46,147 nt of DNA from Beijerinckiaceae bacterium. Its GTDB lineage: Bacteria > Pseudomonadota > Alphaproteobacteria > Rhizobiales > Beijerinckiaceae. Under the pieces are notes generated by a model that saw only the letters and a program-made list of their open reading frames with translations, ran no database searches and was not told where the DNA came from. Location: NCBI GenBank assembly GCA_947478405.1, contig CANJVX010000026.1, positions 1 to 46,147 of the forward strand, written 5' to 3'. Position numbers and translations under genes: made by a program. Positions 1 to 46,147 of this stretch are shown here, piece by piece; position 1 is the first letter of the stretch; each line of letters opens with the position of its first letter.

Positions 1-450
1 GAATTTGATGCGACGGCAAAAGTGAACCGTGAAGCTCTCACGGTTTTTGCCGGCGAAATTAACGGCCTCGTCGCGGCAAGCAAAAAAATCGACGAATCTA
101 TCAAGCTCTCGGCGCAGACGCTTAAAGAATCTCAGGCAATGCAAGAAGATCTACGCAAGACGATCCAAGCATTAACCGTGGGACAGGCGGCGCTCGCCAA
201 CAAGATCAATGTACCGGCCCCGGTGGCCGGTAATGCGGACAAGGCTATCGCGGCATTGCAAAAGGGAATCGATGATCTAGTAGCCGCCAATAAGGTAATG
301 GCCCAGCGCATCGGTGAAATTCAAGCCAAACAAACAGCGCCACCACCAGCGCCCCCAAAGGCGGTCTCTGCTCCCTCACCTGCTCAGCGCGCACAAGCGG
401 CCAAAGCCCGCGAAGCTGCTCGCGAGCGTGATATGATCCGCTATCCATAA
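1..450 (+). CDS. Unrecognised coiled-coil protein, 5' end outside window (partial)
   Basis: The reading frame is open from base 1, so the gene begins upstream of the window; the GTG at 22 is only the first start-like codon seen. The visible 149 codons encode an almost wholly helical, Ala/Gln/Lys-rich chain with heptad-like spacing (coiled coil), then a Pro/Ala-rich segment and a basic tail ending in DMIRYP. No catalytic motif, signal peptide or membrane segment is visible in this part. The next gene starts 20 bases downstream on the same strand, so the two are probably co-transcribed. I do not recognise the family. Role in motility is possible from position only. Confidence 0.7.
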   Translation, partial: EFDATAKVNREALTVFAGEINGLVAASKKIDESIKLSAQTLKESQAMQEDLRKTIQALTVGQAALANKINVPAPVAGNADKAIAALQKGIDDLVAANKVMAQRIGEIQAKQTAPPPAPPKAVSAPSPAQRAQAAKAREAARERDMIRYP

Positions 451-470
451 TCGACGGAAATCCGCAGATC

Positions 471-1184
471 ATGAAGACAGAAACCCGTACATTCGATGAC
501 GTCGTTGAAGTAACAAAAGTCAGCCGTTTCACAGCGGCCGAGCGCGTCGGCTTGATTGCCGGAGATCGCATCATATCTTTTGGACAATTTTCACCCAACG
601 ATGTTATTGCCGACAATGCGCTTCTGGGTTCGTTGAAGCGCAATGATTGGCTGTTGCTCATGCGCGGAAAGACAACGTTTCGCTTGTCTTATGGTGAAGG
701 TATCGAGGGGGCCAATATCGAGGCAGGTCGTCCCCTTGAAGATGTGACCATTCCCACAGGCACCACGTGGCCCCTCTATTGGGGTGGCGTTCAAACGACG
801 GGGGAAATGATCCTTGTCCCAAGCCATATTTCGCCGGTCTGGGCCATCCTGCCGCCCCTGCTCTACACACGCTTTCGTAACTGGCAAATGCTGACAGCCA
901 TTTCCCTTGTCTGGTGTGTCGGTCTCGCTGAAGGCCCCGTAACCTTTGCAATGGCCTATCTGGTCAGCGTTGCAGCAGCGCTTTTTGGTGGCGCGGCATT
1001 GATGCGCGAAGCCTCCGAGCGCCAGGGCTATGTGCCACGCGGCAGCTACCAGCTTGCCACCGGCGCCGATTCTGCTGCTCTGGAGGTGATCACGGCCGAG
1101 CGGCTGCGCCGCATCAAGGCTGGACTGCCACCGGTGCTGCCTTCAGACGAAGAAACGCAACAGGCCGCCGGAGCGGCGGCCTGA
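471..1184 (+). CDS. Unrecognised membrane protein with PDZ-like N-terminus
   Basis: A 237-residue protein. Residues about 8-75 look like a PDZ-type fold: the stretch SRFTAAERVGLIAGDRIISF has the 'A...GL..GD.I' pattern seen in PDZ domains, although no protease domain follows. Residues about 120-190 contain two or three hydrophobic segments rich in Trp, Leu and Ala, so it is probably an inner-membrane protein with a cytoplasmic PDZ-like head. The C-terminal 45 residues are polar and Ala-rich. It follows the coiled-coil gene by 20 bases and converges on the flgM operon. I do not recognise the family; the PDZ reading is tentative and no function is assigned. Confidence 0.75.
   Translation: MKTETRTFDDVVEVTKVSRFTAAERVGLIAGDRIISFGQFSPNDVIADNALLGSLKRNDWLLLMRGKTTFRLSYGEGIEGANIEAGRPLEDVTIPTGTTWPLYWGGVQTTGEMILVPSHISPVWAILPPLLYTRFRNWQMLTAISLVWCVGLAEGPVTFAMAYLVSVAAALFGGAALMREASERQGYVPRGSYQLATGADSAALEVITAERLRRIKAGLPPVLPSDEETQQAAGAAA
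1162..1182. terminator. Perfect inverted repeat at convergent gene ends
   Basis: A 9-bp perfect stem (AGGCCGCCG / CGGCGGCCT) with a 3-base loop lies over the stop codon of the membrane-protein gene, facing the end of the flgM operon. There is no T-run, so it is a weak or Rho-assisted terminator at best. Confidence 0.4.
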
Positions 1185-1210
1185 TACTCCGAAAGGAATA
1201 TTGCGGGCGT

Positions 1211-1624
1211 TCAGTGGCGCGGGCGCGCCGCGTGCAAAGCTGAAATCGTCTCAATAATATCAGCCGACAAGCCGGTCTTGCGCACGATCTGGTCTCTGCC
1301 CTCACCCGCTCGGGCCAATTGAATGGCAAGTTCCACGGATTCCGGTGTTTCACGGTCCGGGCTGCGCATCTGCATTTCAACACGCTTCAGGTCCGAATGG
1401 TTCTGACGGATCTTGGTTTCAAGATCCTTCTCGCGCTGCGCGAACAATTTGCCCATCACGCCGCGCTGGCGATCTGTCTCCCGCTCGGTCTTGTCCAGAC
1501 GTGCTTCGAGTGCATCAATTTTGGCAACAAGAGACTTTTCCCGACGCCGCGTAACGATCGTTTGCGCGCCAAAGGCCCCGATCAAACTTGCCGCCAGCAG
1601 CGCCATTTCGATGGTGAAATTCAT
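1211..1624 (-). CDS. Membrane-anchored coiled-coil protein with DUF2802/DUF6115-like tail
   Basis: A 137-residue protein. An N-terminal hydrophobic segment (about residues 5-25) anchors it in the membrane. A charged coiled coil follows (about 30-95, runs of EARLDKTERETDRQ type). The C-terminal 40 residues have the pattern 'A.QLAR.G...D.I....GLS...IE.I..LH', which resembles the small HTH-like tail of DUF2802/DUF6115 proteins found in flagellar and chemotaxis loci. Its ATG overlaps the stop of the upstream gene by 4 bases (ATGA), so it is translationally coupled in the flgM operon and would be driven by the same sigma-28-type promoter. The molecular function is not known to me. Confidence 0.8.
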   Translation of the reverse strand: MNFTIEMALLAASLIGAFGAQTIVTRRREKSLVAKIDALEARLDKTERETDRQRGVMGKLFAQREKDLETKIRQNHSDLKRVEMQMRSPDRETPESVELAIQLARAGEGRDQIVRKTGLSADIIETISALHAARPRH

Positions 1625-1905
1625 GGTTCATCCTCCGCTTCGCGCCAAGCAGCAATCGCCATGTCATAGGCCCGCAGGCGCGAGGCCAGCTTGGCTGCGA
1701 CATCAGCGCTGGCGAGATCGATTTCATCGAGAGTTGTCTGATCAATCCCCTCTGGGGGAGCGTCCTGCATGCGGGTTAAAAAACCACGCAAAGCGTCTGT
1801 CGAAGCCTCGATATTCTCAAGGTCCGAAACAGCAACAGCCCGGCCGAGCTGCGCGAAGGCTTCGCGCAGAGCCAGGACATCAATCAAAGGGGTTACGGTC
1901 GCCAC
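1621..1905 (-). CDS. Small helical protein encoded directly after flgM
   Basis: A 94-residue acidic, all-helical protein without signal peptide or membrane segment. The start is GTG at 1905, preceded by a strong Shine-Dalgarno AAGGAG seven bases upstream. It begins 4 bases after the flgM stop and overlaps the next gene by 4 bases. In many bacteria the gene after flgM is the FlgN export chaperone for FlgK/FlgL; this protein has a similar position and helical nature but is shorter than typical FlgN (about 140 residues), and I see no decisive FlgN motif. The FlgN-like role is therefore a positional guess. Confidence 0.7.
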   Translation of the reverse strand: MATVTPLIDVLALREAFAQLGRAVAVSDLENIEASTDALRGFLTRMQDAPPEGIDQTTLDEIDLASADVAAKLASRLRAYDMAIAAWREAEDEP

Positions 1906-1909
1906 GGGA

Positions 1910-2212
1910 TTACTCCTTCCCTGCGCCGCCCCCTACAAGCTGCTCGATCATGGAATCGGCCAGCTTGTCGTAATCGATCGGATAGGCATTGTTTCGAATA
2001 GCCGTCCGAATATCGTCGATCTTCTTGCGGTCGAGCGGCGCGCCAGCGGCGGCCTGTCCCGAAGCACTGATCTCGACGACTTCAGCCCCGATCGCTCCCA
2101 TAGAAGAGCTACCAGCGGAGACAGAAGGAGCCGGTTTGGCGCCATCAGCCTTGGCGCCCTTACGGGCGCCGGGCTCTAGGTAGCTCAGGTTCTGGCGGAT
2201 ACCGTCAATCAT
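1910..2212 (-). CDS. flgM: Anti-sigma-28 factor FlgM
   Basis: FlgM binds the flagellar sigma factor FliA until the hook is complete, then is exported through the flagellum. The C-terminal half has the family signature: 'VEISASGQ' followed by 'IRTAIRNNAYPIDYDKLADSMIE', the helix pair that binds sigma-28. The N-terminal half is Ala/Gly/Ser-rich and predicted disordered, as expected for an export substrate. I place the start at ATG 2212, with GAGG eight bases upstream, rather than the in-frame GTG at 2221. A sigma-28-type promoter lies at 2236-2262, giving a leader of under 20 bases, so FlgM is made under control of its own target FliA. First gene of a three-gene operon; fliA is at 8906-9631. 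Confidence 0.92.
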   Translation of the reverse strand: MIDGIRQNLSYLEPGARKGAKADGAKPAPSVSAGSSSMGAIGAEVVEISASGQAAAGAPLDRKKIDDIRTAIRNNAYPIDYDKLADSMIEQLVGGGAGKE

Positions 2213-2235
2213 GGTCTTCACCTCTCACAGTGCCT

Positions 2236-2262
2236 AAGACGGTTTCCGGCGCCAAAACTTTA
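2236..2262 (-). promoter_or_regulatory. Sigma-28 (FliA)-type promoter of flgM operon
   Basis: On the minus strand: TAAA, 15 bases, then ACCGTCTT, ending about 24 bases before the flgM start. Identical arrangement (TAAA-N15-WCCGTCYT) precedes both flagellin genes and the gene at 35612-36334. Spacing equals that of enteric sigma-28 promoters, but the -10 half reads CCGTC instead of CCGAT. Confidence 0.8.
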
Positions 2263-2290
2263 GCGACAGAACCCCTTTGGCAATTAAAAA

Positions 2291-3019
2291 TTACATCTCG
2301 ATGACCGAGATCGTTTTTCCCTTACCTACCCGACCCTTGAGGGCCGAACCGCTACGCGTATTGCGCACCGTAATCACTTCGCCTTCGTGCCCATCCTGCT
2401 CAGCCCGGCCCGGGACAGAAATCTCGAAGCCGGAACCATTTGCGATCAGGGATACATTTTCACCTTTAAGAATGGACGGTGTCCGCGCTACATGGCGCGT
2501 GGTCAGGGTGAGGCCCGGCCCCACCGAGGAGGTCAGACGCAGACCCACAGCGTCCGACAGAGATTTTACAGCCGTCGCCCCTGGGGAGGCAGCCACATTG
2601 CGTTCTTCAAGGTCGTTTTCGGTCAAAATAGCCCCTGCAGACAGATCGACCTTGGCGACCACAACGCGGAATTGCCCGCCTTGAACCGTGGGAGGTGCCA
2701 CTTCGGATTGGACAGCACCGGGCGGCAGATTGTCGATGCGCAGAACATGCTGCCAAGCTTGAGGTGCCGAACAGCGCAACACAAACGACGTGCCAGACCC
2801 GCCACGCGACGAAATATCGAGATTATCGCAAGCCGCGACACTCATGCGTGGGTCTAATGGGCCGATGTTGGCGGAAACAGGTGCCTCTCGCCCAATCCGG
2901 GCCAGATGATCGGTCAACGCTTTACGCAGATCGTCCGAGCCCCATTTGCCAGCACTTTGCGCCCCTGCGGGGGCAACAAGGGCTAAACTCATCAAGGTCG
3001 GGATCAGAGGATTGCGCAT
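2291..3019 (-). CDS. flgA: P-ring assembly chaperone FlgA
   Basis: FlgA is a periplasmic chaperone that helps FlgI assemble into the P ring around the rod. The 242-residue product has an N-terminal signal peptide (hydrophobic to about residue 20, ending APAGAQ). Its C-terminal half holds an SAF/ChapFlgA domain with the typical 'VVAKVDLSAGAILTENDLE' strand and a final 'GRVGKGKTISV' strand. Length is typical of the long FlgA form. The ATG at 3019 follows the flgT stop by 10 bases with GAGG upstream. It is the last gene of the flgP-flgT-flgA operon, separate from flgI at 22231, and is presumably expressed from the sigma-54-type promoter at 4607-4622. Confidence 0.92.
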   Translation of the reverse strand: MRNPLIPTLMSLALVAPAGAQSAGKWGSDDLRKALTDHLARIGREAPVSANIGPLDPRMSVAACDNLDISSRGGSGTSFVLRCSAPQAWQHVLRIDNLPPGAVQSEVAPPTVQGGQFRVVVAKVDLSAGAILTENDLEERNVAASPGATAVKSLSDAVGLRLTSSVGPGLTLTTRHVARTPSILKGENVSLIANGSGFEISVPGRAEQDGHEGEVITVRNTRSGSALKGRVGKGKTISVIEM

Positions 3020-3029
3020 GGTTGCTGCC

Positions 3030-4124
3030 TCACCGCATCAAGGTTGCGAGCGCATTGGCCGGAACAACCGGTTGCGGCTTCAATGAGCGGGCGGATGACT
3101 GTGTTGGACCTGCATCCTCAATTTTTACAATCTGGGCACCGGCACTAGAATTCTTAGTAGTAACAAGGAAATAATCGCCTTCCTTCACACCGTGCTCCAA
3201 CCCGACCGAGAGCAAAAGCTGCCCCCGATCAGATTGCAGTACCGCCGCTCGGAGGGGCCGGCAAGCCAGCTTATCCTCCAACTCGCCACGAACTTCATCG
3301 AACAGCGAGCCCATGTCGATCTGCGCACGGGCGCGCGGCATCAAAGCCGGCTCAATCCCAAAAACCGTGCGCCTATCGGCATAATCTTTCGAACGACGGA
3401 TCGTGGCGACCCGCGACCCTGTGAAATTATCCTTGATCTGGAGGGCCACGATCACCGTCACATCGGTGATATTGGCCAAATAATTGTCGCGACGTGTCGT
3501 CTCGACGATAATCTCGCCAGAAATCGAATAGCCCGCTGTATGGGGGCGAGAGTCCGTTAACTGCGCCATATAGTCATACTGGGAAGATTGGCTGCGCTCG
3601 CCGCCACGGATGGCGGGCAGATGGCGCTGGTCGCTCACTCGGAAAGATTCGCCCTCCGCCAGAACCGCTAGCCCGCGCGAAAATCCCTCCTGGACATTTC
3701 GCAGCATGGCTCCCTCGATACCGGGCGCCGCACGAAAGGTCACAGCTCGAAGGTCAAGATCAGCCCGCTTGCCCGAGCAGCTTTCGCCCTCGGTTTCACC
3801 AACCGCCTCGACAATCACCACATAGGCTGAGCCCTCTCGGCCCTCGTGGACGACAGAAAAAGTCTTGAAATGGCCGTCGACCAAGGCGCTGCTTTCCTCG
3901 CGCAGGACACCCTGATTGAGGAGACTGGCGCCGCGAACGCGCGTGCCCAGACGACCCGCCGCATCATATAAAGCATCTGCCAGCGCGGCCTTACGGGCCG
4001 CCCCCGTATCACTGCCAGACAAAACGGCCCGGCCCTCGCCCCGGACGACCTGAAGCCCCGCGAAAGCAGGCATGGTCATAGAGACGAAGAGAGCGGCTGA
4101 ATAAAGCAGGCGGCGGGCGTTCAT
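3030..4124 (-). CDS. flgT: Flagellar H-ring / assembly protein FlgT-like
   Basis: A 364-residue secreted protein (signal peptide ending near MPAFAG). Early residues 'VRGEGRAVLSGSDTGAARKAALADAL' match the FlgT N-terminal domain pattern, the middle ('VTVIVALQIKDNFTGS') fits the FlgT middle domain, and the end ('LLLSVGLEHGVKEGDYFLV') fits the small C-terminal barrel. In Vibrio, FlgT builds the periplasmic H ring that supports stator assembly. It lies between an LPP20 lipoprotein (FlgP-like) and flgA, the Vibrio-like grouping. I chose ATG 4124, which has GAGG seven bases upstream, over GTG 4130. Family assignment is from pattern memory; a profile search would confirm it. Confidence 0.8.
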   Translation of the reverse strand: MNARRLLYSAALFVSMTMPAFAGLQVVRGEGRAVLSGSDTGAARKAALADALYDAAGRLGTRVRGASLLNQGVLREESSALVDGHFKTFSVVHEGREGSAYVVIVEAVGETEGESCSGKRADLDLRAVTFRAAPGIEGAMLRNVQEGFSRGLAVLAEGESFRVSDQRHLPAIRGGERSQSSQYDYMAQLTDSRPHTAGYSISGEIIVETTRRDNYLANITDVTVIVALQIKDNFTGSRVATIRRSKDYADRRTVFGIEPALMPRARAQIDMGSLFDEVRGELEDKLACRPLRAAVLQSDRGQLLLSVGLEHGVKEGDYFLVTTKNSSAGAQIVKIEDAGPTQSSARSLKPQPVVPANALATLMR

Positions 4125-4133
4125 GGGCACACC

Positions 4134-4568
4134 TCAGCGATAGAACGACCGCGGCGGTTGGGAGCGCATGGCCGCCACTTCCGCCGGATCAACTTCGAGA
4201 ACAGCTTCATAAATATCGGCGCGGATGGGCTGGATCGAGACGACGCGGGCACCACGAACCAGTCCCTCGACATTCATCCGGAGCACATCATTGTAAACGC
4301 GCCCTTCGCCAACCGAACTCTGCGCTCCCACATCGGCGCCATAAATCTTCTCAGCAAGCTCGCGCATTGCTGCCGCCTTCGCGGCCCGGATTGCCATGAG
4401 CTGCTTTTGCGCTGCGTTACGACCCGGCTGGATCGAGGTCGAGGCATAACCAATGGCGCGATAGGGACCATACGGGGTCACGACCGAGCCGCCAATCGGC
4501 ATGTCATAAGCTGAGCAGCCACCCAGGAGCAGGCAGGCCAACAGCGCACTCATCGTTTTTTTATCCAT
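4134..4568 (-). CDS. flgP: LPP20-family outer-membrane lipoprotein, FlgP-like
   Basis: A 144-residue lipoprotein: signal peptide and lipobox LLGGC place the lipidated cysteine at residue 18. The mature part has the LPP20 pattern with 'AIRAAKAAAMRELAEKIYG', 'VEGLVRGARVVS' and 'YEAVLEVDPAEV'. FlgP of Vibrio and Campylobacter belongs to this family and forms the outer-membrane-associated ring or basal disk. I start at ATG 4568, preceded by GGAGGG, not at the longer in-frame ORF, whose extra 33 residues look non-coding and would start upstream of the sigma-54-type promoter at 4607-4622. First gene of flgP-flgT-flgA; its stop lies 9 bases before the flgT start. Confidence 0.83.
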   Translation of the reverse strand: MDKKTMSALLACLLLGGCSAYDMPIGGSVVTPYGPYRAIGYASTSIQPGRNAAQKQLMAIRAAKAAAMRELAEKIYGADVGAQSSVGEGRVYNDVLRMNVEGLVRGARVVSIQPIRADIYEAVLEVDPAEVAAMRSQPPRSFYR

Positions 4569-4606
4569 GGGGCAACGACCCTCCGAAACGTTTTCGAAAG
4601 GATGAG

Positions 4607-4622
4607 AGCAACAAGCGTGCCA
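4607..4622 (-). promoter_or_regulatory. Sigma-54 promoter of flgP-flgT-flgA
   Basis: Minus strand TGGCACGCTTGTTGCT, a full match to the TGGCAC-N5-TTGCW consensus with the invariant GG-N10-GC. It lies about 39 bases upstream of the flgP start. Confidence 0.85.
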
Positions 4623-4756
4623 AGGCCAATATGCGCCAAAAACGCTGGCACACCCCTTGCAATCCACTGATCCGAACGGGTTTCGACCCCAAAAACCTGT
4701 CGGGTTCTAGACGATTTCACATGAAATGTCAGGAAACCGACGACCGGAGAGAATAA

Positions 4757-6859
4757 GTGACCGACGTTGCTTTGACATCGCAAAGAGCTCGCAAATCGCC
4801 AAGCCTTGTGAAGGCCTCGCTCCTGCCGCTCGCGCTCATTGCATTGATCCTGATGATGGTCGTTCCCGTCCATCCGTTTCTGCTGGATATCTTCTTTACT
4901 ATGAACATCGTTGTCGGCCTGGCCATCTTGATGGCGAGCCTGAACACTCACCGCCCCCTCGAATTTTTTGCGTTCCCGACCGTTCTTCTCTTCGCCACCA
5001 TTTTGCGGCTATCGCTAAATGTCGCCTCTGCGCGTGTAGTTCTGGCTCACGGCCATCAAGGCACGGATGCTGCCGGTCAGGTCATTAAAGCTTTCGGCGA
5101 ATTCATCACCGCCGGTAATTTTGCTATCGGTATTCTGGTCTTCGTGATTTTGATGATCATCAACATGATCGTCATCGTGAAAGGCACGGGCCGCGTGTCA
5201 GAAGTCGCCGCCCGCTTCACCTTGGACGCGATGCCAGGAAAGCAAATGGCCATCGATGCTGAATTGAATGCCGGTCTCTTGAGCCCCGAGCAGGCCAAAA
5301 TACGCCGCGAAGAAGTCACGCGCCAATCAGATTTTTACGGCTCCATGGATGGTGCGACTAAGTTCGTGAAGGGCGATGCTATCGCAGGCATTCTGATCCT
5401 AGTGATCAACATCTTCGGCGGACTGATCGTGGGCATGGTCTTTCATAACCTGTCAATTTCCAAAGCGGCCACGACTTACGTCACGCTAGCCATCGGCGAT
5501 GGTCTTGTCGCGCAGATCCCTTCGCTCCTCCTGTCGCTTGCGACTGCCATTATCGTGACACGCGATTCTTCGGGCGCCGACCTCACCGATTCAATGGTGA
5601 GCCAATTGGGTGCAGACAAGGCCTGGTGGCCGGTGGCTGCGATCTTGGCTCTGTTTGGCGTCGTCCCCGGCATGCCGACCACGCTCTTCATTGGCGCAGC
5701 GGGTGTGGCCGCTTATGTCGCTTGGAAATCAGGCAAATCACGCATACGCGCTGAAGTAGAAAAGACAGAAGAAAAGACGATTGGCGATGATGGTGAAGAT
5801 GTCGAGATAACCGATGAAAACCAGCTATTGATCGATGACGTCTCGAACCGCGCCATACTCATGCTCGAAGTGGGCTACGGCCTCATTCCGCTGCTCGAAG
5901 ACAAAAGCAAAAGCTCGCTCGTCACCCGCATCACCGGTATCCGCAAGCAAACATCGCGCGATTTCGGTTTTATCATTCCCTCGGTTCGCATTCGCGACAA
6001 TCTCAGCCTTGAGCCAAATGGCTATCGCATCACCATTGGTGGTGTGATAGTGGCCGACGATAAGGTTCAGGCTGGAAAACTCCTCGCTATACAGGGCGAC
6101 AAATCGACCATCGCCCTGCCCGGCGAACCGGCAAAGGATCCGACATTTGGTCTCGATGCCGTGTGGATTGATCAGCATGACCGCGTGCGCGCCCAAGCTG
6201 CCAATTATACGGTTGTTGATCCCTCCACTGTGATTGCGACCCATCTCAACCAGCTGCTGCGCCAAAACATTGGCGACCTTTTGGGTCAGGATGAAGTGCA
6301 ACAATTACTCGACCATGTGGGCAAGACCTCGCCAAACCTTGTGTCGGGTATTGTGCCCAAGATTGTCACGCTGGGTGTGTTGACGCAGGTCTTGAAACAG
6401 CTCCTCATCGATCAGATCTCTGTCACCGATCTGCGCCGCATTCTAGAAGCGATGGCTGGCGCCAAAAGCCGCGAAATCGATGATCTTGTCGATACGGCCC
6501 GCGTCGCACTGGCTCCGATCATCGTGCAACGCGTCAGTGGTCCGAAAGAACCTCTGTCCGTCATCACGCTTGATCCGGGCCTTGAGCAAATCATCGTCCA
6601 GAACGCCCGTGCCGGTGGCCGCGAGTCAGGAATGATAGAACCCGGCCTTGGCCGCAAGCTGATCGAAAGCTTCCAGGAACAGGGCCGCAAACTGGCCGAT
6701 GATGACAAGACTCTTGTTGTTGTCACCACGCCAACGCTACGCCGTGATCTCGCATCGCTCGTCCGTCAGGCTGTGCCCGATGGTCTCGTGTTGACCTACA
6801 AAGAAGTTCCCGAATCTAAACGTATCAATGTTGTCGCCGTCATTGGCGCCTCGGAATAA
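4757..6859 (+). CDS. flhA: Flagellar export gate protein FlhA
   Basis: FlhA is the inner-membrane gate of the flagellar type III secretion system; its cytoplasmic ring docks chaperone-substrate complexes. The 700-residue length is normal. The first ~330 residues contain about eight membrane segments and the FHIPEP-family signature around residues 84-102 (RLSLNVASARVVLAHGHQG), then the conserved cytoplasmic loop with 'GRVSEVAARFTLDAMPGKQ'. The C-terminal ~350 residues are the soluble FlhA-C domain. The start is GTG 4757 with GGAGAG upstream. It heads flhA-flhF-flhG-fliA. I see no sigma-54 or sigma-28 site in the 88 bases upstream, so it may use another (early class) promoter. Confidence 0.97.
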   Translation: MTDVALTSQRARKSPSLVKASLLPLALIALILMMVVPVHPFLLDIFFTMNIVVGLAILMASLNTHRPLEFFAFPTVLLFATILRLSLNVASARVVLAHGHQGTDAAGQVIKAFGEFITAGNFAIGILVFVILMIINMIVIVKGTGRVSEVAARFTLDAMPGKQMAIDAELNAGLLSPEQAKIRREEVTRQSDFYGSMDGATKFVKGDAIAGILILVINIFGGLIVGMVFHNLSISKAATTYVTLAIGDGLVAQIPSLLLSLATAIIVTRDSSGADLTDSMVSQLGADKAWWPVAAILALFGVVPGMPTTLFIGAAGVAAYVAWKSGKSRIRAEVEKTEEKTIGDDGEDVEITDENQLLIDDVSNRAILMLEVGYGLIPLLEDKSKSSLVTRITGIRKQTSRDFGFIIPSVRIRDNLSLEPNGYRITIGGVIVADDKVQAGKLLAIQGDKSTIALPGEPAKDPTFGLDAVWIDQHDRVRAQAANYTVVDPSTVIATHLNQLLRQNIGDLLGQDEVQQLLDHVGKTSPNLVSGIVPKIVTLGVLTQVLKQLLIDQISVTDLRRILEAMAGAKSREIDDLVDTARVALAPIIVQRVSGPKEPLSVITLDPGLEQIIVQNARAGGRESGMIEPGLGRKLIESFQEQGRKLADDDKTLVVVTTPTLRRDLASLVRQAVPDGLVLTYKEVPESKRINVVAVIGASE

Positions 6860-6872
6860 CAGGACATAAGCG

Positions 6873-8096
6873 ATGCTGAACCGTGTTAAAGTTTTCGCCG
6901 ATGACAGTGTCGAGGCAATGGCCAAAATCACCCGGCAATTGGGTGGTGATGCCCGTATCTATTCTACGCGGAGTGTGAATGGCGGAATCGAAATCATAGC
7001 CGGTCCGCCGGAAGACGACGAAGATGACGAGATGGAACGCCCGCAGCGTTTCAATCACGCACCGAAAAAAGAAGAGATCAATTTTGCCGATTTGCTAGCA
7101 ACAGCGCGCGCAGCCTCGACCCGCGACGAGCGCCCTGTACGCAACAAGCCACAGCAACCTGCCACGAAAGCATCCCCACGCACAGCGCATGCAGCGGCTC
7201 TGGCTGGCCAGACCAATCATGCCAGTCAGGCCAATCGCACGGCCCGCATGGAAGCTGAACCGGTTGAAGATACACGTCTCATGTCGCTTGAGAAATCAGT
7301 GGCAGAAATCAAATCCATGCTCGGCTCGGATCTGATGGCTAATGGACTGCGTGCTGCTGGTGCAACGCCGGAACTGATCGCCGTCTTCCTCGCCCAGTCC
7401 GGCGCCTATGAGCATGATCATGCCGATCGTAAATTCGGAACATTTCTGGCCAAACGGCTGATGCATTCCAATCCCGCAGATCTCATCGCACCGCCACGCG
7501 TCATTGTCACACTCGGACCCTCCGGTTCGGGCAAGACAACCCTGCTCGCCCAGATCGCTGCGCGCCTGCGCATGGCTGATCCCGAAGCGCGTGTCACTTT
7601 TGTCAATGCGGATTCAAGCCGCCTTGGTGCCGCTGAACAATTGCGCGCCTATGGACGCATTCTCGATATTCCGGTTGTCGACATTGAACATGTCAACGAG
7701 TTGTCCGAATTCTCGCAAAGCGTTGATCCGGATCTGACCATGCTCATCGACATGCCGAGCAATACGGAAGAATGCACCAAGCTCCTCGAGACCGTCGAAG
7801 AGAACCGCTACAATATGGCTCCAATCACACGCATCGGCGTGATTGCAGCAAATCTTGCATCCGATCCCGTGTCGCTGATGCTCGACCGCTACAAGAATCT
7901 CGACGCGCTCGCGCTCACCAAACTTGGCGAAGCACAACCCACCCTCGCCACACTGGGAAGCCTGGCTCTGCGCCGCGCCCCGGTCGCGTATCTCTCCGCC
8001 ACGCCGCATCTGACCCGCGGCATCGTTGAGCCGACACTTGAAGATCTCGAACAGCTCATTCGGGGTGCTATCCCCGGTCATCAGGCTCTCCAGTAA
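6873..8096 (+). CDS. flhF: SRP-type GTPase FlhF (polar flagellum placement), with altered G motifs
   Basis: FlhF sets the pole at which the flagellum is built. The 407-residue protein has the basic N-terminal B-like domain, an acidic/low-complexity linker (about 45-135), an N domain, and a G domain with P-loop GPSGSGKT (residues 215-222) and 'DSSRLGAAEQLRAYG' (D-x-x-R and following residues conserved). Two nucleotide motifs are unusual: the G3 position reads LIDMPSN (around 293) where a DTxG is expected, and the G4 position reads TKLGE (349-353) where TKxD is expected. GTP specificity or hydrolysis may therefore differ. It lies 13 bases after flhA and is followed at once by flhG. Confidence 0.92.
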   Translation: MLNRVKVFADDSVEAMAKITRQLGGDARIYSTRSVNGGIEIIAGPPEDDEDDEMERPQRFNHAPKKEEINFADLLATARAASTRDERPVRNKPQQPATKASPRTAHAAALAGQTNHASQANRTARMEAEPVEDTRLMSLEKSVAEIKSMLGSDLMANGLRAAGATPELIAVFLAQSGAYEHDHADRKFGTFLAKRLMHSNPADLIAPPRVIVTLGPSGSGKTTLLAQIAARLRMADPEARVTFVNADSSRLGAAEQLRAYGRILDIPVVDIEHVNELSEFSQSVDPDLTMLIDMPSNTEECTKLLETVEENRYNMAPITRIGVIAANLASDPVSLMLDRYKNLDALALTKLGEAQPTLATLGSLALRRAPVAYLSATPHLTRGIVEPTLEDLEQLIRGAIPGHQALQ

Positions 8097-8108
8097 GGAA
8101 TGGCAAGC

Positions 8109-8909
8109 ATGCGCGGCAGCACGGCAATCGCAGTTACCAGCGGCAAGGGCGGCGTCGGCAAGACGAATATATCCGTCAATCTGTCGCTTGCGCTCAGCAG
8201 GCTCGGTAAGCGCGTCGCTTTATTCGACGCGGATCTGGCTCTGGCCAATGGCCATATTCTCATGGGCGTTAACCCCGCCAAGACAGTGGTCGATGCATTA
8301 AAAGCAGATACACCGCTCTCTGACATCATCACACCGGGTCCGGAAGGTGTGAAACTCATTTCAGGCGGCAGCGGCCTTACCGAAATGATGAATCTCTCGA
8401 CGCAAAATCGTCGTAAGATTATCAATGCCTTCGGTGAGCTTGGCAAAGACGTCGACTATCTCATCGTTGATACAGCGGCGGGCATTGAAGATAATGTTCT
8501 CGACTTCGTGCATGCCTGCAACCGCGTTCTGGTTGTTGTGGTGGGTGAGCCAGCAGCCTTCATTGATGCCTATGCCTCGATCAAGGTTCTCTCGCAATCG
8601 GGGCGTGTCTCGCATTTTGATATTGTCGTCAACCGCGCGCGCAACGATGCGCATGGCAAGGACATATTCAAGCGTTTCAAGGCCATCGTCGAACGCTTCC
8701 TCGATGCCAATATCTACCATGTGGCGACAATTCCCGAAGACGACCAGCTCAATGCCGGCGTCTCCCGCTGCAATCCCGTGCTTTTGTCATCTCCGAATTC
8801 CCGCTCAGCCAAAGCCATTATGGGCCTGGCTGAACTCATCACCGGCCCCAAGGCGTCGCCGGTGAATGAAGATGCGGAAGCCTTCTTCGCCTCGGAGGTC
8901 TCCACATGA
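8109..8909 (+). CDS. flhG: MinD-like ATPase FlhG/FleN (flagellar number control)
   Basis: FlhG is a ParA/MinD-family ATPase that limits flagellar number and works with FlhF. The deviant Walker A motif GKGGVGKT is at the N-terminus (about residues 12-19), 'VALFDADLALANGH' is the Walker A-prime region, and 'YLIVDTAAGI' is Walker B/switch II. The length (about 266 residues) is normal. I place the start at ATG 8109 because the Shine-Dalgarno AGGA at 8096-8099 is nine bases before it; the in-frame ATG at 8100 directly abuts that site. The stop overlaps the fliA start by 4 bases, coupling their translation. Confidence 0.95.
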   Translation: MRGSTAIAVTSGKGGVGKTNISVNLSLALSRLGKRVALFDADLALANGHILMGVNPAKTVVDALKADTPLSDIITPGPEGVKLISGGSGLTEMMNLSTQNRRKIINAFGELGKDVDYLIVDTAAGIEDNVLDFVHACNRVLVVVVGEPAAFIDAYASIKVLSQSGRVSHFDIVVNRARNDAHGKDIFKRFKAIVERFLDANIYHVATIPEDDQLNAGVSRCNPVLLSSPNSRSAKAIMGLAELITGPKASPVNEDAEAFFASEVST

Positions 8910-9631
8910 GCGGCGTGCGCGCTTATGCCGAAGCAACAGCAGGCGATCCGCGTATAATCGCGGAGCGTGTGCGCTCCCATACACCGCTGGTGCGCAAAGT
9001 CGCCTGGCAGATTCACGGACGCGTTCGCGATCTATTCGAGGTCGAGGACCTGATCCAGATCGGCATGTTAACCCTTGTCGAAGCCGCGCAGCGGTTTCAG
9101 GATACAGGACAGGCATCGTTTTCCGCTTATGCGGCGGTGCGAGTTCGCGGTGCATTGACGGATCACCTGCGCAAAAATCTCACGCTCACCCGTCTGGGGG
9201 TGCAACGGCGCGATCAAATCAGAGCCGCGGAAGCAGCGGTGAAAACAGCCGGGCAGGATCCGGCAAAACCGGAGCTGATCGCTGAGCATCTCGGCATTAC
9301 GGTCGGCGAGCTTCACTCCTGGAAGCACAAAGTTGCTACTGCGCCCAACAAATCCCTCGATGAAATATATGACGATCACTCAGTCTGGTTCGCCGATGAA
9401 GGTCATACGCCCGAATCCGCCATTGTTGCGGACGAATTGCGCGAGACGCTCAAGAAAAACCTCAAGCGCCTGAAAGAGCGCGAGGCGCTTGTTCTCCAGC
9501 TCTACTTCGTCGAAGAACTCAATCTTGAGGAAATCGCTGAAGTCCTGGAAGTGACCGTGGGTCGCGTATCTCAGCTCAAGAAAGCTGCACTCGGACAGCT
9601 GCGCGAGTGGATGCAAGAAGACGACGCCTGA
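8906..9631 (+). CDS. fliA: Flagellar sigma factor FliA (sigma-28)
   Basis: FliA directs RNA polymerase to late flagellar promoters. The 241-residue product has the region 2 core (LVRKVAWQIHGR..DLFEVEDLIQIGMLTLVEAA, then 'ASFSAYAAVRVRGALTDHLR'), a region 3, and region 4 with the HTH 'LNLEEIAEVLEVTVGRVSQLKKAAL'. It starts with ATG overlapping the flhG stop. Its antagonist flgM is at 1910-2212. Its likely targets inside this window carry TAAA-N15-WCCGTCYT, whose -10 part differs from the enteric consensus, so the -10-contacting residues of region 2.4 would be worth comparing with enteric FliA. Confidence 0.95.
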   Translation: MSGVRAYAEATAGDPRIIAERVRSHTPLVRKVAWQIHGRVRDLFEVEDLIQIGMLTLVEAAQRFQDTGQASFSAYAAVRVRGALTDHLRKNLTLTRLGVQRRDQIRAAEAAVKTAGQDPAKPELIAEHLGITVGELHSWKHKVATAPNKSLDEIYDDHSVWFADEGHTPESAIVADELRETLKKNLKRLKEREALVLQLYFVEELNLEEIAEVLEVTVGRVSQLKKAALGQLREWMQEDDA

Positions 9632-9640
9632 GGCGCCGTC
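9620..9640. terminator. Inverted repeat between fliA and motB
   Basis: GACGACGCC / GGCGCCGTC form a 9-bp stem with one mismatch and a 3-base loop over the fliA stop codon, then TCCTTATAAT. It sits between convergent fliA and the stator operon. The T-run is poor; moderate candidate only. Confidence 0.4.
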
Positions 9641-9667
9641 TCCTTATAATAAACCATTTACATGTAA

Positions 9668-10411
9668 TCAGATTGGCCGAATACGGATCTCAACGCGGCG
9701 GTTGCGCTCACGTTGTTGAGGATCATCCGATCCGAGGGCCGCGCGGGCATCTCCAAAGCTGACAGCCCGCATGGATGATGCTGACGTTCCAGGCCCCCGC
9801 TTCAGTTCCCGCAAAACGGCAACAGCGCGCGCGCCGGCAAGCTCCCAAGTATCTTTATAACGTTGACCAGACATCGGAGCGGCATCTGCATGCCCTTCAA
9901 CCGCAATTTCAGACTGCAAGCCACCAATCAACGCCGCGATCGTCTCGATGCTGCGAACAGCTGACGCATCAAGATCGGCAGAGCCGGCTGCAAAATTACC
10001 AATCGATCCGAGGCTCACAACAACTGAATCTCCCGATCTTTCAACGAACATGACGCGTGACGACAGGCTTTCAGCAAGCGAGCGGCGTAAGTCTTCAACG
10101 GGATCAGCGCCCATGCCATTTTGACCACGCACAGGCGGGTCAAACGGCATTGTAAGATCGAGTGGTTCGAAGGCTATGCGCTGCTCGCGCAGGCTGGCCA
10201 GCAAGCTCACGGCATCTTTTGGCACATCGCGGATGAGAGGTTTTTCAACAGGCAGACTGGCTTGTGTATCCGACTGCGGGCCTGATTGCGCCACCATCAA
10301 AGCGAAAAAAGCCATGAGCAGCAAGCCCATGTCGGCGAGCATCATAGGCCATCCCAAGGAACGACTGCTACCAGATTCGTAAATTGTACGTGCTGCCATT
10401 GGATCAGCCAT
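9668..10411 (-). CDS. motB: Stator subunit MotB/PomB-like
   Basis: The B subunit of the flagellar stator anchors to peptidoglycan and lines the ion channel. The 247-residue product has one membrane helix near the N-terminus, 'WPMMLADMGLLLMAFFALMV', with the ion-binding aspartate at residue 27 in the expected position of the helix. A plug/linker follows, then a C-terminal OmpA-like peptidoglycan-binding domain (about 145-247; 'IAVEGHADAAPM' and 'ERNRRVEIRI'). The start overlaps the end of motA by 8 bases, so the two are translationally coupled. The paired A subunit looks PomA-like, so sodium coupling is possible. Confidence 0.9.
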   Translation of the reverse strand: MADPMAARTIYESGSSRSLGWPMMLADMGLLLMAFFALMVAQSGPQSDTQASLPVEKPLIRDVPKDAVSLLASLREQRIAFEPLDLTMPFDPPVRGQNGMGADPVEDLRRSLAESLSSRVMFVERSGDSVVVSLGSIGNFAAGSADLDASAVRSIETIAALIGGLQSEIAVEGHADAAPMSGQRYKDTWELAGARAVAVLRELKRGPGTSASSMRAVSFGDARAALGSDDPQQRERNRRVEIRIRPI

Positions 10412-11168
10412 TTCCTACCAGTTTCAGCACCGGAGGCGAAGGAGGCTGGGATTGCAGGGCTTCACGCATTTGTCGCGAAGAACCGCCGCGCGCGAGAACA
10501 GTCAATCCATCAGATATCTTTTCGCAATAAGCGCGCTCTTCGCGCAAACGTCGCTGCAATCTTGCCAGCACAGGCACGCCAACGAGATTGGCAAGCAAGG
10601 CACCATAAAGCGTGGTGAGTAGCGCAAGTCCCAAGGCCGGGCCGATCGCACGCGGATCACTGATGTTACCGAGAACGCCCACCAAACCAAAAATGGTGCC
10701 AATCAAACCCATAGCCGGCGCGTGGTCGATCCAGCCACGCCAGCAATCGAGCTGCGCGAGATGCTGCTCTTCAAGGCGCGACAATTCGCGATCCAGGAAA
10801 TGGCGCAGGCGCTCTTCATCGGCTCCGTCGACAAAGCGGGCCAGTCCATTGGCCAGAAATGAATCATCCACCTTGTGATGCTCTAGCGCGACCGGACCGT
10901 CGCGCCGCGCAATCAGCGCCAATTCATTAAATATCTGCGCCAAGATCTCGACACGCGCCGCGCCATCTTGACCCCGGCGCAAAATCGCTGCCAGCGAATG
11001 ACGGAAAGGATCAATGCCAGAACGCAACAATGTCACAAGAACAGTGCCGCCACCCACAATCAGAAAAGCAATCGGGTCGACATATTGCATCAGTGACACA
11101 GGCGCGAGCAGCAGCAGTGCCAAGGCCGCAGCAGCGGCGACGCCAAGGGCGAGAGTGGTCTTGCGCAT
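10404..11168 (-). CDS. motA: Stator subunit MotA, PomA-like
   Basis: The A subunit of the ion-driven stator, four membrane helices with a large cytoplasmic loop. The 254-residue length and the C-terminal helices 'APAMGLIGTIFGLVGVL', 'SDPRAIGPALGLALLTTLYG' and 'ALLANLVGVP' closely resemble PomA-type (sodium) subunits rather than enteric MotA. With the start placed at ATG 11168, threonines fall at residues 158 and 186, the numbers I recall for the PomA residues linked to sodium binding. This start has AGGA seven bases upstream; longer starts at 11189 and 11201 would lie at or before the expected transcription start of the sigma-54-type promoter at 11197-11212. Coupled to motB by an 8-base overlap. 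Confidence 0.9.
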   Translation of the reverse strand: MRKTTLALGVAAAAALALLLLAPVSLMQYVDPIAFLIVGGGTVLVTLLRSGIDPFRHSLAAILRRGQDGAARVEILAQIFNELALIARRDGPVALEHHKVDDSFLANGLARFVDGADEERLRHFLDRELSRLEEQHLAQLDCWRGWIDHAPAMGLIGTIFGLVGVLGNISDPRAIGPALGLALLTTLYGALLANLVGVPVLARLQRRLREERAYCEKISDGLTVLARGGSSRQMREALQSQPPSPPVLKLVGNG

Positions 11169-11196
11169 GTCCTGATCCTCGTTTCGCATTGGGATT

Positions 11197-11212
11197 TGCA
11201 AGTTCGAGGCCA
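11197..11212 (-). promoter_or_regulatory. Sigma-54 promoter of motA-motB
   Basis: Minus strand TGGCCTCGAACTTGCA: GG-N10-GC with TGGC and TTGCA halves. It lies about 28 bases upstream of the chosen motA start and is divergent from the site at 11258-11273. Confidence 0.75.
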
Positions 11213-11257
11213 GATTTTTATCGCTTCAATTCAATTACTTACCGCCCGCACCCCGCA

Positions 11258-11273
11258 TGGCATATGAATTGCT
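11258..11273 (+). promoter_or_regulatory. Sigma-54 promoter of second hook-type gene
   Basis: TGGCATATGAATTGCT matches TGGCAC-N5-TTGCW with one change in the -24 half and has GG-N10-GC. It lies 43 bases upstream of ATG 11317. An upstream ATG at 11257 would start inside this promoter, which decides the start choice. Confidence 0.82.
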
Positions 11274-11316
11274 GATCAACGCGCAAGAGACTTTCGATAA
11301 CCGGAGCAACATCCGC

Positions 11317-12144
11317 ATGATCCGCATTAACATGACCGGCATTAGTGCCGCCTCGCGTGACCTGTCCGTGACAGCGAACAATCTCGCCAATGCGCGCACA
11401 ACCGGCTTCAAGCGTTCGATGGCGCAGTTCGTTGAAACGCGCTCGGAAAGCATGGATGCTCGTCCCGGAACTGAAGCAGGTGGCGGCACCCGCGTCGGCG
11501 AAGTGACCCGTACGCTCCAGCAAGGCTCACTGGACAATACCGATAAGGCCCTCGATTTGGCCGTCAATGGCGGGGGCTACTTTGTTTATGGTGACCCAAA
11601 GGCGCAGGGCGGTGCAGAACAAGCCTTTACCTATAGCCGCGCTGGAATCTTGACCGTGAGCCCCAACGGCACGCTCACCGACCCTAATGGAGCGCCCCTT
11701 CTTGGCCTGCCAGCCCTCTCTACGGGCGGGTCTGGCGGTAATCCTCAGCCGATCAACCTCACCGCTGCCGCGGGTGGAAATTTGTCTGCTGTCCAATCGA
11801 TCGGCGTCAACGCACGCGGCATGATCAGCCTCCAAATGGCCGATGGCCGCAATGTTAAAGTTGCCGCCGTCGCATTGGCATCCTTTAGAAATGAAGCTGG
11901 GCTCAAGCAGGTTGGTGGCTCGGCCCTGACCGAGACCGAAAACTCCGGCCCACCAGAGTTCAGCCCGGCAAGCTACAATGGCATGGGCGAAATCAAGCAG
12001 GGCGCCCTTGAAGGGGCCAATGTCGATCTGACCAATGAAATGCTCCATATGATCCAGGCCCAGCAGGCCTACAATGGCAATGCCCGCGCCATGCAGACCA
12101 GCTCGGAAATGCTGCGTTCGGCCATTGAGACTTTGGCGAAATGA
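11317..12144 (+). CDS. Short FlgE/FlgF-type hook-basal body protein (second copy)
   Basis: A 275-residue member of the flagellar rod/hook family. The N-terminal helix carries the family pattern 'SVTANNLANARTTGFKRS', followed by 'ALDLAVNGGGYFVY' and 'FTYSRAGILTVSPNGTL'. The C-terminus has 'GALEGANVDLTNEMLHMIQAQQAYNGNARA', the second half of the D0 coiled coil. It is much shorter than the main FlgE at 15166 and distinct from FlgF (19965) and FlgG (20740). The start at 11317 has GGAG ten bases upstream and lies downstream of its sigma-54 promoter. It heads a short group leading to fliL. It could be a FlgE paralogue or a rod/hook-junction protein; annotation pipelines would likely call it FlgE or FlgF. 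Confidence 0.88.
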   Translation: MIRINMTGISAASRDLSVTANNLANARTTGFKRSMAQFVETRSESMDARPGTEAGGGTRVGEVTRTLQQGSLDNTDKALDLAVNGGGYFVYGDPKAQGGAEQAFTYSRAGILTVSPNGTLTDPNGAPLLGLPALSTGGSGGNPQPINLTAAAGGNLSAVQSIGVNARGMISLQMADGRNVKVAAVALASFRNEAGLKQVGGSALTETENSGPPEFSPASYNGMGEIKQGALEGANVDLTNEMLHMIQAQQAYNGNARAMQTSSEMLRSAIETLAK

Positions 12145-12279
12145 TCTGGAGCCCTGCCCCCCTCCGGGGGCCTGAGGGAGGCGGTACGCCCCCTGTAATT
12201 TCTGGTGGAATCTTGGCGGAACAAGGCCTAAGATCATGGTTAACGGGGGGATGCTCCCCCGCCCTGAGAACGGGGTTCC
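12145..12279. other. Intergenic spacer with two GC-rich inverted repeats
   Basis: The 135 bases between the second hook-type gene and the next gene hold two short GC hairpins, around 12157-12170 (CCCCC-TCC-GGGGG) and 12245-12260 (GGGGG-ATGCT-CCCCC type). Neither has a T-run. The second ends 20 bases before the next start and could affect its translation. A TGG-N10-GC-like string near 12199-12213 is too degenerate to call a promoter. Confidence 0.35.
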
Positions 12280-12735
12280 ATGGTGCTGGATCTGCCACCT
12301 CTGACACGGCCGCCCCTGGCGGCCTTTTCAGCGTCAAGCGACCTTCGCGAAAAACTCGCGTTGTCGCCGGGGCGGGAGGTCGCGCGTCCAGCGGTTGCCG
12401 AGGATACCGAGAGCGACCTGCCCGACGATATGCTCGAGTGGTCACAAACCCCGCGTTCGGATCTAGCGGGTTCTCAAAGTCGAACAGAACGGTCACAAAG
12501 CCGCAGCGGCGCTCCGGGCGCTTATGCGGAGTCACGAAGCTGGGATCAGTCGCGTCCAATCTACAATCCGCGCGGCGCCCCCAGCGATGCGGTTCCCGCG
12601 CTGACGAAACTCGAAGCGCGCATTTCAAGCGAGCCGGCTTACGTTCACCATTATGCCAGCACGCGCTACGCCAGCGTGTCTTACATGCTTGTGCTTCTCT
12701 CCGAGAAGCGCCAGCGTTACGATATTTTTGCCTGA
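12280..12735 (+). CDS. Unrecognised Ser/Arg-rich protein between hook-type gene and fliL
   Basis: A 151-residue protein in the frame whose codon use best fits the neighbours. It has no signal peptide or membrane helix. The middle (about 55-105) is Ser/Arg/Gln-rich and probably disordered; the last ~45 residues look folded and aromatic-rich (YASTRYASVSYMLVLL then KRQRYDIFA). The Shine-Dalgarno is weak (CGGGG five bases upstream), so the start is uncertain. It ends 10 bases before the next small gene, whose start lies in a stop-start arrangement typical of an operon leading into fliL. A longer competing frame on the same strand (12141-12749) I regard as a shadow. I do not recognise it. Confidence 0.6.
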   Translation: MVLDLPPLTRPPLAAFSASSDLREKLALSPGREVARPAVAEDTESDLPDDMLEWSQTPRSDLAGSQSRTERSQSRSGAPGAYAESRSWDQSRPIYNPRGAPSDAVPALTKLEARISSEPAYVHHYASTRYASVSYMLVLLSEKRQRYDIFA

Positions 12736-12745
12736 GGGCTATCCC

Positions 12746-12961
12746 GTGACAGAGAAGGAATTCCTGCTGGAGCTTGAGCGCCTGCTCAAGCATACGAAAT
12801 CCTATACGCTCGAAAAGGTCTACGGGGACGGGGATATCTTGCTGCGCAAGACCACAACCAAGGTGAATAAACGCGCGCGCAATATGGCGTTTGCCATCCA
12901 GTGTATCATGCAGGCTGATGGCAAGAAGCCAGGCGGCGGCGGTGGCGGAGGCTGGCTCTAA
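12746..12961 (+). CDS. Small conserved-looking protein encoded directly before fliL
   Basis: A 71-residue protein starting at GTG 12746, with GAGGG seven bases upstream. It is charged and mixed alpha/beta (FLLELERLLKHTKSYTLEKV, then 'GDILLRKTTTKVNKRARN') and ends with seven consecutive glycines and GWL. The stop TAA overlaps the fliL ATG by one base, so translation is coupled. Small size, operon position and the Gly-rich tail suggest an accessory to the stator/FliL region, but I do not recognise the family and assign no function. An ORF beginning further upstream in this frame (12653) has no ribosome site. Confidence 0.65.
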   Translation: MTEKEFLLELERLLKHTKSYTLEKVYGDGDILLRKTTTKVNKRARNMAFAIQCIMQADGKKPGGGGGGGWL

Positions 12962-13500
12962 TGGTCGGAAAGATACTCAAAATCCTTACAGGACCATTCG
13001 CCATAGCAATTGGCGTCCTTCTGCTTGTCGCTATTGGCGGCGGCATCGGCTACGTCGTCGCAAACCAGATGATCAAGGCTGAGGAAGAAAAGAAAATTGC
13101 TCAGAAAGCTGCCGAAGAACTGGCCAAGCGCGGACCCGAAAAGCCGCAACGTGTCCCTTTGGGGGAAACAGGCGCGAGCCCTTTCGAGCCGCGCTACGTG
13201 ACGCTAGGCGACGAATTCATTTCCAATCTTCCGCAAAAAGGACGTGCCCTGATCATCGAGATCGGCGTCGTGACCATGCGTGGCGAAAAGGCTGAGAAAT
13301 ACCTCTCCGACGAACGCATCCCCCTGCGCGCACTCACCATGGCCATGATTTCAGAACTCTCCGTGGCCCAGGCAACCGCCGAGGATGCCCAGGAGAAGCT
13401 TGCTGCCCGCCTCCTCAAAGACCTGAATATCGACATACGTCGGAAAACCGGCGCTGACCTCATCGATAAAGTCTTTATCAAGCGGTACTACGTTCAGTAA
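12961..13500 (+). CDS. fliL: Flagellar basal-body protein FliL
   Basis: FliL is a single-pass inner-membrane protein that surrounds or supports stators and is needed for full torque. The 179-residue product has one N-terminal transmembrane helix (about 12-35, Gly/Val/Ala-rich), a charged linker coiled coil (about 38-60), and a periplasmic domain with 'YVTLGDEFISNLP' and the typical C-terminal 'IRRKTGADLIDKVFIKRYYVQ'. The start overlaps the preceding small gene by one base. It lies upstream of flgB, separated by the sigma-54 promoter at 13528, and downstream of the stator operon on the opposite strand. Confidence 0.93.
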   Translation: MVGKILKILTGPFAIAIGVLLLVAIGGGIGYVVANQMIKAEEEKKIAQKAAEELAKRGPEKPQRVPLGETGASPFEPRYVTLGDEFISNLPQKGRALIIEIGVVTMRGEKAEKYLSDERIPLRALTMAMISELSVAQATAEDAQEKLAARLLKDLNIDIRRKTGADLIDKVFIKRYYVQ

Positions 13501-13527
13501 GTACCTGTTTTAAAACAATTATCTGAC

Positions 13528-13543
13528 TGGCACAAAGATTGCT
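13528..13543 (+). promoter_or_regulatory. Sigma-54 promoter of the flgB-flgL operon
   Basis: TGGCACAAAGATTGCT is a complete match to TGGCAC-N5-TTGCW. The expected transcription start is near 13555, so an in-frame GTG at 13553 cannot be the flgB start; ATG 13583 fits. Confidence 0.87.
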
Positions 13544-13582
13544 GAGTAAAGGGTGAACCAATCTTGGGACCCGACACGTCAG

Positions 13583-13969
13583 ATGAACACACTCGACAAA
13601 TATCTGGCTCCGCAAGCCAACGCCCTCCAGCTTCGCCAGAAGCGGATGGAAGTGTTGGGTGCGAATATCGCCAATGCCGCAACGCCTAACTACAAGGCGC
13701 GCGACATCGATTTCTCGACCGCATACGCAACGGCCATGTCCGGCGAGGGCGCGCTGGCAACGACGTCGGGCACCCATATTCAGACCAGCACAGGCTCTTC
13801 GCCCGAGATGATGTTCCGCACACCAATCTCTGCTTCGCTCGATGGCAACACGGTCGAACTGCATGTCGAACAATTGCAGTTTGCCGAGAACGCCACGCGC
13901 TACGAGGCCTCTCTCCAGTTCCTGAACGATCGCCTCCGCGGTCTTCGTTCTGCGCTCAAGGGTGAATGA
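13583..13969 (+). CDS. flgB: Proximal rod protein FlgB
   Basis: FlgB builds the proximal rod. The 128-residue length is normal. The N-terminal motif 'RQKRMEVLGANIANAATPNYKARDIDF' is the flagellar rod-protein signature with FlgB-type 'NYKARDIDF', and the C-terminal helix is present (NATRYEASLQFLNDRLRGLRSALKG). The start at ATG 13583 is chosen because the upstream GTG at 13553 lies at the expected transcription start of the sigma-54 promoter; no strong Shine-Dalgarno precedes 13583. It overlaps flgC by 4 bases. fliE, often next to flgBC, is not present in this window. Confidence 0.93.
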   Translation: MNTLDKYLAPQANALQLRQKRMEVLGANIANAATPNYKARDIDFSTAYATAMSGEGALATTSGTHIQTSTGSSPEMMFRTPISASLDGNTVELHVEQLQFAENATRYEASLQFLNDRLRGLRSALKGE

Positions 13970-14382
13970 TGAAGCCGCTGTCCATTTTTGACATTTCAGG
14001 ACGGGCCATGTCGGCGCAGCAAGTGCGCCTCAACACGATCGCGTCCAATCTGGCCAACGTAAACACGATTTCAAAAACGCCGGATGCCGCTTATCGCGCG
14101 CTGCGTCCGGTTTTCGAGGCCGAATATCCTGCGTTCCAAGAAGGCTCGGGCGTCGCGACGGTCTCTGCCGTCGATGTGCAGCGCTCGCAGGTGCAGCCCG
14201 AAAGACGTTACGCCCCAACTCATCCCCTCGCGGATGACGAAGGCTATATCTACGCCAGCAACGTCGACACGCATGAAGAGATGGTCGACATGATGGAAGC
14301 CTCTCGCCAGTACCAAAATAACATCGAAGTCTTGTCGACTGCGAAATCACTCATGTTGAAGACCCTCAACGTCGGCAAGTAG
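13966..14382 (+). CDS. flgC: Proximal rod protein FlgC
   Basis: FlgC is the second proximal rod protein. The 138-residue product has the N-terminal family pattern 'SAQQVRLNTIASNLANVNTI' and the C-terminal 'YIYASNVDTHEEMVDMMEASRQYQNNIEVL' that is characteristic of FlgC. Its ATG overlaps the flgB stop (ATGA), giving coupled translation. flgD follows after 21 bases. Length and both terminal helices are normal, and nothing unusual is seen. Confidence 0.95.
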   Translation: MMKPLSIFDISGRAMSAQQVRLNTIASNLANVNTISKTPDAAYRALRPVFEAEYPAFQEGSGVATVSAVDVQRSQVQPERRYAPTHPLADDEGYIYASNVDTHEEMVDMMEASRQYQNNIEVLSTAKSLMLKTLNVGK

Positions 14383-14403
14383 TGCCTAGGAACGGATAGA
14401 AAA

Positions 14404-15105
14404 ATGACTGAGATCAGCGCCCAATCACAGCAGACGTTGGACTCCCTTCTCACCAAACTTGGTGCGAAGAAGCTCGATACGTCTGGCAACAAGAGTTACA
14501 AGTCGACGCTGGGCCAAGAGGACTTTCTGAAACTCATGACAGCTCAGCTGTCAAATCAGGATCCATTCGCGCCGCAATCAAACGATCAAATGATCGCACA
14601 GATGGCGCAATTCTCGACCGTCTCGGGCATCACACAGCTCAACACGACCATGTCCGGTATCCAGTCAACGATCTCTGACAATCGCATTGCAACGGCTGCC
14701 AACTTCGTAGGCAAAACCGTACTAGTTCCCGGCAACGTCGCCCTCCCCGATGACGCGGGTGCCATTTCGGGCGCCGTCGATCTTCCGACCAATGCGACCG
14801 GCCTTAACCTCCAGATCACCAAGGAAAATGGTGAACTGGTGAAGTCGATCGATCTCGGCGCCAATAATGCTGGCCTGGTTGGTTTCCAATGGGATGGAAA
14901 TGATGCCAAGGGCGTAAAAGTTGGGGCTGCACGCTATTATGTGAAGGCCACTATGACAGCCGCCGGCAAGCAAGCTGCTGCCGCCACCGACGTCTACGCG
15001 CCCATCACAGAAGCAACCGTTGGGACCTCCACCGCCGACCAGCAATTTACAATCGCTGGCCTCGGAAAAGTGAATCTCACGGACATCAAGTCCTTCAAAT
15101 ATTAA
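14404..15105 (+). CDS. flgD: Hook cap (scaffold) protein FlgD
   Basis: FlgD caps the growing hook and is discarded when the hook is finished. The 233-residue protein has the diagnostic N-terminal block 'LGQEDFLKLMTAQLSNQDPF' followed by 'NDQMIAQMAQFSTVSGI', then a C-terminal part with a FlgD Ig-like/tudor-type region ('GFQWDGNDAKGVKVGAARY' is the FlgD Ig-like signature). It lies 21 bases after flgC and 60 bases before flgE. Its partner hook protein here is exceptionally long, yet FlgD itself is ordinary in length. Confidence 0.95.
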   Translation: MTEISAQSQQTLDSLLTKLGAKKLDTSGNKSYKSTLGQEDFLKLMTAQLSNQDPFAPQSNDQMIAQMAQFSTVSGITQLNTTMSGIQSTISDNRIATAANFVGKTVLVPGNVALPDDAGAISGAVDLPTNATGLNLQITKENGELVKSIDLGANNAGLVGFQWDGNDAKGVKVGAARYYVKATMTAAGKQAAAATDVYAPITEATVGTSTADQQFTIAGLGKVNLTDIKSFKY

Positions 15106-15165
15106 GCGCTCGTAAGAGCAACGACCAAACCCCGATAGTCACGATCAAAATAGGCGAAACAGAAG

Positions 15166-18100
15166 ATGTCATTTTATACCTCGCTTACCGGCCTTAACGG
15201 CGCGCAGGCAGACATTGCCGCCATTTCAAACAATATTGCCAACGTCGGCACGACGGGCTTCAAGCGCGCACGTGCAGAATTCGGCGATATTTTCGCGACC
15301 TCACCCTTGCAAGCGGCAAGCTCCGCCATCGGCTCAGGCACGATTCTGAAGTCCATCAAACAGCAGTTCACTCAGGGTAATATTGAATCCTCACTGAACG
15401 CTCTCGATCTTGCCATCTCTGGCCAGGGCTTTTTCGCACTCAAGCCTAGCCTGACATCGACGCAAACGGTCTATACCCGTAACGGCGCTTTCTCGGTCAA
15501 CAATGACCGTTACGTGGTCGACTCGCAGGGCCAGCTTCTGCAGGTCTTCCCGGTCAACGCCGACGGCTCGGTCATCGCGACCGGTATTCAATCAGCACAG
15601 AACCTCCAGCTGCCTACAACCTCGGGTCTGCCGAAAGCTTCACAGACCATACAGCTCGGTCTGAACCTGCCTGCGGACGCGGAAATTATTCCGTCAAAAG
15701 CACAATATACATCCAGCAATCCGTATGTCTTCGATAAGACAAACTCCGCCACCTACAATAAATCAACCTCGATCACGATTTACGATTCACTCGGCAATCC
15801 GACCATTGCGACAATTTATTACGTCAAAACGAGCAATGCGACCGAAACGTCACCGACCAACAAGTGGCAAACGCACGTCTTCGTGGGCGACCGCGAAGTT
15901 ACGCCGCAGTTGATTGCCGCCAAGGATGATCAGTCGCGCACTTATTACATCAACAAATTCGGCCAGATTACAACAGATCCGCAATCCGTGGATCCGACCT
16001 TCAACGCGGCCGTTGCTCACCCGCTTTACAAGCAGGATGACCAAACCAACAAAACCGCATCCACAGCTGCCAGTGCAATCGGTTCGATCATCAAGACGAC
16101 CGGCTTCGACTTCGGTGACACGGACGCCACCCAAGTCACCGTCTATACCGACCCGGAAAGCTATGCGCTCACCAAGGAAGGTGGCCGCGACGAAGCCAAC
16201 CCCCCCTATTGGGGCAAGGATATGTTCAGCATCAGCGTGGACGGTTCCGAGCCGCAGTCGATTTCTATCAATGCGGGCACCTATACTGGCACGCAATTGG
16301 CCGCTGAAATGACGCGCGCCGTGAACGAGAAATTCTCAGGCCAGAAATATTTCTCGATCACAGACACATATCGCAAGGACAGCGGCGCTCTCGTCCCCGG
16401 TAATGATGTCATCCAGCTCAACCTATCCAAATTGAGCGAAGACGGCGCCATTATACCGCTCAATCCGCCGCTTGAAGTCGACCTTCTGGGTACCGGTGGC
16501 AGCGCAGGAACGCCGCAGGCCGGAAATATGATCCGTCCCGATAATAAACTCACCCTGACACGCGATCAGTTGATCTCTCTGACCCAGCAGAAGTTGAATG
16601 ACGCGCTCGCCAAGCGCCGCCTCGAACTCAGCAAGGGCGCGGATTGGCCCGATGCATCCAATCCACCCATCACGGTCGGCTATGATGTCAGTGCACGCGC
16701 ACTCACCTTCACGGTTGACCCTGCACAGCTGGGCGCGGATTCGAACGAACCCGCGGCTCGCTTCAACTCGATCCAGGTCTTCAACCCGACCTCGCTCTCC
16801 AACGACCTGGGCGTCCCGCCCCGTTCGGGAAGCACGGACACGTTGATCCGCGCCAACACGGTCTGGACTGGCAATGCCACGCTGCCATCAGGAGATTATA
16901 TTCTCGATCCCCGCGAACAGCGTACAGGCATCAAAATCAGCTATAACAAAGATACACGCCAATTTGTCTTCGCATCCGGCTCAACCGGCGAAACCTCCGG
17001 CATCAAAGTTGGCCGCTCGGAAATCGCACAAGAAGCGACCGCTCAGGTCGCCGCCTATGACATGAGCGCGGTCATCTTCGCTGATGCGACGGCTTCCAAC
17101 CCACTGGACATTTCCTTTGAAGTGAACGGTCGCCCGATGTCGCTGAAATATTCACCGACCGTGCCCCAGCCTTTTCCCATTGTCACCACGACACAGGGAA
17201 ATTCTGTTCAAACGGCACCGACTGTCGTAACCACGGATGGTAACTCTACAACCCGTGAAGTATCAATTGTCACTTTTAACGCTCTCGCGGCTGGACAAAG
17301 TGTCACAATTGCGGGTCAAACGCTTACCGCATCTACGGCCTTGACTTCGGCGCAAGTTGCCAGCGCATTTGACGGAACCACCGTAACCGGCGCGACCCTC
17401 TCAGGAACCTTGACCCTCTGGACCAAGGGCAATGCCAGTGGATCAACGCTGACATACACCAGCGCGACTTCCAATTCTAATGTGACTAATATAGTAGTCA
17501 CCACCCCGGCGGCCCGAACAGAGACCGCCAGCCTCAAGTTTCAGGCGATGACGACTGGCCAGAGCCTTACGGTTGCGGGTAAAACCCTCACCGCTACCGC
17601 AGAGCTAACCGCCGCGAATGTCGCGGCGGCCTTTGGTGGCACAACCGTCTCCGGCGCCAATGTCACAGGGTCTTTCTCCTCCGATTGGGCCGCTGGTACA
17701 GCATTAGCGGATACAATCATCTTCACCAGCACAACAGTAATGGCGAACGTAGACGATCTGACCTTCAGCCCGAAGGGCACGAAGGAAGATTTCTTCCGTC
17801 AGCTCGATCAACAAATCCCGGTGAATTTCGCTCCGACGAAAAAGATCGAAGCCACTACAACCCAGGCCGAGAAGCAGACGATCGACATCTACGGTCGTAT
17901 CATGACCGGCGATAAATTCGAGCTGACGCTGACTTTGCCTGGCAAGACACCCTCAGAGCAGACGCTGACGGTTGATCTGTCATCACCTACACCGGCGCTT
18001 ACCGAAACCTCAACTCTCGATGATCGTATCACAGCGCTCGGCAATGCAATCGACGACGCAATTACAACTGCCTATGGCAGCTCGTCTCCAGCGGTGACAG

Positions 18101-19941
18101 TCAATGCCAGCGGCAACAAGATCGACTTCACTTATGTGACCGCCAGTACCACACCGAGTGTTTTGGTTGCATTGAAGCAGACCACGCGTGGGTCTGACGC
18201 CTCCTATTTGGGAACAGTGGAACTCACAGATCAGTCAGTTCTGACCGCAAAGACAATCCGCACTGATGGCACAGCTTCAACGGCGACCCAGTTCGATATA
18301 ACCATGCGTGACCCGGACAATAACGCGCCAGTCTTCCATGTCGGTGATGTTTACCGCATTACCATTCCCAACGATATGGGAAGTGAGAAGACATATGACA
18401 TTGAGGTTCCAGCTACAGGTTCATATGTCGTTGGCGACACTCTGTCACTCAAAGATTTCGTCGACGCCTTGAAGTCCTCATCCGACCTTCCCAGCGAAAT
18501 GAGCCTTTCCTACCTGCAGGGGGCGACGGATACATTCACGACGCGTATTGGTGACTCCGGAAATATACCGGGCAATGTCGTCTTCGAGAAGATCAAGAAT
18601 TGTTCGAATACAGGCAGCTCTGTTGCCACCAAGACCGTCCGCCCCTCACCGATCGGCCTGTTCTACTTCGATCATGACGGCAATAATCTTGAAGTGAACG
18701 GAGATCGCACGGGCAAATCTTTCCGCATGAATGTGCGCGTCGACGGTATTGTCAAAACTGCTCTGCCGGTGGGCGCAGCCAATAATCCCAATGGCACCAA
18801 TGGCGTTCAAATCGGTCAGGCGAAAGCAATCAGTCTCAACAAGGGCAGCAACGAATTGCTGGGTGTTGGCCTCAGTGCGAACGTCAATTATGTCTCCGGT
18901 ACCGGCCTGCACTCTACCGCAGCCACCGCGATCGGCCAGACAGCCATCACCTCCATGAGCCAGACGTTCTTCTTAAACGAAAGCCTCGGTGAAAACCGGA
19001 TGACCTTCACGGTCGATGGTATCGTCGGCACGATCACCCTGCCGATCCGTGCCTATACCGGAGATACTTTTGCAACCGCCATTCAGGATCGTGTCAATCA
19101 GATCCAGGATTCAAAGAGCGGGCGCATTGTTTCAGGTGTTACGGTGAAATTCGATCCTGATGCCAATCGCCTGATCTTCACATCAGGAACGTCCGGCCAG
19201 AATTCGCAGATCAATGTCGTCGGCCACCCGAACTTCGGTTTGGGCAAAGTGACACAGACCGCGGGCTCCGTGCCGACGATCACCAATCTGCAGCAGGCAA
19301 CCGACGACCAAGGCAACAAGCTCTATGTCACCGCAGATGGTCAGGTCACAACATCTGATCCAGGTTCACAGCAGAACTGGTTCCCGCTCTATCTGACTGA
19401 AGGACAGTTGACCTTCGACACGATCGGTAAGCTGATTTCACCGAAGGAAGGCGTGATCTACTCGCCCTTCGATCCGCAGAACGGTTCCGACTTGCTGCGT
19501 CTGAATATTGACTACGGCAAATATTCGACACAGTTCTCGTCGCCATTCTCGGTGTTGTCGCTCTCACAAGACGGTTATCCGTCAGGTTCGCTCAACGGTT
19601 TGGACATCGATGCGGGTGGCACGATTCGTGCTAACTATACGAATGGGCAGACGGTCGCCCTCGGTAAGGTGATGATTGCTAACTTCGCCAACCCGAACGG
19701 CCTGAAGCAAATTGGTAATGCAAATTACGTCGCAACCTCAACGTCGGGCCAAGTGGTGCTCGGTCAGGCGGGTGCCGACGGGTTCGGAAACATCAAGGCG
19801 GGCGCTCTCGAGCGCTCAAACGTCGATATCACGGAAGAGCTGGTCAATCTCATTACTGCCCAGAGAAACTTCCAAGCCAACGCGAAGGCGATCGAAACGA
19901 CAACGCAATTGTCGCAAACGATCATCCAGATCCGCGGCTAA
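15166..19941 (+). CDS. flgE: Giant flagellar hook protein FlgE (1591 aa) with tandem repeats
   Basis: Hook subunit. The N-terminus 'MSFYTSLTGLNGAQADIAAISNNIANVGTTGFKR' and C-terminus 'GALERSNVDITEELVNLITAQRNFQANAKAIE' are those of a true FlgE, with 'ALDLAISGQGFFAL' after the first helix. The total of 1591 residues is about four times the ~400 of enteric FlgE; the extra mass is in the middle, surface-exposed domains. Two adjacent ~89-residue repeats lie at about residues 700-868, each with 'GQS(V/L)T(I/V)AG(Q/K)TLTA' and 'VA.AF.GTTV.GA', a beta-sandwich-like repeat seen in secreted adhesins. No frameshift or internal stop interrupts it. It is in the flgB-flgL operon. Ser/Thr content is high. 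Confidence 0.93.
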   Translation: MSFYTSLTGLNGAQADIAAISNNIANVGTTGFKRARAEFGDIFATSPLQAASSAIGSGTILKSIKQQFTQGNIESSLNALDLAISGQGFFALKPSLTSTQTVYTRNGAFSVNNDRYVVDSQGQLLQVFPVNADGSVIATGIQSAQNLQLPTTSGLPKASQTIQLGLNLPADAEIIPSKAQYTSSNPYVFDKTNSATYNKSTSITIYDSLGNPTIATIYYVKTSNATETSPTNKWQTHVFVGDREVTPQLIAAKDDQSRTYYINKFGQITTDPQSVDPTFNAAVAHPLYKQDDQTNKTASTAASAIGSIIKTTGFDFGDTDATQVTVYTDPESYALTKEGGRDEANPPYWGKDMFSISVDGSEPQSISINAGTYTGTQLAAEMTRAVNEKFSGQKYFSITDTYRKDSGALVPGNDVIQLNLSKLSEDGAIIPLNPPLEVDLLGTGGSAGTPQAGNMIRPDNKLTLTRDQLISLTQQKLNDALAKRRLELSKGADWPDASNPPITVGYDVSARALTFTVDPAQLGADSNEPAARFNSIQVFNPTSLSNDLGVPPRSGSTDTLIRANTVWTGNATLPSGDYILDPREQRTGIKISYNKDTRQFVFASGSTGETSGIKVGRSEIAQEATAQVAAYDMSAVIFADATASNPLDISFEVNGRPMSLKYSPTVPQPFPIVTTTQGNSVQTAPTVVTTDGNSTTREVSIVTFNALAAGQSVTIAGQTLTASTALTSAQVASAFDGTTVTGATLSGTLTLWTKGNASGSTLTYTSATSNSNVTNIVVTTPAARTETASLKFQAMTTGQSLTVAGKTLTATAELTAANVAAAFGGTTVSGANVTGSFSSDWAAGTALADTIIFTSTTVMANVDDLTFSPKGTKEDFFRQLDQQIPVNFAPTKKIEATTTQAEKQTIDIYGRIMTGDKFELTLTLPGKTPSEQTLTVDLSSPTPALTETSTLDDRITALGNAIDDAITTAYGSSSPAVTVNASGNKIDFTYVTASTTPSVLVALKQTTRGSDASYLGTVELTDQSVLTAKTIRTDGTASTATQFDITMRDPDNNAPVFHVGDVYRITIPNDMGSEKTYDIEVPATGSYVVGDTLSLKDFVDALKSSSDLPSEMSLSYLQGATDTFTTRIGDSGNIPGNVVFEKIKNCSNTGSSVATKTVRPSPIGLFYFDHDGNNLEVNGDRTGKSFRMNVRVDGIVKTALPVGAANNPNGTNGVQIGQAKAISLNKGSNELLGVGLSANVNYVSGTGLHSTAATAIGQTAITSMSQTFFLNESLGENRMTFTVDGIVGTITLPIRAYTGDTFATAIQDRVNQIQDSKSGRIVSGVTVKFDPDANRLIFTSGTSGQNSQINVVGHPNFGLGKVTQTAGSVPTITNLQQATDDQGNKLYVTADGQVTTSDPGSQQNWFPLYLTEGQLTFDTIGKLISPKEGVIYSPFDPQNGSDLLRLNIDYGKYSTQFSSPFSVLSLSQDGYPSGSLNGLDIDAGGTIRANYTNGQTVALGKVMIANFANPNGLKQIGNANYVATSTSGQVVLGQAGADGFGNIKAGALERSNVDITEELVNLITAQRNFQANAKAIETTTQLSQTIIQIRG
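17263..17772 (+). repeat. Two tandem ~89-residue repeats inside flgE
   Basis: Unit 1 begins near 17263 and unit 2 near 17530. Both encode a strand with GQS-[V/L]-T-[I/V]-AG then TLTA, a helix-like 'VA.AF', and TTV-[T/S]-GA. Similar at protein level, diverged at DNA level, so the duplication is not recent. Confidence 0.75.
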
Positions 19942-19964
19942 TATTGACTAAGGGGACGTAGTCA

Positions 19965-20711
19965 ATGGAACGCCTGGTTCAAGTCACATCGAACTCGATG
20001 CGAATACATGCAGAGAATCAGCGGCTCATTGCCGCTGGTCTCGCAAACCAGAATACAATCGCGTTCAAACGCGATTACGCCAATTCAAGCTCCGCTTATT
20101 TTGCGGGACCTGAAGGGGCAGACCGCGTTTATCCGACACGCTCTGAAAATGCAGTTGATCTCGACGTTGGCAAGGTTATTCCAACAGAGAACCCGATGGA
20201 CGTTGCTATTGAAGGCAACGGCTTCATTGCCACCAAAAAAGATAATGGTGAAGACAGGCTCTCTCGTCGCGGCGATCTACGTGTGGGCGCAGACCGGCTT
20301 TTGCGCAATGGCGAAGGTCTCCTCGTGCAAGGCGACGTCGGCAACATCACCGTTCCGCCGCATGAGACGATGGAGGTCACGCGCGATGGCACAATCCTCG
20401 TGCGTCCGCCTGGCTCCGAAGTCACGGCTCCTGCGACCGCTATTGGCCGCCTGAAACTCGTCAACGCACCACCGGCAAATGTTGCAAAGGGTCCCGACGG
20501 GCTGTTGCAAACCCGTGATAAAAGTGTGCCGCAGGCCGATGCCAATATTACCCTGAATACGAAAGGGCTTGAGGCGTCGAACGTCAGCCCCATCGAAACG
20601 ATGGTTGAAATGCTGAATGCCTCCCGCAATTTTGAATTGAACGTCAAGCTTTTGGCTACAGCCAAAGAACTCGACACAGAAACCTCGAAACTGATGCGTT
20701 CCGACCGCTAA
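19965..20711 (+). CDS. flgF: Proximal rod protein FlgF
   Basis: FlgF joins proximal and distal rod. The 248-residue protein begins 'MERLVQVTSNSMRIHAENQRLIAAGLANQNTIAFKRD', a variant of the rod N-terminal helix, and ends with 'GLEASNVSPIETMVEMLNASRNFELNVKLL', typical of FlgF. The core 'NPMDVAIEGNGFIATKKDNGEDRLSRRGDL' is the FlgF/G-type beta domain. It starts at ATG 19965 with AAGGGG ten bases upstream, 23 bases after flgE, and is followed by flgG after 28 bases. Length is normal. Confidence 0.92.
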   Translation: MERLVQVTSNSMRIHAENQRLIAAGLANQNTIAFKRDYANSSSAYFAGPEGADRVYPTRSENAVDLDVGKVIPTENPMDVAIEGNGFIATKKDNGEDRLSRRGDLRVGADRLLRNGEGLLVQGDVGNITVPPHETMEVTRDGTILVRPPGSEVTAPATAIGRLKLVNAPPANVAKGPDGLLQTRDKSVPQADANITLNTKGLEASNVSPIETMVEMLNASRNFELNVKLLATAKELDTETSKLMRSDR

Positions 20712-20739
20712 GTCGTGACTGAGATCTAGGAGCACACAG

Positions 20740-21525
20740 ATGCCTGACGCCCTTCACGTAGCCAAAACCGGTTTGAATGCGCAGCAGCAGCGCATGACCG
20801 TCATTTCGAACAATCTGGCCAACGTCAACACGGTCGGTTTCAAACGCGACCGCGCCAATTTCGAAAGCCTGCTCTATCAGAACTTCCGCGATTCAGGTTC
20901 GCAGACCTCGCAATCAACACAGTCGCCGACGGGTCTTGCCATCGGTACGGGTGTGCGAATTGTCTCATCTGAAAAGCTCTATAATCAAGGCAATATCATT
21001 AACACCGATAATTCGCTTGATCTCGTGGTTGATGGACCGGGCTTCTTCCAGGTGCTGACACCCGGCGGACAGGTCGCCTATACACGCGCCGGTAATTTTA
21101 CCAAGAATGCGCAGGGTCAGGTTGTGACGGCAAACGGCTATCCGCTGGAACCGGCCATTACGATCCCTGCAAATGCGACTTCGATTTCAATCTCGAAAGA
21201 CGGCATTGTCTCCGTATCGACACCTGGATCGACCAAACTCGATCAGGCTGGGCAGATTGAACTGGCCACTTTCCCTAATACGGCCGGTCTGAAGCCCATC
21301 GGTGAATCCTTTGTTCTCGCCACCCCCTCTTCAGGTGATCCGACGGTTGGTGCACCAGGCTCCAATGGTGCAGGCAAGCTTATCCAGGGCGCGCTTGAAT
21401 CATCCAACGTCAATGTCGTTGAAGAATTGGTCAGCATGATCGAAACGCAGCGCGCCTACGAAGTGAATTCAAAGGCCATCAGCGCCGTCGACGGCATGAT
21501 GAAATTCCTCACGCAAAATATCTAA
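20740..21525 (+). CDS. flgG: Distal rod protein FlgG
   Basis: FlgG forms the distal rod that passes through the P and L rings. The 261-residue length is exact for the family. N-terminus 'MPDALHVAKTGLNAQQQRMTVISNNLANVNTVGFKRD' and C-terminus 'GALESSNVNVVEELVSMIETQRAYEVNSKAISAVDGM' are diagnostic. It also has the FlgG-type 'GTGVRIVSSEKLYNQGNIINTDNSLDLVVDGPGFFQV'. A strong Shine-Dalgarno (TAGGAG) precedes it. It lies between flgF and flgH, 11 bases before the latter. Confidence 0.96.
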   Translation: MPDALHVAKTGLNAQQQRMTVISNNLANVNTVGFKRDRANFESLLYQNFRDSGSQTSQSTQSPTGLAIGTGVRIVSSEKLYNQGNIINTDNSLDLVVDGPGFFQVLTPGGQVAYTRAGNFTKNAQGQVVTANGYPLEPAITIPANATSISISKDGIVSVSTPGSTKLDQAGQIELATFPNTAGLKPIGESFVLATPSSGDPTVGAPGSNGAGKLIQGALESSNVNVVEELVSMIETQRAYEVNSKAISAVDGMMKFLTQNI

Positions 21526-21536
21526 AGGCTCTGGTC

Positions 21537-22217
21537 ATGAAGCCCGCACTTGCCATCACACTCGCTATGACGCTCGCGCTCGGCGCATGTTCGTCCTTCC
21601 GCGAGGCAAAGATCTCCGAACAGTTCCAGATGAACTACGACGAGGTTGTTCCCGTGCGAGTTGCCTCGCCCGACGGCGCGATCTATTCGCGCTCTCAGGC
21701 TGGATTTTTCCTTGGCGATCGGCGCGCACAGCGCGTCGGTGATGTTCTGACCGTTAATCTCGTTGAAACGATGCAAGCCAGCAAGTCGAATGACGCAGCC
21801 ATTGATACCAAAGGGTCGACAGCGATCGCACCGCCCACAGGCTTTTTTGGGACAGGCCTGAACATTCCAGGAGTGCGCTCTGGCGCTCTCGATATGACAT
21901 CGGAAAGCAAGTTTGCCGGCAATGGAGCAGCAAACCAGAGTAACTCGATTTCTGGCAAGGTCACCGTTGTCGTCACACGCGTGTATGAGAATGGCAATCT
22001 CTGGGTCCAGGGCCAGAAAATGCTTACCCTCAATCAGGGTGAAGAATATGTACGTGTCGAAGGGCTAGTCCGTCCAGAAGACATTGGCCCTGGAAACACT
22101 GTCGATTCCAGCCGCGTTGGTCAGGCCAAGATTAGCTACACCGGTGCCGGTGCAGTTCATGACGCGACGAAGCAAGGCTGGTTCGGCCGCTTCTTCTCCC
22201 TTGTTTCACCGCTGTAA
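21537..22217 (+). CDS. flgH: L-ring lipoprotein FlgH
   Basis: FlgH makes the outer-membrane L ring. The 226-residue protein has a signal peptide with lipobox LALGAC (Cys18). Conserved blocks include 'RRAQRVGDVLTVNLVE', 'NSISGKVTVVVTRVYENGNLWVQGQKMLTLNQGEEYVRVEGLVRP' and 'SRVGQAKISYTGAGAV', all typical of FlgH. It follows flgG by 11 bases and precedes flgI by 13. Its partner ring protein FlgI and chaperone FlgA are in this window; the FlgP/FlgT accessory ring proteins at 3030-4568 would surround the L/P rings. Confidence 0.96.
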   Translation: MKPALAITLAMTLALGACSSFREAKISEQFQMNYDEVVPVRVASPDGAIYSRSQAGFFLGDRRAQRVGDVLTVNLVETMQASKSNDAAIDTKGSTAIAPPTGFFGTGLNIPGVRSGALDMTSESKFAGNGAANQSNSISGKVTVVVTRVYENGNLWVQGQKMLTLNQGEEYVRVEGLVRPEDIGPGNTVDSSRVGQAKISYTGAGAVHDATKQGWFGRFFSLVSPL

Positions 22218-22230
22218 GGAGATAGCCGGA

Positions 22231-23409
22231 ATGACCCGCATCACCCTCCGCATAATCCTTGCAGCACTGTTAATGACGGTCGGCGCGCATGAAGTTTTAG
22301 CGCAAGCACAAACAATGTCTGCGGCTGCTGGCAATTCTGGGCCTGTTGCCACAGACCGTGTAAAAGACGTAGCCACAATTGGCGGCGTACGTTCCAACCA
22401 GCTCGTTGGTTATGGGATTGTTGTTGGTCTGAATGGCACCGGCGATGGTAACGTGGCAGCGACATCTCAAACTGTTCAGAGCCTGATGCAGCGCTTTGGT
22501 CTGACAGTCGATGCAAATGCCGTCAACGCGAAAAATACCGCCGCGGTGATGGTGACAGCGGAACTACCCGCCTTCGCCAAGCCTGGTCAGAAGATCGACG
22601 TGACAGTGGCCGCTCTATCGAAAGCGACCAGCCTTCGTGGCGGCTCACTCTTGATCACCCAACTCATTGGCTCGGACAATGAAACCTATGCTGTGGCGCA
22701 GGGCAACCTCGCCGTTGGCGGCCTCGGCATCACCGGCAATGACGGCTCAAAAGTCTCGGTCAATGTGCCAACCGTCGGCCGCATCCCCAGCGGCGCATCA
22801 GTCGAGCGAATGGTGAATAATCCCTTCGAGACGGCCGCGGCCCTGATGATTAATCTGAATACGTCAGATTTTACCAATTCAATGCGTCTGGCCGATGCGA
22901 TAAACAAGACAATTGGTTCGGGCACCGCCCAGGCCCTCGATGGAACCACAGTCAAGGTTATAGCACCGCGCGATCCGGACAAGCGCGTCGCATTCATGGC
23001 GGCCATCGAAGAGATCAAAATTGGTCCCTCTCAGCCACCCGCCCGCGTGATCGTCAATTCCCGTACGGGAACAATTGTCATCAGCGAAGGTGTGCGTGTG
23101 ACGCCGGCTGCTGTCTCGCATGGTAGCCTCACTGTACGCATCAAAGAAAACCAGAATGTAACACCGGGCGCGCCGACCGTCGTCAATCAGAACCAAGTTG
23201 TTCAAGGTGGCGCCCCTGTACAGACACAGAATAGTCAGATTACGGTCGATGCACCGCCTGCCCGAACCTTCCTCTTTGCACCTGACGTGCAGCTCTCGAG
23301 CATCGTCGATGCGATCAATGCGGTTGGCGCCTCGCCCTCCGATATTGTCGCAATTCTCGAAGCTCTGAAACAAGCTGGCGCGTTGCATGCTGAACTCGTG
23401 GTGATCTAA
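22231..23409 (+). CDS. flgI: P-ring protein FlgI
   Basis: FlgI forms the periplasmic P ring around the rod. The product is 392 residues from ATG 22231, which is preceded by AAGGAG; a longer in-frame ORF from 22084 lies inside flgH and is not used. There is a cleavable signal peptide (to about residue 25, ending VLAQA). Family blocks: 'RVKDVATIGGVRSNQLVGYGIVVGLNGTGDG', 'SLRGGSLLITQL', 'LNTSDFTNSMRLADAIN' and the C-terminal 'LKQAGALHAELVVI'. All are typical. flgJ follows after 3 bases. Confidence 0.96.
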   Translation: MTRITLRIILAALLMTVGAHEVLAQAQTMSAAAGNSGPVATDRVKDVATIGGVRSNQLVGYGIVVGLNGTGDGNVAATSQTVQSLMQRFGLTVDANAVNAKNTAAVMVTAELPAFAKPGQKIDVTVAALSKATSLRGGSLLITQLIGSDNETYAVAQGNLAVGGLGITGNDGSKVSVNVPTVGRIPSGASVERMVNNPFETAAALMINLNTSDFTNSMRLADAINKTIGSGTAQALDGTTVKVIAPRDPDKRVAFMAAIEEIKIGPSQPPARVIVNSRTGTIVISEGVRVTPAAVSHGSLTVRIKENQNVTPGAPTVVNQNQVVQGGAPVQTQNSQITVDAPPARTFLFAPDVQLSSIVDAINAVGASPSDIVAILEALKQAGALHAELVVI

Positions 23410-23412
23410 GCC

Positions 23413-23754
23413 ATGGAGGGAATTGCACCCAGAGCAAGCGGCGGCCTAAGCTCGCTTTCAATCGACCAAAGCCGGCAATACGGCAAGAAGCCAACCTTGC
23501 TCCAAGCGGGCAAGGCCTTCGAAGGCCTCTTCATGAACACCATGATGAAGTCGATGCGCGACGCGCAGATTGAAGGCGGCTTGCTGGACAACGAACACGA
23601 AAAACCGTTCCGCGCCATGCTGGATCAGGCCTATTCGGATCTGGCCGTCAAAAATATGCGCCTCGGCCTGGCCGAAAATATCGAGCGCCAATTTACGCCG
23701 CAGATTGGCAAGAAAAATGCAGAAGTTCCCCCGATGGCGAAGGGGAAAGACTAA
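23413..23754 (+). CDS. flgJ: Rod-binding protein FlgJ (N-terminal domain only)
   Basis: FlgJ caps the growing rod. This 113-residue version has only the rod-cap domain: 'KAFEGLFMNTMMKSMRDAQ', a gap and 'AMLDQAYSDLAVKNMRLGLAE'. The C-terminal muramidase domain of enteric FlgJ is absent, as is usual in alphaproteobacteria. The peptidoglycan-cutting activity is probably supplied by the separate transglycosylase gene at 30124-31137. It starts three bases after flgI and ends three bases before flgK. Confidence 0.93.
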   Translation: MEGIAPRASGGLSSLSIDQSRQYGKKPTLLQAGKAFEGLFMNTMMKSMRDAQIEGGLLDNEHEKPFRAMLDQAYSDLAVKNMRLGLAENIERQFTPQIGKKNAEVPPMAKGKD

Positions 23755-23757
23755 ACT

Positions 23758-26700
23758 ATGCCCGATATCCTTAGCATTGGCTCTTCTGGCCTGACGGCCT
23801 ATCGCAAGCTCCTGGAAACAGTGGGCAGCAATATCGTCAATGCCAATACAGAGGGGTATGTGCGTCGCGACATCTCGCTTCAGGCGACAGGCGAGAGCAC
23901 CATGCTGCCCACAGCGCGGCCTACAACCAGTGGATCGGGCGTTGTAGTGGATTCAGTGCGTCGCGGGACAGACTCGTTTTTGCAAGCGCAGACCTATGTT
24001 TCAAATGCCTATGCCAATCAGGCGTCGACTTTGGCCGACTCCCTGACACAATTGGAAAAAGGAGTTTTTACAAATACCGCTAATGTCTCTACGGAAGTTC
24101 AGAATTTTTATTCGTCTTTCTCGCAACTTGCCAGTGCGCCAACATCTACGTCTGCGCGCCTGACGCTTCTGGACGCAGGCGAGCGCGTCGCCACAACCTT
24201 CCGCGCGACTGCCAATCAGATCAAAACAAATCTTCAATCGGTTGAATCTGCGATTGATGCAGCTCTCGCACAAGTTAATGTTTTATCCACACAATTGGCG
24301 CGTCTGAATGGCGATATCTCACGCAGCGCTTCGGGTGGACAAAAACCCAACGACCTGCTTGATCAGCGCGACAAGCTTTTGCAAGAACTCTCGAGCATGA
24401 CCGGTTTCACAACGGTTGAGGCTCCTAACGGCTCTGTCGATATTTATCTAGGTGATACAGCATCCGGTCAAAAACTAATCGGCTCAGAAGGCGCTCACCA
24501 ACTCGGAGCTGTCAAAACAAACGGACGCATCGACATCGCCTTCGATCCGGCAACGCGCCCCAGTATCACATCGCAAATCAAAAGTGGGATGATTGCCGGC
24601 CTGATGGACTTCCGTCGCGAAGCGACCATGCTGCTGCAAAATGTCGATCGCTTGGCTGTTGGCTTCGTCAATTCAGTGAACATCCAGCATATGCAGGGCG
24701 TCGATCAGGATGGAAATGCCGGTAAAGAATTGTTCTCAGCAGAAAGCCTCACGGCAACGGCTGGTACGGGCAATACCGGTCTGACCAAAATGAATATGAC
24801 CGTAACAGCGGCAGCGCAGTTAACTGGCGCAACCTATTCCGCGCGTTACGATAGCACGAAACTCCAGTGGACAGTCACATCCAGCGACGGCCGATCCACA
24901 TCTGGCGCCAGTTCAATTACGATGGATGGTGTCAACTTCAGTTTTGAAGGCGAGTTCTCAGCAAAAGATATCTTCACCGCAGAACCCTTGAAGAATGCTT
25001 CCGGGGGGATGCGTTTTCTAAGGACAACGCCCTCAGAAATCGCTGCGGCACTGCCCCTTTATGTTGATCAGGGCACCGGTAATCAGGGATCTGGGACCCT
25101 CTCGGTCACGAACCGTGATGCCAAAACGCCTCCCGCGCCGCTGCCGAATGCGAAAGATATTTTTGCCGGCACGAGCCTTTCGGGTGTTGATTTTCTACGC
25201 AATGGAGCGGCTTTTCTGGTTCAAGCCGGCACTGGTCCCTCCGAAATAACATCACTCGGGACACTGCCGGCACTCCGGTTTCCAGAATCTGCAGGCGATC
25301 TGATCGCACTCAACAATAGCAGTGCCGCGGGAATTGGCGGGCTTACACTGACATTTAACATTGATGCAACGAGCAATGGGCCAATCCGGACCCTTGACTT
25401 GTTTCCGCGTGGAAACAGTGTCGAGGATTTAGCCCGTGCAATTAACGAAGCCGCCGCTGCAAATGGCGCCGCAGACGAACTTTTTGCAACTGTGTCTGGT
25501 GGCGCGCTGACGATCAACGCCGTCGGCACTCATACGATTTCCAATGGCTCCCTCGATGGTTTTACCAAAGCGGGCGTCGCCAAGAGCATCAAACCTGCCA
25601 CTGAGCCAAGCACCAGTGCAGCGGCGATGCGCCTTTTCACGCGGGACGGCCGCCAATTAACCGGTCCCGCGATGAGCCAGTCTGAGGCTGCGGTATTCCT
25701 AACCACCGCGAATGGTTTCCTGTCCGATGCGTTCTACCGTCCCCCGACCGCAAATGCAGGATACCGCGGCCTCAACCTTTCTACATCGAATGACCTGCTG
25801 TCACTGACACTAGCCTCGAAACGCAATGCAACCATCGACGTTGTACGCAGCCTTTATAATCAGGTGCCCGCGGCGCAGGGACAAGGGACTTCACCCGGCG
25901 CCGTCTATGCGATGGACGTGATCGGCCTTCCGCCCATCCGCCTTGCCGGGGATGATATTGGCGCCCGTAACGCCGCCGGCATTGCCAACGCTCTCACCGA
26001 GCAGATGAACGCGTCTGCTACGCTTCGGACATGGCTTGGCACTGCGGTTACTATTTTACCAGACAGCCCGCCCCTGCATTTCACCGTCACCGTCGATGGC
26101 AAGGATGAGCAGGTTACATTTAAACCTGGTAAGGTTCCCGCTGGTGCGGGTGCCGATAAAACTTATCTAAACTCCGGCATGTTCGAAGTCGGTGCTGGAT
26201 CAAAATTAAGATTTGGCCTCGTTCCAGACGCAGCTGGCACAGTACGCGTCATGATTTCAGCGCCACAACAGCTGCGCACCAGCGCCCCGACAATTTCAAT
26301 TAGCGCAGATTCTGCAACAGCGACTAAACTCGGTCTTTCGGAAACGCCTGCCACCACAAGGCTCACCGCCATGGGTGATCTAGCCGCAAGCCTGATGAAA
26401 GGCAATATCGTAGAATTGAATGTTAAAGTGAATGGCCAATCAACACTCGTACATATCGATGGACCTCAAGGCCGCGATGGCGCTGTTTCTTGGTCAATGG
26501 TCGATGGACAACTTCAATTGGCAAGTTCGTCGACACTGGCAATATTGACCGGGACAAATGCTGGAAAGTTAGGGTTCTCCGGATCCGAAACTCCTGGTAA
26601 GACGCTCAAAGCCGCTCATAAACTGGTCGATGAATGGCTCAAGGCAGATCCAATCACGCTCTCCGTCTCCGCACCATGGGGAGAAACTACACTTACAATT

Positions 26701-28635
26701 GACAGTGCCGAAAACTCAGCTGATGATCCCTCTTGGAGCGTCGTTGATGGACGCATGGTCCTATCCAGTGCATCAAGCCAGCTAACTATCCTGTCAACAA
26801 GCGTCGCTGATCGAGCAAAAGCTTCGAGGCTTGGTTTTTTGGGTTCAGATCTGGACTTGACACGATCAAGTCAGACAACCGCCGCAAATGAATTGCTCCC
26901 GGCTCTTCTCCAAGCACGCACGCCCACCCTGCACCTCAGTGGGAAAACCATCGGCGACAAGACAATCACGATCAATTCCGTTGCAGGTCAATCTGGTGGA
27001 ATTTCCTGGGCGATCGATGGCGGGAAACTTGTTTTAACAAGCAGCGATGATACTTTAACTATCCAAACGCAGGACACCGACAAAGCTCTCGCCGATATGC
27101 TTGGGTTCACGGGCAACGAAATTGCACAAAACGGGAAATTGTCGGCTACAACCGATCTTACGACCGCGATGCTTTCAACGCAGCCGGTAACAGTCAAACT
27201 TGCAGACAATAGCCGATTGGCTATCAATGCGGCTAGCGGAGTAGCAAGCAATGGTAGCTGGTCGATTGTTAACGGTCGGCTGCGTATCTCAAGCCCATAT
27301 CTTGCTGCCACCGTGGCTGCCGGGAATGAAGCCTCGCAACAAACTGCTCGCTCGCTTGGTTTCCTTGGCCCGGATCAAGACACATCCAGTGACGGAACAG
27401 TTATAGCTGCAGCCACATTGGACAGCGCACTGATCACAAGCCGCTTGCCGCAAATCAAAATAAATATTGCTAAAGTTGATCAGACACTCACGCTATCAAC
27501 ACCAACGGGCACGGCCTTTGGGGTGTCTTGGTCAGTCGTTGATGGTCGCATAGAGCTGAAGAGCGATGATGCCTCACTGCGCATCGTCACCAAAACAATC
27601 AGCGATCAGCAAATGGCGCGCGCGCTAGGTTTCGGTGGATCAGAGTCATTTAACGGATCTGGTGCAATTGTTGCGTCAAACCCGCTCGCAGAATCTCTCC
27701 TTTCAGCATTGCCCGCAGAGTTCAATCTGGCGGACGGCTCCTCAATCTCAATTGGCGCGCCGTCCGGTCGCACCGGCGCAACAAGCTGGAGTGTTGTCGA
27801 TGGACACCTCAAAATTACAGGTCCCTCCTTGCAACCGGGGCTGCAGCGGGTTCTCGCTGACGATCTGGCGAATACGAGATCACTCGGATTTTCGGGTGTT
27901 GGTCAAGACGATCTTGCGATCGGAACACAGATCTGCCTAACGTCAACTGCGGGTGATGAAAATAATGACCTCGTCGATACGACCGCGACACGGTCGGTTG
28001 CGGGAAACCAGATACATATAGGCTCGATAGTCCCCGAGGATATGATCGTCCAGCTCGATAATGGCGATATGAATGGTTTACGCAGAATTTCTGCTATCCT
28101 TGGAGAACGGGATACTACGAAAATTCCTTTCCCCAATATTACTGTAAAAGTCATATCATCAAGTGAACTTGAAATCATTGATCGGAAAAGCGGTGTCAGC
28201 CTTGCTCGACGCGCCTGGCTACCGGAGAAAGATGTCAATTATCTTGGAACCACTTTCCGTATCGCAGGAAATGCTCTTGCCGGAGATGTCTTCGACATCA
28301 GTAATGATTCCATGCGCGCGGGTGACAGCCGAAATGCTCAAGCGATCTCGCGCATGGCAACAGAATCTATCTTTGGTGAAAATCAAGGATCCTTCCAAGA
28401 CGTCTATACGTCGGTCGCATCGACCGTCGGATCTACTGTCGCCTCTGCCGAAATGACTTCAAAATCATCTCAGCAGTCGGCGTCCGACTTGAAATCCGCA
28501 TATGAGGCTAAAACCGGCGTCAACCTTGATACCGAGGCTGCCGATCTTATTCGATACCAGCAAGCCTATCAGGCTGCAGCGCAGGTTGTCTCCACAGCCC
28601 GCGACATGTTCCAAACTATTCTGAAGAGCTTCTAA
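23758..28635 (+). CDS. flgK: Giant hook-filament junction protein FlgK (1625 aa) with six repeats
   Basis: FlgK (HAP1) joins hook and filament. The N-terminus 'ILSIGSSGLTAYRKLLETVGSNIVNANTEGYVRRDISL' and C-terminus 'DTEAADLIRYQQAYQAAAQVVSTARDMFQTIL' are diagnostic. Typical FlgK is 450-650 residues; this is 1625. The excess contains six tandem ~81-91-residue units from residue 911 to about 1388. Each starts 'SW(S/A)xVDGxLxLxS' and contains 'LGFxG', resembling hook-IN/Ig-like modules. The unbroken frame shows the length is real. It sits between flgJ and flgL in the flgB-flgL operon. Together with giant FlgE it implies an unusually bulky hook surface. Confidence 0.93.
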   Translation: MPDILSIGSSGLTAYRKLLETVGSNIVNANTEGYVRRDISLQATGESTMLPTARPTTSGSGVVVDSVRRGTDSFLQAQTYVSNAYANQASTLADSLTQLEKGVFTNTANVSTEVQNFYSSFSQLASAPTSTSARLTLLDAGERVATTFRATANQIKTNLQSVESAIDAALAQVNVLSTQLARLNGDISRSASGGQKPNDLLDQRDKLLQELSSMTGFTTVEAPNGSVDIYLGDTASGQKLIGSEGAHQLGAVKTNGRIDIAFDPATRPSITSQIKSGMIAGLMDFRREATMLLQNVDRLAVGFVNSVNIQHMQGVDQDGNAGKELFSAESLTATAGTGNTGLTKMNMTVTAAAQLTGATYSARYDSTKLQWTVTSSDGRSTSGASSITMDGVNFSFEGEFSAKDIFTAEPLKNASGGMRFLRTTPSEIAAALPLYVDQGTGNQGSGTLSVTNRDAKTPPAPLPNAKDIFAGTSLSGVDFLRNGAAFLVQAGTGPSEITSLGTLPALRFPESAGDLIALNNSSAAGIGGLTLTFNIDATSNGPIRTLDLFPRGNSVEDLARAINEAAAANGAADELFATVSGGALTINAVGTHTISNGSLDGFTKAGVAKSIKPATEPSTSAAAMRLFTRDGRQLTGPAMSQSEAAVFLTTANGFLSDAFYRPPTANAGYRGLNLSTSNDLLSLTLASKRNATIDVVRSLYNQVPAAQGQGTSPGAVYAMDVIGLPPIRLAGDDIGARNAAGIANALTEQMNASATLRTWLGTAVTILPDSPPLHFTVTVDGKDEQVTFKPGKVPAGAGADKTYLNSGMFEVGAGSKLRFGLVPDAAGTVRVMISAPQQLRTSAPTISISADSATATKLGLSETPATTRLTAMGDLAASLMKGNIVELNVKVNGQSTLVHIDGPQGRDGAVSWSMVDGQLQLASSSTLAILTGTNAGKLGFSGSETPGKTLKAAHKLVDEWLKADPITLSVSAPWGETTLTIDSAENSADDPSWSVVDGRMVLSSASSQLTILSTSVADRAKASRLGFLGSDLDLTRSSQTTAANELLPALLQARTPTLHLSGKTIGDKTITINSVAGQSGGISWAIDGGKLVLTSSDDTLTIQTQDTDKALADMLGFTGNEIAQNGKLSATTDLTTAMLSTQPVTVKLADNSRLAINAASGVASNGSWSIVNGRLRISSPYLAATVAAGNEASQQTARSLGFLGPDQDTSSDGTVIAAATLDSALITSRLPQIKINIAKVDQTLTLSTPTGTAFGVSWSVVDGRIELKSDDASLRIVTKTISDQQMARALGFGGSESFNGSGAIVASNPLAESLLSALPAEFNLADGSSISIGAPSGRTGATSWSVVDGHLKITGPSLQPGLQRVLADDLANTRSLGFSGVGQDDLAIGTQICLTSTAGDENNDLVDTTATRSVAGNQIHIGSIVPEDMIVQLDNGDMNGLRRISAILGERDTTKIPFPNITVKVISSSELEIIDRKSGVSLARRAWLPEKDVNYLGTTFRIAGNALAGDVFDISNDSMRAGDSRNAQAISRMATESIFGENQGSFQDVYTSVASTVGSTVASAEMTSKSSQQSASDLKSAYEAKTGVNLDTEAADLIRYQQAYQAAAQVVSTARDMFQTILKSF
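26488..27920 (+). repeat. Six tandem ~85-residue repeats inside flgK
   Basis: Units begin near 26488, 26731, 27004, 27256, 27526 and 27784, each encoding S-W-[S/A]-x-V-[D/N]-G and, about 40 residues later, L-G-F-x-G. Unit spacing is 81, 91, 84, 90 and 86 codons. They are diverged at DNA level, and the sixth is partial. Confidence 0.82.
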
Positions 28636-28644
28636 GGGCGAGTC

Positions 28645-29547
28645 ATGCAAATCAGCACGAGCACCTTCTTCCGCCGTCAGGGTGAAAATATAACTGACCT
28701 GAAAACTCAAACGGCCGTGCTCGAAGAGCAAATTGCCACCGGGAAAAAGGTTACCAAACCCTCTGACAATCCCGTGACTTTCTCGGCGATCTCCGTCTTG
28801 AAAGCACGCGAGGCGCGGATTCAGCAATATCAAAACACAGCGCAATCTCTGACACAGCGTTTATCAACCGAAGATAGCGTCCTGAGCCAGGCGACTAATA
28901 TCATGACACGCATTCAGGAATTAACGATCCAAGCAGGTAATGACACCTATTCACCAGCTGATCGGCGTGCGGTGGGGGCAGAAGTTCAAAATCTTCAAGA
29001 TGAATTGGTCTCCCTAGCCAATACCAAGACCGCAGACGGAAATTATCTGTTTGCTGGCTATCTGGCAGATCAGGAACCGTTCAAGACGAAGGGCGGACAG
29101 ACCAATTATCATGGCGACACTGGACGTCTCTCTTTAACGATCGGCGAAAATACAGAAATGGAGGTAAGTTCCTCGGGGCAGGAAGTCTTCATGGCTGTTA
29201 AGACAGGAGCGGGAACCAGCAAATCCGTCTTCGAGATTGTCAAAACAATTACCGATGCTCTCAATGCAGGAAAAAGCCCTACCGGTGGCCTGGTTGATTT
29301 GCAAAATGCCGCAGATCACATCAACGGCTACCATGCCATTACAGGTGCTCGTCAGTCGCGCATCAACGCAACTGAAGAATCTCTCGCAGCGGATATACTG
29401 GCAACAAAGGCACGCCTCTCGGCGCTGGAAGATACGGACATCGAAAAAGCGATTACCGAAATGAAACAGAAAATGACAAGCCTCGATGCGGCTCAGTCGT
29501 CCTTTGTCCGAATTTCCAGTTTGTCCCTATTTAACTATTTGAAATAA
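28645..29547 (+). CDS. flgL: Hook-filament junction protein FlgL
   Basis: FlgL (HAP3) follows FlgK at the junction and touches the first flagellin. The 300-residue protein begins 'MQISTSTFFRRQGENITDLKTQTAVLEEQIATGKKVTKPSDNPV', the FlgL pattern, and shows the flagellin-like 'AGNDTYSPADRRAVGAEVQNLQDELVSLANTKTADGNYLFAGY'. C-terminus 'TEMKQKMTSLDAAQSSFVRISSLSLFNYLK' is normal. It is the last gene of the flgB operon. Its end overlaps the end of the opposite-strand gene at 29531 by 17 bases, so there is no spacer for a terminator between them. Confidence 0.95.
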   Translation: MQISTSTFFRRQGENITDLKTQTAVLEEQIATGKKVTKPSDNPVTFSAISVLKAREARIQQYQNTAQSLTQRLSTEDSVLSQATNIMTRIQELTIQAGNDTYSPADRRAVGAEVQNLQDELVSLANTKTADGNYLFAGYLADQEPFKTKGGQTNYHGDTGRLSLTIGENTEMEVSSSGQEVFMAVKTGAGTSKSVFEIVKTITDALNAGKSPTGGLVDLQNAADHINGYHAITGARQSRINATEESLAADILATKARLSALEDTDIEKAITEMKQKMTSLDAAQSSFVRISSLSLFNYLK

Positions 29548-30013
29548 CTGGAGTGGGCGTCGGCTGAGTGGGATCAGTCGGCGCCACATTTACAACCTCG
29601 ACCGGATCTTGAAGATCAGCGCGCAAGTACAGCGACTTGAGCACCGGAACGCGATCTAGATATTCAGCCCATTCCAGATCGTAAGGAGCACCCTTCCAGG
29701 CTTCGAGCTGCTTAAGCTGCTCAATCACTTGCTTCATTTGCTCACGCGCCTTGAGGATCATGCCGAGCTCTATATCGGTCAGAAATTTGCGCTCATTTAT
29801 AATTAACTCACTTTCGAGCTGGGACAGTGGATCCATGAATTCTGTCCGTTGGAAGCGAAGCGATTCTTCCTTACGCTTGCTTTCGGCACCCATGGCTTCG
29901 AGACGTTCCTGAATATCGCGCAATTGTCGCGACTGCTGCGCATGGAGCGTCGCAACAGCAACCATAACTAGCAAAACCATCCCCGTAATCAGGGCGACGA
30001 CGAAAGAATCCAT
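29531..30013 (-). CDS. Unrecognised single-pass membrane coiled-coil protein
   Basis: A 160-residue protein. Residues 5-25 form one transmembrane helix with a short N-terminal tail, followed by a long coiled coil (about 28-110: 'RQLRDIQERLEAMGAESKRKEESLRFQ' and 'LKAREQMKQVIEQLKQLEAWKG'). A Pro/Thr-rich tail ends the chain. It overlaps the end of flgL by 17 bases tail to tail and is divergent from the transglycosylase gene. I see no sigma-54 or sigma-28 site for it in the 110-base divergent spacer. Not recognised; a cell-envelope role at the flagellar base is a guess from position. Confidence 0.78.
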   Translation of the reverse strand: MDSFVVALITGMVLLVMVAVATLHAQQSRQLRDIQERLEAMGAESKRKEESLRFQRTEFMDPLSQLESELIINERKFLTDIELGMILKAREQMKQVIEQLKQLEAWKGAPYDLEWAEYLDRVPVLKSLYLRADLQDPVEVVNVAPTDPTQPTPTPVISNS

Positions 30014-30078
30014 GATCCACCAGCTCCAAATCTTTCTTTGATATTACCCCTTTAGCGCTGCCCTTCCAAGCTAAAAAC

Positions 30079-30094
30079 TGGCCCGGAACTTGCT
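30079..30094 (+). promoter_or_regulatory. Sigma-54 promoter of flagellar lytic transglycosylase
   Basis: TGGCCCGGAACTTGCT, GG-N10-GC, located 30 bases upstream of ATG 30124. Nearly identical to the fliD promoter TGGCCCGGGACTTGCT at 33469-33484. Confidence 0.8.
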
Positions 30095-30123
30095 GATTCA
30101 TGATCAAACATGGATAAGCACAA

Positions 30124-31137
30124 ATGACGATTGAAGCCATATCAGGTCGCGAGCAGGTCATAGCATCGATTCAAAAGGCGGCTACCGCCAACCAGATCGA
30201 TTTCAATTACCTGCTGACACAGGCTCGTGTGGAGAGCTCACTCAACCCCCAAGCCAAAGCGAAAACCTCCTCCGCCGCAGGCTTGTTTCAGTTTACCTCC
30301 TCGACATGGCTTGCAGTTGTTCGCCGGCATGGAGACAAGGTGGGCCTTTCATCAGTAGCCGCAGCGTTGAATAGCCAGAATGTGTCAAATGCGGAAGTCT
30401 CCAAGGTTCTCGCCCTGAGGCAGGAGCCTGCCATATCGGCAGAATTTGCAGCCCGCTTTGCACTCGACAATGCAAAAGCCCTCAATGCAGCCGGTCATAC
30501 GTCCGTCGGTCCGACCGAGCTTTATCTCGCGCATTTCCTTGGCGCAGGTGGCGCAACAACTTTCCTCAAGGGCCTGCGTGATGCTCCCGATGCGGCAGCC
30601 GCAGCGGCCCTGCCCCAGGCTGCCAATTCGAATACCGGCATTTTCTACAATGGCGCGACAGCCCGAAGCTATCGGGAAATATATGATCGCTTTGCCCAGA
30701 AATTTTCTGTGGCATCAACGAGCAACGTCAATTTGCCCGCCGTGGCGAAAGACATTCACGATGGAAACATTCGCCTCAGCCTGCCTGATCAGAAAATCAT
30801 GGAGATTGCCAAGCGTGTTTTGGCTGAGAACATGCCGAGCCAAGCGAAAACTGCTCAAAGCCCAAGTGCCGCTCCGGCTGCCCCTGTCAGCACAATGGAC
30901 AAGGCAGAACTGGGACAAGTCACCGAACAAGCCCTGCAAACCTATTTGAAGGGCTTTGGTTTGATCGACCAAGGAACAGGACTAACGCCCAAAGACGGGC
31001 ACATCACACGCGACGCGTCGCGGGGCGCAGATCTCCATGCAGAAGAAATGTCTTCCTCAAACGATGTAGACCCGCTCGCGCAGGGCTCGCGACTAGTTTT
31101 GAAGGCAATAGAACCGACAGAAAAGGATAAGAGCTAG
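30124..31137 (+). CDS. Flagellar SLT-type lytic transglycosylase
   Basis: Cuts peptidoglycan glycan strands, here probably to let the rod through the cell wall. The 337-residue protein has an SLT-like catalytic domain in its first ~200 residues: 'LLTQARVESSLNPQAKAKTSSAAGLFQFTSSTWLAVV' contains the catalytic glutamate (residue 37) and the 'AAGLFQF' block. A helical region with 'ELYLAHFLGAGGATTFL' follows, and a Pro/Ala-rich, low-complexity C-terminus (about 240-337). No classical signal peptide is visible, so it may be exported through the flagellar apparatus, as suggested for SltF-like enzymes. It complements the short FlgJ (23413). A sigma-54 promoter at 30079 places it in the hook/basal-body class. 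Confidence 0.86.
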   Translation: MTIEAISGREQVIASIQKAATANQIDFNYLLTQARVESSLNPQAKAKTSSAAGLFQFTSSTWLAVVRRHGDKVGLSSVAAALNSQNVSNAEVSKVLALRQEPAISAEFAARFALDNAKALNAAGHTSVGPTELYLAHFLGAGGATTFLKGLRDAPDAAAAAALPQAANSNTGIFYNGATARSYREIYDRFAQKFSVASTSNVNLPAVAKDIHDGNIRLSLPDQKIMEIAKRVLAENMPSQAKTAQSPSAAPAAPVSTMDKAELGQVTEQALQTYLKGFGLIDQGTGLTPKDGHITRDASRGADLHAEEMSSSNDVDPLAQGSRLVLKAIEPTEKDKS

Positions 31138-31140
31138 GCT

Positions 31141-31659
31141 TTAGCTCTTCGTCGTAATTTTGACGACCTCTCCGGGCGCCACATCCGCAGACTGAATCAC
31201 CATGCCAAGCCCGCTTTCCACGAGTGACGTGGCGTCAGCGATGGAGGTTTCCACCGTGACGCCGGTGGGCAGGCGCATGCCTTGCACAACGCCCTCCTTG
31301 ATAATCCTGACTAACACAAGATCGCTGTGCGGCGTTTCCCCGAACTCGACTTCGAAGCCTTCCTCCGCTGGGATAATGTCCTCCTCAAACAAAGGAGAAT
31401 CCGGAAACAAACGACCGTTGGCTGGTTTTTCTCGGGGTGGGGCAACATTCCGAGCGACATCGACCACTCGTAAATGAACGAGCTTCTGCCAAATCTTCAG
31501 CAGTCCGAGCTTCTGGGCAATCCCATGCACATCCGACTTGCTACCCTTGTCAATAGCATCAAGCAGGGCGCGAACCTCAACTGTCGCAGACTGACGTTCT
31601 GTCTCCGTCAGCCGCGACAGATCAAGCGCACTGATGCGCGAAAATGCACTCTCGGCCAT
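31141..31659 (-). CDS. Unrecognised protein, third gene of the fliD operon
   Basis: A 172-residue protein with a helical N-terminal half (about 1-70: 'LSRLTETERQSATVEVRALLDAIDKGSKSDV', 'AQKLGLLKIWQKLVHLRVVDVARN'), a Pro-rich linker and a C-terminal beta-rich half ('GFEVEFGETPHSDLVLVRIIKEGVVQGMRLPTGVTVE'). No signal peptide or membrane helix is seen. It follows the 63-residue gene by 24 bases and ends 3 bases from the convergent transglycosylase gene. FliS and FliT chaperones normally follow fliD; the helical N-terminal half could serve such a role, but I see no FliS/FliT motif and assign no function. Confidence 0.75.
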   Translation of the reverse strand: MAESAFSRISALDLSRLTETERQSATVEVRALLDAIDKGSKSDVHGIAQKLGLLKIWQKLVHLRVVDVARNVAPPREKPANGRLFPDSPLFEEDIIPAEEGFEVEFGETPHSDLVLVRIIKEGVVQGMRLPTGVTVETSIADATSLVESGLGMVIQSADVAPGEVVKITTKS

Positions 31660-31683
31660 CGGCCTTGCTCCATGCGGCGGGAT

Positions 31684-31875
31684 TTAGCTCGCCAAATCGC
31701 CTTCGGCCAGGGTTGCTGCTCCTTGAATTCCAAGTGCGCCCAAGTCTGCAGGCCAGCGGCTGGAATCTGTCAAAGTCGCCACAAGTAGCTGCTGTGCAAC
31801 CTGCTCAGCTTCTTCCTTACTCGACGCTTCTACCGAGACTTCGCCATTAATGACCCATTCAACCTTGTACTTCAT
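31684..31875 (-). CDS. Small unrecognised protein, second gene of the fliD operon
   Basis: A 63-residue protein of the pattern 'MKYKVEWVINGEVSVEASSKEEAEQVAQQLLVATL': a beta-strand pair followed by an amphipathic helix, like many small 'W-x-I-x-G' unknown-family proteins. The ATG at 31875 has AAGGAG ten bases upstream and lies 13 bases after the fliD stop, so it is co-transcribed with fliD. The next gene starts 24 bases downstream. No signal peptide. I do not recognise the family; because it sits where fliS is usually found, a small export or chaperone-related role is possible but not shown. Confidence 0.72.
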   Translation of the reverse strand: MKYKVEWVINGEVSVEASSKEEAEQVAQQLLVATLTDSSRWPADLGALGIQGAATLAEGDLAS

Positions 31876-31888
31876 AGTCCGTCACTCC

Positions 31889-33445
31889 TTAAGCCTTCAT
31901 TGAAGAAGTCCAGGATGACATTGATTGTGTCAAACTGGATTGCGCACTTTTGGTGCTGTCGAGATAATTCTGCATGGCAATAAATTGCGTCAAATAACGC
32001 TGTTTTAGAGAATCCATGCGTGTATCAAGCTGGTCTTGTTTGGTCTGGATTGTCTTCTTGTCTGTCGTATTAGCCTGATTGAATTCTTTCACAAGGGCGT
32101 TATTGCGGCCCATAATCAAATCTGCGAAATCATTCATCTTCTGAAAGGCACCCTTGATCGTACTCGCTCCAGACGTGGTCGAGGCCAAGACTGATTCCAT
32201 CAAACCCGGGTCCAGCTGGGCCTTGGCGAGGGCCGCTTCATCGATCTGTAAGGTCCCATCGGCATTCGTGCGGATGCCCAAAGAAGACAGGCTGACACTA
32301 TTGCCGTTATAGGTCGTGATCTTTTCGGTCGTGATCCTTCGCATTTGCGCCATGAACCCACGTGCGACCGGATCGCTAGACAATCCACCCCTTTTATTCA
32401 CATCTGCATCATATGTAATTTCCGCACTGATCGTAGCTTGGAGATCGTTGTAGGAACTCACCATCTGGCGAACGATTGAAGAAAATTTGGCCCCATCGAC
32501 TACTGTCGATAAATTAACAGTTTCGCCAACCTTCGTCGTATCGGAAATATTGATCGTGGCTCCAGGTAACAGATCTGCAAAGCTATTCTTGAAATAAGAA
32601 TAACTTTGTCCACCTGACGAAATGATTGCATCCACGCCATTCGACTGTCCTGGGTCTGTCGTCTCTACCGGTGGGTTAATATAGATTCCTGATGAAAGCG
32701 CATCGTAATTATCATCAAAGGTTGAGACAAAAAAATTACGTTCCGCCCCGGTCCCTCGAGAAATAGTCAGATATTTAACCGAAGTTCCGCTGACAATTGA
32801 CGTCATAATCTCGGCTTTATAGGGACCCTTTTTATTGATCGCGTCTCGTAAGCCCTCAATGCTGGTGTAATCGGCATAATCAAATTCTACCGGTGTCGCC
32901 GATGATGCGTCACGCTTTCCCTGAGTAATACTCAAGACACCGGAGGACGGCCACGTGTCAGCCATCGAAAAACCATTCAGGGTTACCTTGTTTTCGGTCG
33001 CCAATTGCTTAACTGATAGCGTCATATTGAAATCCAAGGGAGCGCCCTTGAAGGTAAAAGTCGCTTTCGCAGGATTTGTGCTCTGGGGCAAATAGGCTGA
33101 TACGCGCGGATCGGCCCCAAAAGTGCCTAAAGAATCCTTCATCATACTTGCAGACGAATAGATTCTACCGATCGACGTAATCTTGTTATCTAGAGCCTTC
33201 TTCTGATTATCAAGCAGATATTGAAGCGGCGCGCGCTCTGCATCAACGAGCTTACCTGCAAGCGATTGAATATCGATCTGACTGCCACCGAGTGCATTTA
33301 GAATTGCAGCACCCGGCCCCGATCCTGACGAGGTCGAGGATGTCGACGAAGTCCCCGTACCCGTCGAGCTGCTGCCCGTCGAAGTGCTGGAGCTTGGCGT
33401 AGACAGCGTCGAAGACGGTGTCGGATTATTGACACTTGTGACCAT
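31889..33445 (-). CDS. fliD: Filament cap protein FliD (HAP2)
   Basis: FliD caps the filament tip and folds incoming flagellin. The 518-residue protein has the N-terminal D0 pattern 'IDIQSLAGKLVDAERAPLQYLLDNQKKALDNKITSIGRIYSS' beginning near residue 57, a central FliD_C-type domain, and the C-terminal helix 'LDTRMDSLKQRYLTQFIAMQNYLDSTKSAQSSLTQ'. Oddly, an about 50-residue Ser/Thr/Gly-rich stretch precedes D0 (residues 1-50). The ATG has a perfect AGGAGG five bases upstream, and a sigma-54 promoter lies at 33469-33484. It heads a three-gene operon with two unknown proteins. It is transcribed away from the flagellin genes' shared direction, being downstream of a flagellin terminator. Confidence 0.93.
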   Translation of the reverse strand: MVTSVNNPTPSSTLSTPSSSTSTGSSSTGTGTSSTSSTSSGSGPGAAILNALGGSQIDIQSLAGKLVDAERAPLQYLLDNQKKALDNKITSIGRIYSSASMMKDSLGTFGADPRVSAYLPQSTNPAKATFTFKGAPLDFNMTLSVKQLATENKVTLNGFSMADTWPSSGVLSITQGKRDASSATPVEFDYADYTSIEGLRDAINKKGPYKAEIMTSIVSGTSVKYLTISRGTGAERNFFVSTFDDNYDALSSGIYINPPVETTDPGQSNGVDAIISSGGQSYSYFKNSFADLLPGATINISDTTKVGETVNLSTVVDGAKFSSIVRQMVSSYNDLQATISAEITYDADVNKRGGLSSDPVARGFMAQMRRITTEKITTYNGNSVSLSSLGIRTNADGTLQIDEAALAKAQLDPGLMESVLASTTSGASTIKGAFQKMNDFADLIMGRNNALVKEFNQANTTDKKTIQTKQDQLDTRMDSLKQRYLTQFIAMQNYLDSTKSAQSSLTQSMSSWTSSMKA

Positions 33446-33468
33446 GAAAGCCTCCTGAAGAAAGTGTC

Positions 33469-33484
33469 AGCAAGTCCCGGGCCA
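33469..33484 (-). promoter_or_regulatory. Sigma-54 promoter of fliD operon
   Basis: Minus strand TGGCCCGGGACTTGCT (GG-N10-GC), 24 bases upstream of the fliD ATG. Close match to the transglycosylase promoter. Places the cap protein in the sigma-54 class rather than with flagellin. Confidence 0.8.
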
Positions 33485-33516
33485 AAGCTCTCGCCTCAAG
33501 GAAAACCTCGCAAAAC

Positions 33517-33545
33517 GAAAAAGGGCGGGGTTGCCCCCGCCCTTC
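33517..33545 (-). terminator. Rho-independent terminator after downstream flagellin
   Basis: Minus strand GGGCGGGG-GCAA-CCCCGCCC (8-bp perfect stem, 4-base loop) followed by TTTTTC. Lies 25 bases past the flagellin stop. Confidence 0.88.
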
Positions 33546-33569
33546 CTCAGATCAGATGATCGAACCAGG

Positions 33570-34412
33570 TTACTTGAGCAAGGTCAGAACCTGCTGCGGC
33601 TGCTGGTTCGCCTGAGCCAGCATCGCAGTAGCTGCCTGCTGGATGATCTGGTGTTTGGCCAACTCGGCGGTCGCTTCCGAATAATCGGTGTCAGTCACGC
33701 GGCTTCGTGATTCAGAAGCGTGCACTGAAATATTTGTCAGGTTGTCGACAGTATACTGGAAGCGGTTGCTGAGCGCACCCATCGATGCACGCTGCGTATC
33801 GACATTCTGAATGGCCGTATCAACAGCGTCAAGCGCCGTCTGAGCGCCCGACAGCGAGGTCAGTACGTTAGAAGCAATAGCATTGGTGATGCTTCCACTT
33901 GTTGCGAAACTTGAGAATGTGAACGTCACAGTGTTAGCACTTGAATACGTCGCGCCCACCTGGAAAGATACCAAGCCCGTTGACGACGCGGCTGAACCAT
34001 CCAGAAGGTTCATGCTGTTAAAAGAGGTCGACGAAGCGACACGATTAATTTCCGTACGCAGGTTCGAAAACTCGTTGTTAAGAGCAGTTCGTTCGTCTGT
34101 TCCATTGGTATCGTTCGCAGCCTGGACGGCCAATTCACGCATGCGCTGAAGCATGTTGGTGATTTCATTGGTTGCGCCTTCCGCAGTCTGCAACATAGAT
34201 ATCGCATCATTGGCATTGCGGACAGCCTGATTCAGACCTTTAATCTGTGCCGTCAATTTGTCAGAAATTGCAAGGCCTGCTGCATCGTCAGCGGCCGAGT
34301 TGATGCGCCTGCCGGTAGACAATTGCTGCATTGCTTTAGAAAGCCCGCGAGAATTTGCGGCAATGGCAGCCTGAGATGTCAGCGACGCCACGTTGGTATT
34401 AATAACAGTCAT
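33570..34412 (-). CDS. fliC: Flagellin, downstream tandem copy
   Basis: Filament subunit of 280 residues, made only of the D0/D1 ends with a short variable centre. N-terminus 'MTVINTNVASLTSQAAIAANSRGLSKAMQQLSTGRRINSAADDAAGLAISDKL' and C-terminus 'ELAKHQIIQQAATAMLAQANQQPQQVLTLLK' are those of compact alphaproteobacterial flagellins. It is collinear with the gene just upstream (34567-35409), differing mainly in residues about 145-215. It has its own sigma-28-type promoter (34488-34514) and terminator (33517-33545), so it can be expressed separately. The centre is Ser/Thr-rich ('SAASSTGLVSFQVGATYSSANTV'), a possible modification target. Confidence 0.95.
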   Translation of the reverse strand: MTVINTNVASLTSQAAIAANSRGLSKAMQQLSTGRRINSAADDAAGLAISDKLTAQIKGLNQAVRNANDAISMLQTAEGATNEITNMLQRMRELAVQAANDTNGTDERTALNNEFSNLRTEINRVASSTSFNSMNLLDGSAASSTGLVSFQVGATYSSANTVTFTFSSFATSGSITNAIASNVLTSLSGAQTALDAVDTAIQNVDTQRASMGALSNRFQYTVDNLTNISVHASESRSRVTDTDYSEATAELAKHQIIQQAATAMLAQANQQPQQVLTLLK

Positions 34413-34487
34413 GATTATCCCCGTTCTACCGTCCCATCGAAGAGAATATTCAGACCCGCGCCCGCATCCTCTCGACCGATAAATATA

Positions 34488-34514
34488 AAGACGGTTGAAG
34501 CAAAAATTTGTTTA
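34488..34514 (-). promoter_or_regulatory. Sigma-28-type promoter of downstream flagellin
   Basis: Minus strand TAAA-N15-ACCGTCTT, ending 75 bases before the flagellin ATG. Its TAAA directly abuts the T-run of the upstream flagellin's terminator. Confidence 0.78.
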
Positions 34515-34543
34515 AAAAAAAGGCGGGAAATTTTCCCGCCTTT
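34514..34543 (-). terminator. Rho-independent terminator after upstream flagellin
   Basis: Minus strand AAAGGCGGGAAAA / TTTCCCGCCTTT hairpin followed by a run of eight T residues, 24 bases past the stop of the upstream flagellin. Confidence 0.92.
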
Positions 34544-34566
34544 GTATCAATTTATGGAAATAATTC

Positions 34567-35409
34567 TTACTTGAGCAAGGTGAGGACCTGCTGCGGCTGC
34601 TGGTTTGCTTGCGCCAGCATGGCTGTCGCTGCCTGCTGAATAATTTGGTGTTTTGCGAGCTCAGCGGTCGATTCAGAATAGTCAGCATCCGTTATTCGGC
34701 TCCGGGATTCCGATGCATGTACCGAAATATTCGTCAGGTTGTCGACCGTATACTGGAAGCGATTGATGACACCACCCATTGCTGCACGCTGCGTATCGAC
34801 AGATTGGATGGTGGTATCAATATTTTGAATGGCCGACTGAGCGCCCGAAAGCGTCGTTAGTGAATCAGAGGCGATGGCGTTGGTGAGGCTGCCTGTCGTT
34901 GCAAAGCTCGAGAATGAAAACGACACAGAATTGCTGCTCGAATAGGTGGCGCCAACCTGGAAGGTGACGGTGCCGGTCGACGATCCTGCCGTCCCATCAA
35001 GCAGCATCATGCCATTGAATGAGGTTGAGGACGCGATGCGATTAATTTCACTCCGCAGCGCGACAAATTCGTTGTTGAGAGCAGTGCGTTCGTCCGTGCC
35101 ATTTGTGTCGTTGGCAGACTGGATAGCAAGCTCACGCATGCGCTGCAGCATGTTGGTGATTTCGTTGGTCGCACCTTCTGCTGTCTGCAGCATCGAGATC
35201 GCGTCGTTGGCATTACGAACCGCCTGGTTCAGGCCGCGGATCTGAGCTGTCAACTTGTCCGAGATGGCAAGGCCGGCAGCATCGTCAGAAGCCGAATTGA
35301 TGCGCTTGCCCGTGGACAGCTGCTGCATGGCCTTGGCAAGTCCGCGAGCATTTGTAGCAATAGCGGCCTGCGAATTAAGCGATGCAACGTTGGTGTTGAT
35401 GACAGTCAT
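34567..35409 (-). CDS. fliC: Flagellin, upstream tandem copy
   Basis: 280-residue flagellin with N-terminus 'MTVINTNVASLNSQAAIATNARGLAKAMQQLSTGKRINSASDDAAGLAISDKL' and the same C-terminus as its neighbour. It is a tandem paralogue of 33570-34412: identical length, conserved terminal domains, and a diverged short centre ('GTAGSSTGTVTFQVGATYSSSNSV'). It has a strong Shine-Dalgarno (AAGGAG) nine bases upstream of ATG 35409, a sigma-28-type promoter at 35482-35508 and a strong terminator at 34514-34543. By promoter quality it may be the major flagellin. No D2/D3 domains are present. Confidence 0.95.
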   Translation of the reverse strand: MTVINTNVASLNSQAAIATNARGLAKAMQQLSTGKRINSASDDAAGLAISDKLTAQIRGLNQAVRNANDAISMLQTAEGATNEITNMLQRMRELAIQSANDTNGTDERTALNNEFVALRSEINRIASSTSFNGMMLLDGTAGSSTGTVTFQVGATYSSSNSVSFSFSSFATTGSLTNAIASDSLTTLSGAQSAIQNIDTTIQSVDTQRAAMGGVINRFQYTVDNLTNISVHASESRSRITDADYSESTAELAKHQIIQQAATAMLAQANQQPQQVLTLLK

Positions 35410-35481
35410 AGTGGTACTCCTTCACTCCAAGAATGGCATCCGGAACCCCCCGCAGGGTCTACCCGTCAGCCGATACATTGA

Positions 35482-35508
35482 AGGACGGATCCACACAGAA
35501 AACCTTTA
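35482..35508 (-). promoter_or_regulatory. Sigma-28-type promoter of upstream flagellin
   Basis: Minus strand TAAA-N15-TCCGTCCT within ATTAAAGG context, ending about 73 bases before the ATG. Same architecture as the flgM promoter. Confidence 0.82.
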
Positions 35509-35566
35509 ATCTTCTGGGGATATCTAAATAAAAACATTTAATAGCAATGATTTAGATTTTGACCTC

Positions 35567-35586
35567 AGGCCCCTAAACCAGGGCCT
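35567..35586 (-). terminator. Possible weak hairpin after the late gene 35612-36334
   Basis: AGGCCC / GGGCCT stem of 6 bp with a loop of about 8 bases, 25 bases past the stop codon. No clear T-run follows on the minus strand, so only a weak candidate. Confidence 0.35.
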
Positions 35587-35611
35587 TCGGCGCCTAAAAC
35601 CAACAAAAACC

Positions 35612-36334
35612 TCAGCTCATAACCAGCCGAACAACATCTGCCGAGATCTTACCATGGGCAAAAACAGCGCTGCGCAGGTTCGACATGACGGAATCTACAG
35701 CCGACGAGGCGCTTGAAATGGAGAAGCTGCTACCGTCGAGCTGGGCGCGCGCTATATTAAGGTCAGCCATAGAGGAATTTATATTCACCAAGCGATCATG
35801 CGAGCGCTCATTGGCGCCCCCGAGCTTGTCCCGCAGCACGCCCACTTTGCGCATTGCAACCGAGATTTTTTCAAGTGTCTTCTCGCGTTGCTGGCGCGTG
35901 GCCTGCGCGGCGACATTCTCTTCCACTGGCACGACAACAGACGGGCCTTCAGAATCACTATGGGAGACAAAGGTTTCTTCGATATCTTTCAGTATTTTAT
36001 CGACATCGCTGTCCATCCCCTCGGGAATAACCCCGCGGCTGGCTTCACCATAGGCCTTAAAGAGCTTCGAGAAGATTTTTTCCAGACGCTTGCTCTGAGC
36101 ATCGATCTGGGCAACCGCGTCCATTTCCTCGCTGACCTGGCCGATCACCTGCATCAAGGGATGCATCAGGGCGTTTTCCGACGTGGTGCGCTGGGAATCG
36201 CCCGTTGGCGCCACTGCCTTTTCCCGAAGCTCACTGGATGCAGGAGCTGGCGAGATAACAAGCTCAGCCCGCGGACTTCCGCTGGCTGTTGTCATCTTCG
36301 GGGTAACCCCGTCGTTTTGAATTCGTTCAAACAT
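35612..36334 (-). CDS. Unrecognised late-class flagellar protein with sigma-28-type promoter
   Basis: A 240-residue protein without signal peptide or membrane helix. The first ~50 residues are low-complexity (Pro/Ser/Ala-rich), then come helical segments: 'MDAVAQIDAQSKRLEKIFSKLFKAYGEAS' and 'EKTLEKISVAMRKVGVLRDKLGG', and a Ser-rich C-terminus ('SSFSISSASSAVDSVMSNLRSAVFAHGK'). It lies upstream of the flagellins, on the same strand, with its own TAAA-N15-ACCGTCCT promoter (36371-36397), so it should be co-regulated with the filament. It could be a filament-associated, chaperone or secreted protein. I do not recognise it. Confidence 0.8.
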   Translation of the reverse strand: MFERIQNDGVTPKMTTASGSPRAELVISPAPASSELREKAVAPTGDSQRTTSENALMHPLMQVIGQVSEEMDAVAQIDAQSKRLEKIFSKLFKAYGEASRGVIPEGMDSDVDKILKDIEETFVSHSDSEGPSVVVPVEENVAAQATRQQREKTLEKISVAMRKVGVLRDKLGGANERSHDRLVNINSSMADLNIARAQLDGSSFSISSASSAVDSVMSNLRSAVFAHGKISADVVRLVMS

Positions 36335-36370
36335 GGTTTTTGTCCAGATAGAGACCTAACCGTAACTCCT

Positions 36371-36397
36371 AGGACGGTTCGAACTTCTGAGACTTTA
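36371..36397 (-). promoter_or_regulatory. Sigma-28-type promoter of gene 35612-36334
   Basis: Minus strand TAAA-N15-ACCGTCCT, ending about 37 bases before the ATG. With the preceding base it reads ATTAAAG, as at the upstream flagellin promoter. Confidence 0.8.
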
Positions 36398-36638
36398 ATA
36401 TTTTTGGAACCTAAAATTATACAAATAACTCAAATTGGTTCCATCCCACGGGCGCTCATACAAATATCCGCACACGCATTCACGGCCAAAAAAGAATTCC
36501 TATTTGATCATATATATTTAGCGAAAGACACAGGAAACGAACTAAAATATGCGACGACTTTTTAATATCGATCTTCATAACAAAATATCGACGAAGTTCA
36601 GGATAATGACACATGCGACCCTTCAAAAAGGCCAGAAG
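36398..36638. other. AT-rich divergent spacer
   Basis: About 300 bases lie between the starts at 36334 (-) and 36639 (+). Apart from the sigma-28-type site at 36371-36397 it is AT-rich with no gene I can support. An ORF running in from 36549 is treated as non-coding upstream of the true start. No sigma-54 match is seen for the plus-strand gene. Confidence 0.5.
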
Positions 36639-37259
36639 ATGAACTTGAAATACACATTCGGATTGCTGGCACTCCTTGGAATTGCCGCCTTTATTTTGCC
36701 CGCCTCGGCGCAAGAGGCGGCCAAGACCGAAGTCCCTACCGTCAATGAGGCCATCACCAGTGGCGATCTTCCCGGCGCCGCACGACGCACGCGGGAGCTG
36801 GCGGACGCCAACGACGTCGAGGGGCAATATAATCTGTCCCTCTTCTATTGGCATGGCGTCGGCATCCCACAGAATTTCGACGAGGCCATTCGCTGGTCAA
36901 CGCTCTCCGCCGTCCGTGGACAGGCCAAAGCGCCCGCCGCCCGACGTCTGATGTCCAAGTCGCTGGAGCCCACGATCGTCCAGAAGGCCATGGAATGGTC
37001 AAGATTAAGGCTGGTCAAAATGGCGGAGGGGGGTGACGATACCGCCCTCGTCGCCATGGGACGCAGCTATGCGCCCGAATTTGGCTTTGCAAATGACAAC
37101 GAAGCCTATTATTGGGCTTCGTTGGCTTTTTCGGCCGGCAGGATCGAGGCACGTCGCCAGCGCGATGGTCTTGTCGGCAAAATCAAACAGGCCGACTTGC
37201 TGAAAATCCAGCAAAAAGCGAATGAATGGTTTGCCAAGTTCCGCAAGGACCGGTTGTGA
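36639..37259 (+). CDS. Secreted SEL1/TPR-like repeat protein
   Basis: A 206-residue protein with a signal peptide (residues 1-25, 'LLALLGIAAFILPASAQ'), then SEL1-like helical repeats: 'DVEGQYNLSLFYWHGVGIPQNFDEAIRWSTLSAVRG' is one clear unit, with 'GDDTALVAMGRSYAPEFGFANDNEAYYWASLAFS' as a second. Such repeats bind proteins in the periplasm. I start at ATG 36639, with AAGG eight bases upstream and directly before the signal peptide; the ORF extends to 36549, but the extra residues do not fit a signal sequence. The next gene begins 15 bases after its stop. A motility role is possible from context only. Confidence 0.75.
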   Translation: MNLKYTFGLLALLGIAAFILPASAQEAAKTEVPTVNEAITSGDLPGAARRTRELADANDVEGQYNLSLFYWHGVGIPQNFDEAIRWSTLSAVRGQAKAPAARRLMSKSLEPTIVQKAMEWSRLRLVKMAEGGDDTALVAMGRSYAPEFGFANDNEAYYWASLAFSAGRIEARRQRDGLVGKIKQADLLKIQQKANEWFAKFRKDRL

Positions 37260-37274
37260 ATCGAGGAGCGTAGA

Positions 37275-37787
37275 GTGTCGGATAATAGCGGAAAGTGCCC
37301 ACCTCAATTCGTGTTTGAGATGATCGCTGCACAAACGGCGCGCCTATTTATCACAAGCGATAAAGAAGCCGAGGAAGTTGCGGCGGAGTTTTCGGTAGCT
37401 TTCGAGGAGATCTACGACACAGATGCGCTGCAGGCCGACCTTGTCCAGGCAGTGGAGCGCCTCTTTGTATTCATCGAATCCGTGGAGGTCGATGATATCG
37501 ATCGCCTGCTGTCTTCCTATGTCTGGTTTGTTGCCAATTACGAGAACCTGACCACAAAGCGGAAAAAGAAGGCTCTGATTGGATCGCCGTTGAAAGGGCG
37601 CCCGAGGGAATCAAACCGCGTCTACGCGACAGCAAAGAATTTCAAGACATATACATATGGTGTCGGTTCAAAGACCGCGCCCCATCTTCCTGTCGAATGG
37701 GAGCCGACGCAGGAAGTCGAATTCGACAGTATTTTTTCTCGCCTTTTCCCGGCTGAATTCGAGAAAAAAGCGAAAGAAAGCAATTAA
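37275..37787 (+). CDS. Unrecognised cytoplasmic protein after SEL1-type gene
   Basis: A 170-residue acidic, mainly helical protein starting at GTG 37275 with GAGGAG six bases upstream. Residues about 10-85 are helices with 'AEEVAAEFSVAFEEIYDTDALQADLVQAVERLFVFIESVEV'; the middle has a basic patch 'TTKRKKKALIGSPLKGRPRESNRV'; the end is acidic ('PTQEVEFDSIFSRLFP'). No signal peptide, membrane helix or catalytic motif is visible. It is 15 bases after the SEL1-type gene and converges on the HTH gene (stop-to-stop gap 20 bases). I do not recognise it. Confidence 0.75.
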   Translation: MSDNSGKCPPQFVFEMIAAQTARLFITSDKEAEEVAAEFSVAFEEIYDTDALQADLVQAVERLFVFIESVEVDDIDRLLSSYVWFVANYENLTTKRKKKALIGSPLKGRPRESNRVYATAKNFKTYTYGVGSKTAPHLPVEWEPTQEVEFDSIFSRLFPAEFEKKAKESN

Positions 37788-37807
37788 GAACACTGGAATT
37801 CGCGTAT

Positions 37808-38209
37808 TCAGCGGCGTTCCGTATCTGTGGTTGAATGCGTGCACAAAGGCATCTGGTGCACGAAAGCAAACCAGCGGGCAACATCGCTCACAATGACGCC
37901 ACGTTTGTTCTCGATCAGGCCGAGCGCAATGAGGCGCTTGATTTTTCGCCGCGCCGTTTCTTTTGGGATTTTCATGAAATCGGCGACCGACGATACATTC
38001 GTCGAGGTGATATAGCCGTTTGAGCCAACCTGCTGGATCCGCTCAGTATTGAGATAGCCCACCCCGAGATAGAGCAGCATTTCTTCAACATCGAGATTGA
38101 GCGACGCGCGCATCCCATCGATGGACGTAAAGAAGCTACGCAACGCGTTGAGTTGTGCAGCCTCACTGCGACCATCTTTTGAGGTTGGGCTTAAACTTGA
38201 GGTTTGCAC
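37808..38209 (-). CDS. Winged-helix (HTH) regulator-like protein
   Basis: A 133-residue protein. Residues about 70-115 form a winged-helix HTH: 'TSTNVSSVADFMKIPKETARRKIKRLIALGLIENKRGVIVS' has the recognition-helix then wing pattern of small Crp/MarR-type DNA-binding domains. The N-terminal ~65 residues are helical and may be a dimerisation or ligand region. The start is GTG 38209 and is not strongly supported (AAGG about ten bases upstream). It lies between the unknown gene and the TPR-LicD gene; a regulatory role at this locus is an inference. Confidence 0.72.
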   Translation of the reverse strand: MQTSSLSPTSKDGRSEAAQLNALRSFFTSIDGMRASLNLDVEEMLLYLGVGYLNTERIQQVGSNGYITSTNVSSVADFMKIPKETARRKIKRLIALGLIENKRGVIVSDVARWFAFVHQMPLCTHSTTDTERR

Positions 38210-38326
38210 GTCTTGGCGGCCTTGCGTCTGATTGATGATCTTTCATCATTTTAGGGCAAAACCAGCCACCAAGTAATGCCCGTTATTTTGCAATTTACGT
38301 TTCGTTTATTTCCGATAATGAAAATC

Positions 38327-39910
38327 TTAATTTGCTCCCGGAACGCACACCCGCAAACGATCAAGCAACGCAAGTTGCATCGCCCCCTCGCCGCCCTGTG
38401 TCTCATCCAACTTGGCAACAAGCTTCCGCAATTTCCCGCCAAAACCATATTGCAGAGAGCGCACAACCCACAATCTCATCGCGAGCTGATGAACTAACGT
38501 TCCCTTTTCTATCAGCGAGGGGGATTCAATATGTGAGAGATAATCCTTATCCGGTGTTTTCCAATCGCCGAAGTTTTCAGTCAAATTAAGTTCGAAATCA
38601 CGCGGAACATGGACACGCGTGTTCATGAAGTCGGCTTCCACGAGATCAAAGGGCGTAAAAGCAAACGTCTGCCGATAACCGAACTGGATATCGACACCTG
38701 TGACCCATTTGTCAGCTCTTGGATGGTAAACAAAAATATCGATCCAAACGCCAGTTGGGCCATGAATAACGGGCTGGTGAATTGTGTCCTCACCCTTCAA
38801 GTAATTTGGCAAAACCCGGAAGTCGGATTGCTTCACCAAATATCGAAGCAAAACCACCAAGCGGTCGACACCAACAATGCCAAGGTCAACATCTTTATCG
38901 TGCGATAAGACCCCGCCCGCCCGCGCAAAGCCAAGAAGCGTACCTGAAACAAGGAAAAGCCGCTCGCCACATTCCCTAGCGAAGGACATCAACGCAGCAA
39001 GAGCCGTCTTGGCGAGGTCAGATGTGTAGGTCCCCTCACCTGGCACTGGAAAGAAAATATCGGACGCGCCAACAACCTTGCTCCCGTCCAACCCCAGATA
39101 TAGGAGCTCCGAGATCAGGTGATCCATAGCATTGATCGATTCCAAATGGAGATCATTACGGCATAACGTCTGCGCCAAAATAGCCAAAGTGCGCGGAATC
39201 GGTTGAGCTGCATAGGCAAGTTTGAAAGATTGGAGGGCCTGCGCGTAATATTGTGTCTTCACGCAAGCATCGCCTAACATCAAATGAACCATATTTATGA
39301 GACTTTTGTGATCAAGAAATTTTAATTTCAGAACAAAAACACCATAGAGCGACCTCAAGCATGCAAAGTCTGCATCGCTTACGAGATGGACTTGCCTCGC
39401 CACCGCCGATTTCACGATTTTTGCAAATACTGCGTGGGTTAATCTAGAATTCGGAATACTGCGCAAAAATCTTTCTGCCGCTTCCACGCCGCCCAGATCG
39501 AAGCAAATCTCATAAGCGTCGCGTAATTGGTCTTCCGACAATTTAAACATTAGACGTTGGCTTTTATCATTTTCGATTAATTTGAAAACCAAATCAGAAA
39601 ACGCCGAATTTTCTCGCTCGGACAGAATTCCACACTTGGCATCCCTGTTCAGAAACCCAAGATAGACGTCACGCCAGAACACAGCGCGTGGCAGATTATA
39701 TCCATACTCTACGGCAAAGCTGCTCAGAAAGACGACGACGGCCGTCCGGCGCATGGCACGTGCCGTCCATAAGGTTTCATCCGAATAGACATGATCAAAC
39801 CCGACGCTTTTAACAAAAGAGCCGAGCGCATCTATGTCTTCGGCAGTCAAGCAACGATCAATCTCATGAACGATCTCTACGCCAGAGGGAACTTTAACCT
39901 GCATCTGCAT
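38327..39910 (-). CDS. TPR-LicD phosphotransferase, first paralogue
   Basis: A 527-residue two-part protein. The first ~280 residues are helical and repeat-like ('ALQSFKLAYAAQPIPRTLAILAQTLCRND' is TPR-like). The C-terminal part (about 295-470) is a LicD/fukutin-type nucleotidyltransferase-fold domain: 'LFLVSGTLLGFARAGGVLSHDKDVDLGIVG' has the GTLLG motif and the DxDxD-type metal site (D338, D340, D342). LicD enzymes move phosphocholine, and fukutin/FKRP move ribitol phosphate from CDP-ribitol. Start ATG 39910 has GGGAG eight bases upstream (a TTG at 39913 is less likely). A candidate sigma-54 promoter is at 40069-40084. It is similar along its whole length to 42840-44465. Confidence 0.85.
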   Translation of the reverse strand: MQMQVKVPSGVEIVHEIDRCLTAEDIDALGSFVKSVGFDHVYSDETLWTARAMRRTAVVVFLSSFAVEYGYNLPRAVFWRDVYLGFLNRDAKCGILSERENSAFSDLVFKLIENDKSQRLMFKLSEDQLRDAYEICFDLGGVEAAERFLRSIPNSRLTHAVFAKIVKSAVARQVHLVSDADFACLRSLYGVFVLKLKFLDHKSLINMVHLMLGDACVKTQYYAQALQSFKLAYAAQPIPRTLAILAQTLCRNDLHLESINAMDHLISELLYLGLDGSKVVGASDIFFPVPGEGTYTSDLAKTALAALMSFARECGERLFLVSGTLLGFARAGGVLSHDKDVDLGIVGVDRLVVLLRYLVKQSDFRVLPNYLKGEDTIHQPVIHGPTGVWIDIFVYHPRADKWVTGVDIQFGYRQTFAFTPFDLVEADFMNTRVHVPRDFELNLTENFGDWKTPDKDYLSHIESPSLIEKGTLVHQLAMRLWVVRSLQYGFGGKLRKLVAKLDETQGGEGAMQLALLDRLRVCVPGAN

Positions 39911-40166
39911 CAATATGGCTCCCGCTCCTGACAGCCAAAGCCGCAGGCAAACCCCTTCAAGGCGACCGAGCGCATTGCAACAGACAGGTCATCTCGTCAC
40001 GTCAAACGTTCCAAAAACCATGATCCGTACAAAAACGCGCCACGATCCAAATCATCAAGGTCGATTTCAGCACATTTCATGCCAGATTACTCTGCAAATA
40101 CAATCCGCTGCATGCCTTCGCTGAGGCAAGCTTGCAGAGCCGGGGTAGCTATGGCAGGGAACGCGG
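39911..40166. other. Divergent spacer between TPR-LicD gene and rimO
   Basis: 256 bases. It holds the minus-strand sigma-54-type site at 40069-40084, followed by a leader of about 148 bases before the TPR-LicD start. No rimO promoter could be named with confidence. No small gene is supported. Confidence 0.5.
40069..40084 (-). promoter_or_regulatory. Candidate sigma-54 promoter of first TPR-LicD gene
   Basis: Minus strand TGGCATGAAATGTGCT: GG-N10-GC with one mismatch in the -12 half (GTGC for TTGC). The long leader lowers confidence. Confidence 0.6.
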
Positions 40167-41501
40167 ATGAGCGATCAGATTGAAAAACCCGACCAACCCC
40201 GCATTTCCTTCGTGTCCCTCGGTTGCCCGAAGGCACTCGTTGACAGCGAACGCATCATCACGCGCCTGCGCGCCGAGGGTTATGAGCTCAGTCGCTCCCA
40301 CACGGGTGCCGATGCCGTTATCGTTAACACATGCGGCTTTCTCGACAGCGCCAAGGCGGAATCACTCGAAGCCATCGGGGCTGCGCTGAAAGAAAACGGT
40401 AAGGTCATTGTCACCGGTTGTATGGGCGCAGAGCCTGAACAGATCCGCGCGCGCTTCCCCAATGTCCTCGCCATCACTGGCCCGCAAGCCTATGAGAGCG
40501 TGCTTAGCGCGGTGCATCAGGCCGTGCCGCCCGCACATGACCCATTTTTCGATCTTGTCCCGCCGCAAGGTGTGAAACTAACGCCGCGCCATTATGCCTA
40601 TCTGAAAATCTCAGAGGGCTGCAACAACCGCTGCACCTTCTGTATCATCCCCAAATTGCGGGGTGATCTGGTGTCACGCCCTGTTGGTGAGGTATTGCGC
40701 GAAGCCGAGAAGCTGGTCCATGCGGGCGTCAAAGAATTACTCGTCATCTCGCAGGACACATCCGCCTATGGGCTAGACCTGAAATATGCCGAAAGCTCCT
40801 TTCAGGATCGCACGGTTCGCACCCGCTTCTATGATCTGGCAAAGGAATTGGGCGCGCTAGGTGCATGGGTGCGCCTGCATTACGTCTATCCCTACCCCCA
40901 TGTGGACGAAGTGCTAGAGTTAATGGCGCAAGGCATCGTCCTACCCTACCTCGACATACCCTTCCAACATGCATCGCCAAATGTCCTGAAAGCGATGAAG
41001 CGCCCTGGCAATCAGGAAAAAACGCTCGATCGTATTCGTAAGTGGCGAGAAATATGTCCTGATCTGGCCATCCGCTCGACATTCATCGTCGGTTTCCCCG
41101 GCGAAACCGATGAAGATTTCGACATGCTGCTTGATTGGCTAGGAGAAGCCAAACTCGATCGCGTGGGGGCCTTTAAATATGAGCCAGTGACCGGCGCTAC
41201 AGCCAATGATCTGGGCCTACCACAAGTGCCAGATGAAGTGAAAGCGATCCGCTATCGCCGCTTCATGGAAAAACAGCAGACGATCAGCTCTAAAATTCTT
41301 TCAGCCAAGGTCGGCAAACGGCTACAGGTCATCATTGATGAACCTGGCCCAACCGTCTCGAAGGGACGCGCCAAATCTGATGCGCCCGACATTGACGGTG
41401 CGGTCTTTATTGCCTCACGCCGCCCACTGCGCGCGGGCGACATCGTCTCTGTGAAGATCGAGCGTGCCGACGCCTACGATCTCCATGGCATTGCGGTCTG
41501 A
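40167..41501 (+). CDS. rimO: Ribosomal protein S12 methylthiotransferase RimO
   Basis: RimO is a radical-SAM enzyme that methylthiolates an aspartate of ribosomal protein S12. The 444-residue protein has the N-terminal [4Fe-4S]-binding domain ('[16 protein letters not shown]'; Cys20, Cys56 and Cys85), the radical-SAM motif CNNRCTFC (Cys152, 156, 159), and a C-terminal TRAM domain ('[19 protein letters not shown]'-type ending). Length and motifs are normal. It is a housekeeping gene placed between the two TPR-LicD/CDP-alditol units on the opposite strand; it converges on the Bcs1-like gene, its stop lying only 2 bases from that gene's stop. No functional link to them is implied. Confidence 0.96.
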
Positions 41502-41503
41502 TT

Positions 41504-42847
41504 TCACACCCGGACAACCATGCCTGAATAGCCAGCATTCAGTACTTTTGTAGCTTTCAGACCAACTTCATAGGGGCTCAGGAGGCTGTCCTGATCTTCG
41601 TTATAGAAGTTGGTACGGCGCATCGCCGTGTCGGTTCGACCCGGCACGATGCAATTCACGCGAATGCCGTCTTCCATCCATTCCTCAGCTAGCCCTTGCG
41701 TCAGATTGACGACGGCAGCTTTGCAAGCCGAATAAGGTACATAGCCACTGCGGCCACGCGTATAGGAAGAAGAGGAAAAATTCAAAAGCATGCCTTTTGA
41801 ACGCGCGAGGCTATGATGACTGGCGCGGGCGACATTGAAAGTACCACTCAAATTGATGCTGATCTGTTCGGCAATGTCCTGCGCATTCTGGTTGGCAACA
41901 TCCCGCATGACCAGCGAACCGACTGTGTTGATGACGAAGTCAATCGCACCATGCTTCGACTGAACGTCGGCAATGACTTTTTCAACATCTGCATAATTGC
42001 GGATATCGCAACCCGATGAACGCGAAGCCACTTCCGTCTGGCAGCCGGCATCCCACAATATCTGTGTCATCGCCTTGCCGATGCCGGAATTGCCACCAAA
42101 AATGACGGCGGTCTTGCCCTTCACGTCTATGCCACGAATGTTGGGATCGACATTAGCCGTCTTCATCCGCAACATTTCGTCAGCAATCACGAGGTCGAGA
42201 CCCTCAGTAATTTTCATATTTTCTGAAGCGCCTTGAACAATGCGCACACGAGCAAATGGGTCGGCTGCAAGAAACAAACCGCAATCGTCGGTGAACTCGC
42301 TGAGACGCTCAAGCCCCACCTTGCGATAGGCCGAAATCAACTTTCCAAAGCGGAAGGCTTGCGGCGTCTGACCCCGCATAAGCCGGGCCCGTTCCGGTAT
42401 CGATTGAATGAATCCGCCATTTTCGACAATAATCGTGTCGGTCGCAGGAATGGCAACATCCACCGCTTCGAACGCATGCAGAGCTTCGACTACATCATGA
42501 ATGATTGTATTCGAAACAAAGGGACGAGCGGCATCGTGAATAATCACATCGCGCGGACAAAAATTTTCTAGATGGGTCAGGCCCGATAATGTCGAACCCT
42601 GGCGCGTCGAACCGCCAATAATCACATCAGCACAAGGAAACTTTGAAAGGATCGCACGCGACATTTCAAGCTGATCGACCGGCACAGTTACGACGATGCG
42701 AACATCGGGAAGGCATTCGGTCAAGGCTGAAAAGCTATGCTCGAGAATAGTCTTGCCACCAATGCGAACGAATTGCTTGGGAATTTCCCACCCAAGTCTT
42801 TGGCCCTGTCCACCGGCAAGAAGAATAATTGCGAGATCGTCACGCAT
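41504..42847 (-). CDS. Bifunctional IspD-type cytidylyltransferase / SDR reductase (Bcs1/Acs1-like)
   Basis: A 447-residue fusion. Residues 1-228 are an IspD-family cytidylyltransferase: 'LLAGGQGQRLGWEIPKQF' (nucleotide-binding loop) and 'DAARPFV' (around 105-111). Residues 240-447 are a short-chain dehydrogenase: GGNSGIG (251-257), NTVG (307-310) and YSACK (Tyr372, Lys376). This order is that of Haemophilus Bcs1/Acs1, which reduce ribulose 5-phosphate to ribitol 5-phosphate and make CDP-ribitol. I infer CDP-ribitol (or a similar CDP-alditol) as product. It overlaps the stop of the upstream TPR-LicD gene by 8 bases, so donor-making and transfer enzymes are co-translated. A cytosolic enzyme. 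Confidence 0.88.
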   Translation of the reverse strand: MRDDLAIILLAGGQGQRLGWEIPKQFVRIGGKTILEHSFSALTECLPDVRIVVTVPVDQLEMSRAILSKFPCADVIIGGSTRQGSTLSGLTHLENFCPRDVIIHDAARPFVSNTIIHDVVEALHAFEAVDVAIPATDTIIVENGGFIQSIPERARLMRGQTPQAFRFGKLISAYRKVGLERLSEFTDDCGLFLAADPFARVRIVQGASENMKITEGLDLVIADEMLRMKTANVDPNIRGIDVKGKTAVIFGGNSGIGKAMTQILWDAGCQTEVASRSSGCDIRNYADVEKVIADVQSKHGAIDFVINTVGSLVMRDVANQNAQDIAEQISINLSGTFNVARASHHSLARSKGMLLNFSSSSYTRGRSGYVPYSACKAAVVNLTQGLAEEWMEDGIRVNCIVPGRTDTAMRRTNFYNEDQDSLLSPYEVGLKATKVLNAGYSGMVVRV

Positions 42848-44465
42848 GTTCGAAGACCTTCTTTAACATATTCGATTTGGCTTCCTGCACATCACACCAC
42901 TGCAAAATACGTTCACATAGAGCGCGGCTAGGTGCGAGGGGATTATCCTCATAAGCGGAAGCAAATTGAACAACACGTCGCACTTTGGCGATCTTCTTAT
43001 CCAAGAGACCGCTCGAAAGCTTGTCCCATGTGAGAAGCATATGAACGGATCCACCCTTGTCACTGACAGACGGCGATTCAAGATGTGACTGATAATCAGG
43101 ATCTGGAACACGCCAATGAGCCCCAAAATTTTCAGCCATATTGGTATCAATATCATCTGGGACCCAAATCTTAGTCCCGCAGAATTCGGTTTCAGTCAGC
43201 GTGAACGGCGAGAATTCGAAGGTTCCTGTAAAGCCCCATTCGAAATTCACCCCGGTAACGACCTTGGCGCCGACCTCGTGATAGAGAAAAATATCGATCG
43301 CCATTTGATTGCCAGTATGAAAAACCGGAATCGTATAGGCCTTGTGTCCCTTTAGTGATTCAAATTTGAGCTTGAATTTTCCGCTGCGTTGTAGGGCGTC
43401 GAAAATATTGAATTGATCGTCCCAACCAAAAATACCGACATCGACGTCCTTATCATGAGAAAGGAATCCACCGTTGCGTACGTAACCAAGAAGCGTTCCC
43501 GACACGAGGAACGGTTTCACGCCTAACGGCTCTAGAATGGCACACAGATCATGCAGTGCTTCACGGGCATGCGATACTGGAAACGAAGTTTCTTTGTAAG
43601 CCTGAGGTGATGCGGATGATACCTCTGCAGCATTACCCGTTTCAGACAATTCGCGTTCAAGAAGGCCGGAAACAAACCCATTAAACCACTGACAGGCGAC
43701 ATCTAGTTTTCCGGCCCGCGTGGAGATGCGCGCAGCTGCAAAATATGCGCTGGTCGAGACACCCGTCTCCGTCAAACGGTTGCAATAGGCCAACGCTTCA
43801 TCATATTTGCCAGCCAGTTCATAGGCCTCGGCAATGTGGTAGATAATCTTATTCAACAGCTCAGGTGTTGAATTTGGTCGAAAGGCTTTTTCCAGCGCCT
43901 TCATGGTCTGTACGAAGGACATCAAATCGACGAAGCTTGGCAAATACTTCTGACGTGCAGCCAGAGACTGGATCACAAGAATTACTTCAAGCGCACTTGG
44001 TTTCTTCTCAAGAAACGAGACGACGAGATCTCGTGCAAAGTCTGTTCGATTGAAGTCGACTGCCAGTTCAATCGCAAATAGCCATTCCGGATCGAGACGC
44101 GACTTGCGCAGTGGTTTCAGCATGTCCTTGTCATCTTGCAGGATTGCGCGGACCAGCTGGGACACAGGGCTACGCTGGCCCAATTCCTCGATCTCAGGCG
44201 CCATCATCTTTGACGCGAGCGAACGATAGGCTGCCAAAACGAGTGCGGCCTCGCGCGGGACGAAGTCATTCTCGAAACGCAACGTGGCCAAGAGGATCAC
44301 CACCGGCACCATGCGACGCATGCGCGCGAGCTTGAACAACTCGACATCACGCAGCCCTTCAAGGCCAATATGATTGATCGCCTGGATCAACATCGCCTGA
44401 TGACCAGAACTCAGACTCCGGGCGACCACCTCGAGATTCTGTTCAACTTTGCCCAGCTCGGCCAT
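42840..44465 (-). CDS. TPR-LicD phosphotransferase, second paralogue
   Basis: A 541-residue protein built like 38327-39910: a helical repeat-like N-terminal ~290 residues ('IIYHIAEAYELAGKYDEALAYCNRLTET' is a clear TPR unit) and a C-terminal LicD/fukutin-type domain with 'PFLVSGTLLGYVRNGGFLSHDKDVDVGIFG' (metal site around residues 338-342) and 'NMAENFGAHWRVPDPDYQSHLESPS'. I start at ATG 44465, where GGGAG lies six bases upstream and alignment with the paralogue begins; alternatives at 44468 and 44504 are less supported. It overlaps the Bcs1-like gene by 8 bases. A near-consensus sigma-54 promoter is at 44552-44567. It is predicted to use the CDP-alditol made by its neighbour. Confidence 0.86.
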   Translation of the reverse strand: MAELGKVEQNLEVVARSLSSGHQAMLIQAINHIGLEGLRDVELFKLARMRRMVPVVILLATLRFENDFVPREAALVLAAYRSLASKMMAPEIEELGQRSPVSQLVRAILQDDKDMLKPLRKSRLDPEWLFAIELAVDFNRTDFARDLVVSFLEKKPSALEVILVIQSLAARQKYLPSFVDLMSFVQTMKALEKAFRPNSTPELLNKIIYHIAEAYELAGKYDEALAYCNRLTETGVSTSAYFAAARISTRAGKLDVACQWFNGFVSGLLERELSETGNAAEVSSASPQAYKETSFPVSHAREALHDLCAILEPLGVKPFLVSGTLLGYVRNGGFLSHDKDVDVGIFGWDDQFNIFDALQRSGKFKLKFESLKGHKAYTIPVFHTGNQMAIDIFLYHEVGAKVVTGVNFEWGFTGTFEFSPFTLTETEFCGTKIWVPDDIDTNMAENFGAHWRVPDPDYQSHLESPSVSDKGGSVHMLLTWDKLSSGLLDKKIAKVRRVVQFASAYEDNPLAPSRALCERILQWCDVQEAKSNMLKKVFEHA

Positions 44466-44551
44466 CATATGCTCCCGCCGACCGCCCCTACGTGCAGCCA
44501 TCAACTCACAGGCCCGCCCATATTGCGGACAGACCTCCCCGGAGCGGGACG

Positions 44552-44567
44552 AGCAAATTTTATGCCG
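44552..44567 (-). promoter_or_regulatory. Sigma-54 promoter of TPR-LicD / Bcs1-like operon
   Basis: Minus strand CGGCATAAAATTTGCT: GG-N10-GC and an intact -12 half TTTGCT; only the first T of TGGC is missing. About 87 bases upstream of ATG 44465. Confidence 0.7.
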
Positions 44568-44654
44568 GCCTCAACGCATTGATATTACTGGAGCTAAATC
44601 GGTCTAGACGGTACGCAGACAGAAAAACCTTGGCAAACGGAGACGGCGAGCCGG

Positions 44655-45578
44655 CTATCGCTCGGGCATGAAACTGAGCCCCAACGAGGCCGGCGCCAAG
44701 GAGCTACGTCTGCGCCGTAGGGAGAGCACAACCATTGCAAGAATAGTCGCAAGATAGGGCAAGGCCGTGAGCAATTGCCCCGGAATCCCAAGGCCTGCGG
44801 CCTGGGCATGGAGCTGCAAAACGGTGGCCCCGCCAAAAAGCAAAGCACCAACAAAGGCATAAACCGGGCGCCAGGAGGCAAACACCACTAGCGCCAGCGC
44901 AATCCAGCCACGCCCTGCCGTCATTCCAGGCGCCCAGAATGGTGTGTAGGACAGCGACAAATAAGCCCCCGCAAAACCCGCGCAGGCGCCGCCAAAGAGA
45001 ATGGCCAGAAAACGAACCCTACGAACCGGTAAACCAAGCGCGTGTGCTGACGCGTGATCTTCCCCAACCGCTCGCAAGACGAGCCCGGCACGCGTGTGCG
45101 CCAGAAACCAAGTGGCCCATGCAACAAGAACCCACCCTGTGTAGACAAAAAGATCATGCCCGTAGAGCAACTTTCCAAGAATCGGCAGATCGCTGAGGAG
45201 CGGAATATTGAGATGGACTGCTGCCTCCCGCTGCAGGCCAATAAAGCCCGACCCGATAAGGCCCGCGAGCCCTGTGCCCAGAATTGTCAACGCCAAACCG
45301 CTTGCCACCTGATTGGCCGCAAGAAACAAAACCAAAAAACCGAAGATCGCCGAAAGGGCCATCCCTGCACCGACACCGCCTAAAATCCCCAGCGTCGTCG
45401 ACCCCGTTAGAATGGCGGTCGCAAAAGCGCAGGCCGCCCCCGCAATCATCATGCCCTCTACACCAAGATTGAGAACCCCTGCCCGCTCGCTCACCAATTC
45501 ACCAATTGCAGCAATGACCAGTGGAGTGGCGGCCGTGAGAATGGTGAAGAGGACGAGTTCGAACACAACAAGGCTCAT
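44655..45578 (-). CDS. ABC transporter permease, nucleoside-type (second subunit)
   Basis: Inner-membrane permease of 307 residues with about nine hydrophobic segments. 'TPLVIAAIGELVSERAGVLNLGVEGMMIAGA' is the signature of the BPD_transp_2 permeases used by BmpA-type nucleoside/purine importers (YufQ/NupQ-like), and 'VGEDHASAHALGLPVRRVRFLAILFGGACAGFAGAYLSL' is the conserved cytoplasmic loop. The true start is ATG 45578, overlapping the preceding permease by 4 bases; the long N-terminal extension of the open frame up to 45860 is a shadow of that gene. The ATPase and binding protein would lie outside the window. Substrate is inferred from family only. Confidence 0.93.
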   Translation of the reverse strand: MSLVVFELVLFTILTAATPLVIAAIGELVSERAGVLNLGVEGMMIAGAACAFATAILTGSTTLGILGGVGAGMALSAIFGFLVLFLAANQVASGLALTILGTGLAGLIGSGFIGLQREAAVHLNIPLLSDLPILGKLLYGHDLFVYTGWVLVAWATWFLAHTRAGLVLRAVGEDHASAHALGLPVRRVRFLAILFGGACAGFAGAYLSLSYTPFWAPGMTAGRGWIALALVVFASWRPVYAFVGALLFGGATVLQLHAQAAGLGIPGQLLTALPYLATILAMVVLSLRRRRSSLAPASLGLSFMPER

Positions 45579-46147
45579 GCGCGCCTCCCAAGCGACAGGC
45601 GCGGGCGGTAGCGGGTCAATACATCCATAGCCAAAACACACATTAACAATGAGCCCTGAAAGACGCGCGTCATGTCGAGTGGAACTTTCATGGCAATCTG
45701 CGCGTTCTCTCCGCCGATAATCGTCAGGGCAAGAACCAGCCCCGCGCAAAAAATTCCCCAAGGCTGCAATCGGCCAAGAAAGGCAACGATAATTGCAGAA
45801 AAACCATATCCGGGGGAAATGATCGGCTGTAATTGACCGATTTGCCCGGCTACTTCGCAAACGCCAGCCAAACCAGCCGCCGCGCCCGAAATAGAAAAGA
45901 CAGCAAATGTAAGGCGCCCCTCGCTGAAGCCCGCAAAGCGAGCGGCCTTTGGCGCGCTGCCCACGAGTTTAACATTAAAACCAAAGAGTGTGCGGCGGAA
46001 AATAAAACCCGAGAGGACCACAGCTGCCAAAGCAAACAAGGCACCCGCATGCAAACGCTCTCCGTCCATCAGAAAAGGAAGTCGTGCAATTTCCTCGAAG
46101 GGAACGCTTTGCGGAAAATTAAAACCCTTCGGGTCGCGCAGACGCCC
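45575..46147 (-). CDS. ABC transporter permease, nucleoside-type (first subunit, partial)
   Basis: The frame stays open to the right edge of the window, so the N-terminal part lies outside; at least 190 residues are visible. The sequence resembles YufP/NupP-type permeases: 'RLRDPKGFNFPQSVPF', 'FGFNVKLVGSAPKAARFAGF', 'GLAGVCEVAGQIGQLQP' and 'ISPGYGFSAIIVAFLGRLQPWGI'. The ATG at 46069 is internal, not the start. It overlaps the next permease by 4 bases (ATGA), as partner permeases often do. Inner membrane; probable nucleoside or purine uptake, unrelated to the flagellar genes. Confidence 0.9.
   Translation of the reverse strand, partial: GRLRDPKGFNFPQSVPFEEIARLPFLMDGERLHAGALFALAAVVLSGFIFRRTLFGFNVKLVGSAPKAARFAGFSEGRLTFAVFSISGAAAGLAGVCEVAGQIGQLQPIISPGYGFSAIIVAFLGRLQPWGIFCAGLVLALTIIGGENAQIAMKVPLDMTRVFQGSLLMCVLAMDVLTRYRPRLSLGRRA

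Follow-up and report, generated by a model that had tools for sequence, protein, structure and literature searches.

The window, which here means the whole 46,147-nucleotide stretch of the Beijerinckiaceae bacterium that was analysed, carries a flagellar gene cluster followed by LicD and IspD-SDR genes. In the cluster, FlhA, rod and hook genes, FlgH, FlgI, FlgK, FlgL, FliD and two flagellins were recognised with Pfam models, and FlhF, FlhG and FliA were assigned from domain and gene order. The flagellins (flagellin 1, 33570..34412, and flagellin 2, 34567..35409, both minus strand) match Flagellin_N and Flagellin_C above cut-off and are probable substrates of the system described below. Four further ORFs were recovered: LicD_B (38327..39913, minus strand), rimO (40167..41501, plus strand), a 447-aa IspD-SDR fusion (41504..42847, minus strand) and LicD_A (42840..44465, minus strand). 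On the minus strand LicD_A comes first and the fusion gene follows with an 8-base overlap (ATGCGTGA). rimO is a housekeeping gene (TIGR01125, 548.8 bits, above cut-off) and, although it lies between the two LicD genes, stands outside the module. For LicD_A, a purine-rich stretch precedes ATG codons at 44468 and 44465; LicD_B has ATG starts at 39910 or 39904. The fusion and LicD_A are at least 6 kb from the flagellins and LicD_B is 2.9 kb from them, with unrelated genes intervening. No match to a flagellar sigma-factor-like pattern was found within the window; sigma-70-like sites number 11 where 5.3 are expected, and terminator-like sites 8 where 8.7 are expected. The region 15000-29000, which contains the very large FlgE and FlgK genes, showed no tandem repeats.

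The first-pass annotation had described an IspD-SDR fusion of 447 residues with intact motifs, its 8-base overlap with a TPR-LicD gene, and a full-length TPR-LicD paralogue across rimO, and all three descriptions hold. In a single ORF, the fusion carries IspD (PF01128, 6.7e-45, positions 6-227) and then adh_short (PF00106, 1.7e-33, up to position 414), both far above cut-off. GGxxGIG, S359, Y372 and K376 are invariant in 12/12 cassettes, a cassette being a TPR-LicD gene with its IspD-SDR neighbour. The protein is predicted to be a bifunctional ribulose-5-phosphate reductase and CDP-ribitol (CDP-alditol) synthase. Among solved relatives of the IspD half, the best two carry the name ribitol-5-phosphate cytidylyltransferase, and one further solved relative is named as an enzyme of the methylerythritol-phosphate (MEP) pathway. 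With NCBIfam models, the IspD half of the window scores higher as an MEP enzyme (TIGR00453, ispD, 169.4 bits, cut-off 181.3) than as a ribitol-5-phosphate cytidylyltransferase (NF001183, 152.1 bits, cut-off 166), with both scores below cut-off. The fusion is therefore classed as Acs1/Bcs1-like and not as a proven member of that family. Among other cassettes, the IspD half of L027 passes the MEP cut-off (189.2 bits) and narrowly misses the ribitol one (163.1 bits against 166), while that of L026 falls below both. With cut-offs missed or mixed in this way, the family models do not settle the donor. The structure model of the fusion is poor (pLDDT 57), and no relative of it was found in a scan of viral contigs.

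LicD_A, a predicted alditol-phosphate transferase, consists of a helical, TPR-like N-terminal domain of about 290 aa and a C-terminal LicD domain of the nucleotidyltransferase fold. It scores above the cut-off of the LicD model PF04991 (23.7 against 22.6 bits), and LicD_B below it (19.3 bits). The best NCBIfam model for both is a cholinephosphotransferase, with scores far short of its 225-bit cut-off (33.2 and 22.7 bits). The fold, with its metal-binding aspartates and an hG[GS]-like motif, is present in LicD_A, and D351, D353, D355 and D404 (numbered from a TTG start at 44504) are invariant in 13/13 homologues. A fold search with the predicted structure, the check proposed at the outset for the LicD domain, places the transferase fold nearest to FKRP. 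FKRP was the sole LicD-family structure in the search lists, in which the absence of other families carries no weight, so the match is not specific evidence for ribitol. Conservation of the ribitol-contacting loop and the zinc-finger loop is described for FKRP orthologues only (PMC6965139). With Pfam TPR models, LicD_A has only weak hits, none of which reaches cut-off (best 0.0021), and LicD_B has none at E 0.1. Better grounds for the earlier assignment of a TPR domain are the predicted structure, all-helical over residues 8-291, and a profile built from six homologues: it hits designed consensus TPR proteins, at best with 9.5e-25 for eight repeats taken together and about 0.03-1 for single repeats. 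LicD_B keeps the LicD motifs but is a diverged paralogue (27-30% identity to LicD_A) that forms a very long branch of uncertain placement in the LicD tree. The LicD and IspD-SDR trees both group the window with the members of its family (96/95 and 100/99) but disagree on the branching order among the remaining cassettes.

In 12/12 cassettes, the one in the window included, the TPR-LicD gene is directly followed by IspD-SDR on one strand. The pair thus recurs in 11 further genomes, which rules out a chance pairing. The two genes overlap in 8/12 cassettes, with the same 8-base overlap in L026, L027 and L128, and are separated by 21-28 bases in the other 4/12. Identity to the proteins of the window is 54-62% for the fusions and 30-38% for the TPR-LicD proteins; the start of the L026 fusion was taken to align with that of the window, instead of the longer ORF. 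Close pairs (L019 with L020, L138 with L139) are not independent genomes. Full-length relatives of LicD_A are rare, and were found, in overlapping genome sets, in 5/199 genomes of the family of the window and 3/398 of the phylum (its own genome counted in both), in its own genome alone of 385 in the class, and in 5/399 of family f193, among them the phylum match G924; shorter matches to the LicD domain only are commoner. Family f193 supplies the cassette loci L127, L128 and L138-L140. With the fusion as query, a scan of named genomes covered the best 80 of 581 relatives, six of which were annotated (L026-L031); in these, L028 and L029 have the fusion in a single ORF but lack a TPR-LicD gene nearby, and L030 and L031 have IspD and SDR on separate ORFs. 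Among the matches listed are at least two more cassettes, in Rhodoferax and in a Comamonadaceae MAG. In a related genus the fusion is found in only 4/12 genomes, with one more (G521) cut by a contig end, so it is an accessory trait.

The association of the cassette with flagella is conserved, while the flagellar neighbours vary. Outside the window, all 11 cassettes, which were retrieved with LicD or fusion queries and not with flagellar ones, lie 0-2.6 kb from flagellar genes, although some are close relatives and independent flagellar placements are therefore fewer than 11. The cassette stands behind FlgK-FlgL in L019, L020 and L022, and likewise in L021 with a flagellin between; beside flagellin genes in L026, L027, L128 and L140; and adjoining FliA, with FlhA near by, in L127, L138 and L139. 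By comparison, 0/8 LicD loci of other kinds (L024, L025, L129-L134) have flagellar neighbours, in a tally probed with proteins of the window, which could miss diverged flagellar genes in these control loci. Three short stretches (L008, L009, L010) and L023, from G521, with its TPR-LicD cut by the contig end, were left out of the control count. No flagellar gene lies near the more distant fusions L028 and L029: what tracks flagella is the pair, and not the fusion alone.

Sugar genes accompany several cassettes. In L019 six genes continue the operon: rmlC, rmlB, rmlD and rmlA, then one for a TPR-GT41 protein and one for a GT4 glycosyltransferase. All six recur in L020 and the first five in L021, whereas L022 has in their place a protein of 418 aa that matches LicD weakly. 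A 1033-aa TPR-GT41 protein follows the cassette in L026; its end gives a fucosyltransferase-like match that is weak and below cut-off. In L027 a Glyphos_transf gene separates the cassette from the flagellins. Polysacc_synt_2 and DegT genes, a pair characteristic of pseudaminic acid synthesis, lie about 4.5 kb downstream in L128. In the genome of the window, contig C35 carries rmlACBD adjoining a TPR-GT41 gene whose product shares 50% identity with its L019 counterpart across 585 residues; the genome has two more TPR-GT41 genes. GT41 relatives occur without a cassette in G550 (42%) and G410 (34%), and G501 has a cassette with only a distant GT41 (31%), located elsewhere; thus, TPR-GT41 and the cassette are not strict partners.

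With moderate confidence, the cassette is read from its sequence and gene order as a cytoplasmic flagellin-modifying module in which IspD-SDR and LicD_A would add ribitol phosphate. Counting against this reading are the undecided NCBIfam scores, the unspecific FKRP match, the distance from the flagellins in the window, the accessory spread of the fusion, its incomplete coincidence with TPR-GT41 and the poor model of the fusion. As judged from its domains, the SDR half would reduce D-ribulose 5-phosphate to D-ribitol 5-phosphate, and the IspD half would join this to CTP, giving CDP-ribitol in the manner of Haemophilus Acs1/Bcs1. The N-terminal TPR solenoid of LicD_A would hold unexported flagellin, like the TPR half of Caulobacter FlmG, and the fold and motifs of the FKRP-like LicD domain suggest that it would move ribitol phosphate from CDP-ribitol to flagellin via bound metal ions. 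The acceptor would most likely be a sugar first placed by a TPR-GT41 glycosyltransferase using an Rml-made deoxyhexose. The donor-synthesis and transfer module proposed in the first-pass annotation is well supported by the 12/12 pairing, the FKRP-like fold and the flagellar setting as regards IspD-SDR and LicD_A; the place given there to a third protein, LicD_B, is conjectural. Any role of LicD_B, much more diverged in sequence, might be that of a second transferase for another flagellar protein, for another site, or for a first ribitol phosphate. In a more elaborate version, which appears rather doubtful, both LicDs would add ribitol phosphate sequentially at one flagellin site, giving a tandem phosphoribitol before flagellin leaves the cytoplasm, either on a sugar primed by TPR-GT41 or directly on Ser/Thr.

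Flagellin as the acceptor and ribitol as the alditol are the steps at which other readings enter. The same flagellin module may use another alditol, the fusion making CDP-arabinitol, CDP-xylitol, CDP-glycerol or another CDP-alditol for LicD, which we consider somewhat unlikely. The specificity of the SDR is unreadable from sequence, the window meets neither NCBIfam cut-off with scores that vary among cassettes, and pneumococci have IspD-like and reductase pairs for other alditols. Ribitol is favoured by the names of the two closest solved cytidylyltransferases and by the build of the fusion, which is that of the Haemophilus CDP-ribitol enzyme (PMC4873967). That the IspD half is a spare MEP pathway enzyme is scarcely credible: TIGR00453 is its top NCBIfam score, below cut-off in the window and above it in L027, but linkage of IspD-SDR to LicD is constant, and a separate full IspDF on contig C45 of the same genome passes its own cut-off, on which account an isoprenoid pathway role was rejected. 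The best matches of this IspDF among the compared loci are 54-58% identical (Bradyrhizobium, Methylocystaceae, Pseudolabrys, Microvirga), which gives a rough and probable placement of the organism in the Hyphomicrobiales.

An improbable reading is that the module puts ribitol phosphate on surface polysaccharide, LPS or capsule, and that its flagellar neighbourhood is incidental. In bacteria, CDP-ribitol is known to serve wall and capsule polymers. The known CDP-ribitol and LicD systems of bacteria target teichoic acids, capsules and LPS (PMC4873967, PMC10434233); moreover, unrelated genes stand between cassette and flagellins in the window, and the sugar genes of L026 and L128 lie further downstream. 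However, the flagellar tally (11/11 other cassettes with differing neighbours, against 0/8 other LicD loci) argues for flagella, and no polysaccharide polymerase or flippase was found among the Pfam-scanned subset of flanking ORFs. It is very improbable that LicD_A and LicD_B transfer phosphocholine or another non-alditol group while the IspD-SDR product is used elsewhere. The well-studied LicD enzymes are phosphocholine transferases, and a model of that kind is the best NCBIfam match of both proteins, but IspD-SDR adjoins TPR-LicD throughout. No choline kinase match (PF01633, at 0.001) was found in the 95% complete assembly, although LicA-type kinases may escape this model. The genome gave no Glyphos_transf match and no third LicD protein, although the LicD model also missed LicD_B, so diverged ones can escape it; with neither found, other users of CDP-alditol in the genome were rejected.

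The ribitol-phosphate reading can be set beside several known systems. In the Lic-1 phosphocholine pathway a LicD transferase works with a CDP donor (PMC10434233), as proposed for the window, whose genome differs in giving no choline kinase match. The same survey ties LicD to glycoconjugates and PptA to proteins. In Clostridioides difficile type A and Pseudomonas aeruginosa PAO1 the flagellin sugar bears a group attached through a phosphodiester, and the flagellin loci share a cytidylyltransferase-like gene with the present system (PMC4441256); the attached group is either N-methyl-threonine phosphate or a methylated amino acid, unlike the predicted alditol phosphate, and LicD does not occur in the main text of that source. 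In Caulobacter FlmG the N-terminal TPR half binds flagellins and the C-terminal half glycosylates them in the cytoplasm (PMC7591256). Both FlmG and LicD_A are alphaproteobacterial proteins in which a transferase follows an N-terminal TPR domain of some 300 aa, and the role of FlmG is flagellar. FlmG is, however, a GT-B glycosyltransferase moving pseudaminic acid, whereas the catalytic domain of LicD_A is a LicD domain, with a CDP-alditol as predicted donor, and not GT-B; the likeness is architectural only. From the build of FlmG and the phosphodiester groups on flagellins, TPR-LicD is taken as a flagellin alditol-phosphate transferase that, by analogy, would bind flagellin and add alditol phosphate from its neighbour's CDP-alditol, probably onto a flagellin sugar.

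The combination of TPR-LicD and IspD-SDR with flagella was not found in the open-licence literature searched, although its individual parts are known. We know of no earlier ribitol-phosphate modification of a bacterial protein, and a LicD system aimed at one would be a new variant. If the reading is correct, ribitol-phosphate-type chemistry would be placed on a bacterial protein, LicD transfer onto protein would gain a soluble, genetically simple model, and the FlmG principle of a TPR domain choosing flagellin would be widened to a second kind of transferase. The Haemophilus CDP-ribitol synthase Acs1/Bcs1 combines cytidylyltransferase and reductase in one protein, as does the fusion, the two being likened by domain order. 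Acs1/Bcs1 serves capsule synthesis, while the fusion is paired with TPR-LicD in flagellar loci. In animals, ribitol phosphate on protein is documented on dystroglycan, where faults in its synthesis lead to muscle and brain disease, and some bacteria fuse ISPD and LicD domains (PMC4873967). The human ISPD-FKTN-FKRP system of alpha-dystroglycan likewise has an IspD-family cytidylyltransferase and two LicD-family transferases (PMC4873967, PMC6965139), and the metal-binding aspartates of FKRP are kept, by motif, in LicD_A. The tandem-phosphoribitol version would make the module its bacterial counterpart, a tentative parallel with little probability. The human system differs from the one in the window, where the IspD half is fused to an SDR with intact motifs, a TPR domain stands where FKRP has a stem, and the setting is bacterial, flagellar and presumably cytoplasmic.

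The hook protein FlgE (window 15166-19941, 1591 aa) and the hook-associated protein FlgK (23758-28635, 1625 aa) of the window are both very large. Ser and Thr together make up 21-22% of each, and no tandem repeats were found in the DNA of the two genes. FlgE and FlgK are possible further substrates of the module, in addition to flagellin, the probable one.

On contig C35 of the same genome (L124 353-6547), the deoxyhexose donor genes rmlACBD adjoin a gene for TPR-GT41, the TPR glycosyltransferase proposed to prime flagellin with sugar. This is the set found after the cassette (a TPR-LicD gene followed on the same strand by the IspD-SDR fusion gene) in L019-L021, three loci of other genomes. 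In L022, the position immediately after IspD-SDR, where rml genes would stand, is taken by a 418-aa protein (12626-13882) that matches LicD weakly, at 20.2 bits against a cut-off of 22.6. The corresponding position in L128 holds an 845-aa protein with an N-terminal HAD-hydrolase (5369-7906), followed by a 594-aa protein without a Pfam match.

Beside LicD_B, the diverged LicD_A paralogue, the window encodes a small HTH-like protein (37808-38209). A relative with 33% identity is found on contig C36 (L123 5609-5977), where a further gene for TPR-GT41 lies at a distance of about 3 kb.

A Glyphos_transf gene (CDP-glycerol glycerophosphotransferase-like) in L027 (11369-12526) has the cassette on one side and flagellin genes on the other. 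At the non-flagellar control locus L129 (9070-11080), a lone IspD-like gene (217 aa) adjoins one for a LicD protein (458 aa), and this is a separate pairing of IspD and LicD.
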